This document shows, in pieces, positions 1 through 64,000 of a stretch of DNA of 64,000 bases. Made by a program: the position numbers and the translations under genes. A model generated the notes under the pieces. The model was given only the letters and a program-made list of their open reading frames with translations, was not told where the DNA came from and ran no database searches. This DNA is from Methanothrix sp. (GTDB lineage Archaea > Halobacteriota > Methanosarcinia > Methanotrichales > Methanotrichaceae), in contig JAPKXZ010000066.1 of NCBI GenBank assembly GCA_026394555.1, positions 1 through 64,000 of the forward strand, written 5' to 3'. How positions within the stretch are numbered: position 1 is the stretch's first letter; every line of letters starts with the position of its first letter.

Positions 1-227
1 AAAATCGAGGAAATTGTAACAATATTGAGCATAATATTGGAGGATCGGTGCCTATTTTAGAAAATAATTCATACTTTTCTCAATAGTACTCAAAATGAAG
101 CTCCATAGGACTAAAATCAAGGGCTAAACCGACGCCCTCGAATAATCAGCATCATTCAGGTGCGTGGGGATATTTCTTTGAGAAAGAAGGGTTTAGCAGT
201 AGAATAGATGAAAGTTGTTTTGCACTC

Positions 228-803
228 TTGAGCTTAATACAAAATGCACCACCAAGCTCAATAAGTTGTGAGGAATTTAAATTTAAAGATATCCTATACA
301 AACAACAAAAAGCTGCTTATAAACCATACTTTGTTCACACTTCTCCAATTTATGGAAACGAGCGGCCTACAAGAGAAATTTATGAGAAAATCAAAGAGGA
401 ATTGAGAGGTGCAAAAGAAAACATAAGAATTATTTCACCGTACATTGATATGTATTATGAAGATATAATTAATATAAAACTTCAAAATCCCAATGTTAAT
501 ATACGAATTATAACTCGACCGCGGAAAGACATTAAGGGAGCTAGAGAACGAATAGCGAAAAATGTCCTAGATCTGCTAAATATTTCCATTGCTGGAAACC
601 TACGAACACAAGAACTAATCCATTCAAGGCTAATGATAATTGATGACAAATGGATTCTTGTCTCCTCTGCTGATTTGACAAGAGAAAGCTTGGTTGATGA
701 ATTCAATGCGGGAATATTTACACATGATGAGGAAACCGTTAAGAGATGCATCGATTATTTCGATAATATCTGGGAAGAATCTGATAAACTAAGTCAATCA
801 TAA
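228..803 (+). CDS. Phospholipase D-like (HKD fold) protein
   Basis: 191 residues from a TTG start. Residues about 55-185 look like one PLD-like phosphodiesterase half. They contain an HSRLMIIDD stretch (an HKD-type H-x-R/K-x4-D motif with Arg in the Lys position) followed by SSADL, the usual Ser/Asn-containing tail of that motif. Only one HKD half is present, so catalysis would need a dimer, or the domain may only bind ligand as in TrmB-type regulators. The frame stays open upstream back to a TGA at 96-98 with no ATG or GTG, and the translation there (WGYFFEKEGF) looks protein-like. The annotated start is therefore the best available one, and the gene may have lost its 5' end. Function is unknown. 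Confidence 0.6.
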   Translation: MSLIQNAPPSSISCEEFKFKDILYKQQKAAYKPYFVHTSPIYGNERPTREIYEKIKEELRGAKENIRIISPYIDMYYEDIINIKLQNPNVNIRIITRPRKDIKGARERIAKNVLDLLNISIAGNLRTQELIHSRLMIIDDKWILVSSADLTRESLVDEFNAGIFTHDEETVKRCIDYFDNIWEESDKLSQS

Positions 804-842
804 GAAGATATCTGAAAATCAAAAAAATATAACTAAAAAGAA

Positions 843-1247
843 TTAAGCCACCTGTTTCCCCGCCGCCGGTCCCCACATGGCGTTGTAGATCTCCGTGATC
901 TTGACCACGGCGCAGCTCTTGGCCGGCAGCTTGTTGTTGATGCCGTGCACCCAGGCCCGCATGGCCTCGAAATCCGGCCCCTCCTTGGTCACAGTGACAT
1001 TGCCCTTGATCTGGAAGGACTTCTTGGTGTCTCCATTGTAGCAGAGGATGGAGATCTTGGGATTCTCGGCCAGGTTCTGGGCGGTCTTGTAGAAGAAGTT
1101 GTCCGCGAGCATGATCGTCTCATCGTCTATGATCTTCATCAGTCCCACAAATACCACATTGGGCATGCCTGATTTGCTGGCTGTGGCTATCGGTATGGGC
1201 TTTTGCTTCTCCAATGTCTCTTTAACTTCCGCGGGCATCTTTACCAT
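843..1247 (-). CDS. Pyridoxamine 5'-phosphate oxidase-like flavin split-barrel protein
   Basis: 134 residues, the usual length of single-domain PPOX-like proteins in methanogens. The sequence follows the family pattern: a short N-terminal helix, then PIPIATASKSGMPNVVFVG, where the SGMPN turn contacts flavin, then a strand with NPKISILCYN, and a C-terminal ITEIYNAMWGP end. These proteins bind FMN or F420 and reduce small substrates in the cytoplasm; the true substrate is usually unknown. Stands alone on the minus strand, convergent with the PLD-like gene. The family call is firm and the activity is not. Confidence 0.85.
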   Translation of the reverse strand: MVKMPAEVKETLEKQKPIPIATASKSGMPNVVFVGLMKIIDDETIMLADNFFYKTAQNLAENPKISILCYNGDTKKSFQIKGNVTVTKEGPDFEAMRAWVHGINNKLPAKSCAVVKITEIYNAMWGPAAGKQVA

Positions 1248-1307
1248 TTTTAAATCACCTTGCTAATAGTTAAGGTCAAGCATTCCATAAATACTTGCGC
1301 GTCAAAA

Positions 1308-1772
1308 TTATAATGGCTTCGCCGCCTGGGAAAAGACGTTTTGCGTGGCTGTTACATTATAAAAAGTCCTGACCCTCCCCCCTGGATACACAACCGAGAA
1401 TCGGGCAATGCTTTCTTTTAGGGGCTTGTCCTTGCTGCCAAAAGGCATGGAATCGAAGAGATAATAGCCGCTGTTATATTTGCCCGCACCCACTACCAGC
1501 AGGGCCGCGCCTTCAATATCCGCCTTTATGAGCATAACATCGCGGTATCCTCCCAGGAAAGATATCAATTCCGGCTCCAGATATCTGCATCCCAGAGCCG
1601 ATACATAAAAGCGAGTAAAGGTATCCAGGGTGTAGTTCAACTCAAAAGTGGCATTTTCGCCATCGAGACGCATGGTCACTTCCTTTATGTCGAGGTACTC
1701 GATGCCATCGGCTGAACCGGCAGATAAAGCAAAGAGAGTAAAAAAGGCAAAAATTGCAGCTAGGCGGCGCAT
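1308..1772 (-). CDS. Secreted or membrane-anchored hypothetical protein
   Basis: 154 residues. A clear signal peptide (MRRLAAIFAFFTLFALSAGSADG) precedes a soluble domain of predicted beta strands, with N-glycosylation-like NxT/NxS sites (NATF, NYT, NVT). It lies 3 nt downstream of the DUF2116 zinc-ribbon gene on the same strand, so the two are probably cotranscribed. No family recognised. The location outside the cytoplasmic membrane is inferred from the signal peptide only. Confidence 0.65.
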   Translation of the reverse strand: MRRLAAIFAFFTLFALSAGSADGIEYLDIKEVTMRLDGENATFELNYTLDTFTRFYVSALGCRYLEPELISFLGGYRDVMLIKADIEGAALLVVGAGKYNSGYYLFDSMPFGSKDKPLKESIARFSVVYPGGRVRTFYNVTATQNVFSQAAKPL

Positions 1773-1775
1773 CCT

Positions 1776-1970
1776 TCACCCATACATCTTAAGGATCGAC
1801 GGCAGGAACAAAACCAGTCCCATTATGGCAAGAAATGCTAGAAATAAGAGCTGCTGCTTTCTTTGAGCCGATTTGAACTTCGACTCGCATAGCTCGTCGC
1901 AGAAGTTCTCGTCCGGACGCACGGCATTGCCGCAGACCATGCAGTGTTTATGCGGCATAATATCTGTCAT
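1776..1970 (-). CDS. DUF2116-type zinc-ribbon membrane protein
   Basis: 64 residues. An N-terminal zinc ribbon has HCMVCG followed by CDELCE (two Cys pairs), then a basic stretch KSAQRKQQ and one C-terminal transmembrane helix (LLFLAFLAIMGLVLFLPSI). This is the layout of the archaeal DUF2116 family: a cytoplasmic zinc ribbon anchored by its tail. Upstream partner of the signal-peptide protein at 1308-1772, which begins 3 nt after this stop. Role unknown in the family. Confidence 0.8.
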   Translation of the reverse strand: MTDIMPHKHCMVCGNAVRPDENFCDELCESKFKSAQRKQQLLFLAFLAIMGLVLFLPSILKMYG

Positions 1971-2264
1971 CCTATCACCATAAACGGCTTTAGAAGAGAG
2001 AGTAAATAAGGTTTTGCCCTGACCACCGCTGCTCTCGGGCAGGGAAAAGTGACTCTGCCTGGTGGCAAGCTCCGGATATATATTACTTTTAAAATAACAT
2101 AATTAACACAATTATACAGTTTGGCATTTTTCGTGGCAGTCCTTCTTTCAATGAAGAAAAAATTCAAGGATTATTTTTCCACTGGAAATAAAGGGGTTGA
2201 TCGTGAGGATATTTCGCCCGGATTTTGCATTAACTATAAAAGGTTCCGGGCAAATCAACTTCTC

Positions 2265-4259
2265 ATGCTTAGAATTCCGATGATCATCTTCATGGCCTTG
2301 CTCATCTGGCTTATGCCAATCGAAGGAGCAAGAACGTATATCGTTGACGACAGCGGCTTTGCCAATTTTAATACCATTCAGGAGGCCGTTGTTGCTGCCA
2401 GTAATGGAGATACCATATACATCAAGCCTGGTGAGTATCATGAAGAGGTAATCCTGAACAAGAGCCTGACGCTAATGCCCCTCACCGGCGAGAACGAGCC
2501 TATAATCCTCAAAGGAGACGGCCTGGAAACGGGGATCACCATAACCGCAGATGACTGCTCTTTGCAGGGGCTAACCATGCAGGACTTTACCGGCCCGGCG
2601 ATATATGTTCAATCCAGTCGAAACTCCATCAAGGAAAACGTGTTGAAAAACGCCAATCCCGCCATACTGGTGCGCGGCTCGCATGAAAATATAATTGCCG
2701 AAAACACAATAATGGACAGCCAGGGAGCAGTGGCCCTTTGGGAGAACTCCACCAAAACCACGGTTTCAGAAAACGATATCTTAGGCTGCAATATGTCCAT
2801 TGTCGTGCGGGATGCTACAAAAAATAAAATCATTAATAACAAAATATCGGAAGCTTACTGGGGTATCTGGCTTGAACATGCCGGGAGCTGCCAGATCGAA
2901 AGCAACGATATACAAAGCGAAAGATACGGCATGTGGGTTTTTAACAGCAGCTACGTTAATATTTCCCAAAATAAAGTTAGCATTCGAGGTTCTGCCTCCG
3001 GCATCGCACAAGGCATAAATCTCGCCAATGCCAGTGGAAATATATTGCGGGGTAATGTTATCAATGACGCGGCTTTCGGCCTGCTCATTTTAAGCAGTAA
3101 GAACAACAAACTGATCGATAACGCTATTTTCCGCAGCACAAATGCCGTTTTTATCAAGGACTCAGACTCGGAGGAGCTGAAAAATAACAGCATTAAAGCG
3201 ACGGAATACGGCATAAGGATGGAAAACTCCAGCCGAAATTCCTTGCTTCAAAACAAGATAGAAAACGGCACGGTTGGCTTTGACCTGGGCACAAGCAGAC
3301 AGAACAATATCTCCGAAAACCAGTTCTTTGGCATAATGGACACTGCGATACAGATTACATCCTCTAACGAAAACACCTTCTCCGGCAATGGGATCACAGA
3401 TAGTTCTAAAGGGATCATCTTATTGGAATCATCCGCCAATAAGCTGGTGGCTAATCGCTTCCAGAATGTAGAGTGGAGCCTTTACATAGAGGCTGGGACA
3501 AAGGAGGGCTTTAATAATTCCATAGATGAATCCAATGTAGTAGATCTTGTCCCCATAGTCTATCTCTTTGGCCGTTTTGGCGAGCAGATCCAGGATAGAG
3601 ATATTGCTCACCTCACATTAGCGTACTGCGAAAATGTCACAGTGAAGAATACAGACATCACCAACGATGCCGTATTCCTCTTCGATTCAAAGAAAAACCG
3701 GATCCTGGAGAACAACATCTCCGGGAGCTTTGGCATGCGTATCGTGCAGTCCAATGAAAATGAGATCTCAGGCAACCGCTTGCTTGGCAATAAATTTAGC
3801 GGCATGTTCCTATATGCCTCGGACTTAAATCAAATTACAGGAAATAATGCCTCGCATAACAGCCAGAACGGCATATCGCTCCTATCCTGCAACAAGAACA
3901 TCATTCGCGACAATGTGGTAAATGAAAATGCAGCCACAGGTATCTGGCTAAACCTCTCCCATGATAACCAGGTATATCTGAATAACATCAGCAACAATCG
4001 TCTCGGCCTGCAGGTATTGCTCTCTACAGGAAACCAAATATTCCACAATAACTTCCTCGGCGATCAGGAGCATTCGCAGGATATTGGCGGCAGCAATCGC
4101 TGGGACGAGGGCAATGTCACAGGCGGCAACTACTGGAAGGGTCACGTGGCCAAAGGCAATCCCAGTTTGGATTGGCCGAGGATGATCAAAGGCGGAAGCA
4201 TGCTGGACAACTATCCCTTCCAGGATGAGAGCGGCTGGCTGAGGGCAGCCGCCGCTTGA
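2265..4259 (+). CDS. Secreted parallel beta-helix (NosD/CASH-type) repeat protein
   Basis: 664 residues from the ATG at 2265, chosen because it gives a compact signal peptide (MLRIPMIIFMALLIWLMPIEGA). The frame is open further upstream (ATG at 2151, TTG at 2121) and a longer start is possible. After the signal comes YIVDDSGFANFNTIQEAV, the usual opening of archaeal CASH/NosD proteins, then about 20 right-handed beta-helix rungs with recurring N-x-I-x-x-N, GI and NN turns. Such proteins are surface or extracellular and are often linked to glycan binding or cell envelope structure in methanogens. Many Asn-rich turns are also potential N-glycosylation sites. Substrate not predictable. Confidence 0.8.
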   Translation: MLRIPMIIFMALLIWLMPIEGARTYIVDDSGFANFNTIQEAVVAASNGDTIYIKPGEYHEEVILNKSLTLMPLTGENEPIILKGDGLETGITITADDCSLQGLTMQDFTGPAIYVQSSRNSIKENVLKNANPAILVRGSHENIIAENTIMDSQGAVALWENSTKTTVSENDILGCNMSIVVRDATKNKIINNKISEAYWGIWLEHAGSCQIESNDIQSERYGMWVFNSSYVNISQNKVSIRGSASGIAQGINLANASGNILRGNVINDAAFGLLILSSKNNKLIDNAIFRSTNAVFIKDSDSEELKNNSIKATEYGIRMENSSRNSLLQNKIENGTVGFDLGTSRQNNISENQFFGIMDTAIQITSSNENTFSGNGITDSSKGIILLESSANKLVANRFQNVEWSLYIEAGTKEGFNNSIDESNVVDLVPIVYLFGRFGEQIQDRDIAHLTLAYCENVTVKNTDITNDAVFLFDSKKNRILENNISGSFGMRIVQSNENEISGNRLLGNKFSGMFLYASDLNQITGNNASHNSQNGISLLSCNKNIIRDNVVNENAATGIWLNLSHDNQVYLNNISNNRLGLQVLLSTGNQIFHNNFLGDQEHSQDIGGSNRWDEGNVTGGNYWKGHVAKGNPSLDWPRMIKGGSMLDNYPFQDESGWLRAAAA

Positions 4260-4300
4260 AGCCGCAATACTTAAGATGATGAAGAAATAAGGAGTTATAT

Positions 4301-4474
4301 ATGGCAAAGAAAAAGAATGAAGGCAGCGGTCTTCAGTCATCAGCAGGCCTCATGAGGTACTTCGAGGCGGATGATACTGCAATAAAGCTTAATCCTAAGA
4401 TGGTTCTGGGAGCCTGTATCGGTGCAGGCGCAGTAGTAATGGGACTGAATATCGCCTTTGGCCTCTGGCCTTAG
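4301..4474 (+). CDS. secG: Preprotein translocase subunit Sec61-beta (SecG)
   Basis: 57 residues. The archaeal Sec61-beta pattern is clear: basic N-terminus MAKKKNEGSGLQSSAGLMRYFE, then KLNPKMVLGACIGAGA and a single C-terminal transmembrane helix ending NIAFGLWP. It forms the non-essential beta subunit of the SecYE-beta channel that exports and inserts proteins. A GGAG at 4291-4294 sits 6 nt before the ATG and fixes the start. It lies 41 nt after the beta-helix gene. Confidence 0.93.
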   Translation: MAKKKNEGSGLQSSAGLMRYFEADDTAIKLNPKMVLGACIGAGAVVMGLNIAFGLWP

Positions 4475-4654
4475 ACGATATTGCTTATTCACCAGGCGAG
4501 ATCACAGCCAGGAGAAAGATGTTCCTGGCCATCTCTAGCTTTGCGTATTAGCTCTATAACTTTTAATTTAATCAACATCTCAGCAGCCATTTCATCAGCC
4601 TGAAAATGGGTTAGGTCCAAAACAGCTTGATGCTTAAACCAGCCCCGGTTTCCG

Positions 4655-5281
4655 TTACTTTATTTGTAGGATTTTAACCGAATTGATAAATCGTTCTGTG
4701 GCTTCTTGACTATAGGTGGAGAGAATCAATCCTAATGCCGTGGATGCCAGAACACCTCCCGGTCGATCCAGGTGATATTCTACAGGATAGACCGCAATGT
4801 AGACCGGCTCATTCATTGGACACTTCAGGCCCCGGGCAAATATCCCCGATCGACCGTCTATCGCTCTCGTTGTTACATTGATATCCTTGCATACTTTGGA
4901 TTTGGTGAGGGTACCGTTGGCAAGGGCCATCATGCTGGATTGGTTGATTAGAGATGCATCGCCCTTGGAGTACATTATGACCGATACCTTCAAAATCTTG
5001 GTCTTATCGGACGGCGATGCCAGAGTCAGTGCATCTGTCGCGATGGCCGTTTTTCCTGAAGTGCTGTCTCCATGCGACACGCTGCTTTGGTACTCGTCCA
5101 TCTCCGACCAGTTGAAGGCGACCTTCCACTTGCCGCAGTCCTCGGAGACGGAAGTGACAGACAATTCATCCATCATCGAACCATGTACCTGCATGGTAAG
5201 AAAGAGTGCCAGACAAAGTGCCAGGCCAAGCAAAAAAGGAGTTGAGAAGTATCTGTCTTTTGCCAATATCACTATTATCAC
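4655..5281 (-). CDS. Secreted hypothetical protein
   Basis: 208 residues. Starts at a GTG directly after the TAG of the upstream gene (no spacer), so translation is likely coupled. A hydrophobic N-terminal segment (FLLGLALCLALFLTMQVHG) is a signal peptide or anchor. The rest is soluble, with Cys pairs and potential glycosylation sites (NWS, NQS, NGT, NVT). The C-terminal part YSQEATERFINSVKILQI resembles the end of PsbP/DUF-type lipoprotein folds, but I cannot name a family. It probably works with the adjacent secreted protein. Confidence 0.6.
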   Translation of the reverse strand: MIIVILAKDRYFSTPFLLGLALCLALFLTMQVHGSMMDELSVTSVSEDCGKWKVAFNWSEMDEYQSSVSHGDSTSGKTAIATDALTLASPSDKTKILKVSVIMYSKGDASLINQSSMMALANGTLTKSKVCKDINVTTRAIDGRSGIFARGLKCPMNEPVYIAVYPVEYHLDRPGGVLASTALGLILSTYSQEATERFINSVKILQIK

Positions 5282-5935
5282 CTACAGTGGAGCCATCCTG
5301 GGCAATATGTCAGGATTGATTCCATTTGCCAGCTTTGTAACATCCTTGAATCGGCTTTCGCTCTTTGCAAAGCCGGGCTTTTCGCTCTCTTCGCTGGCAT
5401 TAGACTCATTCTTCTGCTCTGTGCTCGGTAGCTTCGTCTGGACGGCAGGCAAAGGAGCTGTTGTGACCACGGCTGGGGTGTAGCCGGATGTATCCGGGCT
5501 GATCAATGTAGCGGTGAAATCGCCCCGGCTGGCTTTTCCGTTGCTGTCCGATCGGATGAAAAACCCAGACATGCTGTCGCCTTCCAAGCTAGCGCTTATG
5601 TAGATGGCTGCCAGCGCCTCGCCCTCTAAAGCCGCCAGGGAAAAGGAGACGGCATTTGCGGAAAGAGACCCTGCCAGGGCTCCATTCCAGGGATTATCGC
5701 CTTCGAATTTGGCCAGGCCATAGAGGGATTGGTCTGATTGGTTCACGGCCAACACGATCTCCTTTTCTCCTAAAGTGGCTTTCCAGATGCCCTGCGCGCT
5801 GGCTGAAGTAGTAGGCGTGACCTCTTTTGTCGTCGCATTATTTTCCATCGATGTGGAATTCTGAGCCGGTACCAAATATATGGACAGAGAGAGCGTCAAA
5901 AGAAGAATTGCCACTAAACCTAAATTTCTGATCAT
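5282..5935 (-). CDS. Secreted hypothetical protein
   Basis: 217 residues from the ATG at 5935, which gives a clean signal peptide (MIRNLGLVAILLLTLSLSIYLVPAQ). A GGAGG lies about 11 nt upstream of this ATG, which supports it over the longer reading beginning at 6064. The mature part starts with a Ser/Thr-rich linker, then a beta-rich domain (IWKATLGEKEIVLAVNQSDQSLYGLAKFEGD) and a low-complexity C-terminus. First gene of a two-gene unit with 4655-5281. No family recognised. Confidence 0.65.
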   Translation of the reverse strand: MIRNLGLVAILLLTLSLSIYLVPAQNSTSMENNATTKEVTPTTSASAQGIWKATLGEKEIVLAVNQSDQSLYGLAKFEGDNPWNGALAGSLSANAVSFSLAALEGEALAAIYISASLEGDSMSGFFIRSDSNGKASRGDFTATLISPDTSGYTPAVVTTAPLPAVQTKLPSTEQKNESNASEESEKPGFAKSESRFKDVTKLANGINPDILPRMAPL

Positions 5936-6032
5936 CAAGCCCCAAACCTCCATTATAATCATTTGAGCCAGGTCTAATTGAGCCCTTATCATATTAATAT
6001 AGATTGCCAAAGCGACCCCACAAGCTAAATAT

Positions 6033-6926
6033 ATGAATCGAACATATTGGCGGATGATGGACATACTTCAAGCCCAGATAGGCGGAGAATTCGTCAGTAC
6101 TCTGATCAATAATATCTGGTTTCTCTTATTCATATTTCTCTTTCTGGTCCCCATGATGCAGAGGTACTACCTGCAGATGGCAAGAAAGAGCGTCCTGGCA
6201 AAGCTGGGCAAGACGCGGGGCACGCAGGTCATAACCCTCATCCATCGCCAGGAGACCATCAGCTTTCTTGGCATCCCTTTAGCCCGCTACATTGATATTG
6301 ATGACAGCGAGCGGGTTTTAAGGGCCATTCGCGCCGCGCAAAAGGATGTGCCCATCGACATCATCCTGCATACTCCAGGGGGGCTGGCTCTGGCAGCCAC
6401 GCAAATCGCCATGGCGCTAAAAGCCCATCCCGCCAAGAAGACGGTAATTGTGCCCCACTACGCCATGAGCGGCGGAACTCTCATCGCTTTTGCCGCCGAC
6501 AAAATAATCATGGACCCACACGCGGCCCTGGGCCCCGTCGATCCTCAATTGGGTGATATGCAGGGCAGCTACCCAGCGACATCGCTCCTGGCAGTCGTCG
6601 GCAAGAAGAAGATCGATGAGATAGACGACAGGACCCTTATCTTCGCCGAGGAGGCGCGAAAAGCCATGAACCAGATGAGAAATCTCCTGAAAAAAATTCT
6701 GGATGGGAAGTGCGGCGGCGAGAAGATGGAGGGCATCATCGAGGAGTTCGTCTCGGGAAAATATACGCACGACCATCCCTTTATGGCCGAGCAGGTCCAA
6801 TTGCTCCTGGGTGAATGCGTAGAGACCAATGTCCCGGAAGAGGTCTATGCCCTGATGGATCTGTACCGCATGGAAGCGGGAAGGAGCCGCCCCGGTGTGG
6901 AGTATGTGCCCTTGATGAAGCATTAG
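6033..6926 (+). CDS. SDH/ClpP-fold membrane serine protease (DUF114 family)
   Basis: 297 residues. One transmembrane helix near residues 26-42 is followed by a ClpP/SppA-like crotonase-fold domain. HTPGG at 113-117 is the oxyanion-hole segment, and HYAMSGGT holds the candidate nucleophile Ser146; PHAALGPVDPQLG follows as in the archaeal family. These membrane-anchored proteases are thought to cleave membrane or secreted peptides. The start could also be one of the ATGs at 6054 or 6057; no Shine-Dalgarno separates them. Divergent from the secreted-protein pair, with 97 nt between starts. Confidence 0.85.
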   Translation: MNRTYWRMMDILQAQIGGEFVSTLINNIWFLLFIFLFLVPMMQRYYLQMARKSVLAKLGKTRGTQVITLIHRQETISFLGIPLARYIDIDDSERVLRAIRAAQKDVPIDIILHTPGGLALAATQIAMALKAHPAKKTVIVPHYAMSGGTLIAFAADKIIMDPHAALGPVDPQLGDMQGSYPATSLLAVVGKKKIDEIDDRTLIFAEEARKAMNQMRNLLKKILDGKCGGEKMEGIIEEFVSGKYTHDHPFMAEQVQLLLGECVETNVPEEVYALMDLYRMEAGRSRPGVEYVPLMKH

Positions 6927-6998
6927 GGGGCATTTAGTATTGCATATCTACCGATCCCATCCCTGAGCAGCCCCCGGCAGGCATCGGCATCTTTTCAG

Positions 6999-8165
6999 CT
7001 ACAGCGCCAGTTTATGGCCCTTCTCCAGCTTTTGAATCTGCTCTTCGCCTTTGGCTGCCAATTCTTTGTACTTATTGATAGTAACCAGCATATTGGACAG
7101 CGCGTCCCGCCTAAAGTTGCTGATGGAATCCAATGCTTCCATGACATTGGCAAAGGCAGTCTCTATCGCCTCGACAGAGATATTGGCTTGCATTGCCAGT
7201 TTCTGGATTTCCGGCCCTTGTTCCTTCAGCATTTCCGAGTTGTCAATGATGATTTTTTCAGTGGTATTATTGAAAATTTTAAGCTTCTCCAGGACAATCT
7301 TCTGGTTATGGAGAGCGATGGCAGCCACCATTGAGTTCCGAAAAGCGGGAATCGTCATCCTTTTGGCCCTTTCTACCCCGCGTATCAGTTCCTTATTATT
7401 CCGGATCACAATCTCTGTCGTCATTACGCCCTGCTGATTGACGACGATCATCGTCTGCATATCCATAAGCCGCTGCCGCAGCGGAAAGAGGACTTCGTCC
7501 GTGACAAATCTAATTTTTTCCTGGTCTTCATTCCTGGCTCTGGCAGCTTCGATCTGCGTTTCAATCTCTTCGTCCATCAGGATTACGATCTGGATCTCTT
7601 CCTTCAGCTTTTTAGTCAAAATGCGCATTGCATGCTGTTCGATCTCCAGAGTGGTATTATCGTTTTCCAGAGTTTTTCTCCCTCTGTCCAATGAGATGGT
7701 GATATTCGCAATCACGTCATTTACTTTCTGGTATTTGGCATAATAGTCCATGATCTGTTCTAACAGCTTTCCCAAAATGCGGTTCTTGTAGAAATCACTC
7801 CGGTTGGGATCAAGGCGTCTAAATTCCCGCTGCAAATCCACTAAACTTTTTGCCACAGGGCCGCCTTCATCGCCATCTTTGGACAGCTTCTCTACTGTCA
7901 TCTGCAGCAAAGAATTTTTGGCTTCCAAGCGTTTTATTGTGTCAGCGCCAGAATACTCGATTTCCTGGAGGATATCTTTCTTTTTGGCAAAATCATCGAG
8001 ATCCAGGTTTATAATTTCATCAACCTTGCGTTTCGCTACCTCCCTAAGCCGGGCTACTTCTACCTCCTTCTTGATCCCCGCTTCATTGGGCACCTTCATT
8101 GTAAAAGGTTCCTGGATCTCCTTCTTGATCGACGCCCCATCGGGCACTTCCATAGTAAAGGCCAT
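6999..8165 (-). CDS. TelA-family (toxic anion resistance) protein
   Basis: 388 residues, mostly long helices, with the TelA signature in the middle (NQQGVMTTEIVIRNNKELIRGVERA, then AALALHNQKIVLEKL-like sequence). TelA proteins are cytoplasmic coiled-coil proteins linked to tellurite resistance and envelope stress; their biochemistry is not settled. The first 35 residues carry an imperfect internal duplication (FTMEVPDGASIKKE / FTMKVPNEAGIKKE). Third gene of a cassette after the XpaC-like and vWA genes, 18 nt from the latter. Confidence 0.88.
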   Translation of the reverse strand: MAFTMEVPDGASIKKEIQEPFTMKVPNEAGIKKEVEVARLREVAKRKVDEIINLDLDDFAKKKDILQEIEYSGADTIKRLEAKNSLLQMTVEKLSKDGDEGGPVAKSLVDLQREFRRLDPNRSDFYKNRILGKLLEQIMDYYAKYQKVNDVIANITISLDRGRKTLENDNTTLEIEQHAMRILTKKLKEEIQIVILMDEEIETQIEAARARNEDQEKIRFVTDEVLFPLRQRLMDMQTMIVVNQQGVMTTEIVIRNNKELIRGVERAKRMTIPAFRNSMVAAIALHNQKIVLEKLKIFNNTTEKIIIDNSEMLKEQGPEIQKLAMQANISVEAIETAFANVMEALDSISNFRRDALSNMLVTINKYKELAAKGEEQIQKLEKGHKLAL

Positions 8166-8183
8166 TCTTAATTCCTCCCAGGA

Positions 8184-9827
8184 TTACAATTCGGCATTAA
8201 ACAGATTGCGAATCTTAATCACAACATTCTCGGTATCGGCGTCAATACAGACAGCCTCATTTATATCGGAGATCTCTTTTAACTCCGGGAGATTCGCATT
8301 ATAGCCAATTGTGTATATAGGCATTCCCAGCTCCTTCACGATTTTTCTAATGTCGTCCAGCGAATGGCCTGTATTGCTTTTGCCGTCACTGAGAACGAAA
8401 ATCTTCGGTTTCAGATTGGGATCTGCATCAGGACCTGCCGCCTTTTGATCTATGAGCATCTTCATGGCGATCGCAATGGCATCAAAGGTTGACGTGCTGC
8501 CGCCGGCCTGCAAATCACGAACTGCTCCGGCAAACAAGGACCTCTGTTTCAAGTCGAATTTGGCAATCGGCAAATCGATATTGACATCGTTGGAATATGA
8601 AATCAGGCCAATCAGATTGTCCTCGCCGATATAGTATTGACCATCGATCAATGAACGTCTCAATTTATTCAGCGGTTCGCCGTCCATGCTGCCGGAGACA
8701 TCGGCCACAAAGACTGCGCAAATAGGTTTGCCAGCGTTTTTCTTTTCTTTCCAGAATTTTTGGGCCTGGATGATCACATCGCCGCTGACGGCCTCCGCTT
8801 CGGGTTGGTATTGATCAAGGCCGTTGAAACCATATTTAGTGGCCAGGTTCTGGTACTTTTCCTGTTGAGTGAATTCGACGAACTTATTCAGGATTTTAAT
8901 TTTATCCGCTGATGGTTCGCCGATCGCATACATCGGGTTGTCATGTCTGACTCCAAAGGGTATGAATTCGTAAGACCTGATATCCGGCGTATTCATATAA
9001 GTCTGGTATTCCAGGATAAGACCGTCCAGTTTACCTGATTTGGCTAAATCCCTCAATTGCAGAGTAGTGTAGGCGACCACTGGAATATTGGCCTGGAAGC
9101 TCTCAAATCCTGCTTTTGCTTCATCGCTCAATAAGTTGCTGCTGTTAAATGTCTGTAAAGCTGAGATCAAGAAGTTCAGCCCGGTTGAACTGGCAAATGG
9201 ATTGGTGTAGCCCATCACCAGTTCATTGTTCGCGACAGCATCGACAACCGTCTTGATATTGATTGCCCCGTATTTGGCTGCCAGCTCGTCCTTCTTAGCT
9301 TTGCTGATCAGTATCCCAGCCACATTGCCGGCAAGTCTCTTTTGCACTAACTGGGCTTTAATCCCCTGAGAGACGATCATCTCGCCCCATAGTTCATTGG
9401 ATGGCGTATAGGCATCCGGCAAATGCTTCCCGGAAGTGATATAATCGTAACCATCCCCGGAAGGGATTCCTCTGAGCCTTATCGATACACGTTTGCCGTC
9501 AATCATTATTGCTGCGTTATTGAAGTCTTTGGCCACATCTGTCAGCCAGCCGTCAGTACCGCTGCCCGCTTTTTCCGTTGAGGAGAATATTTCGAGGTAG
9601 CTGGATGTGCTTTCGTTCACCTGCGGCGGGTATTCGGATTTAATATCGGGCAAGATATCTTTCGTGCCTAGGGGTTGAGGAATATTTGGGTCCGGTGTAT
9701 GCTTGACTTTATTCACATTGATGGTTGAGTAGATATCTCCTCCAGGCCACATATAGACTATGATAAATACTATAACTGCCGCTCCTATTATCTTCAAAAA
9801 TACTCTTTTGTCGCGTTCGCTCATCAT
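8184..9827 (-). CDS. Membrane-anchored solute-binding / von Willebrand factor A fusion protein
   Basis: 547 residues. An N-terminal transmembrane segment (residues 10-27) anchors an extracytoplasmic periplasmic-binding-like region (about 75-345, with WLTDVAKDFN and GIPSGDGYDYITSG). A vWA domain follows (about 368-547) with an intact MIDAS start DVSGS at 376-380 and VLSDGKSN later. Family knowledge: vWA with MIDAS binds Mg2+ and protein ligands; fusions of this type accompany TelA and XpaC in stress-response neighbourhoods. Middle gene of the cassette (21 nt after the XpaC-like gene). Confidence 0.85.
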   Translation of the reverse strand: MMSERDKRVFLKIIGAAVIVFIIVYMWPGGDIYSTINVNKVKHTPDPNIPQPLGTKDILPDIKSEYPPQVNESTSSYLEIFSSTEKAGSGTDGWLTDVAKDFNNAAIMIDGKRVSIRLRGIPSGDGYDYITSGKHLPDAYTPSNELWGEMIVSQGIKAQLVQKRLAGNVAGILISKAKKDELAAKYGAINIKTVVDAVANNELVMGYTNPFASSTGLNFLISALQTFNSSNLLSDEAKAGFESFQANIPVVAYTTLQLRDLAKSGKLDGLILEYQTYMNTPDIRSYEFIPFGVRHDNPMYAIGEPSADKIKILNKFVEFTQQEKYQNLATKYGFNGLDQYQPEAEAVSGDVIIQAQKFWKEKKNAGKPICAVFVADVSGSMDGEPLNKLRRSLIDGQYYIGEDNLIGLISYSNDVNIDLPIAKFDLKQRSLFAGAVRDLQAGGSTSTFDAIAIAMKMLIDQKAAGPDADPNLKPKIFVLSDGKSNTGHSLDDIRKIVKELGMPIYTIGYNANLPELKEISDINEAVCIDADTENVVIKIRNLFNAEL

Positions 9828-9848
9828 GTTGATATTTCCCTCCTCCCC

Positions 9849-10670
9849 TCACTTAATATATTTTTTTACATCTTCGAGCAGACGATCGATCATTTCGACA
9901 ATTTGATCCGGTGGGATGCGATCCCCGTCTTCTATTTCTGAGATCCCAAACAACAGATTATCCAGCATCAACAGAATCTGTTCATTCTCTTCAGTGGCGG
10001 CTTTAATAGAATTGACATATTTGTCACGGACTTTACCCTTTGCTTCAATTATTTGCTGCGAAACGTCCGCTGATCCGTTTTCTGAAATGAAATCTTTTCC
10101 ATCAAAGGTATCTAAATCAAATGTATCTAATTTATTGATTATAATTTGAATATTCATATAGAACGCTTTCTCCAACTCACTGATGACCGCAATGAATTTA
10201 TGGCAGGTGATCTCTGAACCACCGAAGGTCTGCGCAATGAGATCTCGGATAGTTTTAATCTTTCTCTGCATTCGCACAATCTGATTTTTTGCCAGGTCAA
10301 TGTCTTCTTCGAATGTTTTAATCCCGCGATGCTTATCCAATAGTATAATATATTTGTCCGGCGTCGGTGGCATTGGGATTGATCTTTGAGGTTCGGCAAA
10401 GAGCCTATAATTGCCGTAGATTACCCCGACGGCGCTTAAGAAGAAGATTGTGCTGCCAAAGGCAAATCCCAATGCTCCGCCCCCTAATATACCTAGCTTT
10501 AAGGTAATTATGTCGGCGGCGGCAATGCCTAAATTCAGGCCCAATATTTTAATCTGCTTTTTTCTTTCCGGGTTATTGCGAAGCTTATCTGAGGCGGCAC
10601 TCATCGTGGACTCGATGACCTGGATAGCCACATGGCTCTCTAGATTATTGCTGCTTTCGCCTCTCGCCAT
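9849..10670 (-). CDS. XpaC-like membrane protein (5-bromo-4-chloroindolyl phosphate hydrolysis family)
   Basis: 273 residues. Two transmembrane helices near residues 45-85 (LNLGIAAADIITLKLGILGGGALGFAFGSTIFFLSAVGVIYG), then a proline hinge PMPPTPDKYI and a long helical cytoplasmic domain. This matches the XpaC layout. In Bacillus the gene partner of XpaC is a TelA protein, and the same pairing occurs here with a vWA gene between. First gene of the cassette. The enzymatic name of the family is historical; no catalytic site is visible. Confidence 0.75.
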   Translation of the reverse strand: MARGESSNNLESHVAIQVIESTMSAASDKLRNNPERKKQIKILGLNLGIAAADIITLKLGILGGGALGFAFGSTIFFLSAVGVIYGNYRLFAEPQRSIPMPPTPDKYIILLDKHRGIKTFEEDIDLAKNQIVRMQRKIKTIRDLIAQTFGGSEITCHKFIAVISELEKAFYMNIQIIINKLDTFDLDTFDGKDFISENGSADVSQQIIEAKGKVRDKYVNSIKAATEENEQILLMLDNLLFGISEIEDGDRIPPDQIVEMIDRLLEDVKKYIK

Positions 10671-10837
10671 TGCCCACTCCTAATGATAGATGATCAGCAT
10701 TAGAGTACCCAGCGAAATAGTTTTTGGATGGATTTTTATTTACCAGAAGTTGGGGCACGGTCTAGGCATCGTATCTCCTGGCCCTGGCCCAGATCCTTCC
10801 GAGCACCGGACAAGCGAAGACCGGTATATGGATTGAT

Positions 10838-11026
10838 CTAATTCGCGATGATATTCGCCGACTGGGACATGATATCTACATCGGCCAGCCGCCCTTCTAC
10901 CTCCATGGAATCCCCGAATATGCCTTCCATGAGCACCTTGCCGTTGTGGACCATGAGCCTGACCACGCCTTCCATGGCCTTTTCGCGAGAGTTGCCTTTC
11001 AAAAGGTAAACCGTAAGTTCGCACAT
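10838..11026 (-). CDS. CooT-like small metal-binding protein
   Basis: 62 residues from the ATG at 11026; a strong GGGAGG 4 nt upstream fixes this start over an in-frame upstream ATG. The sequence MCELTVYLLKGNSREKAMEGVVRLMVHNGKVLMEGIFG followed by VEGRLADVDI matches the CooT family, small dimeric proteins that bind Ni2+ through the conserved Cys at position 2. In methanogens they occur apart from carbon monoxide dehydrogenase genes, so the metal role here is inferred only. Confidence 0.8.
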   Translation of the reverse strand: MCELTVYLLKGNSREKAMEGVVRLMVHNGKVLMEGIFGDSMEVEGRLADVDIMSQSANIIAN

Positions 11027-11071
11027 AGTTCCTCCCAAAAATAATAATGATAGTAATATCAATAATAATAA

Positions 11072-11148
<77 letters not shown>

Positions 11149-11159
11149 GCAAATGGATT

Positions 11160-11522
11160 TTAGCCGCCCTTGGGCGGCACTTGACCTAATGCCATTTTAA
11201 GCTGCTCTTGAAGCTGAGTGAACCGGCCCTGAATGCGTTCTTCCTGATTGGCCATGTTCTTTTTCCGGATTTCATTCATATCCTTCTTCTCTTTCAGCTC
11301 TTCTATCAGCTTCTGCTTATCAGCCTTAAAGAGAAGTTCCCCGACGCCCTTGTATATAACAGCATCGTCTGAGCTCTTCTCCAGTTCCTTCAACGCCGCC
11401 TCAGTCTCCCTGATCAGACCTTCGATCTGGCCCTTCTGAGCCATGACAGCCTGAGCTTGCTGCTGGAGCTGCTGGAGCTGAGCCAACTGATTTTGTATCT
11501 GCGGAGGCAATTCGCCACTCAT
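11160..11522 (-). CDS. pfdB: Prefoldin subunit beta
   Basis: 120 residues, typical for archaeal prefoldin beta. Two long coiled-coil helices (IQNQLAQLQQLQQQAQAVMAQ and a C-terminal Lys/Glu/Gln-rich helix) flank the small beta-hairpin region (AVIYKGVGELLFKADKQ). Four beta subunits with two alpha subunits form the jellyfish-shaped chaperone that hands unfolded proteins to the thermosome. The start overlaps the Pcc1 stop by 4 nt. Last protein gene of the exosome-proteasome superoperon. Confidence 0.95.
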   Translation of the reverse strand: MSGELPPQIQNQLAQLQQLQQQAQAVMAQKGQIEGLIRETEAALKELEKSSDDAVIYKGVGELLFKADKQKLIEELKEKKDMNEIRKKNMANQEERIQGRFTQLQEQLKMALGQVPPKGG

Positions 11523-11746
11523 AAACTCACCATCTCAAATGCGATCTTAACCAACCTGATCCAGGTATTTAAAGCTGCCCGGAGAGAGACTGTATCCTCG
11601 CCCCGGATCTCCAATCGAATAGAACCGTCTTCCAGGCCCAGTAATACATTGGACCTATGCAGCTCGTCTCCAAGTTCGGGCAGAAGTGCCTGATAGATCA
11701 CTCCGGCGTGAGGGCTATCAAACACGAACTGTGCACATCCCTTCAT
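11519..11746 (-). CDS. pcc1: KEOPS complex subunit Pcc1
   Basis: 75 residues with the Pcc1 pattern: an N-terminal strand, LLPELGDELHRSNVLLGLEDGSIRLEIRGEDTVSLRAALNTWIRL, with the usual helix ending in a hydrophobic/basic face. KEOPS (Pcc1-Kae1-Bud32-Cgi121) makes threonylcarbamoyladenosine at position 37 of ANN-decoding tRNAs, which includes the neighbouring tRNA-Arg(UCU). Pcc1 dimerises and docks Kae1. Overlaps pfdB and the Brix-domain gene by 4 nt each, so coupled translation is likely. Confidence 0.9.
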   Translation of the reverse strand: MKGCAQFVFDSPHAGVIYQALLPELGDELHRSNVLLGLEDGSIRLEIRGEDTVSLRAALNTWIRLVKIAFEMVSL

Positions 11747-12156
11747 ACTATCAGCCTAAATTTGGCCTGACCCTCATCTATGAAATCAATATTACCTGGT
11801 GCAACCCAGATTATGCGCCCCTGAGCCGGAACGGCCTCGCCAAGCCACTCCCGCTCAAAGAACTGTGCAATTGGAAGGGCAACTATGCCTTTGCCGGCAA
11901 CCTTCGGCACGCTCATCTTGAGCCGTCTTGCGTCCGTTTCTCCTGAGAGCCGGAAGTTCAATTGCTCCTCTCTTTCCAAGGAGCGCTTGACCAGACCAGC
12001 CGGATTGCCGTGGTCCTCTATCACCACCAGCCAGGTTTCGTCCTCTCCTGTCTTTTGCTTTCCCCGATTCACATAAGGCAGAGACAGGAACGAGGCCATG
12101 GCTCTAGCAAACCTTCTCGCCTTGCTGGAAGGATCGCGCGAGGTGGTGACGATCAT
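11743..12156 (-). CDS. Brix-domain rRNA-processing protein (Imp4-like)
   Basis: 137 residues, a minimal archaeal Brix/IMP4 domain: it opens [24 protein letters not shown], the sigma70-like RNA-binding opening of this family, and ends with the beta strand set RIIWVAPGNIDFIDEGQAKFRLIV. Archaeal single-domain Brix proteins act in ribosomal RNA maturation. Its ATG overlaps the rpoP stop by 1 nt. Position between rpoP and pcc1 is the conserved archaeal order. Confidence 0.92.
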   Translation of the reverse strand: MIVTTSRDPSSKARRFARAMASFLSLPYVNRGKQKTGEDETWLVVIEDHGNPAGLVKRSLEREEQLNFRLSGETDARRLKMSVPKVAGKGIVALPIAQFFEREWLGEAVPAQGRIIWVAPGNIDFIDEGQAKFRLIV

Positions 12157-12293
12157 CAGACGGCTTGCATCTTCTTGACCGTGGTGGGCCGCTCCTTCAT
12201 CAGGATCCTATGCCCACAATACGGACAGCGTATGCCGCTGTACTCGTAATCAACCTCCACAGTCTTCTTGCATCTGGTGCACTTATAAGCCAT
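12156..12293 (-). CDS. rpoP: DNA-directed RNA polymerase subunit P (Rpb12/Rpc10)
   Basis: 45 residues. A zinc ribbon with CTRC then CPYCG (Cys pairs near 5/8 and 23/26) and a basic C-terminus [11 protein letters not shown], the archaeal RpoP form. It sits at the Rpo3/Rpo10 platform of RNA polymerase and helps promoter opening. The stop is 12156-12158, sharing 1 nt with the ATG of the Brix gene; the start is 3 nt from the L37Ae stop. Confidence 0.95.
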
Positions 12294-12296
12294 CTT

Positions 12297-12578
12297 CTAA
12301 GCCGCCTCAAGGGTCTTCTTGAGAGACCTTATCACTGAACGGCCCAGAGACGTCTCCGGCAGGAAAGAGCCGCCAGCAAAGGTGTAGCCGCATTTGCTGC
12401 AGCTCCAGATGGCTGTGCTTGTCCTTCTTACTCTATTCCTATTGCACGAAGGGCAGTCATACGAAGCCTTGCTCTTCTCTTCCGAATCTGCCACTTGCTT
12501 TCGTGATTTGCGGCCGTACCTGGGACCAAACCGGGCTGCGGACCTGCTCTTCCTTCCTTTTTTAGTCTGATTTACCAT
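12297..12578 (-). CDS. rpl37ae: 50S ribosomal protein L37Ae
   Basis: 93 residues. Basic N-terminus (KKGRKSRSAARFGPRYGRKSRKQV) then a C2C2 zinc ribbon CPSC and CSKCGYTFAGG, with the family tail. A large-subunit protein of archaea and eukaryotes. Follows rrp42 by 15 nt in the superoperon and precedes rpoP. Confidence 0.96.
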   Translation of the reverse strand: MVNQTKKGRKSRSAARFGPRYGRKSRKQVADSEEKSKASYDCPSCNRNRVRRTSTAIWSCSKCGYTFAGGSFLPETSLGRSVIRSLKKTLEAA

Positions 12579-12593
12579 GATCGTAACTTCCGT

Positions 12594-13376
12594 TTATGCT
12601 TCCAGAAACTTTTCCCGGATTTCTTTCGCTTTCTCACATGCTATATCAATGATGCGGTAGACCTGTTCAGGTTTAAGCATTCCCGTGCCGCTCTTCTGTG
12701 AGCCGCAGATATTGCCGTTCATCGTAGATATAATTGTGAGACGGGTGTTGGCGATAGCCTCTTCATCCACACCAGGATCAAACATCAAGACGTCATTGAA
12801 CTCAATGGCCGTCGTAGCTATGGGGATATCTCTTATGGGCAAGATGTAGTCCTCGCCCAGGCCATACCGAGCTGCAGGCACCTTAGTGGACATTAGCGCG
12901 GCGATTGCGCCCAGCGACGCAGCATCGAGAATATTTCCGCAGTCATCCAGGATATGCACATCTATGAATATGATCCAGACCTGCTTGCCGGGTACAATGC
13001 AAAGCGCCCCCAGATCCACTGCCTTGGATTCGCGCACGCCGCGATCCACGAGGCGCGCCAGCTCAATTCCCATCTCATTGGGCGGACCCGGCTCAAAAGA
13101 AGGTGAGGCAAGCGGCACCAGCTCAGCGTTGGTGATGATGACACCCTTATTGGGCGTATCCTGGAAAGGCTCTCCGGGCTGCATCTTCACGCCCACCAGC
13201 ACCTGGCTGGAGCCTAATTTAACAAGCGCGCTGCCTTCCGCCTTGCGGATCACATCTCTCTGGATGGATATCTCCCGGTACTGATCAAAGGTACGGCCAT
13301 CGATTCTCTCTCCTTTGAGCAGCAGGTTGTAAATAAAGTCCTTTTTTATCTCGGAGATGACGTTAGTCACAGACAT
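12594..13376 (-). CDS. rrp42: Exosome complex subunit Rrp42 (RNase PH fold, non-catalytic)
   Basis: 260 residues, full length for archaeal Rrp42. RNase PH-like start [19 protein letters not shown] and [24 protein letters not shown], then [13 protein letters not shown] near the RNA channel. In the archaeal exosome three Rrp42 alternate with three catalytic Rrp41 subunits to form the phosphorolytic ring; Rrp42 lacks the full active site but shapes RNA binding. Overlaps rrp41 by 14 nt. Confidence 0.95.
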
Positions 13377-14124
13377 GCACCTCCTCTCGCCCGGGCTGTT
13401 CTACCATCTGGCTGTATTTCCTCACCAGGGCATCTCTTTGCAGCTCGTAGATGTCTCTCGCACCCTTCATGGCCATATCCACTGCCCTCTGAAACTCGTC
13501 CGGGGTGAGGCCGCCGTCCATTTGCAACAAGGTGATGTCCCCGTTGGGAGTCATGGCAATGGGCAGGTCTGCCTGGCCGAAGTTATCTTCCTCTTTCATG
13601 GGATCAAGAATTATGGTATCTGCCACTTTTCCTGCCGCACAGGACGATATCATGCTCTTCATGGGTATCCCTGCATCAGCTAGAGCCACTGACGCCGCAT
13701 TTATACCGGCAGTCCTGGTTCCAGCATCGGCTTGAAGCACCTCTACAAAGACGTCTATGACCGATCGGGGGAAGAAGCTGGTCAGTATGACCGGCTCCAG
13801 TGCCTCCCGGCTGACCTTGGAAAGCTCTTGAGACCTTCGGTCCGGCCCCGGTCGTTTTCGGTCCTCAACGGAGAAGGAGGCCATATTGTACCGGTAGCGC
13901 ACAATAGCCCGGGTTGCTTCCTGCAAGTGTCTGGGATGTACCTCCCTGGGCCCGTATACTGCCGCAATGACCTTATTTCCACCCATCTCGATGTAGCATG
14001 AGCCGTCTGCTCTGGCCAGGACTCCCACCTCGATTTTCACAGGTCGGAGCTGATCTGCCTTTCGGCCATCCAGGCGCAGTCCATCTTTGAAAAATGATAT
14101 ATCAGTCTCATCCATAGCGATCAA
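13363..14124 (-). CDS. rrp41: Exosome complex exonuclease Rrp41 (catalytic RNase PH subunit)
   Basis: 253 residues. Motifs of the catalytic archaeal subunit are visible: [46 protein letters not shown], and [25 protein letters not shown] with the phosphate-contacting segment. It degrades RNA 3' to 5' using phosphate, or adds A-rich tails in reverse. Starts inside the end of rrp4 (4-nt overlap). Confidence 0.96.
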
Positions 14125-14786
14125 CTTCTGGCCCCTTTCTCCGTCTTTAGGAAGTCCACAATCCTGTCCGTGAGACCATTGGTATGGGCTTCCCTATCAA
14201 TCAGAGTTATGGTCTTCAGAGCCAGATCCATATCCTCTGTACCCCCGTGGATCCAGATTCTGCCGTTCTGGCCAACGAAGATGTTACAGTTTACCTCTTT
14301 CTTCAGCATGCTGATCATGGAGCCGCCCTTGCCTATGAGCCTGGGAACTCTTGTATGGCTTATCTCGATGACCTGGCCGGCCTTGATCAGGCCGAGCTTT
14401 TTGTCGTTCAAAGTAAGCTCCACCTTCATAGTGGGATCTACATCCGTCACCCTGGTCATGATAGAGCTGCCAATGTGCAAATACTTGGACATCTCTTCCG
14501 ATTCTATCCTTTTTGGGAACTCAGAGATGTGTAGCAGCCCATCGTAGGGCGAGTTTATATCCACGATCCAATTGGAGAAGGTTATATCCTTCACGACACC
14601 TATGACGTTGTCCCCCGGTACGGGTACATACTTTCCCGCCAGGGGTATGACATTTATCTTGTCCCTAAAGTTCGCAAGACCATATAGCAAGGAGTAGACG
14701 CTTCCATTCTTTACATACGTCCCCTCGCCCGACCTCTTGGCATCCTCAGAGAGAAGATCACCTGGTACTACCACCTTGCGATCCAT
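14121..14786 (-). CDS. rrp4: Exosome cap subunit Rrp4 (S1 and KH domains)
   Basis: 221 residues: N-terminal beta domain ([20 protein letters not shown]), central S1 domain (about 65-130, [24 protein letters not shown]) and C-terminal KH domain with [15 protein letters not shown], the GxxG loop. It forms the RNA-entry cap on the Rrp41/Rrp42 ring. Between the SBDS gene and rrp41, the conserved archaeal order. Confidence 0.96.
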
Positions 14787-14805
14787 GCGCTTTTAACTCC
14801 CATCC

Positions 14806-15504
14806 TCAATGCTTAAGAAGCTTCGTCTCAGCTTCGCCTCTGGTCAGCCGGTTGATAAGGGCATAGAATTCGGTCTGCATGCCCGCCGGTATCTGGACCA
14901 CGCCAATCCATGAGCCATCGTTCTGCCATGCCTCCCGACTGAGCTTGCCATAGGCTGCAACTTCGCCGTAAGCCTTGGGAGCATACGCGGAAGGGATTTT
15001 TACCGCCACCTCAACCTCCTCGAATCTTATGGGGATAAGAGGCCGGATGGCCTTCATGGCGATCTTGACCAGCTCATCGATGGATTTCGTGGGGTCGATA
15101 TTGACGCGAGCCTCGGTCATGGCCTGCTCGATTCTTCCAGGTGGGTGAGGAGTTTTGGTCTGGGGATTGATAGCATTTCTGGCTATGACCTCTATGACCT
15201 GGCGGCGTTTATTCTCGATGAACTGCTTTCTCTGCTCAGCCGTCAGGCTGATATCGCCCTTTTTGATGATGATCTCGGCAATGGGCAGGACTTCCAACGT
15301 GCCGAAGGCCTTTTGCAGATCTTCTTCCGGGCTACGGTCTCCGCGGGAGGCATTTTCAAAGATATCCTCTACTGCCAGGATATCTTCCAGGTTGACGCGA
15401 TCCCCCCTCTTCAGGGCCAGGGCTCCATCGGGATCCACTAAAACCTCAAAGGTGGTTCCGTGGGTCTTGAGTCTGGCAGGAACTGCGTCATCCAGTCGGA
15501 CCAT
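14806..15504 (-). CDS. SBDS/Sdo1 ribosome maturation factor
   Basis: 232 residues: SBDS N-terminal domain (MVRLDDAVPARLKTHGTTFEVLVDPDGAL), central helical domain (QRKQFIENKRRQVIEVIARNAINPQT) and C-terminal ferredoxin-like domain (IRFEEVEVAVKIPSAYAPKAYGEV). Works with elongation factor 2-like GTPase to release anti-association factor aIF6 from the 50S subunit. Two nucleotides separate it from psmA. Confidence 0.95.
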   Translation of the reverse strand: MVRLDDAVPARLKTHGTTFEVLVDPDGALALKRGDRVNLEDILAVEDIFENASRGDRSPEEDLQKAFGTLEVLPIAEIIIKKGDISLTAEQRKQFIENKRRQVIEVIARNAINPQTKTPHPPGRIEQAMTEARVNIDPTKSIDELVKIAMKAIRPLIPIRFEEVEVAVKIPSAYAPKAYGEVAAYGKLSREAWQNDGSWIGVVQIPAGMQTEFYALINRLTRGEAETKLLKH

Positions 15505-15506
15505 TC

Positions 15507-16274
15507 CTATGCCTCTCCTTTTTCTCCCTTCTCAACTTTGCTGGCGGCGACGGCTGCCTTCATACGTTCAACATATGTGGCGACTTCATTCTCCGTCAAC
15601 TTGTAAAACTTCTTGTCGCCCAGTTTGATGATGCCAATCTCGGTTGTGGCCGCTTCTACCTTGCCTTCCGCGGCCTTGTAGAGCGCCTCCAGGCCCAAGA
15701 GCACGGCCTCATCCATGGTCAGGTCTTCTCTATACTTCTCCTCGAAGACCTCCATCACTGATGATCTGCCGGCTCCAATGCCCGTTGCCTTGTATTCCAA
15801 TAAAGCGCCGGACGGGTCGGTCTCAAAGAGGCGAGTTCTATCTTCTTCTGCGCCAATGATGAGCAGCGCCGTTCCAAAGGGCCGGACTCCGCCGTACTGA
15901 GTATATTGCTGCTTGAAGTCGCAGATCTTCTTGGCCAGGGCCTCTACACCAATGGGCTCATCGTAGACCAGCCGGTTTATCTGGCTCTCTACCCTGGATC
16001 TGTCGATCAGGACTCTGGCATCTGCTACCAGGCCAGAAGTGGCGGCACCGATGTGCGTGTCTATCTGAAAGATCTTCTCAATGGACTTGGGCTCCATGAG
16101 CCTGCTGGTGATTCTCTTATCTACCAGTACAGCCACGCCGTCTTTTGACTTGATGCCCACAGCCGTCGTTCCTCTCCGCACGGCCTCGCGGGCATATTCA
16201 ACTTGAAATAATCTGCCGTCAGGGCTGAATACGGTAATAGCCCTGTCATAACCCATCTGCGGTGCCATCTGCAT
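15507..16274 (-). CDS. psmA: Proteasome subunit alpha
   Basis: 255 residues from the ATG at 16274. A GGAGG 8 nt upstream supports this start over the GTG at 16289. N-terminal gate segment [19 protein letters not shown] is the alpha-subunit signature, followed by [22 protein letters not shown]. It forms the outer rings of the 20S core and binds the PAN/ATPase. The psmA start lies inside the Pop5 reading frame (29-nt overlap). Confidence 0.96.
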
Positions 16275-16785
16275 CCTCGTGTCCTCCACTTAAATCAAAA
16301 GAGGTCAGCCCCAAATATTGGGTATCTGATCCTATGCACTTATTGCGATCGTCCGGACATAGATCGACTTTTACACCATGGGTGCGGATAATACACCCGG
16401 AAACGTCTTTCAGTTCGATTCTTCTTCCGTCGCTTTCAGCACATATTTTGCTCAGTCTTGGTAAATACTTTTCTGTAGCGGATTTGATTGTTCCCGAGAC
16501 GCCTTTTGAATGGATGGCGACTCGAATCCCGTGAATGGAATGAACCGTGGCCAATGTTGCCCGTGTCTCCTGCGCATGAATATGGGAAAAACGGATCAGG
16601 CCATAGCGGCCATTGAAAGCGATCATTTTGAGATGGTTTTTCGCTGCTCCCTCGTCGCCGAAAAGGGAAAACTGAGATGAGTTAATCTCGCTCATCAGAT
16701 CTTTGGGCGAAATTTCGCCTTCCGACACAAGCTCGAAGATCATGTACCGTCTTCTGCCCCGCAGCACGGGAAGTCTGCTTCTCAT
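16246..16785 (-). CDS. rnp2: RNase P protein component 2 (Pop5), C-terminally extended
   Basis: 179 residues from the ATG at 16785, which overlaps the Rpp30 stop in an ATGA. The Pop5 fold is seen in [40 protein letters not shown] then [27 protein letters not shown]. Pop5 pairs with Rpp30 to form the catalytic-domain-binding heterotetramer of archaeal RNase P, which cuts tRNA 5' leaders. The final 55-60 residues (Cys-containing, [13 protein letters not shown], ending [11 protein letters not shown]) extend beyond the usual archaeal length and overlap psmA. Confidence 0.9.
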
Positions 16786-17459
16786 AGGAGCTCTACTCCC
16801 GGACCTACCCATTTTCTGCGATTGAGTGCCAGCAGTATTCCCGACCGAGAGAGAGCTTCCTTTGCCTCATCCTGCTCAAAGCCCGCCACCTCTGCCATAG
16901 CGACCAGGTCACGGGGAGAATGCAGGTCAAGGTGAGAATTCGCGCTCGCGGTGATAACCGGGTGCAGCTCGAACTTTCTCACAAGCTGCAGATTGCGGCG
17001 AACCGCTTGCAGCCAGCGAGAACGCGAGGCGCCCCGCAGGTGCACCAGGCCACTTAGGTCAAAGCCGATGGAGACCTGATTTAGCTTGGCGGCTCGGGCT
17101 GTGGCGATGCCTAAAGGACGCCGTACGTCGCAGGGATGCATGAGAAGGTCCACATTGGGATCTTCAGAGGCCGCCCGGATTGTCTCCTCCGATCCGGCCC
17201 GAACCACGATAAATGGATATCTGGAACGCAGAGATGAGATGCGGCTTTTCAGCGCCTTGCTGCCAGGCGCCGTCACCTCTACGCCGACGGCCACTTCGAT
17301 TCCCTTGATCATCTCGGCTGCCTGGGGCATGAAGATCCGACCGGGCTCGCAGTTGCAGATGATTATGCCCTGATAGCCCAGTCCCTTGGCAGTCAGGGCC
17401 ATGCGGCTAGCTGAGGCTGCACCTTCCGGAAAGGCGTTCAAGCATTCGAAAAAACTCAT
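16782..17459 (-). CDS. rnp3: RNase P protein component 3 (Rpp30)
   Basis: 225 residues of TIM-barrel PHP-like type. Visible family blocks: GYQGIIICNCEP, IEVAVGVEVTAPGSKALKSRISSLRSRYPFIVVRAG, DLLMHPC, and RNLQLVRKFELHPVITASANSHLDLHSPRDLVAMAEVAGF near the C-terminus. Partner of Pop5 in RNase P. Overlaps its neighbours by 4 nt on both sides, a tightly coupled set. Confidence 0.95.
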   Translation of the reverse strand: MSFFECLNAFPEGAASASRMALTAKGLGYQGIIICNCEPGRIFMPQAAEMIKGIEVAVGVEVTAPGSKALKSRISSLRSRYPFIVVRAGSEETIRAASEDPNVDLLMHPCDVRRPLGIATARAAKLNQVSIGFDLSGLVHLRGASRSRWLQAVRRNLQLVRKFELHPVITASANSHLDLHSPRDLVAMAEVAGFEQDEAKEALSRSGILLALNRRKWVGPGVELL

Positions 17460-17872
17460 ATGAGCTCACTGATGATCTTCAAGGCCGACTCGCGTCGGGC
17501 GGGATAGGTCTTGACGAGAACGGTTGTGTCCAGGGCATCCTTGGAGTCGGTCAGGCGCAGCAGGCCTTTGTAGGCGGCCGGTTTGTCCAGGCGTAGGTGG
17601 AAGTGGCTTTCGCCCTCCAACCGGTCCGGGATCTCCCGGCGAAGCCTTTGCAGGTCTTCGGTTGGAAGCTGCTCGCGAAGAATTTGAAAGAAGGCGGCAG
17701 CCTCGCGCTTGCGCAGCTCCGCCTCCAGTATTTTTATCTCGTTTCCGAAATGGCCCTCTGCAGTAACTCCTGAGATCCGGTCCAGAGGAACGAAGACGGC
17801 GAGCGCCTCGCGCACGCGGCCCTCGTCTTCCGTTGCTGCCACAAAGGCCCGGAAAGAGACCTTGTCAATCAC
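17456..17872 (-). CDS. RNA-binding domain protein, COG1325-type predicted exosome-associated
   Basis: 138 residues. Pattern of the archaeal COG1325 family: ISFRAFVAATEDEGRVREALAVF-like opening, TAEGHFGNEIKILEAELRKREAAAFF, then HFHLRLDKPAAYKGLLRLTDSKDALDTTVLVKTYPARRE. Predicted to bind RNA with an L25/L5-like fold. Always found between L15e and Rpp30; biochemical role not established. Confidence 0.85.
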   Translation of the reverse strand: MIDKVSFRAFVAATEDEGRVREALAVFVPLDRISGVTAEGHFGNEIKILEAELRKREAAAFFQILREQLPTEDLQRLRREIPDRLEGESHFHLRLDKPAAYKGLLRLTDSKDALDTTVLVKTYPARRESALKIISELI

Positions 17873-18460
17873 TTACTTTCCTTTTCCGTCGTGGGCTCTG
17901 ATGCCGGGCCTGGTCTTCTCAGTGCCGAAGCCCTTGTGCCTCTGGCCTCTGCCCTTGCGACCGGCTGAGGTCTTGCCGCGCACGGCCCTGCCGCGATGAA
18001 CATCATTGCAGACCCAGTTAAGGTTCTTATCATTCATGATGGAGGGAGCACAGGGGTCCACTAAAATGACCTCGTAGAACTTCTGCTTGCCATCCTCGGC
18101 CACCCAGTAGGAGTTGAGAACTTCCATGTTGCGGTACCGTCTTCCGGCCCGCTCCTCAGCGATTCTCTGAATGGACTTGCCCATGCTGATGGCGTTCACG
18201 CCCATCTTGCTGGTCTTTCGGTTCCTCTCGTAACGGGACTTGCGCCGACCGCCGCGTCTTACCTTGACACGTGCCATGACAATGCCCTGCTTGGCCTTGT
18301 AGCCCAGAGCGCGCGCTCTGTCCAGGCGGGTGGGCCTATCGATCCTCTGCACGGTGCTTTCCTGGCGCCAGGCCTTGAGCCTGTCCTGCCGCAGTGCGCC
18401 TACGTATCCCTCTCGAGGAGAGGACCAAGCATCACTGATATAACTGTAAAAAGACTTCAT
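17873..18460 (-). CDS. rpl15e: 50S ribosomal protein L15e
   Basis: 195 residues, standard for archaeal L15e. Opens [32 protein letters not shown], with [22 protein letters not shown] and the C-terminal [16 protein letters not shown]. First gene of the superoperon that runs to pfdB at 11160. The 280-bp divergent spacer to 18741 must hold its promoter. Confidence 0.96.
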
Positions 18461-18710
18461 TTCTTTTCACCCATACCGGTTCGACCTAAACAGGTCACAT
18501 TCCGGAACTAAAGGAGGGAAGAGGTGATAGGAGATAAAGGTTTGCCAGTGAAACTGCGGCGGCGCACCCACGCGCAGCAAGTTGCGGAGTATTGCGTTTT
18601 AAAATCAATCCAAAAAAGGAGTAAATATTTACGGGGTTTCAAATTTGGAAAATAATAATTAAACGCGTTGCAAATGAAATTTATAGGGCGTATCATATTT
18701 TCAAAACACT

Positions 18711-18740
18711 TTTATATGTAAATTGCGTTACAGGAATCAC
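18711..18740 (+). promoter_or_regulatory. TATA box, probable leaderless promoter for the 18741 gene
   Basis: TTTATATG at 18711-18718 lies about 27 nt before the ATG at 18741, the distance at which archaeal transcription starts. This suggests a leaderless mRNA and favours that ATG over the in-frame TTG at 18723. The rest of the 280-bp divergent spacer (18461-18740) shows no gene. Confidence 0.55.
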
Positions 18741-20234
18741 ATGGTTCCGCAAAAAGGTCCTTATGAAATCAAGTCCCTGCGCACAATTTTAATAATATTA
18801 GTGATATTAGCAGCTATTATATCCTTATTTTTGCCATTGAATATACCATATATTATTAAATTAGCAATCGGCTATTCATCTGTTGGCTTTGGATATATAA
18901 TCGCAAGAGTTGTTAAGCCGCCTGTAGAAAAGCAAATTGAGGCACCTGTAGAAAAGCAAATTGAGGCACCTGCAGAAAAGCAAATTGAGCCACCTGCAGA
19001 AAAGCAAAATGAATGCCCAATCATGATGCCAAGCATAAAAGAAACAATGCTCGCGAGTATTAATTGTACTGTTAAATTATCCGATAATACATATTCGTGG
19101 TTGGACTCAATTCCCGAAAAAGATAGATCGAAAATGTGGTTTAATAAACACAATGAAGCTGAATTTTTCCATAGATATGAAAGTGAGCTTTCGGAGATGT
19201 TCGCAAAAGCAATTCAAGAGGACTTGAGCCAATTTTTTTTAAACCAAAATATCAGTATGGATAACTTGCTAAAAGTCAAAATATACAAAATAAACTATGG
19301 ATCGATACAAATTTTTTCTGACATAGCATTTCTTGCCCCGTTGGCCGTAGCTTATGAACTTCTGAAAATAGCATTGGAATTATGGGAAAACACAAATAAA
19401 ACAAAGCAAATGCTTCAAACAACTGGACAAGCCCTCGAAAATAAATTTAATAAATTTATCAGGTCAAAATTGGAATTGATTGCACCTAACCCACCCCAGG
19501 ACGTAGCTACATCAGTGCTATCTATAAAATCAGATAATATATCATATGTCATATCTTCTTTTAAAAATATGGACACACATAAAATACAACTTCAGGTGGA
19601 CTTATCAAGAGATAAAATCAAATTGACTAATTTAAGCGAAGATGAACTCGCATTATCCCGAATAGGAATATTTAAAAATGATACTCCTCAAAACGAATGG
19701 ATATTTCCCAATTCATATCAAGGGAATTCAGCCAAGATAGGTCCTATGGATAATATATCTTTGAATGTCTCCGATTTCGTGAATTGCAACAAAGTTAAGC
19801 TAAATATCCCGCAAGACCTGCCTTCATATATTGATTGCTGGTTGGAAGATATAAAAGGAATTTATCTAGTAAAGTTCTTATTAATTCCAGGCAGTTTTGA
19901 GCAGACCAAAAGATTGGAACTTGCGTTAGCTATTGATGGGGATGCTATTACATTATGTAACACGGCAATAGATCCATCCTCTATCATAAAAAATATAAAT
20001 CTTGGAATATTTAAAAGCAAAGCAAAAAAAACGAATTGGTATTATATCGAATCCTATCAAGGGATGGTAGATGCCTTGATGCCGCACCATACTGTTAGAA
20101 AAAATTTCAATGAGTTTAAAAATTCCACTGAAAATACTCTAATGGTCAAAGGTGAGATCCCTCTTTGCATCGATTGCTGGGTTGAAGACCAAAACAATAG
20201 TATTTGCGTTTTTCTGCTTTATTTAAAAGTTTAA
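18741..20234 (+). CDS. Membrane-anchored protein with EKQ repeats and duplicated C-terminal domain
   Basis: 497 residues, AT-rich compared with neighbours. Two N-terminal hydrophobic segments (TILIILVILAAIISLFLPLNI; LAIGYSSVGFGYIIARVV) are followed by four copies of an 8-residue unit like EAPVEKQI, from 24-bp DNA repeats at 18921-19016. A helical middle follows, then two similar domains of about 100 residues near the C-terminus. Each shows GIFK, then W, SYQG, then IDCWxED and a hydrophobic strand. No family recognised. The build suggests a surface or inner-membrane sensor on a flexible stalk. Base composition suggests acquisition. Confidence 0.65.
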   Translation: MVPQKGPYEIKSLRTILIILVILAAIISLFLPLNIPYIIKLAIGYSSVGFGYIIARVVKPPVEKQIEAPVEKQIEAPAEKQIEPPAEKQNECPIMMPSIKETMLASINCTVKLSDNTYSWLDSIPEKDRSKMWFNKHNEAEFFHRYESELSEMFAKAIQEDLSQFFLNQNISMDNLLKVKIYKINYGSIQIFSDIAFLAPLAVAYELLKIALELWENTNKTKQMLQTTGQALENKFNKFIRSKLELIAPNPPQDVATSVLSIKSDNISYVISSFKNMDTHKIQLQVDLSRDKIKLTNLSEDELALSRIGIFKNDTPQNEWIFPNSYQGNSAKIGPMDNISLNVSDFVNCNKVKLNIPQDLPSYIDCWLEDIKGIYLVKFLLIPGSFEQTKRLELALAIDGDAITLCNTAIDPSSIIKNINLGIFKSKAKKTNWYYIESYQGMVDALMPHHTVRKNFNEFKNSTENTLMVKGEIPLCIDCWVEDQNNSICVFLLYLKV

Positions 20235-20481
20235 ATAAAAGCAAAGATCGCCCTCTAGCTATTTATTTTAGTAATATTGTGAGTGGACAATGTGCCTTGC
20301 CTTTGTGAACGGCTTGCCGTTCTTTGCGCCAATCAAGGCTTCGCGTGAGATTCGACCGGGTCTGGTTTCACGCGAAAGCGCGAAGCTGCGAAGTAAAGAC
20401 AATGGTTATTTCTGCCTCGCTATACTAGCTAGGCCCGGACGGCCCGGCTCAAGGGCAACGCCCTTGAGCACAGCCGGGACC
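20235..20481. other. Intergenic stretch with an inverted CGCGAA motif
   Basis: No convincing gene. At 20340-20348 TTCGCGTGA and at 20368-20376 TCACGCGAA form an inverted pair, continuing into AGCGCGAAGCTGCGAAG. The same CGCGAAG-type units recur at 45883-46010, so this is a member of a dispersed repeat family. Confidence 0.5.
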
Positions 20482-20770
20482 ACGCCAACGATGCTGCACG
20501 CAGACTGCCGGACGCTACTTCCGGTAGCCCGCAAGGATCGTCAAGCAGTAGAATTGTCCCGAACCTTCGTTAAGAGGTCGTATCTGTGCGTTATTTGTGC
20601 GCTCTGTGCCTCTGTGGTAAGATAGTTAGTTGTTATGTTATAATTATCATCTAATAGTAATAGCGAGATGCAACATCGTCCAAAATCCCGCGCCCGGAAA
20701 AAACGCCCCGCCAAGTCCACAAGCGGCTGCCCACGTAGGCACAAGCGCCTCCGCCCGAGCGCACGCATGC
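20482..20770 (+). repeat. Long direct repeat, copy A
   Basis: About 290 bp, closely matched by copy C (22130-22416) and, with an insertion, by copy B (21301-21680). Shared blocks in order: GCCAACGATGCTGC, CCGGTAGC-CGCAAGGATCGTCAAG, GTAGAATTGTCCCGAACC, CTCTGTGCCTCTGTGGT, TTATAATTATC-TCTAATAGTAA and CCAAAATCCCGCGCC, ending GCACGCATGC. Each copy precedes a hicB gene. No open reading frame conserved between copies. Confidence 0.85.
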
Positions 20771-20884
20771 GCATGGCCTGCAGCCCGGCAACTGCTCCGG
20801 CATCAGCATCTTTGCCAGCTCCGATGTGCTTCAACAGGCAATGGCGTAAGGTATATTTCCAATACCACCCGATATAAGCTCAAT

Positions 20885-21118
20885 ATGTTCGCCGAGTATA
20901 TTGAGGCGGCTCTGGAAAGGGCTGTTTACAAAACCATCGAAGATGAGGACCCTATCTTTGTTTCGGTACCAGAGCTTCAGGGCGCCTGGGCTACGGGCAA
21001 AACCGTTGAAGAGGCCCGCAAAGAGCTTATCTCGGTTATTGAAGGCTGGATCGCTCTTAGGCTTCGCATGGGACGGTCCATACCAACAATTGGAGATAGG
21101 CACAAATCTAATCTCTGA
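20885..21118 (+). CDS. HicB-like antitoxin, orphan copy 1
   Basis: 77 residues: MFAEYIEAALERAVYKTIEDEDPIFVSVPELQGAWATGKTVEEARKELI, then EGWIALRLRMGRSIP. This is the HicB RNase H-like partial fold and is close to the intact HicB at 39863. After IPTIGD the frame departs from its paralogue and stops, because the following hicA is deleted (see 21096-21170). It would normally neutralise HicA; with no intact HicA here it is likely inactive or acts in trans. Confidence 0.8.
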   Translation: MFAEYIEAALERAVYKTIEDEDPIFVSVPELQGAWATGKTVEEARKELISVIEGWIALRLRMGRSIPTIGDRHKSNL

Positions 21119-21170
21119 GATCCTTCGAGAAGGTGAGATCACTCGTGACGAGTGGCTCTTCGCAGATTAG
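21096..21170 (+). pseudogene. hicA remnant (C-terminal 24 codons)
   Basis: Reading from 21096 gives IGTNLISEILREGEITRDEWLFAD then a stop. It matches residue for residue in pattern the end of the intact HicA at 40101-40337 (IGIGLLMKILKQAEVSREEWLSAA). The first 50 or so codons of hicA are missing and the join lies inside the end of hicB1. A deletion scar of a once complete hicBA pair. Confidence 0.75.
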
Positions 21171-21300
21171 CTATCCTATTTTTTGCGACACCACAAATTA
21201 AGACAGGAACGATATGCAGGCAGACGACGACACGGACCCAGACGACCGGTCCACTGGCAGCGAACGGAAAGCGATCCGGGACCAGCGCCATCTCTGCCAC

Positions 21301-21680
21301 ACGGTCGATAGACTGCCGGGCGCTGCGTCCGGTAGCCTGCAAGGATCGTCAAGCTGAAGACTGCATCGGAATCAGCTAAAACGTCTTACGATTATTAACC
21401 GCAGAGTCGCAGAGTTCGCAGAGCCGTTCAATCTGCTTATTTTTCAGCACTTGGAAAAAAGCGCACTGGTTCTGAGCAATAGTCGTCTCCGTCCGTTCGT
21501 CCTCCGTGTGCTCTGCGCCTCTGCGGTTATATTCGTAATTGTTCGGTTATAATTATCTGCTAATAGTAACTGAAAGTCACCGTTGCTTTCCAAAATCCCG
21601 CGCCCGGAAAAGCACCCTTCCAAGCCCACAGGCGGCTACCCACGCGGGCAGCAGCGCCCCCGCCCGAGCGCACGCATGCG
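21301..21680 (+). repeat. Long direct repeat, copy B (interrupted)
   Basis: Carries the same blocks as copies A and C but is split. The first part ends near 21358. The second part starts near 21500, after a (CGCAGAG) unit cluster at 21402-21428 that pairs with CTCTGCGCCTCTGCGGTT near 21517-21534. The inserted segment is therefore itself an inverted repeat of about 135 bp. The remainder of 21171-21783 shows no gene. Confidence 0.7.
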
Positions 21681-21783
21681 GGGCCAATCCTTTTCTCGTG
21701 TTGCCAAGGTGTGGAATCGCATCTTTGTACGCGCAGACATCATTGAGTAGTATTATATGCAAATAGAACTCAAGTAAACCCTG

Positions 21784-22014
21784 ATGAAACGCCTTTATGA
21801 CTACACAATAGTGCTCCGCCCTGAAGACAACGGCACCTATGCAGCCTACGTCCCTGCTATTCCAGGCTGCCACTCCTGGGGCCAAACACCCGAAGAGGCA
21901 CAATCTGAGCTGATAAACGTCTTCGAGATGATCCTGGAAGAGTACAACGAAGAAGGTCGCATGCTTCCGGAAGATATCGATGTGAAGGCCGTTCATGCCT
22001 GCCAAAGCTCGTGA
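21784..22014 (+). CDS. HicB-like antitoxin, orphan copy 2
   Basis: 76 residues of the HicB type: MKRLYDYTIVLRPEDNGTYAAYVPAIPGCHSWGQTPEEAQSELI and a C-terminal helix. Belongs to a different HicB subgroup from copy 1 (PAIPGCHS form). Its end overlaps the start of a hicA fragment as in a normal hicBA pair, but that hicA is cut after 16 codons. Confidence 0.85.
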   Translation: MKRLYDYTIVLRPEDNGTYAAYVPAIPGCHSWGQTPEEAQSELINVFEMILEEYNEEGRMLPEDIDVKAVHACQSS

Positions 22015-22045
22015 CCTGCAAAAGGTCGCAAAGAAGCTCGGATAG
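21995..22045 (+). pseudogene. hicA remnant (N-terminal 16 codons)
   Basis: ATG at 21995 overlapping hicB2 gives MPAKARDLQKVAKKLG then TAG. This is the standard HicA opening (helix before the first strand). The dsRBD-like core with the catalytic His is absent; copy C of the long repeat begins about 85 bp later. So the toxin was lost on the side facing a repeat. Confidence 0.7.
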
Positions 22046-22129
22046 CATCAATTCGAAAGACATATTTCAACCAGGCATCCGGGCCCGCCCTGGCCCTCGG
22101 GAAACGAAACAGAAGCGCAATCGGTATCT

Positions 22130-22416
22130 CGCCAACGATGCTGCCCACAGGCTGCCGGGCGCTGCTTCCGGTAGCTCGCAAGGATCGTCAAGCAGTAGAA
22201 TTGTCCCGAACCTTCGTTAAGAGGTCGTCTCTGTGCGTCCTCCGTACGCTCTGTGCCTCTGTGGTGAGATCGTTAGTTGTTTGGTTATAATTATCGGCTA
22301 ATAGTAATAGCGAGATGTAGCATCTTCCAAAATCCCGCGCCAGGAAAAACGCCCAGCCAATCCCACAGGCGACTGCCCACGCATGCACAAGCGCCCCCGC
22401 CCGAGCGCACGCATGC
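22130..22416 (+). repeat. Long direct repeat, copy C
   Basis: About 287 bp, very similar to copy A over its whole length, same orientation, and placed before hicB3. Divergence from A is scattered single-base change. The adjacent stretch 22417-22619 holds no gene that I can see. Confidence 0.85.
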
Positions 22417-22619
22417 GGGCCGAAACCCAACTGCGAAATAATTCTCTGCCCAAGGGCTAAACCCGTGAACTACTTCCATATTGAGCACAGCCTGAAAGGT
22501 GGTCCGCAACTTTCCTGAAAGCACTTAATGATACCGGCCCGCTCGGTCTCTTACCATGAAGAGACAGTCGCTTGCTTTTCGGCTCGCCCTTCTCCAAATA
22601 AGTCTGAAGGAAGCTTAAT

Positions 22620-22988
22620 ATGCAAACATCTCCGATTAGGGCTTATATGAAATTTCATATTACTTTTGAGCGGGACGAGGACGGAAGGTATGTCGCTGAG
22701 TGCACCGATTTGCCTGGGTGTCTTTCAGAGGGAGATAGCCCGGAAGAGGCCATGGAAAACATAAGCGAAGCTATCATCGGATGCCTGAAATCCAGGCTTA
22801 AAAAAACCGGAGAGAAGCTCAAGATCCCATCCATTGATGGAAAGTTCGATATATCTATCGATGTCACAGAGCCAAAATATTGTTTGCCTCAAGATCACAA
22901 TTCTGATGAAGATCTAACCGACGATCAAATAATCAATGGCCTGATGAAACGAACGGCAGAATCATTAGCAGAAGAACCCGATTACTAA
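22620..22988 (+). CDS. HicB-like antitoxin, orphan copy 3
   Basis: 122 residues. HicB core: MKFHITFERDEDGRYVAECTDLPGCLSEGDSPEEAMENISEAI, then an acidic C-terminal tail with DEDLTDDQIINGLMKRTAES. Start could be the ATG at 22620 (preceded by AAGGAAG) or at 22647, where the domain begins. No hicA follows; about 135 bp of non-coding DNA leads to the CHAT gene end. Confidence 0.85.
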   Translation: MQTSPIRAYMKFHITFERDEDGRYVAECTDLPGCLSEGDSPEEAMENISEAIIGCLKSRLKKTGEKLKIPSIDGKFDISIDVTEPKYCLPQDHNSDEDLTDDQIINGLMKRTAESLAEEPDY

Positions 22989-23122
22989 TATGTGGAGAGC
23001 GCCCGGTAAGTAGACTCTTGCCTGAATGTCTCACGATCTAATCAGATCAATAGCCAGAAGACACTCGATTTTATGCCAAAAATTATTTAGTGAGACGTTT
23101 GAGTCTTAGCGAGCAAACGACC

Positions 23123-26100
23123 CTATTTCCCCCAGGCCTTCTCCACCAGCCCCCAGCCTCGATCTCGGGAATAGCCCTGCAAGACCTCCTGCACCAGACC
23201 CATGAACTGCTCCTGAGTGAGGCTGAGCTGCGCTGCCAGCCTCTCCACCAGCGGCTCGACGTTCTTCACATCATCGCTTTTGATGCTCCTTAGAACTATG
23301 GCAGCCAGGGCCATGAGCCGCAGGCCTTCTTGCATCTTGTCCTGCTGCACGGCCAGAGCCCCGAGCTGGAAGAAGGCTCCCGCTTCCGCTGGTCTATCGG
23401 CCAGCTCTTGATTGATCAAAAGGGCTTTCTGGAAGCTTTCTACCGCCTTCTCTTTCTCTCCGGACTGAGAATGAATCATGCCCAGACTGTGCAAAATAGC
23501 GGCCTCGCCGGCCCGATCGCCCATCTCTGCAAAGAGCGGCAGAACCTCTGCATACTCTGCACCTGCCGACGGGAAGTCGCCCTTCTCCAGATCGAGGCTG
23601 GCCAGGTTGAAGTGGGCAAAAGCAGTGCCTTTGCTGTCTCCGGCTGTTTTAAGAAGCTCCATTGATTTCACAAGCCCCTGGCGAGCGGCATCATAATCAC
23701 ACCGGCTCATATCCAGGCGGGCCATCTCCTGTAAAGCCGCAGCTTCCCCCTTCATATCTCCCAGGCTCTTCATGATCTCTACAATCTTCTGCAGCTTCTC
23801 GGCAGCAGCCGCATTCTCGTTTTTCAACATGTCAATGGAGGCCAAGCGGCTTAGGCTGGCTGCTTCCCCGGACAGGTCGCTGGCGTTATGAAATGCATCA
23901 GCAGCCTTTTGCAGGCTCTCTTTGGCCAGGTCATATTTTTCCTGGTGCAGGAGAGCCGTGCCTAGATCGTGGTAGGCGGCAGCGTCCGGGGCGATTTGCA
24001 GTGCCCGCCCGTACCACTCAGCCGCCTTTCTGTATTCGCCCTGATCCAGATAGGCTCGGGCGATCCAGGCTGTGGGCCCGGACGTTTTCTGGTCCAGATC
24101 CAAAAGCGCCTGGTTTTGTCTTATCAGTTCGTAGTAGTAACCGCGCCTCTGCAGATAGCCGCTGATGTGAGCCGTCACAGCCCCAGCGGCTTTCAGATCC
24201 TGGGCCGCCAGATAGTGCCCGCGCGCCTCCAGCAAGACATCTAACCGGGAGAGCCCCAGCTCCGAGCTGCGACTGGCCTTTGCCAGGTCTCTCAGAAAAT
24301 CGCCCGCTGCCTTTTGCGCCCCGCGCTGTTCCTCTGAGCTTAAGGCCGCCTGGAGTTCGGCGCGAAGGGATGAGGGCACCGCCCACAGCACTCCCACCGG
24401 ATAGGCTAACGAGAGACCCTGCCACTCGCCTGCATTGGCGGCGGCCTGCTCTTCCGCCGCGCCGGAGACGGCAGCCAGGCCGGCCGGGCTTATGGCCATG
24501 TTGTAGACCGCGGCCTGGGAGAGAGCATGTCCAGAGGCAGAGCCCAGACGGGAGGTGAGCTTGGCCAGCGGGTCCTCGTTTGCGGCGAGATCTCCCCCGC
24601 TCAAGGCCTTGCCTATTTGGGCCAGGCGTGAAGGAAGGCCCGAAGCGGCATGGTAGTGCGCGGCAAGCTGGGCATAAGTGATCTCGCCTTTTTTATAGCG
24701 ATCCGCCAGGCCTTCATCCCGAAGAAGATATCTAATGAATGCCGCCTGGCCCAGGCCTTCCAGCTTCCACTGCACCGCTCGGGCCGGTAAGGTCAGGGCA
24801 TCTGCTGGCAAAGCCCGGCAGGTGATGATGGCACGTCCTGCGGTCATGCCTTTTAGCATCTGCAGGTAGAACTTTGCCAGATCCGGGTCCGAAATTTTGC
24901 CGGTCTTGCCATCCAGCTCCAGACCGTCCCAAACCATCAGAATGCGAGAGGCTTTCAGCACATCCAGCAAGCTTTGCAGCCGCTCTCTGACGGTGCGCCT
25001 CTGGTCCTTGAGGTTTTTTGCCGTAGCTTCCTCGCCTATTCCGCTCAAATGGCTGACTGCCGCCTCCAGCAGCCGGGCGGAAGTTATGCGGTTATGTGGC
25101 GAGCTGTAAATGGGTAGAATGCTGTAGCCGGCGGGCACCAGCCGGCGGGCAAGATGAGCTGCCAGAGCGCTCTTGCCCACACCATCAGGACCGGTGATGA
25201 TCAGAGCCTGCATACCACCCTCTCGCAAGGCGGGCAGGAGCCGCTCTAGATCGCGTCTCCTGTCCACAAAACACTCCGCCCGTCCTTCCGTCAGGCCCGG
25301 CAGGGCGAGCAACTCCGGGGCCAGGGGGACTGGCGCAGCTCTCTTTTGTGAATCGTAAATCTTTGGCAGATCATAGATCGAGTACAGCGCAGGAACTGAA
25401 ACGAGAATCGGAGAAGTGGCAGAAGCTGCAGCGACCTCCCGGCGCACGGATAGCAGCGCTTCATCCATCGATTGACCGGCGACCAGGGCCCGGTATAGGG
25501 GCTTGGTAGCAGCAGTCGGTGCATCCCAGACTACGGCCAGAGGAATGCTCTCCGCCAGCCTCTGGCCGAGCAGATGTAGAGCTAAGGGGGGCTCGCTCTG
25601 CCGACCGCTCAGGATGATGCCCACAAGGCCTGAATCCTTCAGGGCCGCGGCCATTCCCTCTGCCAATCGCAGATCGGCCCGGCCCGCCTGCCCCTGCATT
25701 GAGAATGCCGCACTGCCGCCGGAGGCTTTCCCCTGGCCTGCCAGGTGCACCAGATGGGGCCGGAAGGTCTCGACCTGGTCCAACAGCTCCTCCCAGGTGC
25801 CGCTCTCAGAGATGACGAGTGTCATGTCCAGCCCCTCCGCCACCTTTTGGATCGACTGCTCTTCTTCTTCAAAGTCTAACGGCTCAGCAGCCGAAAAAAG
25901 TACGCGCAGCGGCCCCGGCGAAAGCTTCGTCGAGGAGGCAATAAGCCCGTCCGCTGCCTTTGGCAGGCGAATGATGCTGCCTTCCTCACTGCCGCCCGGC
26001 TGCCTGGAAAGATGGAGCAGCTCCCAGGGCAGTTGCAGCACCTCCGGGATTTGCGAGGCAACCGTAAGCCGTGCACCCGGCAGGATCATAGCTGCAAGAT

Positions 26101-26350
26101 CCTGCCCGCTTGCCTCCAGGAAGAGATGAAATAATCCGTCCCGAAGGATGGGCAGATAGCCTTTCGCTCTGGCCAGACCGGCACCCTGCAAAAGAGAGAA
26201 GTACTGAGATGCCATCTCTTGAACCTGCTGAGTCTGAACTGGGTTAAGTGTTCTCTCTGCCACGACATTGCCCTCAATCAGAATTCTATAGGCAAAGGTC
26301 CTGACGGCGGCAGTTCCCGCCTCCGAAACTGTGATTGTGATATTTTGCAT
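23123..26350 (-). CDS. CHAT-like, STAND ATPase and TPR protein with degenerate CHAT site
   Basis: 1075 residues. Residues about 1-320 are a CHAT (caspase-like) domain by layout (PWELLHLS near 109-115). The usual HG catalytic His is Gln206 (VHLAGQG) and the usual Cys of the AC-x-S strand is Arg250 (ILSGRQS), so protease activity looks lost. A STAND-type ATPase follows: Walker A GPDGVGKS (387-394) and Walker B ILMVWDG with Asp475. A C-terminal superhelix of TPR-like repeats (from about 780) contains unit ends such as YHDLGTALLHQEKYDLAKESLQKA. Such proteins sense ligands and are often immune or signalling proteins. GC-rich, no operon partner. Confidence 0.85.
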   Translation of the reverse strand: MQNITITVSEAGTAAVRTFAYRILIEGNVVAERTLNPVQTQQVQEMASQYFSLLQGAGLARAKGYLPILRDGLFHLFLEASGQDLAAMILPGARLTVASQIPEVLQLPWELLHLSRQPGGSEEGSIIRLPKAADGLIASSTKLSPGPLRVLFSAAEPLDFEEEEQSIQKVAEGLDMTLVISESGTWEELLDQVETFRPHLVHLAGQGKASGGSAAFSMQGQAGRADLRLAEGMAAALKDSGLVGIILSGRQSEPPLALHLLGQRLAESIPLAVVWDAPTAATKPLYRALVAGQSMDEALLSVRREVAAASATSPILVSVPALYSIYDLPKIYDSQKRAAPVPLAPELLALPGLTEGRAECFVDRRRDLERLLPALREGGMQALIITGPDGVGKSALAAHLARRLVPAGYSILPIYSSPHNRITSARLLEAAVSHLSGIGEEATAKNLKDQRRTVRERLQSLLDVLKASRILMVWDGLELDGKTGKISDPDLAKFYLQMLKGMTAGRAIITCRALPADALTLPARAVQWKLEGLGQAAFIRYLLRDEGLADRYKKGEITYAQLAAHYHAASGLPSRLAQIGKALSGGDLAANEDPLAKLTSRLGSASGHALSQAAVYNMAISPAGLAAVSGAAEEQAAANAGEWQGLSLAYPVGVLWAVPSSLRAELQAALSSEEQRGAQKAAGDFLRDLAKASRSSELGLSRLDVLLEARGHYLAAQDLKAAGAVTAHISGYLQRRGYYYELIRQNQALLDLDQKTSGPTAWIARAYLDQGEYRKAAEWYGRALQIAPDAAAYHDLGTALLHQEKYDLAKESLQKAADAFHNASDLSGEAASLSRLASIDMLKNENAAAAEKLQKIVEIMKSLGDMKGEAAALQEMARLDMSRCDYDAARQGLVKSMELLKTAGDSKGTAFAHFNLASLDLEKGDFPSAGAEYAEVLPLFAEMGDRAGEAAILHSLGMIHSQSGEKEKAVESFQKALLINQELADRPAEAGAFFQLGALAVQQDKMQEGLRLMALAAIVLRSIKSDDVKNVEPLVERLAAQLSLTQEQFMGLVQEVLQGYSRDRGWGLVEKAWGK

Positions 26351-26370
26351 CTTTGCTCATCCTTGCATTT

Positions 26371-27282
26371 TTAATTTTTATTATTACTTAATTCCAAAGC
26401 CGTCCGGGCCTTCAGCTCGCAATAGTCCTTGGGCTCCAGATGCACGACCACATCCCTGACCCCTGGAATCTTGCTTTTTATTGAGCTTTCTACGTCTTCA
26501 CCCACCTTGTGGGCGGCATCTATGGAAAGCGACGAGTCCACACCAATATGAAGATCCACAAAAATCTCCCCCGCCATGCCACGCGTCCGGACGCCGTGGC
26601 AGGTGCAGACGCCTTCTACCGATTTTGCCAGATCGACAATCACTCTCTCTTCGACCAGAGCTTTGTCCAGCAATACCTTGGAGCTGTCTTTTACAATCTC
26701 GATACCTGTCAAGAGAATCAGGCCGCAGATGAGCAGGGCAATGACCGGATCGGCCAGAGGATAGCCCATCTTGACGGCGAACAGTCCCAGGATGACGCCA
26801 ACGGACGCAAAAACGTCGCTTCGCGTATGCAGGGAATCGGCCACCAGGATGCTGCTCTTCAGCCTCTTGCCAAAGATATATTCGTAAGCCGAGACGCCGA
26901 TATTGATGAGCAGGGTTATGCCCATAACGGCGAAAGACATTTCGGTTATCTGGGGAATGGACGGGCTTTGCAGGCGATTTAGTGCTGCCAGTACAAGTTG
27001 TATAGAGCTGGCAAACAGCAACGCGGCAATCGCCAGAGAGGCAAAGGTTTCGAACTTGGCATGGCCGTAGGGATATTCTTTGTTGGGAGGGCGGGCCGCC
27101 AGGGAGATGCCCACCAGGCCTATGATGTTGGAGGTGCTGTCGAAGAGGGAATGCAGGCCGTCTGCGCTCATGCTCAAAGAGTTGGTGAGAAGGCCATAGC
27201 CCCCCTTGGCTAGAGCCGTGGCTATGTTAATTACGAATATTATTATCAGGATGCGCCGAACCGTCTCATAATAGGCCATCAT
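26371..27282 (-). CDS. Cation diffusion facilitator (CDF) metal transporter
   Basis: 303 residues: six transmembrane helices and a C-terminal ferredoxin-like domain (from about 210). Metal-site motifs SADGLHSLFD in helix 2 and DSLHTRSDVFAS in helix 5 give the Asp/His set typical of Zn/Co/Fe/Mn exporters. Antiports divalent metal against protons at the cytoplasmic membrane. It ends 21 nt upstream of the CHAT gene in the same direction, which may be chance. Confidence 0.93.
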   Translation of the reverse strand: MMAYYETVRRILIIIFVINIATALAKGGYGLLTNSLSMSADGLHSLFDSTSNIIGLVGISLAARPPNKEYPYGHAKFETFASLAIAALLFASSIQLVLAALNRLQSPSIPQITEMSFAVMGITLLINIGVSAYEYIFGKRLKSSILVADSLHTRSDVFASVGVILGLFAVKMGYPLADPVIALLICGLILLTGIEIVKDSSKVLLDKALVEERVIVDLAKSVEGVCTCHGVRTRGMAGEIFVDLHIGVDSSLSIDAAHKVGEDVESSIKSKIPGVRDVVVHLEPKDYCELKARTALELSNNKN

Positions 27283-27352
27283 GATAGATATGCGAGGGGG
27301 CGATAAATAATTATTTGACCGGGCAGCAGATCGTCTTTCCTCGTGCCCGGAG

Positions 27353-27937
27353 TTAAATCACCGTTATCACCGTGGGCAGACCCAGGCCCCGCAGATCCTC
27401 CTCTACCAAGACCCGACGGTTGCCTTCCCGATCCACGAGTGTCAAATTCTGCAGATGCCACTCGCCCGTCTCGTTGCTCAATGGTAGAATCATGGTTGCG
27501 TTGTAATATCCGTCCTTTGCCGTTCCTGAGGTCCGGTTTTGGGCAGAAAAGAGCGCGGCTGCTTCCTTTCCTAGAGGGCCGGAAAATATCGCCTCCGCCG
27601 CCCAAACACCCTGGTCGTCGATAAGGTGTGCGGTCAGGTTGATGGGCCGGGGCCGGGCGGCAAAGAGTTGCTGCGGCTGGAAAGCAAATCCAGCAACGTT
27701 GGGCGGCTGATCGTCGGCAAAGGGGCCAACGGCCCCGCTTTGGGGCGGGATGAGGGGATCGGCAGCGCCGGCTGAGGAAAAGGATTCGCTGCTGCTTCCA
27801 ATCTTGATGGTCTTCTCAATGGAAAAGGAGCCCACCAGGTCCTCCACGCTCTTGCCATAGGCAGAAGCCGGGGCCGCGAGGGCAAGCAGAAGGAGAAGGG
27901 CTAAAGCTAGAATTCTAGTATGCAATACTTCGTTCAC
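27353..27937 (-). CDS. Secreted hypothetical protein
   Basis: 194 residues with a signal peptide (ILALALLLLLALAAPASA). The mature N-terminus SVEDLVGSFSIEKTIKIG loosely echoes SELAGSFKIGKG in the secreted protein at 28056-28511. The C-terminal half (IDDQGVWAAEAIFSGPLG, WHLQNLTLVDREGNRRVL) looks like an immunoglobulin-like beta sandwich. NLT, NRT, NAT and NET sites fit N-glycosylation. No named family. Confidence 0.6.
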   Translation of the reverse strand: MNEVLHTRILALALLLLLALAAPASAYGKSVEDLVGSFSIEKTIKIGSSSESFSSAGAADPLIPPQSGAVGPFADDQPPNVAGFAFQPQQLFAARPRPINLTAHLIDDQGVWAAEAIFSGPLGKEAAALFSAQNRTSGTAKDGYYNATMILPLSNETGEWHLQNLTLVDREGNRRVLVEEDLRGLGLPTVITVI

Positions 27938-28055
27938 CTCTAACGCAGTTGGCAGACGGAGACAAAAGTCTTTTCCCAGGCGAAACTAATAAGCGGGCTG
28001 GAAGACCTGGAGACAAAAAAAGAAGTTTTGGAATATTATCATGATATAATCGAGA

Positions 28056-28511
28056 TCACACGATGTCACAGACGAAGTACATCTTTCCCGTATCTCGCAT
28101 GGCTTTGATGGGAATGCCCAGCTTCAAGGTATCGATCTTCACGTGCTCGGGATTAAATGGATCTCTGCCACCTACACCTTTTCCTATCTTGAATGAACCC
28201 GCCAGTTCGCTGGCTGATTGAGCGGAGGAGGCACCTGCAGTAACCATGGGTGCAACACCGGCCATCTCGCTAATGTTAGCGACTACAATGGGTTGGCCAT
28301 TCACAGTGCTTAGATTCTGAGCAGCATGACTTGCTGCCCCAATATTTAATGCAGCATCTTTAGAATCATTTGCAGGTGTGGTATTGTTCAGAATAGTGCT
28401 ATTCAATGCGGCATTATTCGCGGTGGCATTGGTCTCCTGAGCGGTCACGGCAAATGTTGCCGCCATTGCCAGAATCAGAATGCCTGCAAGATATATGAAC
28501 TGCTTATTCAT
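28056..28511 (-). CDS. Small secreted Asn/Thr-rich protein
   Basis: 151 residues. Signal peptide (IYLAGILILAMAATFAVTAQ) then a low-complexity stretch dense in NAT, NST and NTT sequons, then a compact C-terminal part with AGSFKIGKGVGGRDPFNPEHVKIDTLKLGIPIKAMRDTGKMYF. The C-terminal IPIKAM--TGKMYF resembles LPAKTIMDLSALPFF in the next secreted protein, so the two look paralogous. Function unknown. Confidence 0.6.
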   Translation of the reverse strand: MNKQFIYLAGILILAMAATFAVTAQETNATANNAALNSTILNNTTPANDSKDAALNIGAASHAAQNLSTVNGQPIVVANISEMAGVAPMVTAGASSAQSASELAGSFKIGKGVGGRDPFNPEHVKIDTLKLGIPIKAMRDTGKMYFVCDIV

Positions 28512-28622
28512 GTTTGTCCTCAGGTGGGGGAAGATAGCTTAGTAGCATATCAAATTAACCATTCCAAAAAAAAATATCCTGGTAACGCCCAGGAATCCGT
28601 TCGCAATACGGATGCAATGATC

Positions 28623-29204
28623 TCAGATTTTGTTGACGAAAAACGGCAAAGCGCTCAGGTCCATTATTGTCTTGGCAGGCAGGCCGACTTCGTAAGCCCC
28701 CTGGGCCAGGGCTTTGCCGTCGATTGAGAATTGATTGGGGGTTTTTCCGATACCGCCAATGGCATAGACCGTCCTTTGGGATGATCCTACCTGCATTGCC
28801 CCAGGCTGCAAGACCGGGCTGGCTTTAATCGGCTCTAATACGGCAGTGACATTCTCAGACAGAGTGGTATTTTGAGCGGGAGCGGTCTCGTTTTGAGCTG
28901 CGATTACCTCTATCGGAGTGGAAGCGGTCTCATTTTGCACCGGTACTGTCTCATTTTGGACCGGAATAATCTCACTTGCAGCCAAGGCAGACTCATTTTC
29001 CGCAGAAACGGTCTCGTTCAGGGCCGTCTCATTAACAGTCTCGGTGGGCAAAATTGGAGCTTCAATCAATGTGGTGTTATTGAGCAACGTCGTGTTGTTC
29101 AGGGTAGCATTACTCAACGTCGTCGTGTTCTCCTGAGCCGAGACGGCGAAGATGGCAGCCAACATGAACAGAACGCCTGCAAATTGGACAAATCTTTTAC
29201 TCAT
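28623..29204 (-). CDS. Small secreted sequon-rich protein
   Basis: 193 residues. Signal peptide (VQFAGVLFMLAAIFAVSAQ), then about 100 residues of Asn-x-Thr/Ser repeats (NTTTLSNATLNNTTLLNNTT; VQNETVPVQNETA), then a C-terminal domain ending DLSALPFFVNKI. Over a dozen potential N-glycosylation sites suggest a heavily glycosylated surface stalk. Lies 44 nt after the ABC ATPase gene on the same strand, so it may be a client or accessory of that exporter. Confidence 0.65.
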   Translation of the reverse strand: MSKRFVQFAGVLFMLAAIFAVSAQENTTTLSNATLNNTTLLNNTTLIEAPILPTETVNETALNETVSAENESALAASEIIPVQNETVPVQNETASTPIEVIAAQNETAPAQNTTLSENVTAVLEPIKASPVLQPGAMQVGSSQRTVYAIGGIGKTPNQFSIDGKALAQGAYEVGLPAKTIMDLSALPFFVNKI

Positions 29205-29247
29205 ATAATTCCTCAGCTTAATGGCATAGCTTGGGGGTTTATCAATT

Positions 29248-30003
29248 CTATGCTCTCTTTATCTTGCCGTCATCCTCTCCCAGATCACAGCTCTCACTGG
29301 TGACAAAGCCACCCTCCGTGCGCCTCATCTCGCAGACGAGCTTGCCGTCCACAATGCGCAGGATGCGGTCCGTCTTCTCGGCTAGTGTCATGTCATGCGT
29401 CACTAAAATAAAGGTCTGGTTGATCTTTCGGTTCAGCTCCCGCAGCAGGTTATAGATGAGATCGGAGCTCTTTGTGTCCAGGTTGCCGGTCAGCTCATCG
29501 CCGATCACTATGGACGGCCGGTTGGCCAGGGCCCGGGCCACGGCTACTCGCTGGTTCTGGCCGCCGGAGAGCTGATTGGGCCGGTTGTCCCGCCGATCAG
29601 CCAGGCCCACCGCAGACAGGAGTTCCAGGGCTCTCTCTTTAGCGGCAGCCCGGCCTTTTTTGGCGATGAGCATGGGCATCATGACGTTCTCTAAAGCGGA
29701 GAACTCCGGGATGAGGTGATGGTACTGAAAGACGAAGCCCAGCTCTTGATTGCGCAGCCTGGCTCGCTCCTCCGGGCTGGCCCGGCTGACATCTATCCCT
29801 TTGAGAAAGATCTGGCCAACGCTAGGCGTGTCCAGAAGGCCGATCATGTTGAGCAGCGTGCTCTTTCCGCTGCCGCTGGGGCCCACAATGGCCACAAACT
29901 CGCCCGCCTTGATTTTGACGCTGACCCCGTCTAAGGCCCGTACCTCTACGCCGTTTCCATAGATCTTGCTCAGATCTTTGAGCACAATTATGTCGTCACT
30001 CAC
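29248..30003 (-). CDS. ABC transporter ATP-binding protein (MacB/LolD type)
   Basis: 251 residues. Walker [10 protein letters not shown]-loop [10 protein letters not shown], signature [10 protein letters not shown] and Walker [10 protein letters not shown] followed by the H-loop THD. The family energises FtsX-type permeases that export lipoproteins or peptides, or act as mechanotransmitters, rather than pump small solutes. Overlaps the permease gene by 8 nt. Confidence 0.95.
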
Positions 30004-31153
30004 TTGCTATCGCCTCCACGGGATCAAGCCTTGCGGCCGCGTAGGCCGGATAAATTCCAGCGATGAAGTTTAGGGCCAGGGCAAAGATCATGGCATAGAC
30101 AAAGTACTCCGGGCGGGCTACAATGAGCACCCCGGCTTTGCTGCCTGTGCTGGTCACATCCAGGGGAAGAAGTGATATCAGCTTAGCCAGGCCAAGGCCG
30201 AGCAAACAGCCTAGAGCCCCAGCCGGCACGCTGATGAGCATATTCTCCAGCAAGAATATCTTGAGTATGGAGCGTCTTTCCGCTCCCAGGGCCATGAGGA
30301 TGCCGATCTCCTTCTTCCGTCTGCTGACCACCATGATCGTCGTATTGGCTATTACAAAGGCCGATATTAATAGTATGAATATGTAGAAGAGCATGTTTGT
30401 CACATTTTGATTGCCCACGAATCTGGCTATCTCCTTGCTGAAGTCCTGCCAACTGGTGGTCTTGTATGGGCTCTTTCCATTTAACAGCAGGGCCAGAGCC
30501 GGAGCATTTGTGAAATCCACAAGTTTCACCCCGATCTCGGAGACCACATCGCCCTGGCCGATAAGCTCTTGGGATGTGTCCAGAGAGATGTAGACCAGTG
30601 TCTCATCCTTGACGGTTCCTTTTTCCAGCAGACCGATGACCTTCAGCCGCACGGAATTATTCTTAAAATAGAGATAGAAGTCGCCGCCAGGCCTGATCTT
30701 GAGGCTCTGTGCCAATTTCGCACCCAGTATGGCTCCCTTCTTACTGAATATCAGGTCGGAGAAGTTGCCAAAGATCATTGACTCCTGGACACCCATGAGC
30801 TGATTCTCCTCTTTGGGGTGCACACCCACAAATTCCACTCCCTGCACCTTGTCCTGGAAACGCACCGCTCCCTGGCCAATCAGCCGGGGCGAGACTGATA
30901 AAACGCCCGGATAATCTGCCATTGTCTCAGAGAGCGTCCGGTACATATTGATGTAGCTTTCTGTCTTCTTGGGATTGATTATGAGGTGCGCATTTTTCTC
31001 GATCGTGTTCTCCAGGATCTGCAACCTCACCCCTTCCGTAAGTCCCAGAGACATGATGATGATGCCTACCGCGATGGCAACAGAGATCATAGTGAAGGCG
31101 GTGCCCCTCGGGTTGGTCACCACATGCCGTCTGGCGATATCAAGTTCGAACAT
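29996..31153 (-). CDS. ABC transporter permease (FtsX/LolC type)
   Basis: 385 residues from the ATG at 31153; GAAGGAT just upstream supports it, and it follows the previous permease by 11 nt. The longer frame from 31279 runs into that gene. N-terminal helix (MFELDIARRHVVTNPRGTAFTMISVAIAV), a large extracytoplasmic MacB-like domain, then three C-terminal helices with ANTTIMVVSRRKKEIGILMALGAERRSI, the FtsX coupling motif. Confidence 0.92.
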   Translation of the reverse strand: MFELDIARRHVVTNPRGTAFTMISVAIAVGIIIMSLGLTEGVRLQILENTIEKNAHLIINPKKTESYINMYRTLSETMADYPGVLSVSPRLIGQGAVRFQDKVQGVEFVGVHPKEENQLMGVQESMIFGNFSDLIFSKKGAILGAKLAQSLKIRPGGDFYLYFKNNSVRLKVIGLLEKGTVKDETLVYISLDTSQELIGQGDVVSEIGVKLVDFTNAPALALLLNGKSPYKTTSWQDFSKEIARFVGNQNVTNMLFYIFILLISAFVIANTTIMVVSRRKKEIGILMALGAERRSILKIFLLENMLISVPAGALGCLLGLGLAKLISLLPLDVTSTGSKAGVLIVARPEYFVYAMIFALALNFIAGIYPAYAAARLDPVEAIASE

Positions 31154-31164
31154 ATCCTTCGCCC

Positions 31165-32331
31165 TCAGCCGCCCCGCAAGGCCATGACCGGATCGAGCCG
31201 GGAGGCTTTTCTTGCCGGATAGACGGCCGCCACTATGCTCAAAGCTACCGCCCAAAAGACGAGCAGGAAGATCTCCCATGGGTTTATGATGAGAGGCAGA
31301 GTGGTTATCTCGCTACCTGCCGCTGCTATCTCAAAGGGCACATTTCCCAAGATCAGTACGCCCGCCAGGCCGAGGGCAGTCCCTGCTGCCGCACCCATCA
31401 AACCCAGGATAGCGCTCTCCACCAGAAAGATATCCCGGATATTCGATCTTGTGGCACCCATGGCCATGAGCATGCCGATCTCTCTTGTCTTCTCCACCAC
31501 GAGCAGGTTCATGATGCTGGCCACGCCGAAGAAGGCCACCACCATAAAGAGCAGGACTGAGAATCTGGTCCAAAAGCCGCCGATGTTTATGGCCCGCATG
31601 ATCTCGGGATTGTTCTCCTGCCAGCTTAATGCATTGTAGCCCCAGGCGGAGATCTGGGCGGCCAGCCCTTTTGCGGAGCCGATGTCCTGCAAGCCGATCT
31701 CGACGGCATTTATCACATCCCCCATATCACGAAAATTGCGGGCGGTCTTCAAGGAGACAAAGGCCACTCTTTCATCCAGAGGCGTGCCGGTAAAAAAGAT
31801 GCCGGTAACGGTTAGATCTGTTGCTCTGGCATTGGGAAACGTGGCGTAGACCTTATCTCCCAATTTGATATCCAGATTCTCTGCTAAGGTACGGCCGACG
31901 ACGGCATTTCTGGTCTGCTGAATGCTGCCTAAGTCGCCCTGCACCATTGATGCCCCGATCTTGTAGATCTGGTCCATTTCCAGGGGGTCCGATCCCTTTA
32001 GCAGAGCGTTTTTAGTCTTGTCTTTGCGAGACAATGTGGCTGCGATCGAGAGGGACGCCGCACGGGATTTTATGCCCGGCAGTGTCCCTATCCTATCCAG
32101 AAGGCCCTTGTAGAGGTGAATGAATTCCAGTCCTGGCTCTGGCTTAACTACAACATGAGGAAGCTTCTCTTCCACGAGGCCCGTGAGAATCTGCTGCTGG
32201 CCGGTGACAAGAGATGTGAAGATAACCGAGATACTCACCGCTAAAGCTACCGCCAGCACAGAGAGAATGGTCTGGCGTCTTCGGGAGATTATGTGCCTGA
32301 TGGCAATGGTCGCGGCCAGAGTATCGATCAT
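31165..32331 (-). CDS. ABC transporter permease (FtsX/LolE type)
   Basis: 388 residues of the same architecture as its neighbour: one N-terminal helix, a large extracytoplasmic domain, and three C-terminal helices with NLLVVEKTREIGMLMAMGATRSNI. First gene of the operon permease-permease-ATPase, likely a heterodimeric exporter. C-termini of both permeases end with the matching ARLDPV / SRLDPVMAL motif. Confidence 0.92.
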   Translation of the reverse strand: MIDTLAATIAIRHIISRRRQTILSVLAVALAVSISVIFTSLVTGQQQILTGLVEEKLPHVVVKPEPGLEFIHLYKGLLDRIGTLPGIKSRAASLSIAATLSRKDKTKNALLKGSDPLEMDQIYKIGASMVQGDLGSIQQTRNAVVGRTLAENLDIKLGDKVYATFPNARATDLTVTGIFFTGTPLDERVAFVSLKTARNFRDMGDVINAVEIGLQDIGSAKGLAAQISAWGYNALSWQENNPEIMRAINIGGFWTRFSVLLFMVVAFFGVASIMNLLVVEKTREIGMLMAMGATRSNIRDIFLVESAILGLMGAAAGTALGLAGVLILGNVPFEIAAAGSEITTLPLIINPWEIFLLVFWAVALSIVAAVYPARKASRLDPVMALRGG

Positions 32332-32595
32332 CTTTTTCAGATCCTTTTTAGATAATGCATAGTATTTCTGTCCTTTGTATCAGACGTTTCGCCTGGCTCA
32401 CAAATATCGGATGTAGAGGTGGTAGGGGGTAGGGCTGAATAGTTAATTTTTTTATTCCAAAGGTACAGCCGGGGTGATTCAAGTTTAGAGAATTCTGGGC
32501 CTAAGTAGGGAAATGTAGGTACCTAATTTTTCAAATAGTATGAGGTGCATTTATGTTAGTGATGAGCAAGAGTATTGAGATATGAGGATGAAATT

Positions 32596-33258
32596 ATGAA
32601 AAGAAATAGACTATATCCGATAATATTAATATCCGTTTTATTGCTATGTTGCTCTGCCGTTCAAGGAACAGCCGGAAACAGCCTGCGGATAGAGGGACCA
32701 GATGGCTGGACAAAGCATCTGGAAGTTGCCCAGGGATCAACCGTTTTTCTGGTGGTGTTAGTTACAAAAGAAGGCGAAGGCACACTTTATGATCAATATC
32801 CAGATGGAAGCACTCATAACATCATATATTACTTCCAGGGTTACGATCGTCTGCCTTTCTGTGCAAACATACCAGGAAGACACGTATTGTCCTATGTCAT
32901 AGACGGCAAAAAGAGCAACCCGGTGGTAATAGATGTAAAAGGCACTCATGCGCCAGACTATTGCCCTTCACCTTCAGCTCTGCCTCAAACTTATGTTATG
33001 CCCCTAACAAGCATTCGCGTACCATCTACCCGCTTCATACCCCGCGTTGCGCCAATTTCTCTTTCCCGGGGGATATCAATTGATCCCGTGATTCTTGGGT
33101 ACCATCCCGTAGGTGCTCATATTATGAATTACCAGAATGGAATTGTCATTCCCAAATCAGCACAACAATATCATTTTGGCAAGGACTTCTCGTTGGGTAC
33201 GATAGATAGCAACTATCCAGGCACACCATTCCTGCTCCAGTATCTTTCCGATCCATAA
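32596..33258 (+). CDS. Secreted hypothetical protein
   Basis: 220 residues from the ATG at 32596 (GAGGATG a few nt upstream; the TTG at 32575 is in frame but weaker). Signal peptide (LYPIILISVLLLCCSAVQGTAG), then an immunoglobulin-like beta domain (LRIEGPDGWTKHLEVAQGSTVFLVVLVTKEGEGTLYDQYPDGS). The C-terminal half is Pro-rich. No family recognised. The spacer 32332-32595 shows no gene. Confidence 0.65.
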   Translation: MKRNRLYPIILISVLLLCCSAVQGTAGNSLRIEGPDGWTKHLEVAQGSTVFLVVLVTKEGEGTLYDQYPDGSTHNIIYYFQGYDRLPFCANIPGRHVLSYVIDGKKSNPVVIDVKGTHAPDYCPSPSALPQTYVMPLTSIRVPSTRFIPRVAPISLSRGISIDPVILGYHPVGAHIMNYQNGIVIPKSAQQYHFGKDFSLGTIDSNYPGTPFLLQYLSDP

Positions 33259-33311
33259 AAAAATGGTAAAAGGAGATTGGAACCTATCCAGGCTCCTTTC
33301 TTCCAGAATCG

Positions 33312-34082
33312 CTACACTCCCTTGCAATTTCCCCGCAAGAGGCAGACGATGCCTGCTGCCAGAAGCACGGCGATGATGCCCGTCAGGAATATGCCGTCGA
33401 AGACTCCGGCTCCGCCGATAGAGAGAACCAGGGGGCGGGCCTGGTGCAGCTCCAGAGGCGAGAGGGCGGGCAGTATTCCGGGGGTGAGCAGGCTTAAGAG
33501 GTCGGCTCCAATCAGCGTTCCCAGGGTGCCGCTGATGTAGGCCAGGGGCGGAGCGCGGCGAAAGCCGCCCGCCAGGAGCAGACCCATGGCTGCCGCTAAA
33601 AGGGGGGAGAGCCAGACAGGCAGGACAATGCCCTCGCCGGGAATGGCCTGTGCGATCCAGTAGGTGATGGCAGCTACCACGGCCATGCCCAGCAGCGCCT
33701 TTTTCAGGCTAACCTGGCCGCGCAGGAGAAGGTGGGCGGATATGAGCAGGGGAATGATGCACCCCCCCAGGTTGACGGCCAGGTAGAGGGGATGAAAGGT
33801 GGTGGAAGCATCTATGGAACTCAGGCTTTGCAGAGAAACATACCAGTCCGGATAAGATGAAATAGGGCTTCCCGTGAGCGGAAAGTCCACCAGGCTTCCT
33901 AGAATGGAGCCGAATACGGCCAGGGTGGCGTGCCAGTGAGAAAAGCCCACCATCTCAAAAGCGGTTTCAGAGAGGCGGAGAAAGAGATAGATGATGATGA
34001 GGGGCGCGACTAAGATCAGCAGCATGATGACGATTGTCAAAGGCAGGAAGAGAAGTTCGAACACAGATTTTTGCACCCGCAA
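33312..34082 (-). CDS. DUF1614 membrane protein
   Basis: 256 residues with seven or so transmembrane helices. Shows the DUF1614 hallmarks also present in the paralogue at 36486: TAFEMVGFSHWHATLAVFGSILGSLVDFPLT and the C-terminal SIGGAGVFDGIFLTGIIAVLLA. The start is unclear (TTG at 34082, GTG at 34076). Family function unknown; common in methanogens. Divergent from the dUTPase gene, the two starts being within 50 nt. Confidence 0.85.
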   Translation of the reverse strand: MRVQKSVFELLFLPLTIVIMLLILVAPLIIIYLFLRLSETAFEMVGFSHWHATLAVFGSILGSLVDFPLTGSPISSYPDWYVSLQSLSSIDASTTFHPLYLAVNLGGCIIPLLISAHLLLRGQVSLKKALLGMAVVAAITYWIAQAIPGEGIVLPVWLSPLLAAAMGLLLAGGFRRAPPLAYISGTLGTLIGADLLSLLTPGILPALSPLELHQARPLVLSIGGAGVFDGIFLTGIIAVLLAAGIVCLLRGNCKGV

Positions 34083-34129
34083 ATAAGTTATCTGTGATAG
34101 TTAATAGAGCTTTTGAAAGGTGTTATAAG

Positions 34130-34621
34130 ATGACCATTATTACCGGCAGCCAGGCGCAAAACCTCGTGGAATCCATGATCGACCCAAAAACGCAGACGCA
34201 GATGTGTGGCATGGAGTTGACGCTGCAAAAGATTGAGCGCTTCACATCCGCCGGGGCGGTAGCCTTTGATAACATTGAGAGAGAGCTGCCCCGGACGGAA
34301 CCGATGGATTTCGACCCGTCAGGCTGGGTTGACCTGGCCGCGGGCGCCTACCTGGTGACCTTCAATGAGATCGTGAACATTCCCAGAGATGTGGCCGCCC
34401 TGGCCCGTGCCAGATCCACACTCCTACGCTGCGGAGCCGGCCTGGAGACGGCCCTCTGGGACCCGGGCTACCGGGGCCGAAGCCAGAGTTTGCTGGTGGT
34501 CTACAATCCCCACGGGCTGCGGCTGAAGAAGAACGCCAGGCTCATGCAGCTGGTATTCCTGCGGCTGGAAAAAGAGGCGGAGAAGGTGTATTCAGGGAAG
34601 TACCAGGGAGAAAATATCTGA
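34130..34621 (+). CDS. dUTPase / dCTP deaminase superfamily protein
   Basis: 163 residues from the ATG at 34130, with AAAGGTG about 8 nt upstream. Conserved blocks: VTFNEIVNIPRDVAALARARSTLLRCGAGLET, DPGYRGRSQSLLVVYNPHGLRLKKNARLMQLVFL. This is the trimeric dUTPase-like jelly roll. It removes dUTP (or deaminates dCTP) to keep uracil out of DNA. Archaeal members are split between the two activities and I cannot fix which applies. Confidence 0.85.
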   Translation: MTIITGSQAQNLVESMIDPKTQTQMCGMELTLQKIERFTSAGAVAFDNIERELPRTEPMDFDPSGWVDLAAGAYLVTFNEIVNIPRDVAALARARSTLLRCGAGLETALWDPGYRGRSQSLLVVYNPHGLRLKKNARLMQLVFLRLEKEAEKVYSGKYQGENI

Positions 34622-34626
34622 GCCAA

Positions 34627-35277
34627 TCACAATATCAGCTTTCTTGCCAGGCATAGCTCAGCCAGGCTCATCTGTCCGGGAGCCGTGTTCTGTGTGACAA
34701 AGCAGTAGGTAAGAGCGGAGCCATAGAGGGGAGCTACGACGCGCAGATGCCTGCCCATCCGACCCATGGCGATCATGCAAAGAGGCGTATCTGCATCCAG
34801 CAAAAACTGCAAGATCCTTAAATTATCATGGAGGCTTTTGGGCGTCACGGCGATCTTGGCAATGGCAGCTTTTGTCCTCTTCATCTCCTCGTAGATGCCG
34901 GTCAATTGCAGATCATTCGGCATGCCCTGGAAGTCGTGATAGGAAACGATCACCGGTTTCATCATTCTGGCAATGGCATTATCTCTTTGATCCGCTAGGA
35001 GCTCCACATCCACGTAGTCGGCATAGTAGGCGGCCTTGATGAGCAGATCGATTCTCTCACTTTCGCTGCCCTGAAACATTCCCCCTTCCGTCCTGAGACG
35101 AGCCGTGGCGATGATCGGCTTGGCGGTGGCCTTTCGCACCGCCTTTATGGTTGGAAGAGGATCACCTGGGCCGAGCAGGTCCAGTCGCAATTCGATCATA
35201 TCTGCGTCGCCCGTGGCCTGAACATCTTTTTCTGCATCCTTTCCCAAGACGGCTACTATGCACGACCTGTTATTCAT
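34627..35277 (-). CDS. aroD: 3-dehydroquinate dehydratase, type I
   Basis: 216 residues from the ATG at 35277. TIM-barrel type I enzyme: RLDLLGPGD, PIIATAR, VIVSYHDF with the general-base His, and AKIAVTPKS with the Schiff-base Lys. Converts 3-dehydroquinate to 3-dehydroshikimate in aromatic amino acid synthesis. It lies 4 nt after the DHQ synthase gene, so the two consecutive steps are co-expressed. Confidence 0.93.
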   Translation of the reverse strand: MNNRSCIVAVLGKDAEKDVQATGDADMIELRLDLLGPGDPLPTIKAVRKATAKPIIATARLRTEGGMFQGSESERIDLLIKAAYYADYVDVELLADQRDNAIARMMKPVIVSYHDFQGMPNDLQLTGIYEEMKRTKAAIAKIAVTPKSLHDNLRILQFLLDADTPLCMIAMGRMGRHLRVVAPLYGSALTYCFVTQNTAPGQMSLAELCLARKLIL

Positions 35278-35281
35278 GATT

Positions 35282-36403
35282 TTATTGCTCCACAATGCTC
35301 TCCTCAATCTTCATGCCGAAATGGCGGGCCATCTCTTCCAGATGCACCAGCACCTCGTTCCCGACTTTGAGATCGGTCACCGGCCTGAGCGTGCCGTCGG
35401 AGCCGACCAGTTTTATGGTCTCGGCATTTTGCAGCAGAGTGCTTATCCTCTGCCCATTGGCCTCCGCCTCGATTAGGATCATGGGCCTCTTCTCGATCTT
35501 GGCGCGACCAACTATCGCCGTTCTGGCTAGGCCCTCCTTGCTGACGATGGTAACCTCATCTCCCGATTTTAGCTCGGAGAGGTAGCGCGTCTTCTCTCCC
35601 ACTCGAATGTAAGCGTGCACCGCGCCGGCATTCACCCGGAAGGGCCGAGCTGCCACGTAGGGGCTCTCTTCAGACTCACTGTGGACCAGGAAGAATCCTT
35701 TGGCCTGGGAACCAATGAGCATGCCCTCTCCAAAAGACATCATGCTGGCCGTGTCCACGCAGACCCGATCGCCCATGCCCACGGCTTTGACCGCGGTCAC
35801 CGTGGCTGAAACCAGCTCTATTTTGCCTTTTTCCGACTGCTCGACCGCGTCCATAACCCTCTTGATCTCAGAAGGATCACTGTTGTCCAGCAGCACTCCA
35901 TCGGCCCCCTTTTCCAGAGTAGCCAATGCCAGGCGCGCCTCCTCCGCCGTATTGACGCCGCTGATGATCTTGACTGGTGCACCCTGCAGTCCAGCAATCA
36001 TGTTCTCCAGGGGAATGACCTTCCAGTCCGTACCGATGACGAGAAGATAGTCTACAATCCGGCCCATCTCCACGGCGAACTCTTCGTACTTCTTGTTGGC
36101 AATGACCACCAAAGCAGCCTTTGTCCCAGAAACGGTCTTGACGAGAGCCCCGTCCAGAGAGCTGCTCTGCTCTTTCGGCAGAGCCACGGTTCCGTCGCCC
36201 TCTCCGTCCTTGCCCACAACGAAAATATCCTCAGTCCCTCTCTCTGCACCAAAGCCTGCCACCTTGATCTTGCCCAGCTCCCTCACGCGTTCGATGTTCT
36301 CTCTGTCCACCAGTACGCAGTCGAAGCCAGACTCGAGGGCGGTGGTGATCCTGGGTTTGATCTCCTGCCACGACCCTTTGGCCATGAGCCACTTCTCTTT
36401 CAT
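35282..36403 (-). CDS. 3-dehydroquinate synthase II (archaeal AroB')
   Basis: 373 residues. The archaeal enzyme that oxidatively deaminates and cyclises 2-amino-3,7-dideoxy-D-threo-hept-6-ulosonate to 3-dehydroquinate, bypassing DAHP. Blocks: GFGAERGTEDIFVVG, GADGVLLDNSDPSEIK, VGMGDRVCVDTASMMSFGEGMLIGSQAKGFFLVHSESEESPYVAARPFRVNAGAVHAYI. The aldolase-type first-step gene is not beside it in this window. Confidence 0.95.
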   Translation of the reverse strand: MKEKWLMAKGSWQEIKPRITTALESGFDCVLVDRENIERVRELGKIKVAGFGAERGTEDIFVVGKDGEGDGTVALPKEQSSSLDGALVKTVSGTKAALVVIANKKYEEFAVEMGRIVDYLLVIGTDWKVIPLENMIAGLQGAPVKIISGVNTAEEARLALATLEKGADGVLLDNSDPSEIKRVMDAVEQSEKGKIELVSATVTAVKAVGMGDRVCVDTASMMSFGEGMLIGSQAKGFFLVHSESEESPYVAARPFRVNAGAVHAYIRVGEKTRYLSELKSGDEVTIVSKEGLARTAIVGRAKIEKRPMILIEAEANGQRISTLLQNAETIKLVGSDGTLRPVTDLKVGNEVLVHLEEMARHFGMKIEESIVEQ

Positions 36404-36485
36404 GGGTTACACCAGGGCATTCCATTACTAATCTCTTTTGCCGGTTAAGCTTAAAAAATTTATACGGGGAGAAGAGAATGAGTCT

Positions 36486-37193
36486 ATGGGAAATCGGTTG
36501 GTTTATAGCCCTGTAAGCTTGCTTTTTATGCTACTACTTGCATTCTTGCTCTTTGCCGTGGTAGGCTTTCTATTTCTGGACCTGGCCAGGACGGCTTTTA
36601 CCAAGATCGGCTTTTCCTGGGGCCAGGCGCTCTTTGTCCTGCTCGCCTCCCTCCTAGGCAGCAGCATCAATATACCTGTGACTAATCTGCAGTGCAGCAC
36701 TCCTCTGGTACGGGAGCGACAGGTTCGGGCCTTCGGCATCGCTTACCGGGTGCCTGTAGTAGATGTAGTGAGCTGCCATACCCTGCTGGCGGTCAACGTG
36801 GGCGGAGCGGTGATACCAGCTCTCATCTCCATGGCGCTGATCTACCGGTTCCCTGAATCTCTGAATTATGCCCTCGTCTGCATTGCAATCGTAGCCGTCT
36901 TAACCAATCTTGTAGCCAGGCCCGTGGAGGGTTTGGGAATTGTCACACCCGCTCTTCTTCCACCCCTCAGTGCAGCAATCGCCGCGATCCTCCTGGTCTA
37001 TGTAGGGGGAGCTCCGCATGATCTCATCTTTATCATCGCCTATGTGGGTGGAACTTTGGGGGCGCTCATTGGCGCAGATATCCTGAACCTGAATAAGATC
37101 CGGGATCTAGGGGCGCCCGTAGCCAGCATAGGCGGAGCCGGAACCTTTGATGGTGTCTTTCTGTCCGGCCTGATAGCCGTGCTCCTGGTATGA
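36486..37193 (+). CDS. DUF1614 membrane protein
   Basis: 235 residues from the ATG at 36486. Several transmembrane helices and the same signature as 33312-34082 (TAFTKIGFSWGQALFVLLASLLGSSINIPVT; ASIGGAGTFDGVFLSGLIAVLLV). Divergent from the DHQ synthase gene. A longer start at 36438 is possible. Family function unknown; two paralogues flank the shikimate genes in opposite directions. Confidence 0.88.
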   Translation: MGNRLVYSPVSLLFMLLLAFLLFAVVGFLFLDLARTAFTKIGFSWGQALFVLLASLLGSSINIPVTNLQCSTPLVRERQVRAFGIAYRVPVVDVVSCHTLLAVNVGGAVIPALISMALIYRFPESLNYALVCIAIVAVLTNLVARPVEGLGIVTPALLPPLSAAIAAILLVYVGGAPHDLIFIIAYVGGTLGALIGADILNLNKIRDLGAPVASIGGAGTFDGVFLSGLIAVLLV

Positions 37194-37261
37194 GCGAAAA
37201 GACATGAGTGAAATGGAACGAATGGAAAAGAGCTTTAAGATAAACGTTAGAAAGGTAAAGC

Positions 37262-38521
37262 ATGAGCTTTAGGGGTTTCCTTGCTGATCTAAAGAAGGAC
37301 GGACTGCTAAAAGAGGTGCATGAATCCGTATCTTCCGTGCTCGAGGTTACGGATCGTGCCTGGGGAAAAGGCCCCATATTATTTGATAATGTGGATGGTC
37401 ATAAGTGCTGTCTGAACATCCTGGGAACGCGCCGTCTGCTGGCCCGGGCTCTGGGAATTGCCGACAAAGATCTGGTATCTCATCTCGCCTGCATCGGCTA
37501 CGAGGGTCCCGTTCGCGAGGTGGACTCTTCGCCCTTTATGGAGTGCGTCTCCAAGCCCGATCTCTCCCGGCTGCCCGTTCTCACCTATTTTAAAGGGGAC
37601 GGCGGCCCCTACATCACCTCAGCAATAGTCGTAAGCCAGTTTGAGGGAAAACTCAATGCCTGCGTGCACCGGCTCATGGTCTTAGGCAAAGACCGGCTGG
37701 CGGCGCGTCTCGTTCCAGGTCGGCATACTCATCAGTTCTATCAGGCCGCAATGGCCAAAGGGGAAGAAGTGCCTGTGGCCATCGCCATCGGCGTGGACCC
37801 GCTGCTGCTCATGGCCGCGTCCACGCGCGTTCCTCCTGAGAAGGAGTTTTCCTATGCCGCCGCTCTGCGGGGCTCTCCCGTGGAATTGATGCGCCTGGAG
37901 AACGGCGTTCTGGCCCCCCATGCCGAGATCGTGCTGGAGGGCTACATCACCGGCGAGCGTGCCAGCGAAGGGCCTTTCGTGGATATTACCGGCACCTGCG
38001 ATCTCGTACGGCAGGAGTCCGTCATCCGGCTCACCAGGATGATGACACGCGAGGATCCCATCTACCATGGCCTCCTGCCGGGAGGAGGCGAGCACAAGAT
38101 GCTCATGGGCGTGCCCTATGAGCCGCTGATTTACAAAGCAGCTTCAAAGGTTGCAAAGATCAAGAACGTCATCCTGACGGATGGCGGATGCAATTACTTC
38201 CACGCCGTGGTGCAGATCGAGAAGGAGACGGAAGAGGATGCCAGGCGTGTCATCGAGGCCGCCTTCCAGGCGCACGGCTCGCTTAAGCACGTCCTGGTGG
38301 TCGACACTGACATAGACATCTACGATCCGTGTGACCTGGAGTTTGCCATTGCCACGCGCATGAGGGCCGATGAGGATCTCGTCATCCACCCCAATGTGCG
38401 GGGCAGCACCCTTGATCCCAGGAGCGTGAATGGTATCACGACCAAGGTAGGAGTGGACGCCACCGCCCGGCTGGAGCGGCTCTGGAAGTTTCAGAGGGTC
38501 ACACCCCCAGGGCAGGGATAA
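37262..38521 (+). CDS. UbiD-family decarboxylase
   Basis: 419 residues, full length. UbiD-type blocks: MVLGKDRLAARLVPGRHTHQFYQAA, PVAIAIGVDPLLLMAAST, EGPFVDITGTCDLVRQESVIRLTRMMTREDPIYHGLLPGGGEHKML. These use prenylated FMN for reversible decarboxylation. Archaea with the modified mevalonate pathway use a UbiD homologue as anhydromevalonate phosphate decarboxylase, and this length fits that subgroup, but another substrate is possible. Confidence 0.9.
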   Translation: MSFRGFLADLKKDGLLKEVHESVSSVLEVTDRAWGKGPILFDNVDGHKCCLNILGTRRLLARALGIADKDLVSHLACIGYEGPVREVDSSPFMECVSKPDLSRLPVLTYFKGDGGPYITSAIVVSQFEGKLNACVHRLMVLGKDRLAARLVPGRHTHQFYQAAMAKGEEVPVAIAIGVDPLLLMAASTRVPPEKEFSYAAALRGSPVELMRLENGVLAPHAEIVLEGYITGERASEGPFVDITGTCDLVRQESVIRLTRMMTREDPIYHGLLPGGGEHKMLMGVPYEPLIYKAASKVAKIKNVILTDGGCNYFHAVVQIEKETEEDARRVIEAAFQAHGSLKHVLVVDTDIDIYDPCDLEFAIATRMRADEDLVIHPNVRGSTLDPRSVNGITTKVGVDATARLERLWKFQRVTPPGQG

Positions 38522-38540
38522 ATCCTCTTTGCTCTTTTGT

Positions 38541-38636
38541 TCAAATCTCCAGGTAGAGGCGTATACTAAAGACGACGCCCACCGCCAGGATTACTGAAAG
38601 CATAAGGGCCAGGATCTGCAACATTATCTCGCTCAT
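38541..38636 (-). CDS. 31-residue membrane protein coupled to ftsZ
   Basis: Short frame: MSEIMLQILALMLSVILAVGVVFSIRLYLEI. Its ATG overlaps the ftsZ stop in an ATGA (38633-38636), the classic coupled arrangement. The sequence is one transmembrane helix with charged ends. Not a known family; conservation next to ftsZ in relatives would confirm it. The region is too short for automatic gene callers. Confidence 0.55.
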   Translation of the reverse strand: MSEIMLQILALMLSVILAVGVVFSIRLYLEI

Positions 38637-39670
38637 TTTATCACATCTATCTGTTTTTCTCTTTGCGGCCGAAATCGCCGGGACTGGGATGGCGCCAGAA
38701 CCTGGGCCGATTTCACGCCCGTAATTATGGCCATCAGTCTCACCTTTCCGGTAAATTCGGGCCGAATTCTCGCCCCCCAGATGACGTTGGCCTTGGGGTC
38801 CAGTTCTTGAGTAAGCGCCCCGGCTATGGCAGCTGCCTCTTTCATGGTCATATCCGGCCCGCCGGTCATGTGCAGAAGGCAGGCCCCAGCACCGCGATAG
38901 TCTACATCGAGCAGGGGATTTTTCAAAGCGGCGCGCACGATCTTCTCCGGGCTGCTTTTCATCTTGCTTTCGCCCACAAACATGAAGGATGCACCACCGG
39001 CGCTCATAACGGTACAAACGTCGGCAAAGTCCAGATTGATGAGGGAGGGACTTGTCAGAGTCTCGCAGATGCCCTGCACGATCTCGGCGATGATCTGATC
39101 GACGACGGAAAAGGCGTGCTGAAAGGGCAGATGGGGCGCGCATTCTAAAAGGCGGTTGTTATCCAAGACGATTGAGGTGTCGGCATAGCCAGAGAGCGCC
39201 TCCAGCCCCTCTTCGGCCACAAAGATGCGCGCCCTCTCCAGGTGAAAGGGCGTGGTCACCATGGCCACCACAATTGCGCCCCGCTCTTTGGCCAGGCGGG
39301 CCACGACCGGGGCCGATCCCGTGCCCGTGCCGCCGCCCAGACCTGCAATAACGAAGACCAGGTCGGCTCCCCGCAGCATGCTCTCCAGCTCGGCTGCTGC
39401 CAACTCAGCCGCCTTTCGGCCTACCTTGGGATCGCCGCCCGCGCCCATGCCCCTGGTGAGCTTTTGCCCAATCAGGATCTTCTCATCGGCCTGGGCCGTT
39501 TTTAGGTGCTGGTTGTCCGTGTTGATGGCCACGGTCTTTGCCCCGGCTAGACCCATCCTGGCCAGCCGGCTCACGGTGTTATTGCCTGCTCCCCCACAGC
39601 CGACGACCAGGATCTTGGGCATGCCAAAACCGTCTTCGTATTCTTTAGACTCACGTAGATCTGACTGCAA
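38633..39670 (-). CDS. ftsZ: Cell division GTPase FtsZ
   Basis: 345 residues. G-box GLGGGTGTGSAP (near 110-121), T3-type GCGGAGNNTVSRL, and synergy loop NLDFADVCTVMSAGG. C-terminal domain GAGACLLHMTGGPDMTMKEAA. Polymerises at midcell in archaeal division. Many methanogens carry two FtsZ types; this one has a short N-terminal extension before GMPKILVVG. Confidence 0.95.
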   Translation of the reverse strand: MQSDLRESKEYEDGFGMPKILVVGCGGAGNNTVSRLARMGLAGAKTVAINTDNQHLKTAQADEKILIGQKLTRGMGAGGDPKVGRKAAELAAAELESMLRGADLVFVIAGLGGGTGTGSAPVVARLAKERGAIVVAMVTTPFHLERARIFVAEEGLEALSGYADTSIVLDNNRLLECAPHLPFQHAFSVVDQIIAEIVQGICETLTSPSLINLDFADVCTVMSAGGASFMFVGESKMKSSPEKIVRAALKNPLLDVDYRGAGACLLHMTGGPDMTMKEAAAIAGALTQELDPKANVIWGARIRPEFTGKVRLMAIITGVKSAQVLAPSQSRRFRPQREKQIDVIK

Positions 39671-39862
39671 TTGCCTTTTTCCCCCTCATTGCTAGATTAA
39701 CTAAATAGTGATATATGTTAATAATTATTGCGGACAAGTGCTTGAACGCTTTAAAGTCGTTTGTAGACGATTGAGACAACGACCCATCTACGCCCCTCAG
39801 CACTCCAATTGCTTCTCCAATCCCTAGGTTTAAATCTTTTGAAGATTCAATACATACCTGAC

Positions 39863-40117
39863 ATGTTCTGTGAATACATTCATGCGGCGCTGTCCAAAGC
39901 AACCTATGAGATCATTGAAGACGAAGAACCATTTTATGGAGAAATTTCAGAACTGCGAGGTGTCTGGGCAATCGGAAAAAACCTGGAAGAATGCCGCGAA
40001 AATTTAAAAGGCGTTGTCGAAGGCTGGATCGCTTTGAGGTTGAGGTTGGGGCTGGCAATCCCTCCTGTCGGCGGGCATACCATAGAAACACCTAGCAGGG
40101 TTGAAGCAGTTGTCTAG
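39863..40117 (+). CDS. hicB: HicB-like antitoxin (intact pair)
   Basis: 84 residues: MFCEYIHAALSKATYEIIEDEEPFYGEISELRGVWAIGKNLEECRENLKGVVEGWIALRLRLGLAIPPVGG and a short tail. Closest relative in the window is the orphan HicB at 20885. It binds and blocks HicA and usually represses the operon. Overlaps hicA by 17 nt. Confidence 0.9.
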   Translation: MFCEYIHAALSKATYEIIEDEEPFYGEISELRGVWAIGKNLEECRENLKGVVEGWIALRLRLGLAIPPVGGHTIETPSRVEAVV

Positions 40118-40337
40118 GATTACAAATGTCTCCTGGAACGAGCTGGCCAGGCGACTGCGGGATCTTGGCTTTGAAGGACCATATCTCAGCAGCGGCCCGC
40201 ATCCTTACTTTATGAAAAGAGGGGATCTTACCGTTGATCTACCAAATCCGCACAAGCAAGATATTGGCATTGGTCTCCTCATGAAGATCCTGAAACAGGC
40301 AGAGGTCAGTCGCGAAGAATGGCTTTCCGCTGCATAA
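40101..40337 (+). CDS. hicA: HicA-like mRNA interferase toxin (intact pair)
   Basis: 78 residues from a TTG at 40101. HicA dsRBD-like fold: SWNELARRLRDLGFEGPYLSSGPHPYFMKRGDLTVDLPNPHKQDIGIGLLMKILKQAEVSREEWL. The His in GPHPYF is in the position of the catalytic His. HicA cuts mRNA without the ribosome. hicB precedes hicA here. The intact copy shows what the remnants near 21 kb have lost. Confidence 0.88.
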   Translation: MKQLSRITNVSWNELARRLRDLGFEGPYLSSGPHPYFMKRGDLTVDLPNPHKQDIGIGLLMKILKQAEVSREEWLSAA

Positions 40338-40364
40338 ATATGTGCTTTTTTGCGCGAGGTGTCT

Positions 40365-40775
40365 ATGTCATTATTACGGGGTGCAGATGATCTGGCAGAG
40401 TTCATTGCCGAAAATTACAAAGGCCGCGTGGTCGAGGTGGGGGTGGGCTACTTTGCCGATGTGGCCCTGGGCCTGCAAGCTCGGGGCCTGGATGTGGTGC
40501 TCACCGATAAAGAGGAGCGGCTCCTGGGCAGCCTGCGGGTGGAAAAGGACGACATATTCTCGCCCCGCCTGGAGCTTTACCGGGGGGCAAGCCTGCTCTA
40601 CTCCATCCGCCCCCCTCTGGAGCTGCAACTGGCCATGGGCCTCTTGGCGGCGAAGGTCGGCGCGGATGTCCTGGTCCGGCCATTGATGGATGAGCTGGCG
40701 CAGTTGCCAGGCTTTGCCCGGCGGCTGGTCAATCGCGGGGAAGCGAGGTTCTATTTGTTTTCGGCGAGGGATTAG
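40365..40775 (+). CDS. UPF0146 family protein
   Basis: 136 residues from the ATG at 40365 (GAGGTG a few nt upstream). Rossmann-like opening VVEVGVGYFADVALGLQARGLDVVLTDKEE, then LYRGASLLYSIRPPLELQLAMGLLAAKVGADVLVRPLMDE. The family is archaeal and of unknown function. Its 3' end from about 40717 is duplicated at 46171, beyond the island that follows. Confidence 0.88.
   Translation: MSLLRGADDLAEFIAENYKGRVVEVGVGYFADVALGLQARGLDVVLTDKEERLLGSLRVEKDDIFSPRLELYRGASLLYSIRPPLELQLAMGLLAAKVGADVLVRPLMDELAQLPGFARRLVNRGEARFYLFSARD
40717..40775 (+). repeat. Att-like direct repeat, left copy (3' end of UPF0146)
   Basis: A 24-bp core at 40717-40740 is identical to 46171-46194, and the flanking 30-35 bp up to the stop are similar to 46195-46230. 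The intact gene is on this side, as after integration at a gene 3' end. Confidence 0.65.
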
Positions 40776-40850
40776 TTAGCTGCTTTCCCAAAAGAAAGCT
40801 GATGGTTATACTTCAGTCCGTTATACTGGCAAATATTTTATCGCTGTATC

Positions 40851-43800
40851 CTACTCTTGCCATTCCGACAATTTTTGCTGCACTTTTTCAGCATATGGGC
40901 TTTCGATTTGCTTGAAAATCCTAAGTGCCGCCTTTGCATGACCGATCGCCTCAGGCCGATGGTCTAGCTTTTCAAGCACAAGGCTCATGTTGAATCGGGC
41001 ATCGCCTTCTCCCCGGAGGTATTCGATCTTCCAGGCGATCTCTAACGATCGTTCGTAATAATCGATGGCTTTGCGAGTCTCGTCCAAGTCAGCGAAGACT
41101 TTGCCAAGGTTACATAGAACTTCGCACTCATTCTTTCGGTACTCGATCTTGCGAACAATCGCAAGCGATTGCTCATAGTATTCTATTGCCTTGTTTGTCT
41201 CCCCTAAGACCGCATAGGCTTTTCCGAAATTGCATAGATTTTCTCCTTCAATCCATGGGTCCTCGATCTCGCGGCTGATAGCCAGCGCCTGATCGTAATA
41301 TTCGATGGCCTTGCGAGTCTCGCCAAGATCAACGTAGGCTTCGCCCAGGTTGCCCAGGTCAGCTCCTTCGCCCCTTCGGTCGCCTATCTCGTATGAGATG
41401 GCAAGAGCTTGCTCGTGGTATTCGATGGCCTTGCGTACCTCGCCCAGATTAGCATAGGCACCGCCCAGGTTGCCCAAAGCACTTCCTTCCCCCCGTCTGT
41501 TGCCGATCTCGCGGCTGATGGCCAGCGCCATATCGAGGTACTCGATAGCCTTGCGTACCTCGCCCAGATTAGCATAGGCACCGCCCAGGTTGCCCAAAGC
41601 ACTTCCTTCGCCCCGTCTGTTGCCGATCTCGCGGCTGATGGCCAGCGCCATATCGAGGTACTCGATAGCCTTGCGCACCTCGCCCAGATAGATGTAAGCA
41701 TCGCTCAGATTGCTTAGGTCAATTCCTTCGTCCCTTCGGTCGCAGATTTCACGGCTGATAATCAGTGCCAGATCGAAGTACTCGATGGCCTTGCGGGCGT
41801 CGCCCAGATCAGCATAGGCACCGCCCAAGTTGCCCAAAACGGTTCCTTCGCCCAGTCGGTCGCCTATCTCGCGACTGATGGCCAGTGCCTGATCATAATA
41901 TTCGATGGCCTTGCGTACATTGCCCAGATTTGCATAGGCACCGCCCAGGTTGCCCAAAGCACTTCCTTCGCCCGATCGGTCGCGGATCTCGCAGCTGATG
42001 GCCAGCGCCTGATCATAATATTCGATGGCCTTGCGGGCATTGCCCAGATTAGCATAGGCACTGCCCAGGTTGCCCAAAACGGTTCCTTCGCCCAGTCGGT
42101 TGCAGATCTCACGATTGATGGCCAACGCCTGATCATAATATTCGATGGCCTTGCGAGCATCGCCCAGATCGGAGTAGGAATTGGCCATACTCGTTAGAAT
42201 GGCGCCTTCTTGTGCTGGTTTATTTGATCGCCTCGCAGCGCACAACGAAACATCAAGCCAACGAATTAGACTGCATGGATGCAATCGCAATGAAAGGATA
42301 CTCGCCGAATATGCATAACTAATGCAGAGGGAGGCTGCATTCACATTTGTCTTGGCATTTTTCTCAACCCACGTCTGCCCGGCTTGAATATTCGCCAACT
42401 CTCGATCGAGGATTTCCAGCCCAAGAATAGTGTTGTCTCCACCTTTTTCATAAAGATCATGAGCTTTAGAAAGAACTTTCAGGTAACGCACGAAATAGCG
42501 TTGCAGGGCCATGGCATGTGCGGCTTCGCCATCCTCTTTCAGCAGACTTTTAGCTGCGAAGATTCGTGCCAGATCGTGTAAACGATATCGACTATTGCGT
42601 TCGTAGAAATCAACCAGGCTCCAGCGCACTAATTTGCTCAATCTTTTATGGCCCTTATCCTTGCAGAGAAATTCTTCTGCATTGGCATCGAAATCGGCAG
42701 GAAAGATCGAAAGCAGCCGGAAAACACGTGCTTCATCTGGTTTAAGGCGACGATAGCTTAGGTTGAAGCTAGCCTCAACATCAAGATCAACACCTTCCCC
42801 ACCAATTCGCTCAAGTCTTGTCCGTTCGATGCGCAATTCTTTTAGGTATTCAGCCAATAAGAGGTCATGCTCGTTAGCTAACAGGCTACTCGCTGCCCGC
42901 AATGCCAATGGAAGGTGGCCACAAAGTCTGGCCAGCTCCTCTGCATGGTCACCAATTCTACTGGCGATCTTGAGCAGTAGGGCGCATGCATCGGAAGGCT
43001 GCATAACATTGAGGTCCTTTTCCTTCAATCCCGGCAGGGTGAATTTCTCGCGCGAAGTCACGATTAGGCCACATGAAGAGGGGGGAATCAATGGTCGAAC
43101 TTGATCATCATTCGCCGCATTGTCAAGCAATATCAGAACTCTCTTGTTGTGCAACTTTGAGCGATATGATCCACTCAGCTCAGACTCACTTAATGGCAAT
43201 CGGGCATCAGTGTCGTATGCGTGAATGACTTGTGCCATGGCCCCGGCAGCTGTCAGAGGCTCATCGCTTGTTCCATTCATATCAACCAAGATTTGACCAT
43301 CCGGATAACGATCGACCAATTTCTCAGCCAACTTAAACGCCAAGGCGGTCTTTCCAATTCCACCCATGCCGCGAAGGCCGGTGATGGTTGCACCCTGATT
43401 GCTCGCGCCTTGATTAAAGTGATCGAGTAGATCCGTTAGATCATCATCACGACCAGTGAAGTCCGCTGGTGGTGGAGGAATCTGATGGGGAATTTGAGAG
43501 CTGGAAGCTTCGCTTGGCGGCGTTTTAATAGGAATATCTATCGCATCTTCTTGTGAACAGTCAGCAGGATCAATGGGGGCAGAAATAAATTTAGGAATGA
43601 TAAAAACAAACATTCCATTTGGTGGGTGCGAATCAATGTCTTCTCTCCATCTATTCAATGAGTCACTCCAGCAACGCAAGAAAACGACACATCGTCCACT
43701 ATCAAAGTCCAGATGAACAAAATTATATGCGTTACTGTAACGCAAGTCATCGATGTAACGACGATAGTAGGAAGCTCCCGCAGGAATTATGACACAATCT

Positions 43801-44579
43801 CCTATCGTACTCTTAATCACAGAAACTTGGGGCTTATGCTGGTGACCACGGAGAATGAAATCAGTTTCCCTCATAAGGCGCGATTCAACCTTATTACGAT
43901 CGAACTCTGCTAACCATTCAAATGGATGATGGAGAATTGCGATTCTAACATCGGCTTTAGAGATTTGCTTCAGAGATCTATGAATCTGTGGTTCGCCCAC
44001 AAGAACATATCTCTCATCATCTATCTTGTCTGTTGAATCTAGATGGCGCCCACACATCCAAGCAGAGTTGAGTCCAAGAAGGGCTATCGTCTTGTTATCT
44101 ATTGGCAATATGCGAACATTTGCGTAATCAGGTTTGTCCTGACCAGTGTAGGTATTTACAAAGTCAGAGAATGCATGAAATGGTCCAAGGAGGATCTCTC
44201 TCTTTCGTTTGTCCTCAAGCCATTTCTGTACCTCGATATTGGAACTAAGAGGCTTTGAAAGCACGGGAGGAAGGTCTTTTAGATCATCTCGGTTCAGATC
44301 GTGATTTCCTGGTACGATGAAAAGCCTGTCAGGGCTTAATCCTCCTGTAGCTTTCAAAATATGTTCGAATAATTCTTCCTTGGCTGCTTGGTACTCTTCC
44401 GGTTTCGCACTATTGGCAACATCACCGCTGAAAATGATAAAATCTATCTTAGCTAGATCGGGACTGATGGCTTCTCTTTTTTCCAAATCCTCCAACAGTT
44501 TGTCCCGCACTACTTCGCGATCAAATTCTTTGCTCCCCTGATGCCAATCAGAAAGATGAAGCCAAGTCAGTCCCGTCAT
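40851..44579 (-). CDS. STAND protein: metallophosphoesterase, NB-ARC ATPase, 11 TPRs (candidate defence protein)
   Basis: 1242 residues. N-terminal calcineurin-like phosphoesterase (1-330) keeps all metal ligands: D11-x-H13, GD53, GNHD 91-94, HH 217-218, GHQH 245-248. A linker rich in Pro (350-375) leads to an NB-ARC ATPase: Walker A GMGGIGKT (404-411), Walker B LILLDNA with Asp486, and RxL-type SREKFTLPGL. A winged-helix region follows, then 11 TPRs of 40 residues from about 790 (unit: GNLGGAYANLGEVRKAIEYLD). Two adjacent units are identical. STAND proteins oligomerise on ligand recognition and switch on the effector; here that would be a nuclease or nucleotide hydrolase. Divergent from the AbiEi-like gene. 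Confidence 0.9.
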   Translation of the reverse strand: MTGLTWLHLSDWHQGSKEFDREVVRDKLLEDLEKREAISPDLAKIDFIIFSGDVANSAKPEEYQAAKEELFEHILKATGGLSPDRLFIVPGNHDLNRDDLKDLPPVLSKPLSSNIEVQKWLEDKRKREILLGPFHAFSDFVNTYTGQDKPDYANVRILPIDNKTIALLGLNSAWMCGRHLDSTDKIDDERYVLVGEPQIHRSLKQISKADVRIAILHHPFEWLAEFDRNKVESRLMRETDFILRGHQHKPQVSVIKSTIGDCVIIPAGASYYRRYIDDLRYSNAYNFVHLDFDSGRCVVFLRCWSDSLNRWREDIDSHPPNGMFVFIIPKFISAPIDPADCSQEDAIDIPIKTPPSEASSSQIPHQIPPPPADFTGRDDDLTDLLDHFNQGASNQGATITGLRGMGGIGKTALAFKLAEKLVDRYPDGQILVDMNGTSDEPLTAAGAMAQVIHAYDTDARLPLSESELSGSYRSKLHNKRVLILLDNAANDDQVRPLIPPSSCGLIVTSREKFTLPGLKEKDLNVMQPSDACALLLKIASRIGDHAEELARLCGHLPLALRAASSLLANEHDLLLAEYLKELRIERTRLERIGGEGVDLDVEASFNLSYRRLKPDEARVFRLLSIFPADFDANAEEFLCKDKGHKRLSKLVRWSLVDFYERNSRYRLHDLARIFAAKSLLKEDGEAAHAMALQRYFVRYLKVLSKAHDLYEKGGDNTILGLEILDRELANIQAGQTWVEKNAKTNVNAASLCISYAYSASILSLRLHPCSLIRWLDVSLCAARRSNKPAQEGAILTSMANSYSDLGDARKAIEYYDQALAINREICNRLGEGTVLGNLGSAYANLGNARKAIEYYDQALAISCEIRDRSGEGSALGNLGGAYANLGNVRKAIEYYDQALAISREIGDRLGEGTVLGNLGGAYADLGDARKAIEYFDLALIISREICDRRDEGIDLSNLSDAYIYLGEVRKAIEYLDMALAISREIGNRRGEGSALGNLGGAYANLGEVRKAIEYLDMALAISREIGNRRGEGSALGNLGGAYANLGEVRKAIEYHEQALAISYEIGDRRGEGADLGNLGEAYVDLGETRKAIEYYDQALAISREIEDPWIEGENLCNFGKAYAVLGETNKAIEYYEQSLAIVRKIEYRKNECEVLCNLGKVFADLDETRKAIDYYERSLEIAWKIEYLRGEGDARFNMSLVLEKLDHRPEAIGHAKAALRIFKQIESPYAEKVQQKLSEWQE
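41461..41700 (-). repeat. Recent 120-bp tandem duplication within the TPR coding region
   Basis: 41461-41580 and 41581-41700 differ at only a few positions and encode identical TPR units. The flanking units share the 120-bp period with more divergence. It shows recent unit copying in the sensor part of the STAND gene. Confidence 0.9.
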
Positions 44580-44759
44580 TCTTCCCTCATTGATTGAAGA
44601 TTGTGGCGGAGTAGATATTACTTCCTACTGGTTGGAGAATCTCTTCCACCTTATCTTTATTCCATTTCTCCACGATAACTCTGAAATTCCATGAGAAGGA
44701 CCTCTTGTGCTTATTAGACCTGGGCATTCCTGTCACAGATGACAAACAAAAAGCATATC

Positions 44760-44852
44760 TATCACAGATACCTTTATTATCATATCACAAAAAACTGATA
44801 CCACATATCACTGATACATTTATAAACATATCAGTAGATAATGATATGACAC
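44760..44852 (+). promoter_or_regulatory. Four 23-bp-spaced TATCAC direct repeats and TATA box upstream of the AbiEi-like gene
   Basis: TATCAC begins at 44760, 44783 and 44806, and TATCAG at 44829, exactly 23 bp apart; each unit also holds a GATA. A TTTATAAA box at 44819-44826 lies within the third unit, 27-34 nt before the ATG at 44853, so the message is probably leaderless and a protein on the repeats would cover the promoter. A weaker TGTCACAGATGACA lies at 44731. Likely operators of the downstream winged-helix protein; an iteron-like role is also conceivable. Confidence 0.7.
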
Positions 44853-45875
44853 ATGAAGACAATCTCACCTTACGACCCAGAGCTAATCAGTTTGCTACGC
44901 ACACAGCTTGGATTCAGTAACAGCGCCGTAATAAGGCAGGAGAGTACATTCCGGGATTCCTACCCCATTTTGTTTGACCAGATCATTGAAGACGGCACCA
45001 AAACGTACATAGTCGAACTAAAACGGGTCGTTCGCCTCGATTCACTCTCCCAGCTCGGTTTTCTCAAGCTGCTCTTGAAAGATAGCGCCTTTCGTACCTC
45101 CGATATCGAATTCATCATGGCAGGAAAACGGATAACACCGGAAGCTAAAGACGCCGCAGAAAAGACCGGCATTCAATTCATCAAGCTGCCTGCTGATTTG
45201 AACCTGGAAGAGGGCCACGGCAAGCCCAGCACCATACCCGTGAAACTCACATCCCCCAAGTCCTGGCAGGTTATCTCGCACCTCCTCAAGATGAAGGAGG
45301 CTTCCATCCGGCAGCTTTCAATTGAATCCGGGGTCTCATATGGCTGGAGCCATGCAACCGCAAAGGCTCTTATTTCAAAAGGGATCGCATCAGACGCAGG
45401 AGGCCGTCTAAGGATCGTTGATATCAACAAGCTCATCAACGGCATCGCATGGGAACGCCCCTTCGAGAGGCTCTTTGCCCAGGAGATTAAGATAGCTGCC
45501 AAGAACGCCATTGTGCTTGCCAAAGAAATTTGCCTTGTATGCGATGAGCAGCAAATTGCCTGTGCTTTTACCAGCTTCACCGCAGGAGAAATTTACACAG
45601 GCTACCGCGCAAGGCACGATTCGGTGTACCTGTATCTTGATAAGAAAAACATCTCCGAGCTTGCCGAAATGTTTGACGTGCGGACCGAAGGAGAAATCGC
45701 GGTACGAATCTATGCTCCAGATCGCGATGTGTTCAAGGATCGCAGGACATTCTCTGTCGAGGGAGTTTGGCTCGCCTCACCGGCAATGGTCCTGCTTGAT
45801 TGTGCAGGCCAGGGATATGCCGGCCGCGACCTCACACAAAAACTGGTGGAAATCTATGACCAATTGTGGCACTAA
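44853..45875 (+). CDS. AbiEi-like antitoxin/regulator with possible PD-(D/E)XK N-terminus
   Basis: 340 residues. Residues 1-115 may be a restriction-endonuclease-like fold: FDQII followed by TYIVELKRVV, an E-x-K motif. A winged helix-turn-helix follows (about 140-195: IRQLSIESGVSYGWSHATAKALISKGI). The C-terminal 140 residues resemble the AbiEi/type IV antitoxin domain, ending VWLASPAMVLLDCAGQGYAGRDLTQKL. No AbiEii toxin follows. It probably represses itself through the 23-bp repeats. Stands within the island bounded by UPF0146 3'-end copies. The domain naming is by eye. Confidence 0.65.
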   Translation: MKTISPYDPELISLLRTQLGFSNSAVIRQESTFRDSYPILFDQIIEDGTKTYIVELKRVVRLDSLSQLGFLKLLLKDSAFRTSDIEFIMAGKRITPEAKDAAEKTGIQFIKLPADLNLEEGHGKPSTIPVKLTSPKSWQVISHLLKMKEASIRQLSIESGVSYGWSHATAKALISKGIASDAGGRLRIVDINKLINGIAWERPFERLFAQEIKIAAKNAIVLAKEICLVCDEQQIACAFTSFTAGEIYTGYRARHDSVYLYLDKKNISELAEMFDVRTEGEIAVRIYAPDRDVFKDRRTFSVEGVWLASPAMVLLDCAGQGYAGRDLTQKLVEIYDQLWH

Positions 45876-45882
45876 CCGATTT

Positions 45883-46010
45883 CTCACGCGAAGCCGCGAA
45901 GACGCGAAGGCTAATAAACACGATCGCATGCATTGGACGAAAAATAGTAACAAATCAATTATGGTCAGGAATTTATTTCATGAACTTCGCGGCTTCGCGC
46001 CTTCGCGTGA
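45883..46010. repeat. Inverted-repeat element of CGCGAAG units
   Basis: TCACGCGAAGCCGCGAAGACGCGAAGG at the left has a reverse-complement partner at 45985-46010, with about 75 nt between. The unit CGCGAAG recurs every 8-9 nt. It begins right after the AbiEi-like stop codon. Possible MITE-like or recombination element; related motif at 20340-20376. Confidence 0.75.
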
Positions 46011-46160
46011 AACAGTATTTTGTGCCAAGCTGCAAATGGTGCAAGAAAAATAGAATCAAAGCTCTACCAACACGGAATCACGAAGAGCCAATTTTTCTCG
46101 CAGCCCAGCATTTCTGGAATGCTGCCAACTCTGCCGCCTCTTATCGTAGTAGCACCGCTA

Positions 46161-46230
46161 CCAGCCTTTTCCCGGCGGCTGGTCAATCGCGGGGGAGGCC
46201 AAGTTTTACCTGTTTTCGGCAAAGGCGTAG
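46161..46230 (+). pseudogene. UPF0146 3'-end fragment (right att-like copy)
   Basis: 70 bp alignable to the last 70 bp of the UPF0146 gene, including an identical 24-bp core at 46171-46194 and ending in a TAG at 46228. Similarity outside the core is about 70-75%, so the copy is old. Translation in the aligned part gives FSRRLVNRGGG against FARRLVNRGEA. No upstream part of the gene is present. Confidence 0.7.
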
Positions 46231-46896
46231 CGTGGGCGTGCTTTTGATGGCCATTCCTCAGGATCTGCTTTCTGTTTCCTTCCTGTCCCCGCCCGCCTAG
46301 GCCCACGGGCCCGTCTGCCCCTGCGCGCGAGAGGCCGCGCGGGCATGGGCCGCCCTGCTGCAATGCTTCAGAAGAGCGGGGGTAGAGTGGCTGAGGCACG
46401 CATCCACAGGCCGAAAAAAGGCAACAAGAGATACGATGCAGAAAAACCCGATTAGAGAAACCAAAGAATGTATGGGAGAGCCTTCAAGATGTATCTAACC
46501 TGTACGATTTGAGGCCTCTCGGAGGCTCCTATAAATTGATAGTATTTTTAAATATTTAAATTTAATTAAATCTGCATAGTGCCATTATTGAGGAAGGATA
46601 TGATCCATAGAATAACCCTCTGCGAGGACTTCTCGCGAAACCACCGCGAGGCTCTCCCCGCTGGATAGAAGACCGCCATCCATCCACCCTTGGCCGGCAG
46701 CTCGCGAGGGTGCACAAAAGGCTGCCTGGAGAATGGGAGTGTATGGAAAGATAGATATCTAATATGTGCAAAAAGAGATGATCCAAGACCAAAACCTCGA
46801 TTTCCCAAATGCAGTGTACCCGGGCTTTTTAGTTTAAAAGCGGCATTTTTTGGGGGCCTGACAAGTCCATAGGTTTATGCAAAGAGGTGTTAAGAC
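46231..46896. other. Non-coding stretch with no recognised gene
   Basis: About 670 bp. A GC-rich inverted segment GCGCGAGAGGCCGCGCGGGC lies near 46324-46344 and a strongly AT-rich run near 46535-46570. No protein frame has convincing composition, length or start. A TTTAGTTTAAAAG at 46830-46842 could be the TATA region of the next gene. Confidence 0.4.
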
Positions 46897-47397
46897 ATGA
46901 AAAAAGCAAACGCGTTTCTGGTCGTTATTGTGTTGCTTGTCGCTGCAATAAGTATGGTTAATGCAGCTCAACCAGTTATCCGTCCTGGCAGATCGATTGA
47001 ATCAATGCAAAACCCACAGCTAAATGCACCCACTATCAATATCATTTCAATAAAAATAGCACCAGCGTCAGCTGGCAACAGCGAGCCAGTAAATGTCGGT
47101 GTCAAGGTTATATCCGGTGCGACTCACCAGGATATTTGCGGATTGGATGCATCCAATTTTAATTTGGACACGCTTACCGTACCTCCTGGCGGTCCGGCGA
47201 TCGTTATAAAAGAGGTCTTGCCCACATCTTCAGTAGCTATAAACCAACCAGTAAGCTGCGACTATTGGCTCTACCTAGTCCCAACCTCGTACCAGGGTAA
47301 CCAATATACCTGGTTAACAGGAACGTATACTCTCAAATTATATTACGTAGCAAATGGCCAAAAACTCGCTGATAGAACGTTTAGCTTTAGGGTTTGA
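46897..47397 (+). CDS. Secreted hypothetical protein
   Basis: 166 residues. Signal peptide (KANAFLVVIVLLVAAISMVNAA) then a beta-sandwich-like domain (INIISIKIAPASAGNSEPVNVGVKVIS; WLTGTYTLKLYYVANGQKLADRTFSFRV), as in CARDB/Ig-like surface domains. Two Cys (DICGLD, SCDYW) may pair. AGAGGTG 8 nt before the ATG fixes the start. No family named. Confidence 0.7.
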   Translation: MKKANAFLVVIVLLVAAISMVNAAQPVIRPGRSIESMQNPQLNAPTINIISIKIAPASAGNSEPVNVGVKVISGATHQDICGLDASNFNLDTLTVPPGGPAIVIKEVLPTSSVAINQPVSCDYWLYLVPTSYQGNQYTWLTGTYTLKLYYVANGQKLADRTFSFRV

Positions 47398-47473
47398 AAC
47401 GTGCCAATCCTAAGTATTACGTGATGAGGGACAAAAATCGGTAGGGGTAGCTGAGCCGACACAGCGTGCGGGC

Positions 47474-47671
47474 TCAAGCCGTAATCTTTGTCTTGGCGAT
47501 GTACTTGATCAGCTTCGAGCCTATCCTGGCCTTCCTCTGAATCTGATCGGCCACATCGTCCGCTGATGCGCCGCCGGCGGCCAGGGCGCGAATCTCCTTG
47601 TATTTGAAATTTTGAGGTTGCAAAGAGTTATCCCCTGGGAGATAGAATAGACATTTGTGAGCCGTGATCTA
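47474..47671 (-). pseudogene. Possible 3' fragment of an unknown gene
   Basis: A minus-strand frame with no ATG reads YLPGDNSLQPQNFKYKEIRALAAGGAS then ADDVADQIQRKARIGSKLIKYIAKTKITA and stops at 47474-47476. Composition and the helical tail look protein-like, but a stop just upstream and the overlap with the start of the ATPase gene leave no complete gene. No family recognised. Confidence 0.25.
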
Positions 47672-50173
47672 TCCCTGTTTTGGTCCATTCCACCAGATGA
47701 GCTGCTCAAATTGCTCGATGCAAGGGAGACGGGGCTGGATGAAAAGGAGGCCCAAAAAAGGCTCAAGCAATACGGTGCTAACCTGCTTAAACCTCGCAAG
47801 AAGTCTTATTCTATCCTTTTGCTGCTGGCTCAATTCAATAGCCCCATAATTCTGCTGCTGGTATTTGCGGCAGGCCTTTCCTTCTATCTTCATCAAGTGA
47901 CTGGCGCATCGATTATCCTGATCATAGTTTTCATCAGCGGCCTGCTAGGTTTCTGGCAGGAGAGGAGAGCCGCAGATGCAGTAGCCGGTCTGCTGGCCAT
48001 AATTCAGATCAAAGCCTCTGTTCTTAGGGACGGAAAACACAATGATGTCCCGGTGGAGTATGTCGTGCCCGGAGACATTATAGTTCTGAGGGCAGGAGAT
48101 ATCGTCCCGGCAGACTCCAGGATTCTTCTCTGCAAAGATCTCTTCATCAACGAAGCATCACTTACCGGAGAGACCTATCCGGCTGAGAAAATGCCTGAAA
48201 TTCTGGACAGTGAAACGCCTCTAAGCAGGCGCATTAATTGCCTTTTTATGGGTACAAACGTTGTCAGCGGGACAGCTACCGCGGTAGTCGTCCATACAGG
48301 AACGAATACTCAGTTCGGACGCGTATCTCAACGACTTGGGCTTCGCGAGCCTGAGACTGAGTTTGAACGAGGGGTCAAACACTTCGGCTACCTGCTTCTT
48401 GAGATAACGATGGTTCTGGTAGTGGCCATTTTTGCCATAAACGTATACCTGGCCCGTCCCGTTGTAGACTCTTTCCTCTTTTCTTTGGCCCTGGCCGTTG
48501 GCCTGACCCCCCAACTCCTTCCGGCCATTATCAGCATAAATCTGGCCCACGGAGCCAGGCAAATGGCCACCCACAAAGTCATAGTCAAACGTCTGGCTTC
48601 GATCGAGAATTTTGGGAGCATGAACATCCTATGCACCGACAAGACAGGGACACTGACGGAAGGGACGGTAAGGCTCAACAGCGTTCTGGATCTTGAAGGT
48701 AACGAGAGTGAAGAGGTCTTTCTCCTGGCGTATGTCAACGCCTTCTTCGAGACCGGGTTCTTTAATCCTATCGACCAAGCCATTCTCAATTTTCGTAAAC
48801 TCGATGTTTCAGGCTTGAAGAAATTGGATGAGGTGCCTTACGACTTCATTCGCAAGCGTCTGAGCATTCTGGTATCAAATGGCTTTGAGCACACTATCGT
48901 GACCAAAGGTGCCCTGGTCAATGTCCTGGAGGTCTGTACATCCGCCATGAGGGGCCAGGAAGTTGTGGATATCTCTATGGTCAAAGAACCGGTCCAGGCC
49001 AGATTCCAGGAGCTTAGCGGCAAAGGATATCGAGTTCTGGGCCTGTGCAAAAAGACGGTGAAATCCGATGTACTCCTGGCCAAAGATGAAGCGGAGATGA
49101 CGTTCTTGGGATTCCTGGTCTTCTTCGATCCACTCAAGGAGAGCATCGCACAGACCATTCGCGACCTGTTCCAATTAGGGATTGGCCTCAAGGTAATCAC
49201 CGGCGACAACCGACTTGTGGCCGCCAGTATCATCAAACCGTTAGGCCTGCTTGGTGGTAGAGTCCTTACCGGCCCAGAAATTAGTCGGGAAAGCGACGAA
49301 GCCCTGCAAAAGCTAGTTCAGGTGGTTGATGTCTTTGCCGAGGTGGAGCCAAAACAAAAGGAGAGGCTTATCCTGGCCCTGCGAAAAAGTGGAAACGTGG
49401 TGGGTTATATGGGCGATGGTATCAACGACGCCTCCGCCCTTCACGCCGCAGATGTCGGCATCTCTGTAGAGAGCGCCGTGGATGTGGCCAAGGAGGCCGC
49501 TGATATTGTCCTCCTGGAAAAAGACCTCAGTGTGCTTAAGCAAGGCGTCATAGAAGGGAGAAAGACCTTCTCCAACACCATGAAGTACGTCTTCATGGCT
49601 ACATCCGCCAACTTCGGAAACATGTTAAGCATGGCCCTGCTTTCCCTGTTCCTTCCCTTCCTCCCCCTTCTTCCCACACAGGTTCTGCTCACTAACCTCT
49701 TGACCGACCTTCCTGAGATGACCATTGCCGGAGACAGGGTGGATCCCGAACTGGTATCACACCCAAGGCGATGGTCAATTGGATTCATCAGGAACTTCAT
49801 GGTGACCTTCGGACTGCTGAGCTCTTTATTTGACTTCTTGACCTTTGGTGCGCTCTTATTCCTGCTACACGCCAATGTGGATCAGTTCAGAACCGGCTGG
49901 TTCATCGAGTCGGTGGTTTCGGCCTCCTTTGTCGTGCTGATCATTCGCACCAGAAGACCATTTCTTTCATCCAGACCAAGCCGTTCATTGATAGTAGTGA
50001 CGCTTTTGGTTGGCCTAATGACTTTCCTCTTGCCGTTCAGCCCGCTATCGGAGCCCTTTGGCTTCACAAAAATTTCACCTTATTTTCTGGCCGTCATAGT
50101 AGTTATTGTGGGGATTTACATCGCATCGGCTGAGATTGTCAAGAAGATCTTCTATCGTAGGGAGATATCCTGA
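47657..50173 (+). CDS. mgtA: Magnesium-translocating P-type ATPase
   Basis: 838 residues from a GTG. P-type IIIB layout: ten helices, actuator motif [11 protein letters not shown], phosphorylation motif [11 protein letters not shown] (Asp328), nucleotide-binding KGA and MGDGINDA hinge, and the C-terminal set [23 protein letters not shown] typical of MgtA/MgtB. Imports Mg2+ at the cytoplasmic membrane. Its 3' end overlaps the promoter region of the TBP gene. Confidence 0.93.
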
Positions 50174-50200
50174 TAAACTCACATTCGTGCCAACGCCGGA

Positions 50201-50231
50201 CTTTATAAAGAGTGGTTTCAAATACTGGCGT
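50201..50231 (+). promoter_or_regulatory. TATA box of the TBP gene, leaderless
   Basis: CTTTATAAAG at 50201-50210 lies 26 nt (box centre) before the ATG at 50232, so transcription should begin at or next to the start codon. A near-perfect TATA box on the gene for the TATA-binding protein allows self-regulation. Confidence 0.7.
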
Positions 50232-50783
50232 ATGGAGTCCACAATAAACATCGAGAACGTGGTGGCATCCACCAAGCTGGCAGAAGCGTTCGACCTGCAC
50301 AAGATCGACGCCGAGCTGGAGGGGGCCGAGTACAACAAGAAGAAGTTCCCCGGTCTCGTTTACAGAGTCAAGGTCCCTAAAGCTGCATTTCTCATATTCA
50401 CTTCCGGCAAGGTAGTATGCACCGGATCCAAGAACGTCGAGGATGTTCGCACGGCTATCATCAATCTGGCCAAGACTCTCAAGTCCATCGGTTTCGAGAA
50501 TATCAATATGGAGCCCGAGGTCCACATTCAGAATGTTGTGGCTTCTGCCGACCTGAAAACCCGTTTGAACATGAACGCCGTCGCCCTGGGCCTGGGCTTG
50601 GAGAACATAGAGTACGAGCCGGAGCAGTTTCCGGGGCTAATTTACAGGATCAAGCAGCCCAAGGTGGTGGTGCTCATATTCGGCTCCGGCAAACTGGTGA
50701 TCACGGGCGGCAAATCGCAAGAGGACTGCGTTGAAGGCGCAGGGATCGTCAAGATGCAGCTTGAGAACATGGGGCTGCTTTAG
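50232..50783 (+). CDS. tbp: TATA-box-binding protein
   Basis: 183 residues, the archaeal norm. Two imperfect repeats of about 90 residues ([20 protein letters not shown] and [31 protein letters not shown] and [12 protein letters not shown]) form the saddle. The start is fixed by domain length and the leaderless promoter. General transcription factor that recruits TFB and RNA polymerase. Confidence 0.96.
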
Positions 50784-50848
50784 GCACTTCCCCGGGCCTA
50801 CCATCCTCATGGCCTTAGGGCTCGCTCACTTAAAATTATTATAGTTTT

Positions 50849-51253
50849 TTAAGGTGATGATGTTTGTCCCACCCAGCGCTCGCATTTCTCGCCTAGCTCC
50901 TTCTTCCAGACCGGTGCTCTTTTTTTCAGCTCCTCAATTATGTATCTGCAACCGGAGAAAGCCTCCTCCCGGTGTGCTGCCGAGCAGACGATGGCCAAGA
51001 TGTTCTCGCCTACGGCCAGCGTCCCCGTCCGGTGCACGACCTCCGCCGCGATAAGATGAAAGCGGCTCATGGCCTCCTCTTGAATGGCTTCCAGCTCCAT
51101 TAGAGCAGCCTCCCGGAAGGCCTCCACCTCCATCCTCTCCATGCCGTCATCCCGAACGGTGCCAAGGAACGTGACCATAGCTCCGGCATCCTTGCTTCTT
51201 GCCCTTTTTATCATCTCGTCCAGGGAGATCTCCGTCTCAGTTATCTGGATCAT
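50849..51253 (-). CDS. moaE: Molybdopterin synthase large subunit MoaE
   Basis: 134 residues. MoaE blocks: AGAMVTFLGTVRDD, ALMELEAIQEEAMSRF, VVHRTGTLAVGENILAIVCSAAHREEAFSGCRYIIEELKKRAPVWKKE, with the active-site Lys region at the end. Adds sulfur from thiocarboxylated MoaD to precursor Z. Last gene of a six-gene minus-strand cluster. Confidence 0.95.
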   Translation of the reverse strand: MIQITETEISLDEMIKRARSKDAGAMVTFLGTVRDDGMERMEVEAFREAALMELEAIQEEAMSRFHLIAAEVVHRTGTLAVGENILAIVCSAAHREEAFSGCRYIIEELKKRAPVWKKELGEKCERWVGQTSSP

Positions 51254-51259
51254 TTGGCA

Positions 51260-51538
51260 TTAGCCTCCGGCCAGGGGAGGGAAGACTGCCAGCTCGTCTC
51301 CCTCTTGCAGAGGTCTGGATAGGTCCAGGGTAGGATCTATCCTCTTTCGGTTAACCATAAGCAGAACATAATCGCGAAGAGCGCCGGTGTCGTCAAAGGC
51401 CGCCTCTTTAAACGGCGGCCTGGCCGCGGCCAAATCATCCAGCAGATCCTTTACCGTTGCACTCTCTTTTAGGTGCAGCACCCGCTCTTTTCCGAGAATC
51501 TCCCGGAAGCTTGCAAACGCCAGAACCATAATCCGCAT
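51260..51538 (-). CDS. moaD: MoaD/SAMP ubiquitin-like sulfur carrier
   Basis: 92 residues of beta-grasp type ending in PPLAGG, the diglycine tail that is adenylated and thiocarboxylated. RILGKERVLHLKES-like opening and VNRKRIDPTLDLSRPLQEGDELAVFPPLAGG. In archaea such proteins serve in molybdopterin synthesis and in protein modification (sampylation). Next to moaE, 6 nt. Confidence 0.92.
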   Translation of the reverse strand: MRIMVLAFASFREILGKERVLHLKESATVKDLLDDLAAARPPFKEAAFDDTGALRDYVLLMVNRKRIDPTLDLSRPLQEGDELAVFPPLAGG

Positions 51539-51551
51539 GCTTCAACCACGT

Positions 51552-51923
51552 CTATTTCTTATACATATCGGCAAAGCTGGTGGGAGCAGGTCCGGAATCG
51601 GCCTTGCCTTTTAGGCCACCCAGCTTCAAGGACTTCTTGATCTTTTCATTCTCATTTTCCCGCAGCCGGGCGATCTCTTCCTCGGAGTCGATGCCCATGA
51701 CAAAGGTGCCGTGACAGGGCTTGACGTAGGTGAAGAGCATCTCCGTTCCCCGCACGCCCATGGCCACGGGCGGCACGCCGATGATGTAATAGTCCTTAAA
51801 GATCTTGTAGCCGGGATCGACGTAGTAGACCTCATCAGAGTTCTTCTCTATGTACTCGCGTGCTTCCTTGAAGGAGGTGCGCTCCAGGTGCAGCTTGTAT
51901 TTCATCTGCTCGACACAGCTCAT
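51552..51923 (-). CDS. DUF1894 methanogen protein
   Basis: 123 residues with the family block YVDPGYKIFKDYYIIGVPPVAMGVRGTEMLFTYVKPCHGTFVMGIDSEEEI. Known almost only from methanogens and usually beside DUF1890. Conserved CHGT could bind a metal or thiol, which I infer only. Overlaps DUF1890 by 4 nt. Confidence 0.85.
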   Translation of the reverse strand: MSCVEQMKYKLHLERTSFKEAREYIEKNSDEVYYVDPGYKIFKDYYIIGVPPVAMGVRGTEMLFTYVKPCHGTFVMGIDSEEEIARLRENENEKIKKSLKLGGLKGKADSGPAPTSFADMYKK

Positions 51924-52378
51924 AATGCCACCTTATCGATCTTGTTTTTAAGGGGATTGGGATTGTGGGTGGCCTTGGCCACGATCTTCTCGGCAGGAAA
52001 GTCGATGCTCTCCCCCAGAGCCTCGGCATTCTTGCCGAATACCACCGCAAAAAGCCTGGCCTTGGAGATGGCACTGAATGTGGCAGCGTAAGTCATGCCG
52101 GCATCGCTGTGCATGAAGGCGAAGCATACGTCAAAGTCGATCTTCTTTTCCACGACGTCGCCAATCAGCTCGTCCAGATCGACCGTTTTTTGCACATAGT
52201 AGCTCTCCGGGTCAGCGACCTTGAGCAGCTTGACGGCGGCATCCGTGCCGGCCACGGTCACATCCCATCCGGATTTTTTCAGCTTATGGGTGAGATAGAT
52301 TACCATGCTCATCTGCACCGGCACTTCCGGACAGCCCATCACCAACAGCGCCCTTTTTCCTTCGCTCATATCTTCCAT
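51920..52378 (-). CDS. DUF1890 methanogen protein
   Basis: 152 residues, Rossmann-like opening RALLVMGCPEVPVQMSMVIYLTHKLKKSGWDVTVAGTDAA then a central MHSDAGMTYAATFSAISKARLFAVVFG. The DUF1890 family is a methanogen marker of unknown function, paired with DUF1894. Both sit here between an E1-like enzyme and MoaD. Confidence 0.85.
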   Translation of the reverse strand: MEDMSEGKRALLVMGCPEVPVQMSMVIYLTHKLKKSGWDVTVAGTDAAVKLLKVADPESYYVQKTVDLDELIGDVVEKKIDFDVCFAFMHSDAGMTYAATFSAISKARLFAVVFGKNAEALGESIDFPAEKIVAKATHNPNPLKNKIDKVAL

Positions 52379-52440
52379 CTCTTAGCTATTATACCAAATT
52401 ACGATTATGCTCAATTGCTATTAATACTCACTATCAATGC

Positions 52441-53166
52441 TCAACTATCCCTGCACTCCCGGCAAGCCGAATTGCGCTCGCAGGCCATCTCGTCCAGGCA
52501 GCCGTTCAGACCATCCCAAAACAGGAGGCGGTTCTCCAGAAGCTTCCCTGTGCCGGTAACGTACTTCACGGCCTCGGTCACCTGGATGGAGCCAATCACA
52601 CCGCAGGTGGAGCCCAAGGCGGGAAAGACTGATGCCGGAGGGGCGCGAGGGAATATGCAGGCGAGGCAGGCAGTTTTGCCGGGAATGATGGTGGTAGCCT
52701 GGCCCTGGTAGCCGCTGATAGCTCCGTGAAAGAGGGGGATCTTTCTTTGCAGAGCAGCCCGGTTCAAAAGATATCGAACCGGGAAGTTGTCCATGGCATC
52801 CATGATAATGTCGCATCCTTGCAGGAGCTGATCGACATTCTCTTCTGAGATGGTCTCCAGCAATGCTTCCACTTCGATCTCCGGGTTTATGTCGGTTAAG
52901 CTCTCATAAGCCGACTTTGCCTTGGCCCGGCCCACGTCGGCACTTCCATGCAGTATCTGCCGGTTGAGGTTAGAGAGCTCCACAGTGTCGCAGTCACAGA
53001 TGCGAATCTTGCCGAAGCCTGCTGCTGCCATGTAAAGGGAAATGACGGATCCCAAGCCCCCAGCTCCGGCTATGAAGACGCTGGTCCTCAAAAGCCTCTC
53101 CTGGCCGTCCTCGCCAAAGAGGCGGATCTGGCGAGAGTATCGCTTTTTTTCGGCATCATTCAACAT
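52441..53166 (-). CDS. E1-like adenylyltransferase (MoeB/ThiF/UbaA type)
   Basis: 241 residues from the ATG at 53166 (GAGGATTGTC just upstream). Nucleotide loop GAGGLGS, RQILHGSADVGRAKAKSA, DAMDNFPVRYLLN and zinc-binding-like CLACIF and CRECRD. Activates the C-terminal glycine of MoaD or SAMP by adenylation. With two ubiquitin-like proteins in the cluster it probably serves both. Confidence 0.93.
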   Translation of the reverse strand: MLNDAEKKRYSRQIRLFGEDGQERLLRTSVFIAGAGGLGSVISLYMAAAGFGKIRICDCDTVELSNLNRQILHGSADVGRAKAKSAYESLTDINPEIEVEALLETISEENVDQLLQGCDIIMDAMDNFPVRYLLNRAALQRKIPLFHGAISGYQGQATTIIPGKTACLACIFPRAPPASVFPALGSTCGVIGSIQVTEAVKYVTGTGKLLENRLLFWDGLNGCLDEMACERNSACRECRDS

Positions 53167-53260
53167 GACAATCCTCAACTACAGATAATATTAGTATTAA
53201 TAGTATTGTTAATACTAATATATTTTAATAAATTAAGCCTCGTTTCAAGTTGCATTCGTT

Positions 53261-53455
53261 CTATCCTCCGTGCACAAACCGCACGATCTTCAGCTCGTCA
53301 GAGCCGCCTGCCGTCTCCTCTTCCGAGACGATCCTGCCATTTTTGGCCACGATGACCTCTTCGGGATTTATGCAAAGCTGCTTGAGGATGTCCTCAATGC
53401 GGGCTATGTCTCCCGCGATCTCCCTTCTGCTGCCGTCCGGCAAGGCAATTAACAT
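53261..53455 (-). CDS. Small ubiquitin-like SAMP/ThiS protein
   Basis: 64 residues, beta-grasp, ending RFVHGG with the diglycine tail. PDGSRREI, EDILKQLCINPEEVIVAKNGRIVSEEE is the ThiS/SAMP2-like pattern. It is the natural partner of the E1-like enzyme, which starts 94 nt further on. First gene of the cluster. Confidence 0.88.
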   Translation of the reverse strand: MLIALPDGSRREIAGDIARIEDILKQLCINPEEVIVAKNGRIVSEEETAGGSDELKIVRFVHGG

Positions 53456-53691
53456 TTTGTCTCCATCAAATATTCCTGCAACGGCTTACTGGGCTGTCCT
53501 TGTGCAAAATGCTTCTGGTAGCCCAGGCGAGCGCGCCCCTGCGGCCACTCTCGCGAAAGTGCACGTTAGCGCGCGCCCGTTGGTAAGTTCGCATCCTCTG
53601 AATGCACGCACATAAAGGGCGCAGACGGAGTTCACGATTGTGAATAGGACACTAGAGGTGGATTTGCTATTTAAGAGTTGGGGATGGGGCG

Positions 53692-53706
53692 GCTTTGCAC
53701 GTAAAG
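53692..53706 (+). repeat. Inverted repeat, left end of the AT-rich island
   Basis: GCTTTGCACGTAAAG reads again as its exact reverse complement at 56088-56102; after it CCCATTCTG resembles CCCGTTTTG on the other side. Flanks 2.4 kb of AT-rich DNA. Confidence 0.6.
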
Positions 53707-53843
53707 CCCATTCTGCACATAAAGTGACAGATATATGCAGTTAATTGGTTGTATTATCAGATAAGTATTTTGTTCAAACTGATATCGAAAATTTAGAGTT
53801 GATATGAAACCGAAGCACCAAGTTTATATTTCCTTAATCGTTA

Positions 53844-54302
53844 ATGTGGCGTATGTCCGACAAAGTCTCAGATGTCAATAAAGCGATAGAAGAACATGGA
53901 ATTGAAGCTATTGCTAACGAAGAAGTAAAAGTTGTTGTTGAACGCGTCGGCAGTAGGTCGGAGTTTTACCGAGTAATTACGCCAGACATCTTCATGGGTG
54001 GCATGAAAGAGGGATTCATAGAGATGATCGCGGTGTCATCCAGAACGAATGCCATCGAGTATTTTTTATCTAGCAAACAGAAAACGGAGCTAATTGAAGA
54101 AATCAATATTAAGCTCTCTCCGCAACAGGCCAAAAAATTGACACAATGGTTATTACGGAATCTGATATTATATGAGAAGGCGTTTGGGAAAACCACACTG
54201 ATAGAGGAATTAACGCCTGAACAATTGATAAATGTTGAGGATAGGAATACTTTGCAAAATGAAGTAAACACGAAGTTGGATGAACTAATTTCCGGCATTT
54301 GA
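53844..54302 (+). CDS. Hypothetical protein of the AT-rich island
   Basis: 152 residues from the ATG at 53844; the ATG at 53853 is equally possible. A TTTATATTT near 53822 makes a leaderless start plausible. Mixed alpha/beta N-terminus (VKVVVERVGSRSEFYRVITPDIFMGGMKEGFIEMIAV) and a helical C-terminus (LSPQQAKKLTQWLLRNLILYEKAFG). No family recognised. First of three tandem genes. Confidence 0.6.
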   Translation: MWRMSDKVSDVNKAIEEHGIEAIANEEVKVVVERVGSRSEFYRVITPDIFMGGMKEGFIEMIAVSSRTNAIEYFLSSKQKTELIEEINIKLSPQQAKKLTQWLLRNLILYEKAFGKTTLIEELTPEQLINVEDRNTLQNEVNTKLDELISGI

Positions 54303-54324
54303 TTGTAATAATGAGGGTATTACT

Positions 54325-54780
54325 ATGGCTGGAATGGTGGGTGTAGCCCCAAAAAATTGTGATTTGTGGGTGGGTCATATATTTCCGGGGTCTATTGGAA
54401 AAACATGCGAAATCTCCCGATCCGATCTTGAATTAATAACCCAGAAAAGAAAAATTAAAGGATACTCTGAAATAGAAAGAGTTACAAATAACGGTGAAAT
54501 TATGATTTATGGTCTGGACGGAGGTGACAGCATACTACCATCTGAGGTGGAAAGGAGTTTTGAAGTATCTCTAACAAGGAGTGAAATCATAGAGAGTATA
54601 TCAGGGGAGAATCTGCCGAGTATAGCGTCGCCTGAAATAATTACCTCTGCTAAAACAGATATTATGGTCGCAATTGCTGAGATTGCTAAGAGAGAGAACG
54701 TCCTGCTTACTGAAGAAGAAAAAGAGAAATTGGCGAACTTCTCTGTATATCTGTTAAAAAAATTAGGGTCGGTGGTTTGA
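54325..54780 (+). CDS. Hypothetical protein of the AT-rich island
   Basis: 151 residues starting 22 nt after its neighbour. N-terminal beta-rich part (CDLWVGHIFPGSIGKTCEISRSDLELITQKRKI; YGLDGGDSILPSEV) and a helical C-terminus (AIAEIAKRENVLLTEEEKEKLANFSVYLLKKLG). No known family. Probably cotranscribed with 53844-54302 and 54781-55026. Confidence 0.6.
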   Translation: MAGMVGVAPKNCDLWVGHIFPGSIGKTCEISRSDLELITQKRKIKGYSEIERVTNNGEIMIYGLDGGDSILPSEVERSFEVSLTRSEIIESISGENLPSIASPEIITSAKTDIMVAIAEIAKRENVLLTEEEKEKLANFSVYLLKKLGSVV

Positions 54781-55026
54781 TTGGCGGTCCCAGATCCAGC
54801 AACCATTTTGAAATTAATACCAATATTAGCTAACGCAGCTCAGAAACTTGGACTAACTCCTCAGCAGGCAGTGTCGGCTAGTAACTCTCTTAGCTCAGTA
54901 CTAGAATCCGCAATTAAAGAACTTCCAAAAAACAAGCTGATAGATACGTTAAAAGAAAAGAGCATTACGGCCACAAAGAAACATTTTTTAATTCCCACAA
55001 CATCAATCACAGTAAAGTTTGAATAA
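54781..55026 (+). CDS. Small helical hypothetical protein
   Basis: 81 residues from a TTG directly after the TGA of the previous gene, so likely coupled. Helical, with repeats of hydrophobic residues (ILKLIPILANAAQKLGLTPQQAVSASNSLSSVLESAIKEL), ending in a beta-like FLIPTTSITVKFE. No family recognised. Confidence 0.5.
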   Translation: MAVPDPATILKLIPILANAAQKLGLTPQQAVSASNSLSSVLESAIKELPKNKLIDTLKEKSITATKKHFLIPTTSITVKFE

Positions 55027-55208
55027 ATTGAATAATAAAGACTATGAGAGATAGGATGCCATCATAACGCCAGTTTTCTTTTTTCCTCTCTCACATAATT
55101 AACTGCTATATAACTCATCAAATTGCTTAATGGAACCCCCGTTTCTTGTGATTCTTGCTCTAAGAACTCTCGTGCGTCTTCTGGAAATCAAAGAATCCAA
55201 CCGCCCAG

Positions 55209-55312
55209 GTAAACGAGCGACTGGCAAAAATTATTGCGTACAACCTTACAGTAGTAATCCATGAGATGTACGAAAATGGGATCAATCCTGAGTTCCTGCA
55301 TCTGACGCAACT
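55209..55312 (+). pseudogene. Transposase C-terminal remnant
   Basis: Reading from 55209 gives VNERLAKIIAYNLTVVIHEMYENGINPEFL, the typical end of archaeal DDE transposases (family form: N-E-x-L-x-K-x-x-x-x-N-L-x-V-L-I-x-E-M). No complete transposase is present. Its place between two inverted repeats suggests that the island was once mobile. Confidence 0.55.
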
Positions 55313-55363
55313 CAACATAAATAATATCAATTTAATCTATTTAACAGAATGGGTGATTTGTTT

Positions 55364-55504
55364 ATGTACGGAATTTGGGTAGAGCCACGTATTAAGATAC
55401 ACGGGGCGATCGATGAAGTTATGCTTACAGAAACACTAAAAAGATATGAAGATGAACTTATAAAAAAGATATTTGTGCGCCTACGTTGTCGAGAATTTGC
55501 CTAA
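55364..55504 (+). CDS. Small hypothetical protein (46 residues)
   Basis: MYGIWVEPRIKIHGAIDEVMLTE then a helical tail KRYEDELIKKIFVRLRCREFA. GGTGAT lies 7 nt before the ATG. It overlaps the end of the GvpU-like gene on the other strand by 24 nt. May be real or a broken fragment. No family. Confidence 0.35.
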   Translation: MYGIWVEPRIKIHGAIDEVMLTETLKRYEDELIKKIFVRLRCREFA

Positions 55505-55894
55505 AAAAAATCCGTCAACTGCGTCGACACGTAAAACGAGAAAAGATTTAGTAACTGTCACAGTGCGCGACGAACTCCACAACGAGATGTTCTTCAAATA
55601 AATTACGTCGCTTTTTTCTGTACCGTCCTTCTCATCGGGATGGTCAGAAACGTTTGCGGCTTTTTCCACCGATTCTCTTAATGACTTGCCCATTATGTTA
55701 GCTATTTCTATTGATCCTGGCTCACTAGGGGACGTTTCCAACGTTTCAGCTATACCTTTAAAATAATCCGATGGGGGGATTAGATCCCCCGATATGACCG
55801 TGCCGTTAACAAAAAGCGTTACTCCAGTTGAAAGTTTCCCATCGAGGTCATTCACGAGGCCAAATAACCAATCAAGTACCACGAATTTACTCAT
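55481..55894 (-). CDS. GvpU-like protein
   Basis: 137 residues. WLFGLVNDLDGKLSTGVTLFVNGTVISGDLIPPSDYFKGIAETL at the N-terminus and the C-terminal VDAVDGFFLGKFSTT match the gas-vesicle accessory GvpU pattern (long N-domain, VDGFFLGK end). No gvpA or other gas-vesicle gene is in the window, and GvpU homologues also occur alone in non-vesicle genomes. Within the AT-rich island. Confidence 0.7.
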   Translation of the reverse strand: MSKFVVLDWLFGLVNDLDGKLSTGVTLFVNGTVISGDLIPPSDYFKGIAETLETSPSEPGSIEIANIMGKSLRESVEKAANVSDHPDEKDGTEKSDVIYLKNISLWSSSRTVTVTKSFLVLRVDAVDGFFLGKFSTT

Positions 55895-56087
55895 TCAAGT
55901 TCACCTCAGTGACTAAAGCATGTTGATGCGTTAAATGTGTCGGTTTGAAATTGTTGGTTATGTATGATAAGTCCAACGTCTGCGTCAGCTGGTTCAAATC
56001 AGGCAAGAAACGTGCGCGCGATTGAAAAAATTATAAATTATTACTGATATTAGTACTGCCCGCGCGTAAAGTCGGTCAAAACGGGTA

Positions 56088-56102
56088 CTTTACGTGCAAA
56101 GC
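56088..56102 (-). repeat. Inverted repeat, right end of the AT-rich island
   Basis: CTTTACGTGCAAAGC, the exact reverse complement of the 15 bp at 53692-53706, preceded by a partly matching arm (CAAAACGGG). An extra CGCGTAAAG lies 20 bp further in. Confidence 0.6.
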
Positions 56103-56138
56103 TGGATGGGGCAAGGATAAGAGGCGATTGATCAAATC

Positions 56139-56282
56139 ATGACAAGCCATATGGAGGATGCCAAACGCTTAACCCTGGAGCAATACCATAAGGCCTGGAT
56201 CAATCTGTCCCAGGGAAAGGTCATCGAGGTGAAAAGCCCGCCTGCATCTGTAAGGCAGATAGAAGAGGATGTGGAAATATGA
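56139..56282 (+). CDS. 47-residue protein coupled to the methyltransferase
   Basis: MTSHMEDAKRLTLEQYHKAWINLS then QGKVIEVKSPPASVRQIEEDVEI. The stop overlaps the methyltransferase ATG in an ATGA. Translation could also start at 56151. Frame usage and the overlap favour a real coupled gene; no family known. Confidence 0.45.
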   Translation: MTSHMEDAKRLTLEQYHKAWINLSQGKVIEVKSPPASVRQIEEDVEI

Positions 56283-56842
56283 TAAATGAGCCTGAAAGGA
56301 TATGCTCCTGGCAACATGCATGGTTCCTCGATAATTGGGTCCGAAGAGCCATCCACAACCCGGATAGGATTATTGGAAAATACATTGAAAAAGGCCAGAC
56401 TGTTCTGGATCTGGGCTGCGGTCCAGGCATGTTCTCCCTGGCCATGGCAAAAATGGTGGGGGAAGATGGAACGGTAATTTCTGTGGACATTCAGGAAGAG
56501 ATGCTCCATATTCTGAGGCGAAAGAGCGAAGATTCTGGATTGAAATCTCAGATCCACCTGCATAAGTCTGGGTCGGACGGGATAGGCGTCAGAGAAAAGG
56601 CCAACTTTGCCCTGGCATTCTACATGGTCCATGAGGTCCCTGATAAAGCCGGCTTCCTTAATGAGGTCGCCACCCTCATCAAACCTCTGGGTAGGTTTTT
56701 GATCGTCGAGCCAAAGCTTCACGTATCAAAGTCCTCGTTTGAAGAGACCGTAGAGATTGCACAGTCCACAGGACTAATACTGATCTCTCGACCCAAGATT
56801 CTCTTTAGCAGAGCTGTCCTTCTTCAGAAGAATTCCGGCTAG
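56279..56842 (+). CDS. SAM-dependent methyltransferase (class I)
   Basis: 187 residues. SAM motif I TVLDLGCGPGMFSLAMA, motif II VDIQEEML and a family-typical FYMVHEVPDKAGFLNEVATLIKPLGRFLIVEP. The substrate cannot be given; related archaeal proteins act on small molecules. It lies just ahead of adenosylhomocysteinase, which clears its product. Confidence 0.88.
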   Translation: MINEPERICSWQHAWFLDNWVRRAIHNPDRIIGKYIEKGQTVLDLGCGPGMFSLAMAKMVGEDGTVISVDIQEEMLHILRRKSEDSGLKSQIHLHKSGSDGIGVREKANFALAFYMVHEVPDKAGFLNEVATLIKPLGRFLIVEPKLHVSKSSFEETVEIAQSTGLILISRPKILFSRAVLLQKNSG

Positions 56843-56927
56843 ATCCAGGAAACCGGGGTTGGATTTAAGTATCTGAAAAAAGGTCTCTTTCCTCAGGTTA
56901 ACTAAATAAATTTCAAGGTGATTTATT

Positions 56928-58184
56928 TTGCATAAAAGCGTAGTCAAGGATCCAAGCCTCGCCGCAGAAGGAGAAAAGCGCATCGAATGGGCCCGTCGAC
57001 ACATGCCTGTTCTGGAGAAGATCAAAGAGGAGTTCGAGAGGGAAAAGCCCCTCAAAGGCGCGCGCATTGTGGCCTGCTTGCATGTCACAGTGGAGACAGC
57101 CAACCTCATCACCACCCTTGTCGCAGGCGGCGCCGAGGTGGCGGTCACCGGCTCCAATCCGCTCTCCACGCAGGATGAAGTGGCGGCAGCTCTGGCGGCG
57201 CGGGGGCTCTACGTCTACGCCTTCCGGGGCGAGAACGAGCAGGAGTACTACGACTGCATCAAGAAAGCCCTGGAGCTAGAGCCCAATGTCAGCCTGGACG
57301 ACGGAGCCGATACCATCGCCATCATCCACAAGGAGCAGCCGGAGCTGGCCGCGCAGATGTTCGGCGGCTGCGAGGAGACCACCACCGGTGTCGTGCGCCT
57401 GCGGGCCATGGCCGAAGACAATGCTCTTCTCTATCCGGTCGTCGCCGTCAACGACGCCGAGACCAAGATGATGTTCGATAACCGCTACGGCACCGGCCAG
57501 AGCACTCTGCACGGCATCATGCAGGCCACCAACTTCCTCTTCGCGGGCAAGACCGTAGTCGTGGCTGGATACGGCTGGTGCGGCCGGGGATTTGCCATGC
57601 GCGCCAAAGGTCTGGGAGCAAATGTAATCGTAGTTGAGATCGAGCCGAGAAAAGCCCTGGAGGCGGCCATGGACGGCTATCGAGTCATGCCCATGCATAA
57701 AGCCGCGCCCCTGGGTGATCTATTTGTCACTCTTACTGGCAACATAAACGTGGTTCGTAACGAGCACTTCATGCAGATGAAGGACCAGGCAGTCCTCGCC
57801 AACAGCGGCCACTTCAATGTGGAGATCGACATCCCTGCTCTCGAAAATATGGCCGCGGCAAAAGCAGAGGTGCAAAACAATGTCACCGAGTACAAACTAC
57901 CCGATGGGCGTCGGCTCTACCTGCTCGCGGAAGGCCGGCTCATCAACTTGGCGGCTGCCTACGGCCATCCACCGGAGGTTATGGACATGTCCTTTGCCAA
58001 CCAGGCACTGGCCGTGCGCTACATAGTGGAGCAAGGACGACATCTGGAGAAAAAGGTCTATGCGGTTCCTGTGGAGATCGATCGCAGGGTGGCGGAACTG
58101 AAATTGGCCTCCATGGGTCTGGAGACGGAAAAGCTTACCGCAGAGCAGGACAAATACCTGCATAGTTGGCAAATGGGAACTTGA
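56928..58184 (+). CDS. ahcY: Adenosylhomocysteinase
   Basis: 418 residues from a TTG with AAGGTGAT upstream. Full SAHH pattern: [42 protein letters not shown] fold [12 protein letters not shown], and [10 protein letters not shown]. Splits S-adenosylhomocysteine to adenosine and homocysteine (or the inosine variant in some methanogens), easing product inhibition of methyltransferases. Nearby methyltransferase genes fit. Confidence 0.96.
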
Positions 58185-58218
58185 AGAGTTCACGAGAAGC
58201 AATAACATTAGGGGTGTC

Positions 58219-59310
58219 TTGGCCTTGGATCTGAAAAAAAGTAATCTGGAAGCATATCTGCAAAGCCTTTACGGGCGAGATTTATCGCTCCTGAGCACTC
58301 GCAAGATGGGTGAGACCATACCTACCACAGAGGACGTGAAAGGATTCGGATACGGATCGCCTCTGCTGGTGGAGTACGATATCAAGGGAAAGAAGGGCTC
58401 GGCCGTACTCTCCTCCATGCGCGTGCAGCATGGCTTCGGCCACGACCACTTCTCCGACCGGGCAGGGATTATGATCTGGCAGAATTCGACCTTTGCCAAT
58501 CTCCCCAAACACGTCCCATCTCTCGACGTGGGCTACTTCACGAAAAAAGGGACGCTGGTCTCGGCGGGAGACGCTCGCGAATACTTCCTGCTCATGGAGA
58601 AGATTGAGGGAAAAGAGTACTTCTTTGACCTGGAGCGGGTAAAAGAGCAGGGCGCAACCGACCTGGACTACGAACGGGTCATCGCCCTCTCCAATTACCT
58701 GGCCGAGATTCACGCCGTCAAGAACGACTGCCCGCCCCTCTATCAGCGTAAGATCCGGGAGACAGTGGGAAGCGGCGAGTGCATCTTCGGCATTCTGGAC
58801 GACTATCCGGATGCTCCCAGCTTCCTGGACCCGGATGAGTTGCAAGAGGTCGAGAAGGTCTGCGTGGAGTGGCGCTGGATGCTGCGCAGCAAAGCCCGCC
58901 GCCTCTGCCAGGTGCACGGCGACTTCCACCCCTGGAATATTATGTTCCGGGAGGGCACGGACTTCTCTGTTTTGGACAGAAGCCGGGGGGAGTGGGGCGA
59001 AGCTGCGGATGACATCACTGCTCTCGCCATGAACTACATATTCTATTCCGTGCAAAAGAGCTTGCGCCTAACCGGAGACCTGAAAGACCTCTTCGAGCTG
59101 TTCTTTGAAAATTACCTGGAAAAAACGGGTGACGAAGAGCTTCTGGAGGTCATCGCGCCTTTCTTCGCCTTCCGGGCAGTGGTCGTGGCCAGCCCCACCT
59201 GGTATCCGCTGCTCTCCGATGATGTGAGAAGAGCCCTCTTCAACTTCCTGGAGAACGTCCTGGGTTCTAAGAAGTTCAATTACAGGGATGTGAACAGCTA
59301 CCTGGACTGA
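58219..59310 (+). CDS. Aminoglycoside-phosphotransferase-like kinase
   Basis: 363 residues from a TTG. Kinase lobes by layout: N-lobe with EYDIKGKKGSAVLSSMR, catalytic HGDFHPWNIMF (233-243) and metal-binding VLDRSRGEWGEAADDIT. The APH family phosphorylates sugars, choline or amino alcohols; substrate unknown. Ends 2 nt before the tRNA methyltransferase gene. Confidence 0.85.
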   Translation: MALDLKKSNLEAYLQSLYGRDLSLLSTRKMGETIPTTEDVKGFGYGSPLLVEYDIKGKKGSAVLSSMRVQHGFGHDHFSDRAGIMIWQNSTFANLPKHVPSLDVGYFTKKGTLVSAGDAREYFLLMEKIEGKEYFFDLERVKEQGATDLDYERVIALSNYLAEIHAVKNDCPPLYQRKIRETVGSGECIFGILDDYPDAPSFLDPDELQEVEKVCVEWRWMLRSKARRLCQVHGDFHPWNIMFREGTDFSVLDRSRGEWGEAADDITALAMNYIFYSVQKSLRLTGDLKDLFELFFENYLEKTGDEELLEVIAPFFAFRAVVVASPTWYPLLSDDVRRALFNFLENVLGSKKFNYRDVNSYLD

Positions 59311-59312
59311 GG

Positions 59313-60311
59313 ATGACGACTTACGCCTTCGAGTTGTCCGGAGAACATGAGACCCTGCCGAGAAGCGAGGCCTTAGCCCTGGTGGAGATTTTCTCCACTT
59401 GCTTTCACGAGGTCGCTTTTCTGGACCAGTGCCTGATAGTGGAGGCAGAAGACCTCGATGTGCAATTATTGGGCAGTCGTCTGGCCATGACTCATCGCAT
59501 CATCGAGGTACTGGCGATCTCTGACGCAACCCTGGAGGCGCTCGCAAAGTCTGTGAGCCTCCTGGAGCTGCCCCAGGAAAGATATCTGGTCAGGGCCCGG
59601 CGTATCAAGGATGCTGCGCCTGGCGCAGATGCCGTAGAGCGCGAGGTGGGACGCATCCTTTTTCAGAGAGGCTACAAGGCGGACCTGAAAAATCCAAAGA
59701 TGGTGCTGCGAGCCGTCATCACCACGGGAAAAATCGTCCTGGGACGCGAGGCTGCCAGAACCGATAGAAGCTCCTTTGAGGCGCGCCGGCCACACCTCAA
59801 GCCCTTTTTCCATCCCGGCGTGCTTATGCCGCGCATGGCCCGCTCATTGATCAACCTCACCCAGGTCCGGGCAGGCGAGATGCTGCTCGATCCCTTTGCC
59901 GGAACCTGCGGCATTCTGATCGAAGCCTGCTTGATCGGCATCCAGGGGCTGGGTATCGAGGTTCAGACCCGGCTGGTGAAGGGTGCCTTATGCAATTTGC
60001 ATACGCTTGACTGCTCTCTTTTATTGGGAGATGCCAAGCGCTTGCCACTGCAAAACTCTTCCATCGATGCTGCCGTTCTGGACACGCCCTATGGAAGATC
60101 GGCTAAAATCCTGGCAAAGTCGAAGGAATTTCTTTTGCAGGAAAGTTTAAGCGAGCTCTTCCGGGTGATTAAGCCCGATCGACGCATGGTAATCGTGGCA
60201 GATAGCTCGCTTGATGCCTTGCTCGCGAATGCGGGCTTCGAAATAATTCAAAAGCATACGGACCGCGTGCACGGAAGCCTGACGCGGCAAATATTCCTCT
60301 GCCAAAGATAA
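59313..60311 (+). CDS. tRNA (guanine-N2)-methyltransferase, Trm-G10 type
   Basis: 332 residues. THUMP-like N-terminal half, then a Rossmann methyltransferase with LDPFAGTCGILIEACLIG and a catalytic DTPYGRS in place of the common DPPYG. Archaeal Trm-G10 makes m2,2G10 in tRNA. The THUMP part is short, and Trm14-type is the alternative. Confidence 0.88.
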   Translation: MTTYAFELSGEHETLPRSEALALVEIFSTCFHEVAFLDQCLIVEAEDLDVQLLGSRLAMTHRIIEVLAISDATLEALAKSVSLLELPQERYLVRARRIKDAAPGADAVEREVGRILFQRGYKADLKNPKMVLRAVITTGKIVLGREAARTDRSSFEARRPHLKPFFHPGVLMPRMARSLINLTQVRAGEMLLDPFAGTCGILIEACLIGIQGLGIEVQTRLVKGALCNLHTLDCSLLLGDAKRLPLQNSSIDAAVLDTPYGRSAKILAKSKEFLLQESLSELFRVIKPDRRMVIVADSSLDALLANAGFEIIQKHTDRVHGSLTRQIFLCQR

Positions 60312-60327
60312 TGCGCAAAGTGACTTC

Positions 60328-60924
60328 TCAGGCCTCTGCCGCCTCATAGTCGGTATCGATGGTGTCCGCTAGACCATCCTCGGTGTGGGCTGTCACCATG
60401 CGCTCGGAGACATCCTGATCGGAGAGTATCTCCAAAAAGCGCTTTGTGTATCCATCCCTCTCCGACGCTTTCTGGCTGTCAAAGATATTCCTGTACTCCG
60501 ATATGGTGGACGGAGCTACTCGCAAACTTCCAGCCATCTCTTTGACGGATTTGCTGGCATCTGCTAGGCGAAGAAACTCATCCATGTCGAAAGGAGGCTT
60601 CAAATCAGTCTCCCGGAATAAGTGGAGCTTAATTCGGGCCCGGCTGACGGTCTTATTAAGGGCTCGATCTCCCAGTTGCTCTGCGATCTCTGTATCACTT
60701 AGTCTCTTATAAAATAGCCTGACAACTGATGATAACTGCTCGGCAGTCAGCTTTGTCTGTATGCCGTATTGTTTTATCATCTCCCGGACTACGCCCAATA
60801 AAGCGCGCTCAATCTCACCGCTTCCCCGGAGACTACCATGACGGGTGGCCTGCTTCTCCACGACCTTGGTTGTGGCGCCAATCTTCATAACGAGGTCCCG
60901 AAGCTGATCAGTCCTGCCACTCAT
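60328..60924 (-). CDS. CMI4-like DNA-binding regulator
   Basis: 198 residues: MSGRTDQLRDLVMKIGATTKVVEKQATRHGSL, a helix-turn-helix region LSDTEIAEQLGDRALNKTVSRARIKL and a second one VKEMAGSLRVAPSTISEYRNIFDSQ. This is the euryarchaeal conditioned-medium-induced protein 4 family. Likely a transcription regulator; target unknown. Divergent from the spt5 operon. Confidence 0.8.
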   Translation of the reverse strand: MSGRTDQLRDLVMKIGATTKVVEKQATRHGSLRGSGEIERALLGVVREMIKQYGIQTKLTAEQLSSVVRLFYKRLSDTEIAEQLGDRALNKTVSRARIKLHLFRETDLKPPFDMDEFLRLADASKSVKEMAGSLRVAPSTISEYRNIFDSQKASERDGYTKRFLEILSDQDVSERMVTAHTEDGLADTIDTDYEAAEA

Positions 60925-60954
60925 TTTAGATACTCACCCCTTGGAAACACCTTT

Positions 60955-61005
60955 GTTTATAGTATAAAGAGATTTCCATTGTATTACAAACCTTTTTATA
61001 CACGA
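60955..61005. promoter_or_regulatory. Divergent promoter region, CMI4-like and spt5
   Basis: TTTATAGTATAAAG at 60955-60968 reads as TATA-like on both strands, and CCTTTTTATACAC at 60991-61003 offers a second box for spt5. If the first box is used, the spt5 mRNA keeps a leader with AAGGAGG at 61015-61021; if the second is used, it is nearly leaderless. Confidence 0.55.
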
Positions 61006-61025
61006 GATTCGTCTAAGGAGGCGGA

Positions 61026-61481
61026 ATGTCCGAGACCAGCATATATGTTGTGAAGACCACTGCGAATCAAGAAAGATCGGTGGCCAACATGATCGCCCAG
61101 ATAGCACGCAAGGAAAAGTATGATATAAGGGCACTGCTGGTACCAGATGTGCTGAAAGGCTACGTTCTTGTGGAATCACCAGCACCAGAGATCGTAGATC
61201 AGGCGATTCAAGGAATACCCCACGCACGCTCTGTGATAAAAGGGGCCTCCAACATCGGAGAGGTTGAACACTTTCTCTCCCCCAAGCCGGCGGTAATCGG
61301 AATTCATGAAGGGGCCATTATCGAGCTCATATCCGGACCGTTCAAGGGAGAGAAGGCAAGGGTCAAACGCGTGGACGTTGCCAAGGAAGAAATAACTTTG
61401 GAACTCTTTGAAGCTATGGTGCCTATCCCCATCACAGTACGGGGAGATCACGTGCGCGTGCTCAGTAAAGATGGAACTTAA
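61026..61481 (+). CDS. spt5: Transcription elongation factor Spt5 (NusG)
   Basis: 151 residues: NGN domain ([22 protein letters not shown]) and KOW domain ([32 protein letters not shown]). With Spt4 it clamps RNA polymerase for processive elongation. AAGGAGG upstream. The usual secE is not between it and the CMI4 gene; only about 100 bp separate them. Confidence 0.95.
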
Positions 61482-61502
61482 TAAATTTAGAGGTGACAAG
61501 TA

Positions 61503-61979
61503 TTGGCTAATGTCGTAGAAGCATTGGTCCCTGGCGGAAAGGCCAGCGCGGGGCCACCTTTGGGCCCGGCCCTGGGACCTCTGGGCGTAAATGTAGCTCA
61601 GGTAGTCGCCAAGATCAATGAAAAGACCAAAGATCTCAATGGAATGCAAGTTCCCGTCAAGGTCATCGTGAAATCCAGAACCGAATTCGAAATCGAAGTC
61701 GGAACGCCTCCTACCTCGGCCCTGATCATCAAGGAGATGGGCGTAGAGAAAGGCACTGGAGACAAAACCATCGTCGGGAATATAACTATGGAGCAGGTAC
61801 TCAAGATTGCAAACATCAAGAGAAAAGGCCTTCTCTCCAAAACCCTGAAGAACGCGGCCAGCGAGGTCGTCGGCACAGCAGGGTCTGTAGGCGCATCCAT
61901 TGATGGTATGCAAAGCAAAGAGGCTCAACTGGCTATAGCCAGCGGCAAATACGATGAGATATTATTATCTGAATTATGA
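61503..61979 (+). CDS. rpl11: 50S ribosomal protein L11
   Basis: 158 residues from a TTG start with GAGGTGA upstream. ANVVEALVPGGKASAGPPLGPALGPLGVNVAQVV is the family opening; C-terminal RNA-binding helix bundle ALIIKEMGVEKGTGDKTIVGNITMEQVLKIA. Base of the stalk, GTPase centre. Confidence 0.96.
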   Translation: MANVVEALVPGGKASAGPPLGPALGPLGVNVAQVVAKINEKTKDLNGMQVPVKVIVKSRTEFEIEVGTPPTSALIIKEMGVEKGTGDKTIVGNITMEQVLKIANIKRKGLLSKTLKNAASEVVGTAGSVGASIDGMQSKEAQLAIASGKYDEILLSEL

Positions 61980-61996
61980 TTCTCTTTTTTGAGAAG

Positions 61997-62030
61997 CCGT
62001 AGAAGACCTAGAGTCGTAGACTACGGAGGA
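61997..62030 (+). promoter_or_regulatory. Hairpin partly covering the L1 ribosome-binding site
   Basis: CCGTAG at 61997-62002 pairs with CTACGG at 62021-62026, and the last two G overlap GGAGGA (62025-62030), the Shine-Dalgarno of L1 (ATG 62036). Archaeal L1 is known to repress its own mRNA at a 23S-like site in some methanogens; this could be such a site. Confidence 0.4.
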
Positions 62031-62035
62031 TTGAA

Positions 62036-62668
62036 ATGGATATAGAAGAAGCCGTTAAACAGGCTATCACTGAGGCACCTGCCAGAAAGTTCAGCGAAAG
62101 CGTGGATCTGGCTATTAACCTTCATAACATCGACTTAGCCCTGCCGGGAAACAGAGTCGATGCCGAGGTTATCCTACCCCACGGACTTGGTAAACCGACC
62201 AAGATCGCTGTATTCGCTGCAGGAGAGACTGGCCTTCGAGCCAAGAGCGCTGGCGCAGACCGGGTTATTTCCGCGGACGAGATCAAAGAACTCGCCGGAA
62301 ATAAGAGAGCTGTGCGCAAACTGGCGGACGAGTACAAGTTCTTCATCGCAGAGACTCAGTTCATGCCCGTCATAGGTAAGAGCCTGGGTTCCATTCTCGG
62401 CAAGAGGGGCAAGATGCCCACACCTCTGCCGCCGACACAGGACGTAACCCCACAGATACAGAGGCTCAAGAACATGATCAGGATCAGGTCTCGGGACAAG
62501 CCGACCTTTCACCTGACTGTTGGGAACCGAAATATGAATACCAAAGAGCTGGCCGAAAACATTGAAGCGGTCATCGTCAAGCTCGAGCAGACCCTCAAGG
62601 ATGGTCGACATAACCTGAAGTCGGTTTATGTCAAGACCACCATGGGGCCTTCCATAAAGGTGATTTAA
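62036..62668 (+). CDS. rpl1: 50S ribosomal protein L1
   Basis: 210 residues. NLHNIDLALPGNRVDAEVILPHGLG, GRRGKMPTPLPP-type LGKRGKMPTPLPPTQDV, and the C-terminal VGNRNMNTKELAENIEAVI. Binds the L1 stalk of 23S rRNA and its own mRNA. GGAGGA 5 nt before the ATG; directly adjacent to L10. Confidence 0.96.
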   Translation: MDIEEAVKQAITEAPARKFSESVDLAINLHNIDLALPGNRVDAEVILPHGLGKPTKIAVFAAGETGLRAKSAGADRVISADEIKELAGNKRAVRKLADEYKFFIAETQFMPVIGKSLGSILGKRGKMPTPLPPTQDVTPQIQRLKNMIRIRSRDKPTFHLTVGNRNMNTKELAENIEAVIVKLEQTLKDGRHNLKSVYVKTTMGPSIKVI

Positions 62669-63637
62669 ATGGCAACAGATCGTCACACTGCCCACATACC
62701 TGAGTGGAAGGTTAGGGATGTAGAAGAGCTTGTCGAAATGATTAAAAAAAGCCGCGTTGTAGGCGTTGTAGGCGTGCGGGAGATACCAGCCGATAATCTG
62801 CAGCAGATGCGAGGCAGTCTTAGAGGCAATGTCGAGATAAGGATGGTGAGGAACACCATCGCTCGCCGCGCCCTGGAGGCCTCTGCCCCGGATATCAGAC
62901 CGCTGGCAAATTTCATTGAAGATCAGACTGCTTTGCTCTTTAGCAATGACAATCCCTTCAAGCTGAACGGCCTCTTAGTGAAGGGCAAACAGCCCATGCC
63001 CATCAAGGCCGGTGCACGTGCTCCCAAAGACATAGTGATTGAGGCTGGAGTGACCTCGTTCTCGCCGGGACCCATGGTCGGCAAGCTTCAGGCTGCCGGC
63101 ATTCCTGCCGCCATTAAGAGCGGAAAGGTGGTCATCAACCAGAAGATCACTTTAGCCAAAGAGGGAGAGGTCGTTTCCGCCAAGACTGCGGACATTTTGA
63201 AGATCATGGAGATCTTCCCCCGAAACGTGGGCCTGGAACTACGAGCGGCCTACGAGGGTGGCTTGATCTTTAAGGCCAAGGATCTTTCCATCAATGTGGA
63301 GACACAGATCTCAGAGCTGTTCGCGGCTTCTGTCAAAGCATTCGGCTTTGCTGTTGAGATTGGCTATGCTACGCCGAAAACGGTCGGACCCATGCTGCAA
63401 AAGGCTCAGACCAAGGCCAGAGCCCTGGTACTGGAAGCGGGAATACCCGTGCCCAGCATGATGAAGATGCTTTTAGCCAAGGCAGCTGCCAATGCCCGAG
63501 CCGTCGCTCGCCTGGCCAGTGGAGAGGCAGCCTTGGAGGCTGCCGCAGCCCCGGCCCCCGCGAAGGCCAAGAAAGAGAAAAAAGAGAAAAAGGATGAGGG
63601 AGACACCGCTGCGGGACTAGGTGCTCTCTTCGGATAA
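62669..63637 (+). CDS. rpl10: 50S ribosomal protein L10 (P0)
   Basis: 322 residues, archaeal P0 length. RHTAHIPEWKVRDVEELVEMIKKSRVVGVVGV, then VRNTIARRALEAS and the P0-specific C-terminal GDTAAGLGALFG after an Ala/Lys-rich hinge. Anchors L12 dimers. Starts right after the L1 stop. Confidence 0.96.
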   Translation: MATDRHTAHIPEWKVRDVEELVEMIKKSRVVGVVGVREIPADNLQQMRGSLRGNVEIRMVRNTIARRALEASAPDIRPLANFIEDQTALLFSNDNPFKLNGLLVKGKQPMPIKAGARAPKDIVIEAGVTSFSPGPMVGKLQAAGIPAAIKSGKVVINQKITLAKEGEVVSAKTADILKIMEIFPRNVGLELRAAYEGGLIFKAKDLSINVETQISELFAASVKAFGFAVEIGYATPKTVGPMLQKAQTKARALVLEAGIPVPSMMKMLLAKAAANARAVARLASGEAALEAAAAPAPAKAKKEKKEKKDEGDTAAGLGALFG

Positions 63638-63670
63638 ATTAGATTAAAGGTAAATTCGAGGTAGATTCAA

Positions 63671-63985
63671 ATGGAATATGTATACGCTGCATTACTGCTT
63701 CACAGCGCAGGCAAAGACGTTAACGAGGATGGAATTAAGAAGGTCGTCGAGGCATCCGGTGCCGCCGCAGACGAGATCAGAATCAAGGCCCTGGTGGCCG
63801 CTCTAGAAGGCGTGGACATCGCAACTGTCCTTGCCCAGGCCGCTGCCGTGCCCATAGCCGCTGCAGCCGCAGCCCCTGTCGCAGCACATGCCGCCAAGGG
63901 CGAGGCCAAGGCAGAAGAGCCGGAAGAGGATAAGGAAGCAGCAGAGGAGAGCGGCGTAGAGGGCCTGGGCGCCCTTTTCGGCTGA
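63671..63985 (+). CDS. rpl12: 50S ribosomal protein L12 (P1)
   Basis: 104 residues: [49 protein letters not shown], an Ala-rich hinge and an acidic tail EGLGALFG shared with L10. Stalk protein that recruits elongation factors. Complete; it ends 15 nt before the window edge. Confidence 0.96.
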
Positions 63986-64000
63986 ATCTCCTTCAGCTTT

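Follow-up and report, generated by a model that had tools for sequence, protein, structure and literature searches.

A fused metallophosphoesterase as the likely effector of a probable NLR-type conflict protein in Methanothrix

Among the genes on a 64,000-nucleotide stretch of a Methanothrix sp. contig (JAPKXZ010000066.1; the whole stretch is called the window here), one encodes a protein that joins an N-terminal metallophosphoesterase (MPE) domain to an NB-ARC switch and a C-terminal TPR array (Table 1). It is probably an NLR/STAND-type conflict protein, most likely an antiviral one, for which we infer a role in phage defence. The original prediction had placed an effector-switch-sensor gene here; the gene is real and lies on the minus strand, no strand having been stated before, and the residue numbers given for D53, H93 and K410 are correct. 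Metallophos (aa 7-250, E 4.5e-14), NB-ARC (aa 394-571, E 3.2e-8, 33.6 bits against a gathering score of 23.5) and TPR_12 (E 6.1e-67) all exceed the Pfam gathering score, and the HaaT and AfsR profiles match at aa 355-715 and 354-726. Both marks of a STAND/NLR protein are present, namely an NB-ARC match above the gathering score with a Walker A motif, and an N-terminal effector with C-terminal repeats. The layout is backed by these domains and by relatives that join the same NB-ARC-TPR part to different conflict effectors. A structure model of aa 1-790 is poor (pLDDT 56) and supports no domain arrangement.

Table 1. Features of the MPE-NB-ARC-TPR gene and its site, in positions of the window
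Feature	Position	Strand	Remark
MPE-NB-ARC-TPR protein P0001, 1242 aa	40851..44579	-	ATG start matches homologue N-termini
Metallophosphoesterase effector domain, aa 1-326	43602..44579	-	Pfam PF00149
Metal motif I, D11-W-H13	44541..44549	-	
Metal motif II, G52-D53	44421..44426	-	
Metal motif III, G91-N92-H93-D94	44298..44309	-	
Metal motif IV, H217-H218	43926..43931	-	
Metal motif V, G245-H246-Q247-H248	43836..43847	-	
Variable linker, aa 327-372	43464..43601	-	without the FDQ(R/K)GQ...TNI motif of sister proteins
NB-ARC switch and winged-helix region, ~aa 373-720	42420..43463	-	outer limits approximate; Pfam, HaaT/AfsR profiles
Walker A GMGGIGKT, aa 404-411 (K410)	43347..43370	-	
Spacer ahead of repeats, aa 721-785	42225..42419	-	helical only in a low-confidence model
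TPR sensor, 11 units, aa 786-1225	40905..42224	-	
~5.4-kb stretch missing from relative G013	40776..46148		insertion, or deletion in G013
3' end of neighbouring 141-codon gene (40350-40775), left copy of imperfect direct repeat	40695..40775	+	
Right imperfect copy of the 141-codon gene's 3' end	46149..46230	+	colinearity with G013 resumes
340-aa ORF in the ~5.4-kb stretch	44853..45875	+	

As had been predicted, the MPE domain retains all metal ligands: the DxH, GD, GNHD, H and GHxH set of the calcineurin-like phosphoesterase superfamily is complete, and the same residues stand in 15 of 15 aligned MPE relatives, the window protein included, the sixteenth row being a fragment that stops before the last four metal residues. 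The tree of these domains is resolved in small part (3 of 12 inner branches starred). The domain matches the DS8 profile (aa 8-299, E 1.2e-31) and the PADLOC profile PDC-S60 (aa 7-257, E 5.5e-34). Its AF2 model (pLDDT 78.9, pTM 0.84) finds its closest fold in chain B of PDB 9a6c (Z 29.4, 306 aligned residues, 22% identity), an entry entitled YydD-YydB, integrative model, whose chain B we take to be YydB; SMPDL3A aligns over 273 residues (Z 19.6). The fold comparison (Foldseek/VIA) picks no single substrate, and a cyclic or free nucleotide is slightly favoured over nucleic acid. Nuclease action in the manner of Mre11/SbcD, with viral or host DNA as the target once the protein has oligomerised, is rather unlikely. 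The SbcD model TIGR00619 matches at E 4.6e-7, though with 29.9 of 77.65 bits it stays below the cut-off, and SbcD membership is rejected; Mre11 chains reach Z ~17, within 3 of SMPDL3A, purple acid phosphatase and Rv0805, which score equal or higher in a shared fold that shows no function. One matching PADLOC effector model is described as an endonuclease. A single pattern scan of IMG/VR contigs gave 27 pattern matches, none of them an MPE relative.

The sensor consists of ten units of exactly 40 aa (aa 786-1185) and a divergent eleventh (aa 1186-1225), which scores 28, whereas 300 shuffles of aa 1-785 reach at most 19.5, with a matrix derived from the protein's own ten units. Neighbouring units are up to 90% identical in amino acids, and TRF reports 7.6 copies of 120 bp with 81% match in the DNA that codes for them. 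By the same count, complete MPE homologues on the window-type chassis (n=5) have 6, 8, 8, 9 and 11 units, and a sister caspase gene in the window's genome has one. The sensor had been called expanding, which stands as far as copy number varies among homologues (6-11 units); nothing beyond this variation is supported.

The window's switch is patchily distributed: with E 1e-20 as the limit, 19 of the 50 family genomes have it. Related NB-ARC-TPR genes of Methanotrichaceae differ in what they carry: MPE, caspase, SIR2, TIR, CHAT, membrane-like segments or an amyloid-type motif. Within the window's genome, related switches bear caspase and SIR2 and, more distantly, PNP; in relatives, TIR, CHAT and MPE+TIR effectors are found. 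At one conserved locus an MPE in five genomes is matched by SIR2 in the window's genome, with the remainder 69-85% identical. The same genome has MPE on a second architecture, and a pair of DarT and macro-domain genes lies 1.1 kb upstream of it. The switch tree contains 36 of the 41 matches listed; four fragments (G016:C98, two of G026:C68, and G021:C391) and G011:C24, broken by TAG, were left out. The effector labels HEL, CHAT and one CASP row were taken from a separate upstream ORF, TM and HEL were assigned by eye, and similarity alone gave the labels of G021:C79 (TIR) and G029:C45b (caspase); Pfam scans of two TM rows, and of one upstream gene of HEL type in each of two genomes, gave nothing above cut-off.

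The window protein looks like a mosaic, with an MPE domain and a C-terminus of the kinds found in the MPE/SIR2 lineage and a switch of another lineage. Trees and an indel place a type-A insertion near LERIGGEGVDL in its switch. A simple effector swap as the only history is rejected, since the C-terminal end, too, falls with the MPE/SIR2 lineage. Several results weaken the mosaic reading, among them the poorly resolved MPE tree. In the C-terminal tree (12 rows), clade A without the window protein is not a single clade. A placement of the window switch basal to all 20 clade-B rows is not rejected by the AU test (p 0.10), nor is it in a 12-row set (p 0.35), values that are optimistic because the groups were picked after tree inspection and the 12-row set omits clade-A rows discordant in an earlier tree. 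By sliding identity the type-A signal lies mainly at aa 547-666 and aa 487-576 are slightly nearer clade B (mean 57-58% vs 51%), so that the exchange may have covered less than the whole switch. Effector, switch and sensor parts appear to have been reshuffled between genes in these archaea. Tentatively, and somewhat short of even confidence, the Methanothrix NLR family may consist of three modules that are exchanged independently. On this reading the window protein would be an MPE receptor that kept its effector and sensor end while its central NB-ARC switch was wholly or partly replaced; SIR2 would have replaced MPE at the ancestral locus in the same genome, and one cell would hold both products plus caspase and PNP versions.

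A fixed housekeeping neighbourhood had been named beforehand as a finding that would count against an immune role. For the window gene the place is not fixed: the empty site in G013 rules out a housekeeping gene in a fixed place, and other conflict-type genes, an HD-CE protein in G021 and a trypsin-KAP protein in G019, occupy the site in relatives. The sister lineage is fixed in part, lying near one HAD gene in six genomes, one with the effector swapped; four more with enough sequence have none there, and three are uninformative. The flanks of the window gene are housekeeping genes, with no large defence island around it, and GC content (0.483 in the ~5.4-kb stretch, 0.556 to its left, 0.48 to its right) is not decisive. 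The 340-aa ORF resembles NucS weakly (E 1.8e-4, well short of the cut-off) and has no Pfam or PADLOC match; present in 7 of 50 family genomes, it is not tied to the MPE-NB-ARC-TPR gene because several carriers are without the window's switch family.

At rest, the ADP-bound NB-ARC, winged helix and TPR superhelix would keep the protein inactive. Binding of an invader or stress protein by the TPR superhelix would trigger ATP exchange and ring-like oligomerisation, which would bring the N-terminal MPE domains together and switch them on; hydrolysis of a nucleotide-type phosphodiester or phosphate substrate would then stop the cell before the virus spreads. For a conflict role speak the intact domains and motifs and the match to the profile of DS-8 (which needs its MPE and NTPase residues), the effector exchange on related switches, patchy presence and accessory location, the amyloid peptide in the G001 sister and the same-genome MPE downstream of the DarT/macro-domain pair. 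Against it speak the housekeeping flanks, the AfsR/HaaT resemblance of the NB-ARC-TPR part and the lack of an MPE relative in the IMG/VR scan. A signalling role is possible because the NB-ARC-TPR part also resembles the regulators AfsR and HaaT, which match the switch best among profiles and among the sequences of solved structures. It would sense an endogenous cue, and the MPE would lower a cyclic nucleotide as regulatory output, with which the HAD-gene site of the sister lineage agrees; the exchange of the effector for caspase, SIR2, TIR and CHAT, the patchy presence, the varying repeat number and scores that reach neither regulator's cut-off make this improbable. That the gene is the remnant of a mobile cassette, inactive or in decay, as the imperfect flanking repeats and the one-TPR caspase sister might suggest, is very improbable with 1242 codons open and every metal and Walker A residue intact.

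As a probable conflict protein, the window protein brings a phosphoesterase effector of the type validated in one bacterial STAND protein into an archaeal family of NB-ARC-TPR proteins, one member of which already has an experimentally studied amyloid motif (reported in PMC8086366). Its relatives offer a natural series for comparing effector, switch and sensor singly, and the orthologous locus, where five genomes have MPE and another has SIR2, comes close to a natural domain-swap experiment. The question of the MPE substrate can be approached through a second, divergent enzyme. In the accessible part of the literature searched, with subscription journals and most bioRxiv preprints outside its scope, no MPE-NB-ARC-TPR protein of Methanothrix was met.

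Several known systems share parts of this architecture. AfsR and HaaT resemble the switch, although the window protein falls far below their equivalog cut-offs (291 of 1430 and 310 of 1125 bits) and the matched parts of their profiles are without MPE. PDB 9a6c is a two-protein complex, not fused to NB-ARC-TPR. The proposed likeness to Avs is unsupported: with E 0.01 as the limit the protein matches five PADLOC models (two named TPR, PDC-S60, Effector and C3a156), and none bears that name, though the library's Avs naming may differ. Like the STAND/GTPase conflict systems described in PMC7159879 and PMC8195603, the window protein has a calcineurin-type effector in a variable slot and an AP-ATPase with TPRs, whereas MoxR, vWA, GTPase and FGS domains are absent from the 10 neighbouring ORFs scanned. 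It belongs to the same NB-ARC-TPR family as the Methanothrix NLR AEB69175.1 (G001 row, 56-60% identity over the switch), whose archaeal NLR peptide with a BASS3-like motif is reported to aggregate as amyloid (PMC8086366); the G001 sister protein contains this peptide letter for letter. The N-terminal motif of AEB69175.1 is described as pairing with a motif in an upstream gene (PMC8086366), whereas the window protein has a fused MPE instead, and a BASS-type motif was found in it neither by an ad hoc regular expression built from sister motifs, which missed some plain sister copies, nor by reading the linker by eye. A phosphoesterase effector on a STAND protein had been thought uncommon and perhaps untested, which is no longer tenable: calcineurin-type effectors on such proteins were predicted earlier (PMC7159879, PMC8195603), and the phosphoesterase-NACHT protein DS-8 (NCBIfam NF053861) is reported to guard E. 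coli against phage, with loss of defence in MPE and NTPase mutants (PMC13092281). DS-8 membership is rejected for the window protein (109.4 bits against an NF053861 equivalog cut-off of 790, over aa 8-299 only), which differs in being archaeal and in having NB-ARC with 11 TPRs. Like DS-8, it is a single protein with a STAND NTPase; its N-terminal MPE belongs to the DS-8 family of such domains and keeps its catalytic residues, and both MPE models resemble SMPDL3A (for DS-8 as reported in PMC13092281).

The window protein, a calcineurin-like metallophosphoesterase (MPE) fused to NB-ARC and TPR repeats, is encoded in a single open frame (see the table). The residues D53, H93 and K410 named in the original prediction are present with that numbering. 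The five-motif metal site is complete (D11, H13, D53, N92, H93, H217, H246 and H248), and its residues are invariant in all 15 aligned MPE rows, a sixteenth row being a fragment. The eleven TPRs that had been claimed are ten exact 40-residue units and a divergent eleventh, which scores 28, whereas 300 shuffles of residues 1-785 never exceeded 19.5. Adjacent units share up to 90% amino-acid identity, and in the five complete MPE homologues on the same NB-ARC-TPR chassis this method counts 6, 8, 8, 9 and 11 units.

Positions of the features discussed (L, DNA stretches of relatives or of the same genome)
Feature	Position	Strand	Remark
Window protein ORF	40851-44579	minus	1242 codons, ATG start
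Metallophos	aa 7-250		Pfam
NB-ARC	aa 394-571		Pfam
TPRs	about aa 786-1225		Pfam
1075-aa ORF	23123-26350	minus	STAND-like; AAA_16/ATPase_2 at about aa 361-478, TPRs
503-aa ORF	18723-20234		without Pfam match
340-aa ORF	44853-45875	plus	weakly NucS-like; related loci L140:802-2563, L162:6704-8465
P-type ATPase gene	47657-50173	plus	missing at the G013 equivalent
Low-GC segments	18001-20000, 54001-56000		GC 0.39-0.40 (0.51 window-wide)
MPE-TIR ORF, G029	L099:2087-3775		fusion in one ORF
TIR-NB-ARC-TPR ORF, G029	L099:2-2083		follows the fusion
Small helical genes	L022:946-1392, L082:2652-3203, L098:2080-2565, L110:1148-1591 and similar		ahead of NLRs; paired FDQRGQ motif at ends

With the switch (NB-ARC/winged-helix part) as query, 41 matches were found in 19 of 50 Methanotrichaceae genomes, in 4 of 11 genera, and 36 of them gave usable rows. 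The effector is MPE in ten rows (nine genomes), TIR in four, caspase in three, and SIR2 and CHAT in one each; eight further rows have a small upstream helical gene, five have membrane-like segments and four are unlabelled. In the relative G029, several effectors stand in line ahead of one switch. The switch tree is divided into clades A and B of 16 and 20 rows, respectively (100/100).

Effectors appear to be replaced in place. The clade-B chassis lies 0.6 to 3.0 kb from a HAD phosphatase gene (HAD by Pfam) in six genomes, where it carries MPE in G013, G015, G016, G019 and G021, and SIR2 in the window's genome. The far-side gene is the same metallo-hydrolase (named by eye) where the contig continues (L011, L102 and L107), and in G013 it is found on a second contig (L174). 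Compared without the effectors, the SIR2 protein and the MPE proteins of G013, G015 and G021 share 83%, 82% and 85% identity over truncated parts of 552, 557 and 281 residues; for G016 and G019, whose MPE proteins are complete, the values are 69% and 71%, repeats included. Among eight further stretches, those of G008, G005 and G023 are too short to judge, and the eighth is the G013 continuation. Those of G010, G003, G001 and G017 have room enough and show no chassis match of at least 120 residues beside the HAD gene, except for TPR matches of 27-32% identity about 8 kb away in G001.

The window protein itself is read as a mosaic. Clade B holds nine of the ten MPE rows and the SIR2 row; the window row belongs to clade A, where its companions carry caspase, TIR, CHAT or the amyloid motif. 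An insertion of about nine residues in the switch (LERIGGEGVDL in the window) is present in all 16 clade-A rows, that of the window among them. It is absent from the 20 clade-B rows, of which one carries a two-residue version. In the last 140 residues, the window protein joins four clade-B MPE/SIR2 rows (98/99 with 12 chosen rows; 97/99 for the same five-row set with all 25 complete rows). Grouping of the window switch with the MPE/SIR2 rows (AU p 8.6e-5) and of the window C-terminal end with six clade-A rows (p 0.0005; 12 chosen rows) was rejected, while a switch position at the base of clade B was not (AU p 0.10), these p values being optimistic because the groups were chosen after the trees had been seen. 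By sliding identity, the switch is nearer to clade A mainly at residues 547-666 and slightly nearer to clade B at 487-576. From these sequence comparisons, the MPE and the sensor end would derive from one lineage and the switch, in whole or in part, from the other. Other proteins of a wider C-terminal tree mix A and B labels as well (six changes, four forced by starred branches), so that module exchange looks habitual in the family.

The window's genome (a 2.53-Mb draft in 75 contigs) contains a caspase domain (contig C36) and SIR2 (C55) on the same NB-ARC-TPR part, and a PNP-type phosphorylase on a more distant relative (C35). A second MPE (C15; 58% identity over aa 1-326) belongs to a 1459-aa protein with an unrelated C-terminus that has no Pfam match. 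Some 1.1 kb upstream of its gene is a macro-domain gene, itself preceded by DarT (L009:4434-6227), which suggests a small defence cluster. The 1075-aa protein of the window, without Pfam match in its first 360 residues, is probably another STAND protein.

The gene is flanked by housekeeping genes, dehydroquinate synthase and dehydratase, UbiD and FtsZ on one side, and P-type ATPase and MoaE on the other. G013 is 94% identical to the window over 34627-40130 and 91% over 40365-40770, lacks 40776-46148, and resumes at 46149 (89%). The preceding gene's 3' end (40695-40775) is imperfectly repeated at 46149-46230 (74-85% in two pieces), and G013 has one copy of it versus two in the window; this fits an insertion that brought along a copy of this end, a deletion in G013 being a possible alternative. 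The site is occupied in G021 by a 1559-aa protein with HD-CE, a conflict-system domain, in G019 by one of 1142 aa that has a KAP NTPase domain and, more weakly, a trypsin-like match, and in G003 by one of 1203 aa with no match above the cut-off. A homologue of the 340-aa ORF also follows there in G019 and G021, where the next gene resembles a nucleotidyltransferase (by eye); the two are possibly a toxin-antitoxin-like pair, of which the window shows the first gene and no sign of the second. Next to this site the P-type ATPase gene, where colinearity with G013 skips from 47505 to 50185, is also accessory.

In all eight rows with a small upstream gene, that gene ends in FDQ(R/K)GQ...TNI (regular expression), and a similar motif starts the NLR in four (regular expression) and, by eye, in the other four. 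The G001 NLR contains, with every residue identical, the Methanothrix soehngenii peptide AEB69175.1_5_29, which was shown to bind Congo red and to give FTIR spectra of the amyloid type (PMC8086366). The family of the window protein thus already has an archaeal NLR member whose amyloid is likely a signalling one, and the small helical genes are candidate archaeal amyloid-signalling effectors of the Bell type (so labelled by analogy with PMC8086366). The motif was not found in the window protein, where MPE occupies that place.

By analogy, the TPRs would bind a trigger, ATP-driven oligomerisation would follow, and MPE would then be activated. An AF2 model of MPE (6 sequences; pLDDT 78.9, pTM 0.84) is nearest to 9a6c chain B, a YydD-YydB entry (Z 29.4), followed by SMPDL3A (19.6, 273 aligned), purple acid phosphatases (18.6), Rv0805 (17.9) and Mre11 (17.3, 230 aligned). 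This ranking of a predicted fold would fit nucleotide and nucleic-acid substrates alike and does not choose between them; nucleotides are slightly favoured here because the authors of DS-8 compare their metallophosphatase to SMPDL3A (PMC13092281).

MPE is rare outside Methanotrichaceae: at a threshold of E 1e-15 it occurs in 6 of 392 genomes sampled across the phylum, including two Methanotrichaceae. In one of them, G134, its fusion partner is an NTPase, NACHT-like by eye. Related domains occur in 36 plasmid records (24-31% identity among the 30 listed). The DS-8 profile covers aa 5-857 of one plasmid protein of 869 aa, with 190 of 790 bits and so below the cut-off, and another record adjoins a GASH gene, in agreement with GTPase-centric systems described in PMC7159879. 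DS-8, a single metallophosphatase-NACHT protein, is reported as validated against phage in E. coli, where mutants of its MPE and of its NTPase lost defence (PMC13092281). Its profile is matched by the window MPE (aa 8-299, E 1.2e-31); over its full length, the window protein reaches 109 bits versus 790 required. The predicted protein is real and its interpretation sensible, although it is not the first phosphoesterase STAND protein, DS-8 being earlier; to those already known it adds an archaeal NB-ARC-TPR setting in which module exchange is visible.

Follow-up and report, generated by a model that had tools for sequence, protein, structure and literature searches.

The repeat array ahead of an AbiEi-like regulator gene of Methanothrix sp. 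is, by sequence comparison, very probably the autoregulatory operator of that regulator, within what would be a type IV-like (AbiE/MenAT-like) toxin-antitoxin operon of methanogenic archaea. The operator unit accompanies the regulator and its nucleotidyltransferase (NTase) partner across the phylum. The window analysed here, 64,000 nucleotides of contig JAPKXZ010000066.1 (assembly GCA_026394555.1), presents a real, strongly conserved and probably autoregulatory operator whose regulator has lost its partner. The literature searched yielded little about archaeal type IV toxin-antitoxin operators; the present one is conserved nearly letter for letter across distantly related methanogens. Because of that sameness, and because it encloses a TATA box, the operator predicts binding sites for a protein family that has no Pfam model of its own. 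A preliminary description of this DNA had also seen a regulatory array over the TATA box of an AbiEi-like gene, and that much stands; its further proposals, that the elements are direct repeats and that the gene may once have been part of a replicon, find no support.

Structure of the repeat array

As the preliminary description had noted, TATCA starts at 44760, 44783, 44806 and 44829, at spacings of 23, 23 and 23 bp. Eight TATCA or TGATA half-sites fall within about 90 bp, where 0.3 would be expected per 120 bp at the window's own rate, and any other 100-bp stretch of the 64-kb window holds at most three. None of 5000 dinucleotide shuffles produced four equally spaced TATCA motifs, and the self-match of the array at lag 46 exceeded that of all 2000 shuffles. 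Tandem Repeats Finder reported a degenerate 23-bp array, and a repeat finder two 46-bp copies (76%).

Direct repeats had been thought to set the array apart from AbiEi binding sites, but every TATCA in it is the left arm of an inverted repeat, and AbiEi-type operators are likewise sets of 23-bp inverted repeats. The composite unit, present twice, is made of the 11-bp palindrome TATCACTGATA, 12 bp, and an 18-bp interrupted palindrome of the form TATCA-N8-TGATA (Table 1). The two units of 11-bp and 18-bp palindromes together span 87 bp, and the last palindrome stops 6 bp short of the ATG at 44853. The palindrome-like TGTCACAGATGACA (44731-44744) was rejected as part of the operator, as the whole of 44731-44759 is outside the conserved unit.

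The 12-bp gap of the proximal unit holds the TATA-like box TTTATAAA, which places the box inside the array as earlier claimed, and TATA-like bases are kept in the proximal consensus across homologues. Archaeal TATA boxes stand at a usual spacing from the transcription start, and by this spacing transcription would begin at about 44848-44851, almost at the ATG. With a start there, the proximal 11-bp palindrome would occupy the BRE position and the 18-bp palindrome would lie between the TATA box and the start. The distal unit has the weaker consensus (46.9 bits versus 65.5 bits for the proximal) and looks auxiliary. The best reading of this anatomy is that the array would serve as an autorepression operator spanning BRE, TATA box and start site.

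Table 1. Features of the operator, regulator gene and NTase remnant in the window
Feature	Position	Strand	Basis
Distal operator unit: TATCACAGATA (44760-44770, imperfect palindrome), spacer CCTTTATTATCA, TATCACAAAAAACTGATA (44783-44800)	44760..44800	+	Sequence; homologue conservation
Proximal operator unit: TATCACTGATA (44806-44816), TATA-box spacer, TATCAGTAGATAATGATA (44829-44846)	44806..44846	+	Sequence; homologue conservation
TATA-like box TTTATAAA, flanked by the two proximal palindromes	44819..44826	+	Sequence; proximal consensus
Gene for the 340-aa regulator, comprising a NucS-like nuclease fold (1-111), a winged helix (135-188) and an alpha/beta C-terminal domain (190-338)	44853..45875	+	ORF; fold; 35-member alignment
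Predicted operator-reading winged helix, in which S151, R153 and SYGW (162-165) are invariant	45255..45416	+	Fold model; alignment
NTase gene-start remnant ATGACCAATT, rest missing	45856..45865	+	Alignable DNA of intact relatives stops at 45865
Repeat segment with imperfect 43-nt inverted arms, beginning where the NTase gene breaks off	45867..46027	.	Repeat analysis

The array sits between divergent genes in the window. The gene facing the regulator (40851-44579, minus strand) encodes a 1242-aa protein with a calcineurin-like phosphoesterase, NB-ARC and TPR repeats, and carries a 120-bp DNA repeat in 7.6 copies (41264-42169). The protein has partial similarity, below cut-off, to PADLOC PDC-S60 and NCBIfam DS8 (candidate anti-phage), and the gene is possibly a STAND-type defence gene.

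Conservation and decay of the operator

Homologues of the regulator were counted in 36 of 393 genomes searched, those in Methanothrix being close and those in Methanoregula, Methanolinea, Methanocalculus and other members of the phylum more distant. The preliminary description had named absence of the repeats from homologues as a result that would refute it, and that refutation fails: TATCA[CG]TGATA was found within 150 bp upstream of all 39 inspected homologues (36 examined plus L133-L135). Upstream of five divergent relatives without the SYGW helix (L129-L132, and L136 of G106) no half-sites were found (0/5). For distant homologues the operator is the longest, and in some the sole, stretch of DNA still aligning with the window.

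The proximal unit begins 44-51 bp 5' of the start codon in each of the 36 homologues measured. Of 80 scored positions, 68 have a within-unit step of 23 bp and the others one of 22 or 24 bp, figures that are approximate, the 80 taking in some low-scoring overlaps. Between genuine units the step is 42-43 bp in many genomes, 45-47 bp in Methanothrix and its nearest relatives, and 56-58 bp in Methanomicrobiales. The perfect 23-bp comb of the window results from a unit step that happens to equal 46, and it is confined to some Methanothrix lineages because the within-unit step is conserved and the between-unit step is not. Four homologues have a single operator unit. In G258 (L135 796-935) the operator upstream of the regulator has been amplified to four units in tandem, repeating every 43 bp. 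A further homologue (L134, G068:C1:1620000-1623500) has its operator-regulator-NTase cassette placed, as judged by eye, between apparent type I restriction specificity and modification subunit genes.

Searched across the 393 genomes, the exact core pattern gave 35 matches in 26 genomes, 28 of them at the regulator, and the reversed-pattern control gave no match. It matches the array alone in the window's own genome, where a DNA search found no second copy of the array. A scan of the same genome for a regulon with TATCACTGATANNNTTTAT (up to 3 mismatches) returned 38 matches versus 21 in the reversed control; these say little because the pattern is shifted by one base relative to the array, and the array itself scores 3 mismatches.

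The remaining seven of the 35 matches are not at this regulator. In two of them (G159 and G142) the operator is joined to the final 33 NTase codons (E 2e-13 and 1e-12), and in another (G335), a deletion scar, to sequence that is found beyond the pair in Methanocalculus. At G388, G400:26736 and G040:73252 little is left except the operator. Downstream of the operator at G040:104735 (L128 1501-3027) another pair is encoded: a double-HTH protein of 305 aa with a DUF6036 nucleotidyltransferase. By marking deletion scars, the operator shows the decay route of such modules. The HTH/DUF6036 pair (G040:C1:104735) is located 2 kb upstream of the main pair of that genome.

The regulator protein

S151, R153 and the SYGW motif are identical in 35 of 35 regulators. 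An AlphaFold model built from nine sequences has modest confidence (pLDDT about 68). The N-terminal approximately 110 residues match the NucS/EndoMS fold (PDB 2vld, 5gkj; E about 1e-5), and the window protein has each of the NucS-type catalytic residues D42 (34/35 members), E55 (30/35) and K57 (22/35). A 196-aa winged-helix/C-terminal protein that adjoins NTase-like sequence in G106 aligns co-linearly with residues 133-331, which suggests, at the level of sequence, a two-domain regulator to which a nuclease-fold domain was added.

The winged helix and C-terminal domain resemble AbiEi in layout; direct membership of the regulator in AbiEi is not established. The AbiEi_1 profile matched 2 of 35 members (best E 0.15), the 196-aa protein of G106 has no AbiEi match in Pfam either, and AbiEi was absent from the top 50 folds matched by the regulator model. 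The regulator gave no significant sequence or fold match to solved AbiEi, and profile searches against PDB sequences gave no match. A PF09407 search in the class also returned nothing, which is uninformative as its control failed too. A PADLOC match of the winged-helix region to PDC-M05A (E 0.0034) was not adopted because the NTases match no PDC-M05 model and because M05 has been described as an NTase plus a HEPN protein (PMC12988326).

The coding sequence of the regulator still looks constrained. Its dN/dS is about 0.2, a value that includes time before the NTase was lost, and the window's own branch carries 35 synonymous versus 28 non-synonymous changes, part of which may predate the loss. 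Among the divergent relatives, four solitary paralogues of the regulator (L129-L132) have the recognition helix SYPW in place of SYGW and are without the operator; an NTase beside them was not seen, and two of the four have a glutamine-amidotransferase-like gene downstream. These are possibly domesticated regulators.

Loss of the partner nucleotidyltransferase

The regulator gene is followed in nearly all homologues by an NTase gene (about 250 aa) that overlaps it by 14 nt; this two-gene layout, regulator first, occurs in most homologues, and the window copy is without the NTase. Pfam AbiEii (PF08843) was matched by 12 of 27 members of the NTase family (best 2.9e-5). Comparison of motifs I-IV with those in PMC3985639 identified hGG-x13-DID, KLxAxxxR and KDxxD in relatives, with the motif II arginine absent, and the NTase model was nearest to the MenT1 toxin (8an5_B, E 3.9e-3).

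Homology of the window to intact relatives ends about 10 nt into the NTase gene (45865), next to a repeat segment whose arms end in TGGCAC/GTGCCA and whose CTTCGCG arm recurs at over 30 genomic positions. The segment supplants the usual stop of the regulator and adds two codons. No NTase was found elsewhere in the 96%-complete genome, so that the window regulator is solitary: its partner has been cut to about 10 bp and is not replaced from another locus. An intact regulator with a broken or absent NTase was found in six genomes, that of the window together with G048, G031, G064, G278 and G296, and the reverse, a frameshifted regulator with an intact NTase, once, in a Methanoregula assembly (L027). 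Six versus one is an asymmetry that fits toxin-antitoxin decay, though the numbers are small.

Proposed mechanism and alternative explanations

The regulator, probably as dimers, would use its invariant SIRQ...VSYGW winged helix to bind the palindromes, and once bound would exclude TBP/TFB and RNA polymerase from the promoter; the distal unit may add affinity or cooperativity. Repression, as opposed to activation, is suggested by the geometry of the sites, and toxicity of the NTase by homology. With the NTase lost beside the repeat segment, regulator and operator in the window would form a solitary, presumably self-repressing unit; our guess is that anti-addiction or a newly acquired regulatory role keeps it in place.

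The preliminary description had likened the array to plasmid iterons and raised the thought that the gene was once part of a replicon; the repeats would then be what is left of a plasmid or viral replication origin. The exact 23-bp period of the four TATCA motifs and the patchy distribution of the cassette would agree with such an origin, which is nevertheless highly improbable, because it fails on anatomy, spacing and distribution alike: its elements are inverted and enclose a TATA box, and the units are separated by 42-58 bp, differing between genomes. No rep gene lies nearby, no homologue was found in 72,556 plasmid records or in viral contigs, and many copies reside in megabase chromosomal contigs, always ahead of the regulator or of scars.

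An unlikely, if less remote, alternative is that another protein, either a global regulator or the regulator of the divergent gene, reads the operator, the downstream protein being a mere target. Direct binding of regulator to operator is a prediction from sequence, the array of the window stands between divergent genes, and one operator, that in G040, precedes a different HTH-NTase pair, all of which would suit a second reader. Against it, exact core matches are nearly confined to the regulator gene and deletion scars, the operator and the SYGW helix are kept together and lost together, and the divergent neighbour is not conserved, since homology to close relatives begins at about the operator. 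Slightly less probable again is that the protein activates its own promoter, or that it works mainly through the nuclease-fold domain as a DNA-processing enzyme recruited to the array. The NucS-like N-terminal fold, in which 34/35 members keep D42 and 30/35 keep E55, speaks for a role of this kind, whereas the lysine of the ExK motif is present in only 22/35, and the palindromes overlap both the BRE position and the region where transcription is predicted to begin, which is the usual geometry of repression.

Autorepression by the downstream regulator remains the preferred reading. A bolder extension of it, which we consider doubtful, is that type IV toxin-antitoxin systems have an archaeal branch whose AbiEi-like antitoxin is fused to a NucS-like nuclease-fold domain; this domain would sense foreign or damaged DNA and so bring about release of the nearly invariant operator, and with it the NTase; regulator and operator of the window might then be a domesticated or anti-addiction unit.

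Comparison with known systems

AbiEi of Streptococcus agalactiae binds two 23-bp inverted repeats over its own promoter and represses it (PMC3985639). The archaeal modules share with AbiE the layout of a winged-helix plus C-terminal-domain regulator placed upstream of a pol-beta-type NTase in one operon, and inverted repeats over the promoter. The archaeal regulator differs in its N-terminal NucS-like fold and in having no significant AbiEi match, and its operator in sequence, palindrome lengths and TATA/BRE context. The archaeal NTase has hGG-x13-DhD where AbiEii has x15, and is without the motif II arginine; the window copy is in addition without the NTase.

The closest solved fold to the homologues' NTase is MenT1 of MenAT1 (PDB 8an5), a weak match (E 3.9e-3). 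NucS/EndoMS (PDB 2vld, 5gkj) shares the N-terminal fold of the regulator, in which the catalytic lysine is not conserved (22/35) and the domain is fused to a winged helix and C-terminal domain.

For Rv2827c-Rv2826c of Mycobacterium tuberculosis (PMC7319586), four tandem repeat elements likewise lie upstream of the start codon, over the promoter and before a regulator-NTase pair. Rv2827c binds these as four tandem 23-bp inverted repeats over 131 bp, whereas the archaeal array has two units of 11-bp and 18-bp palindromes over 87 bp. By analogy of layout, the array would work like the operators of AbiEi and Rv2827c, with a sequence and geometry of its own.
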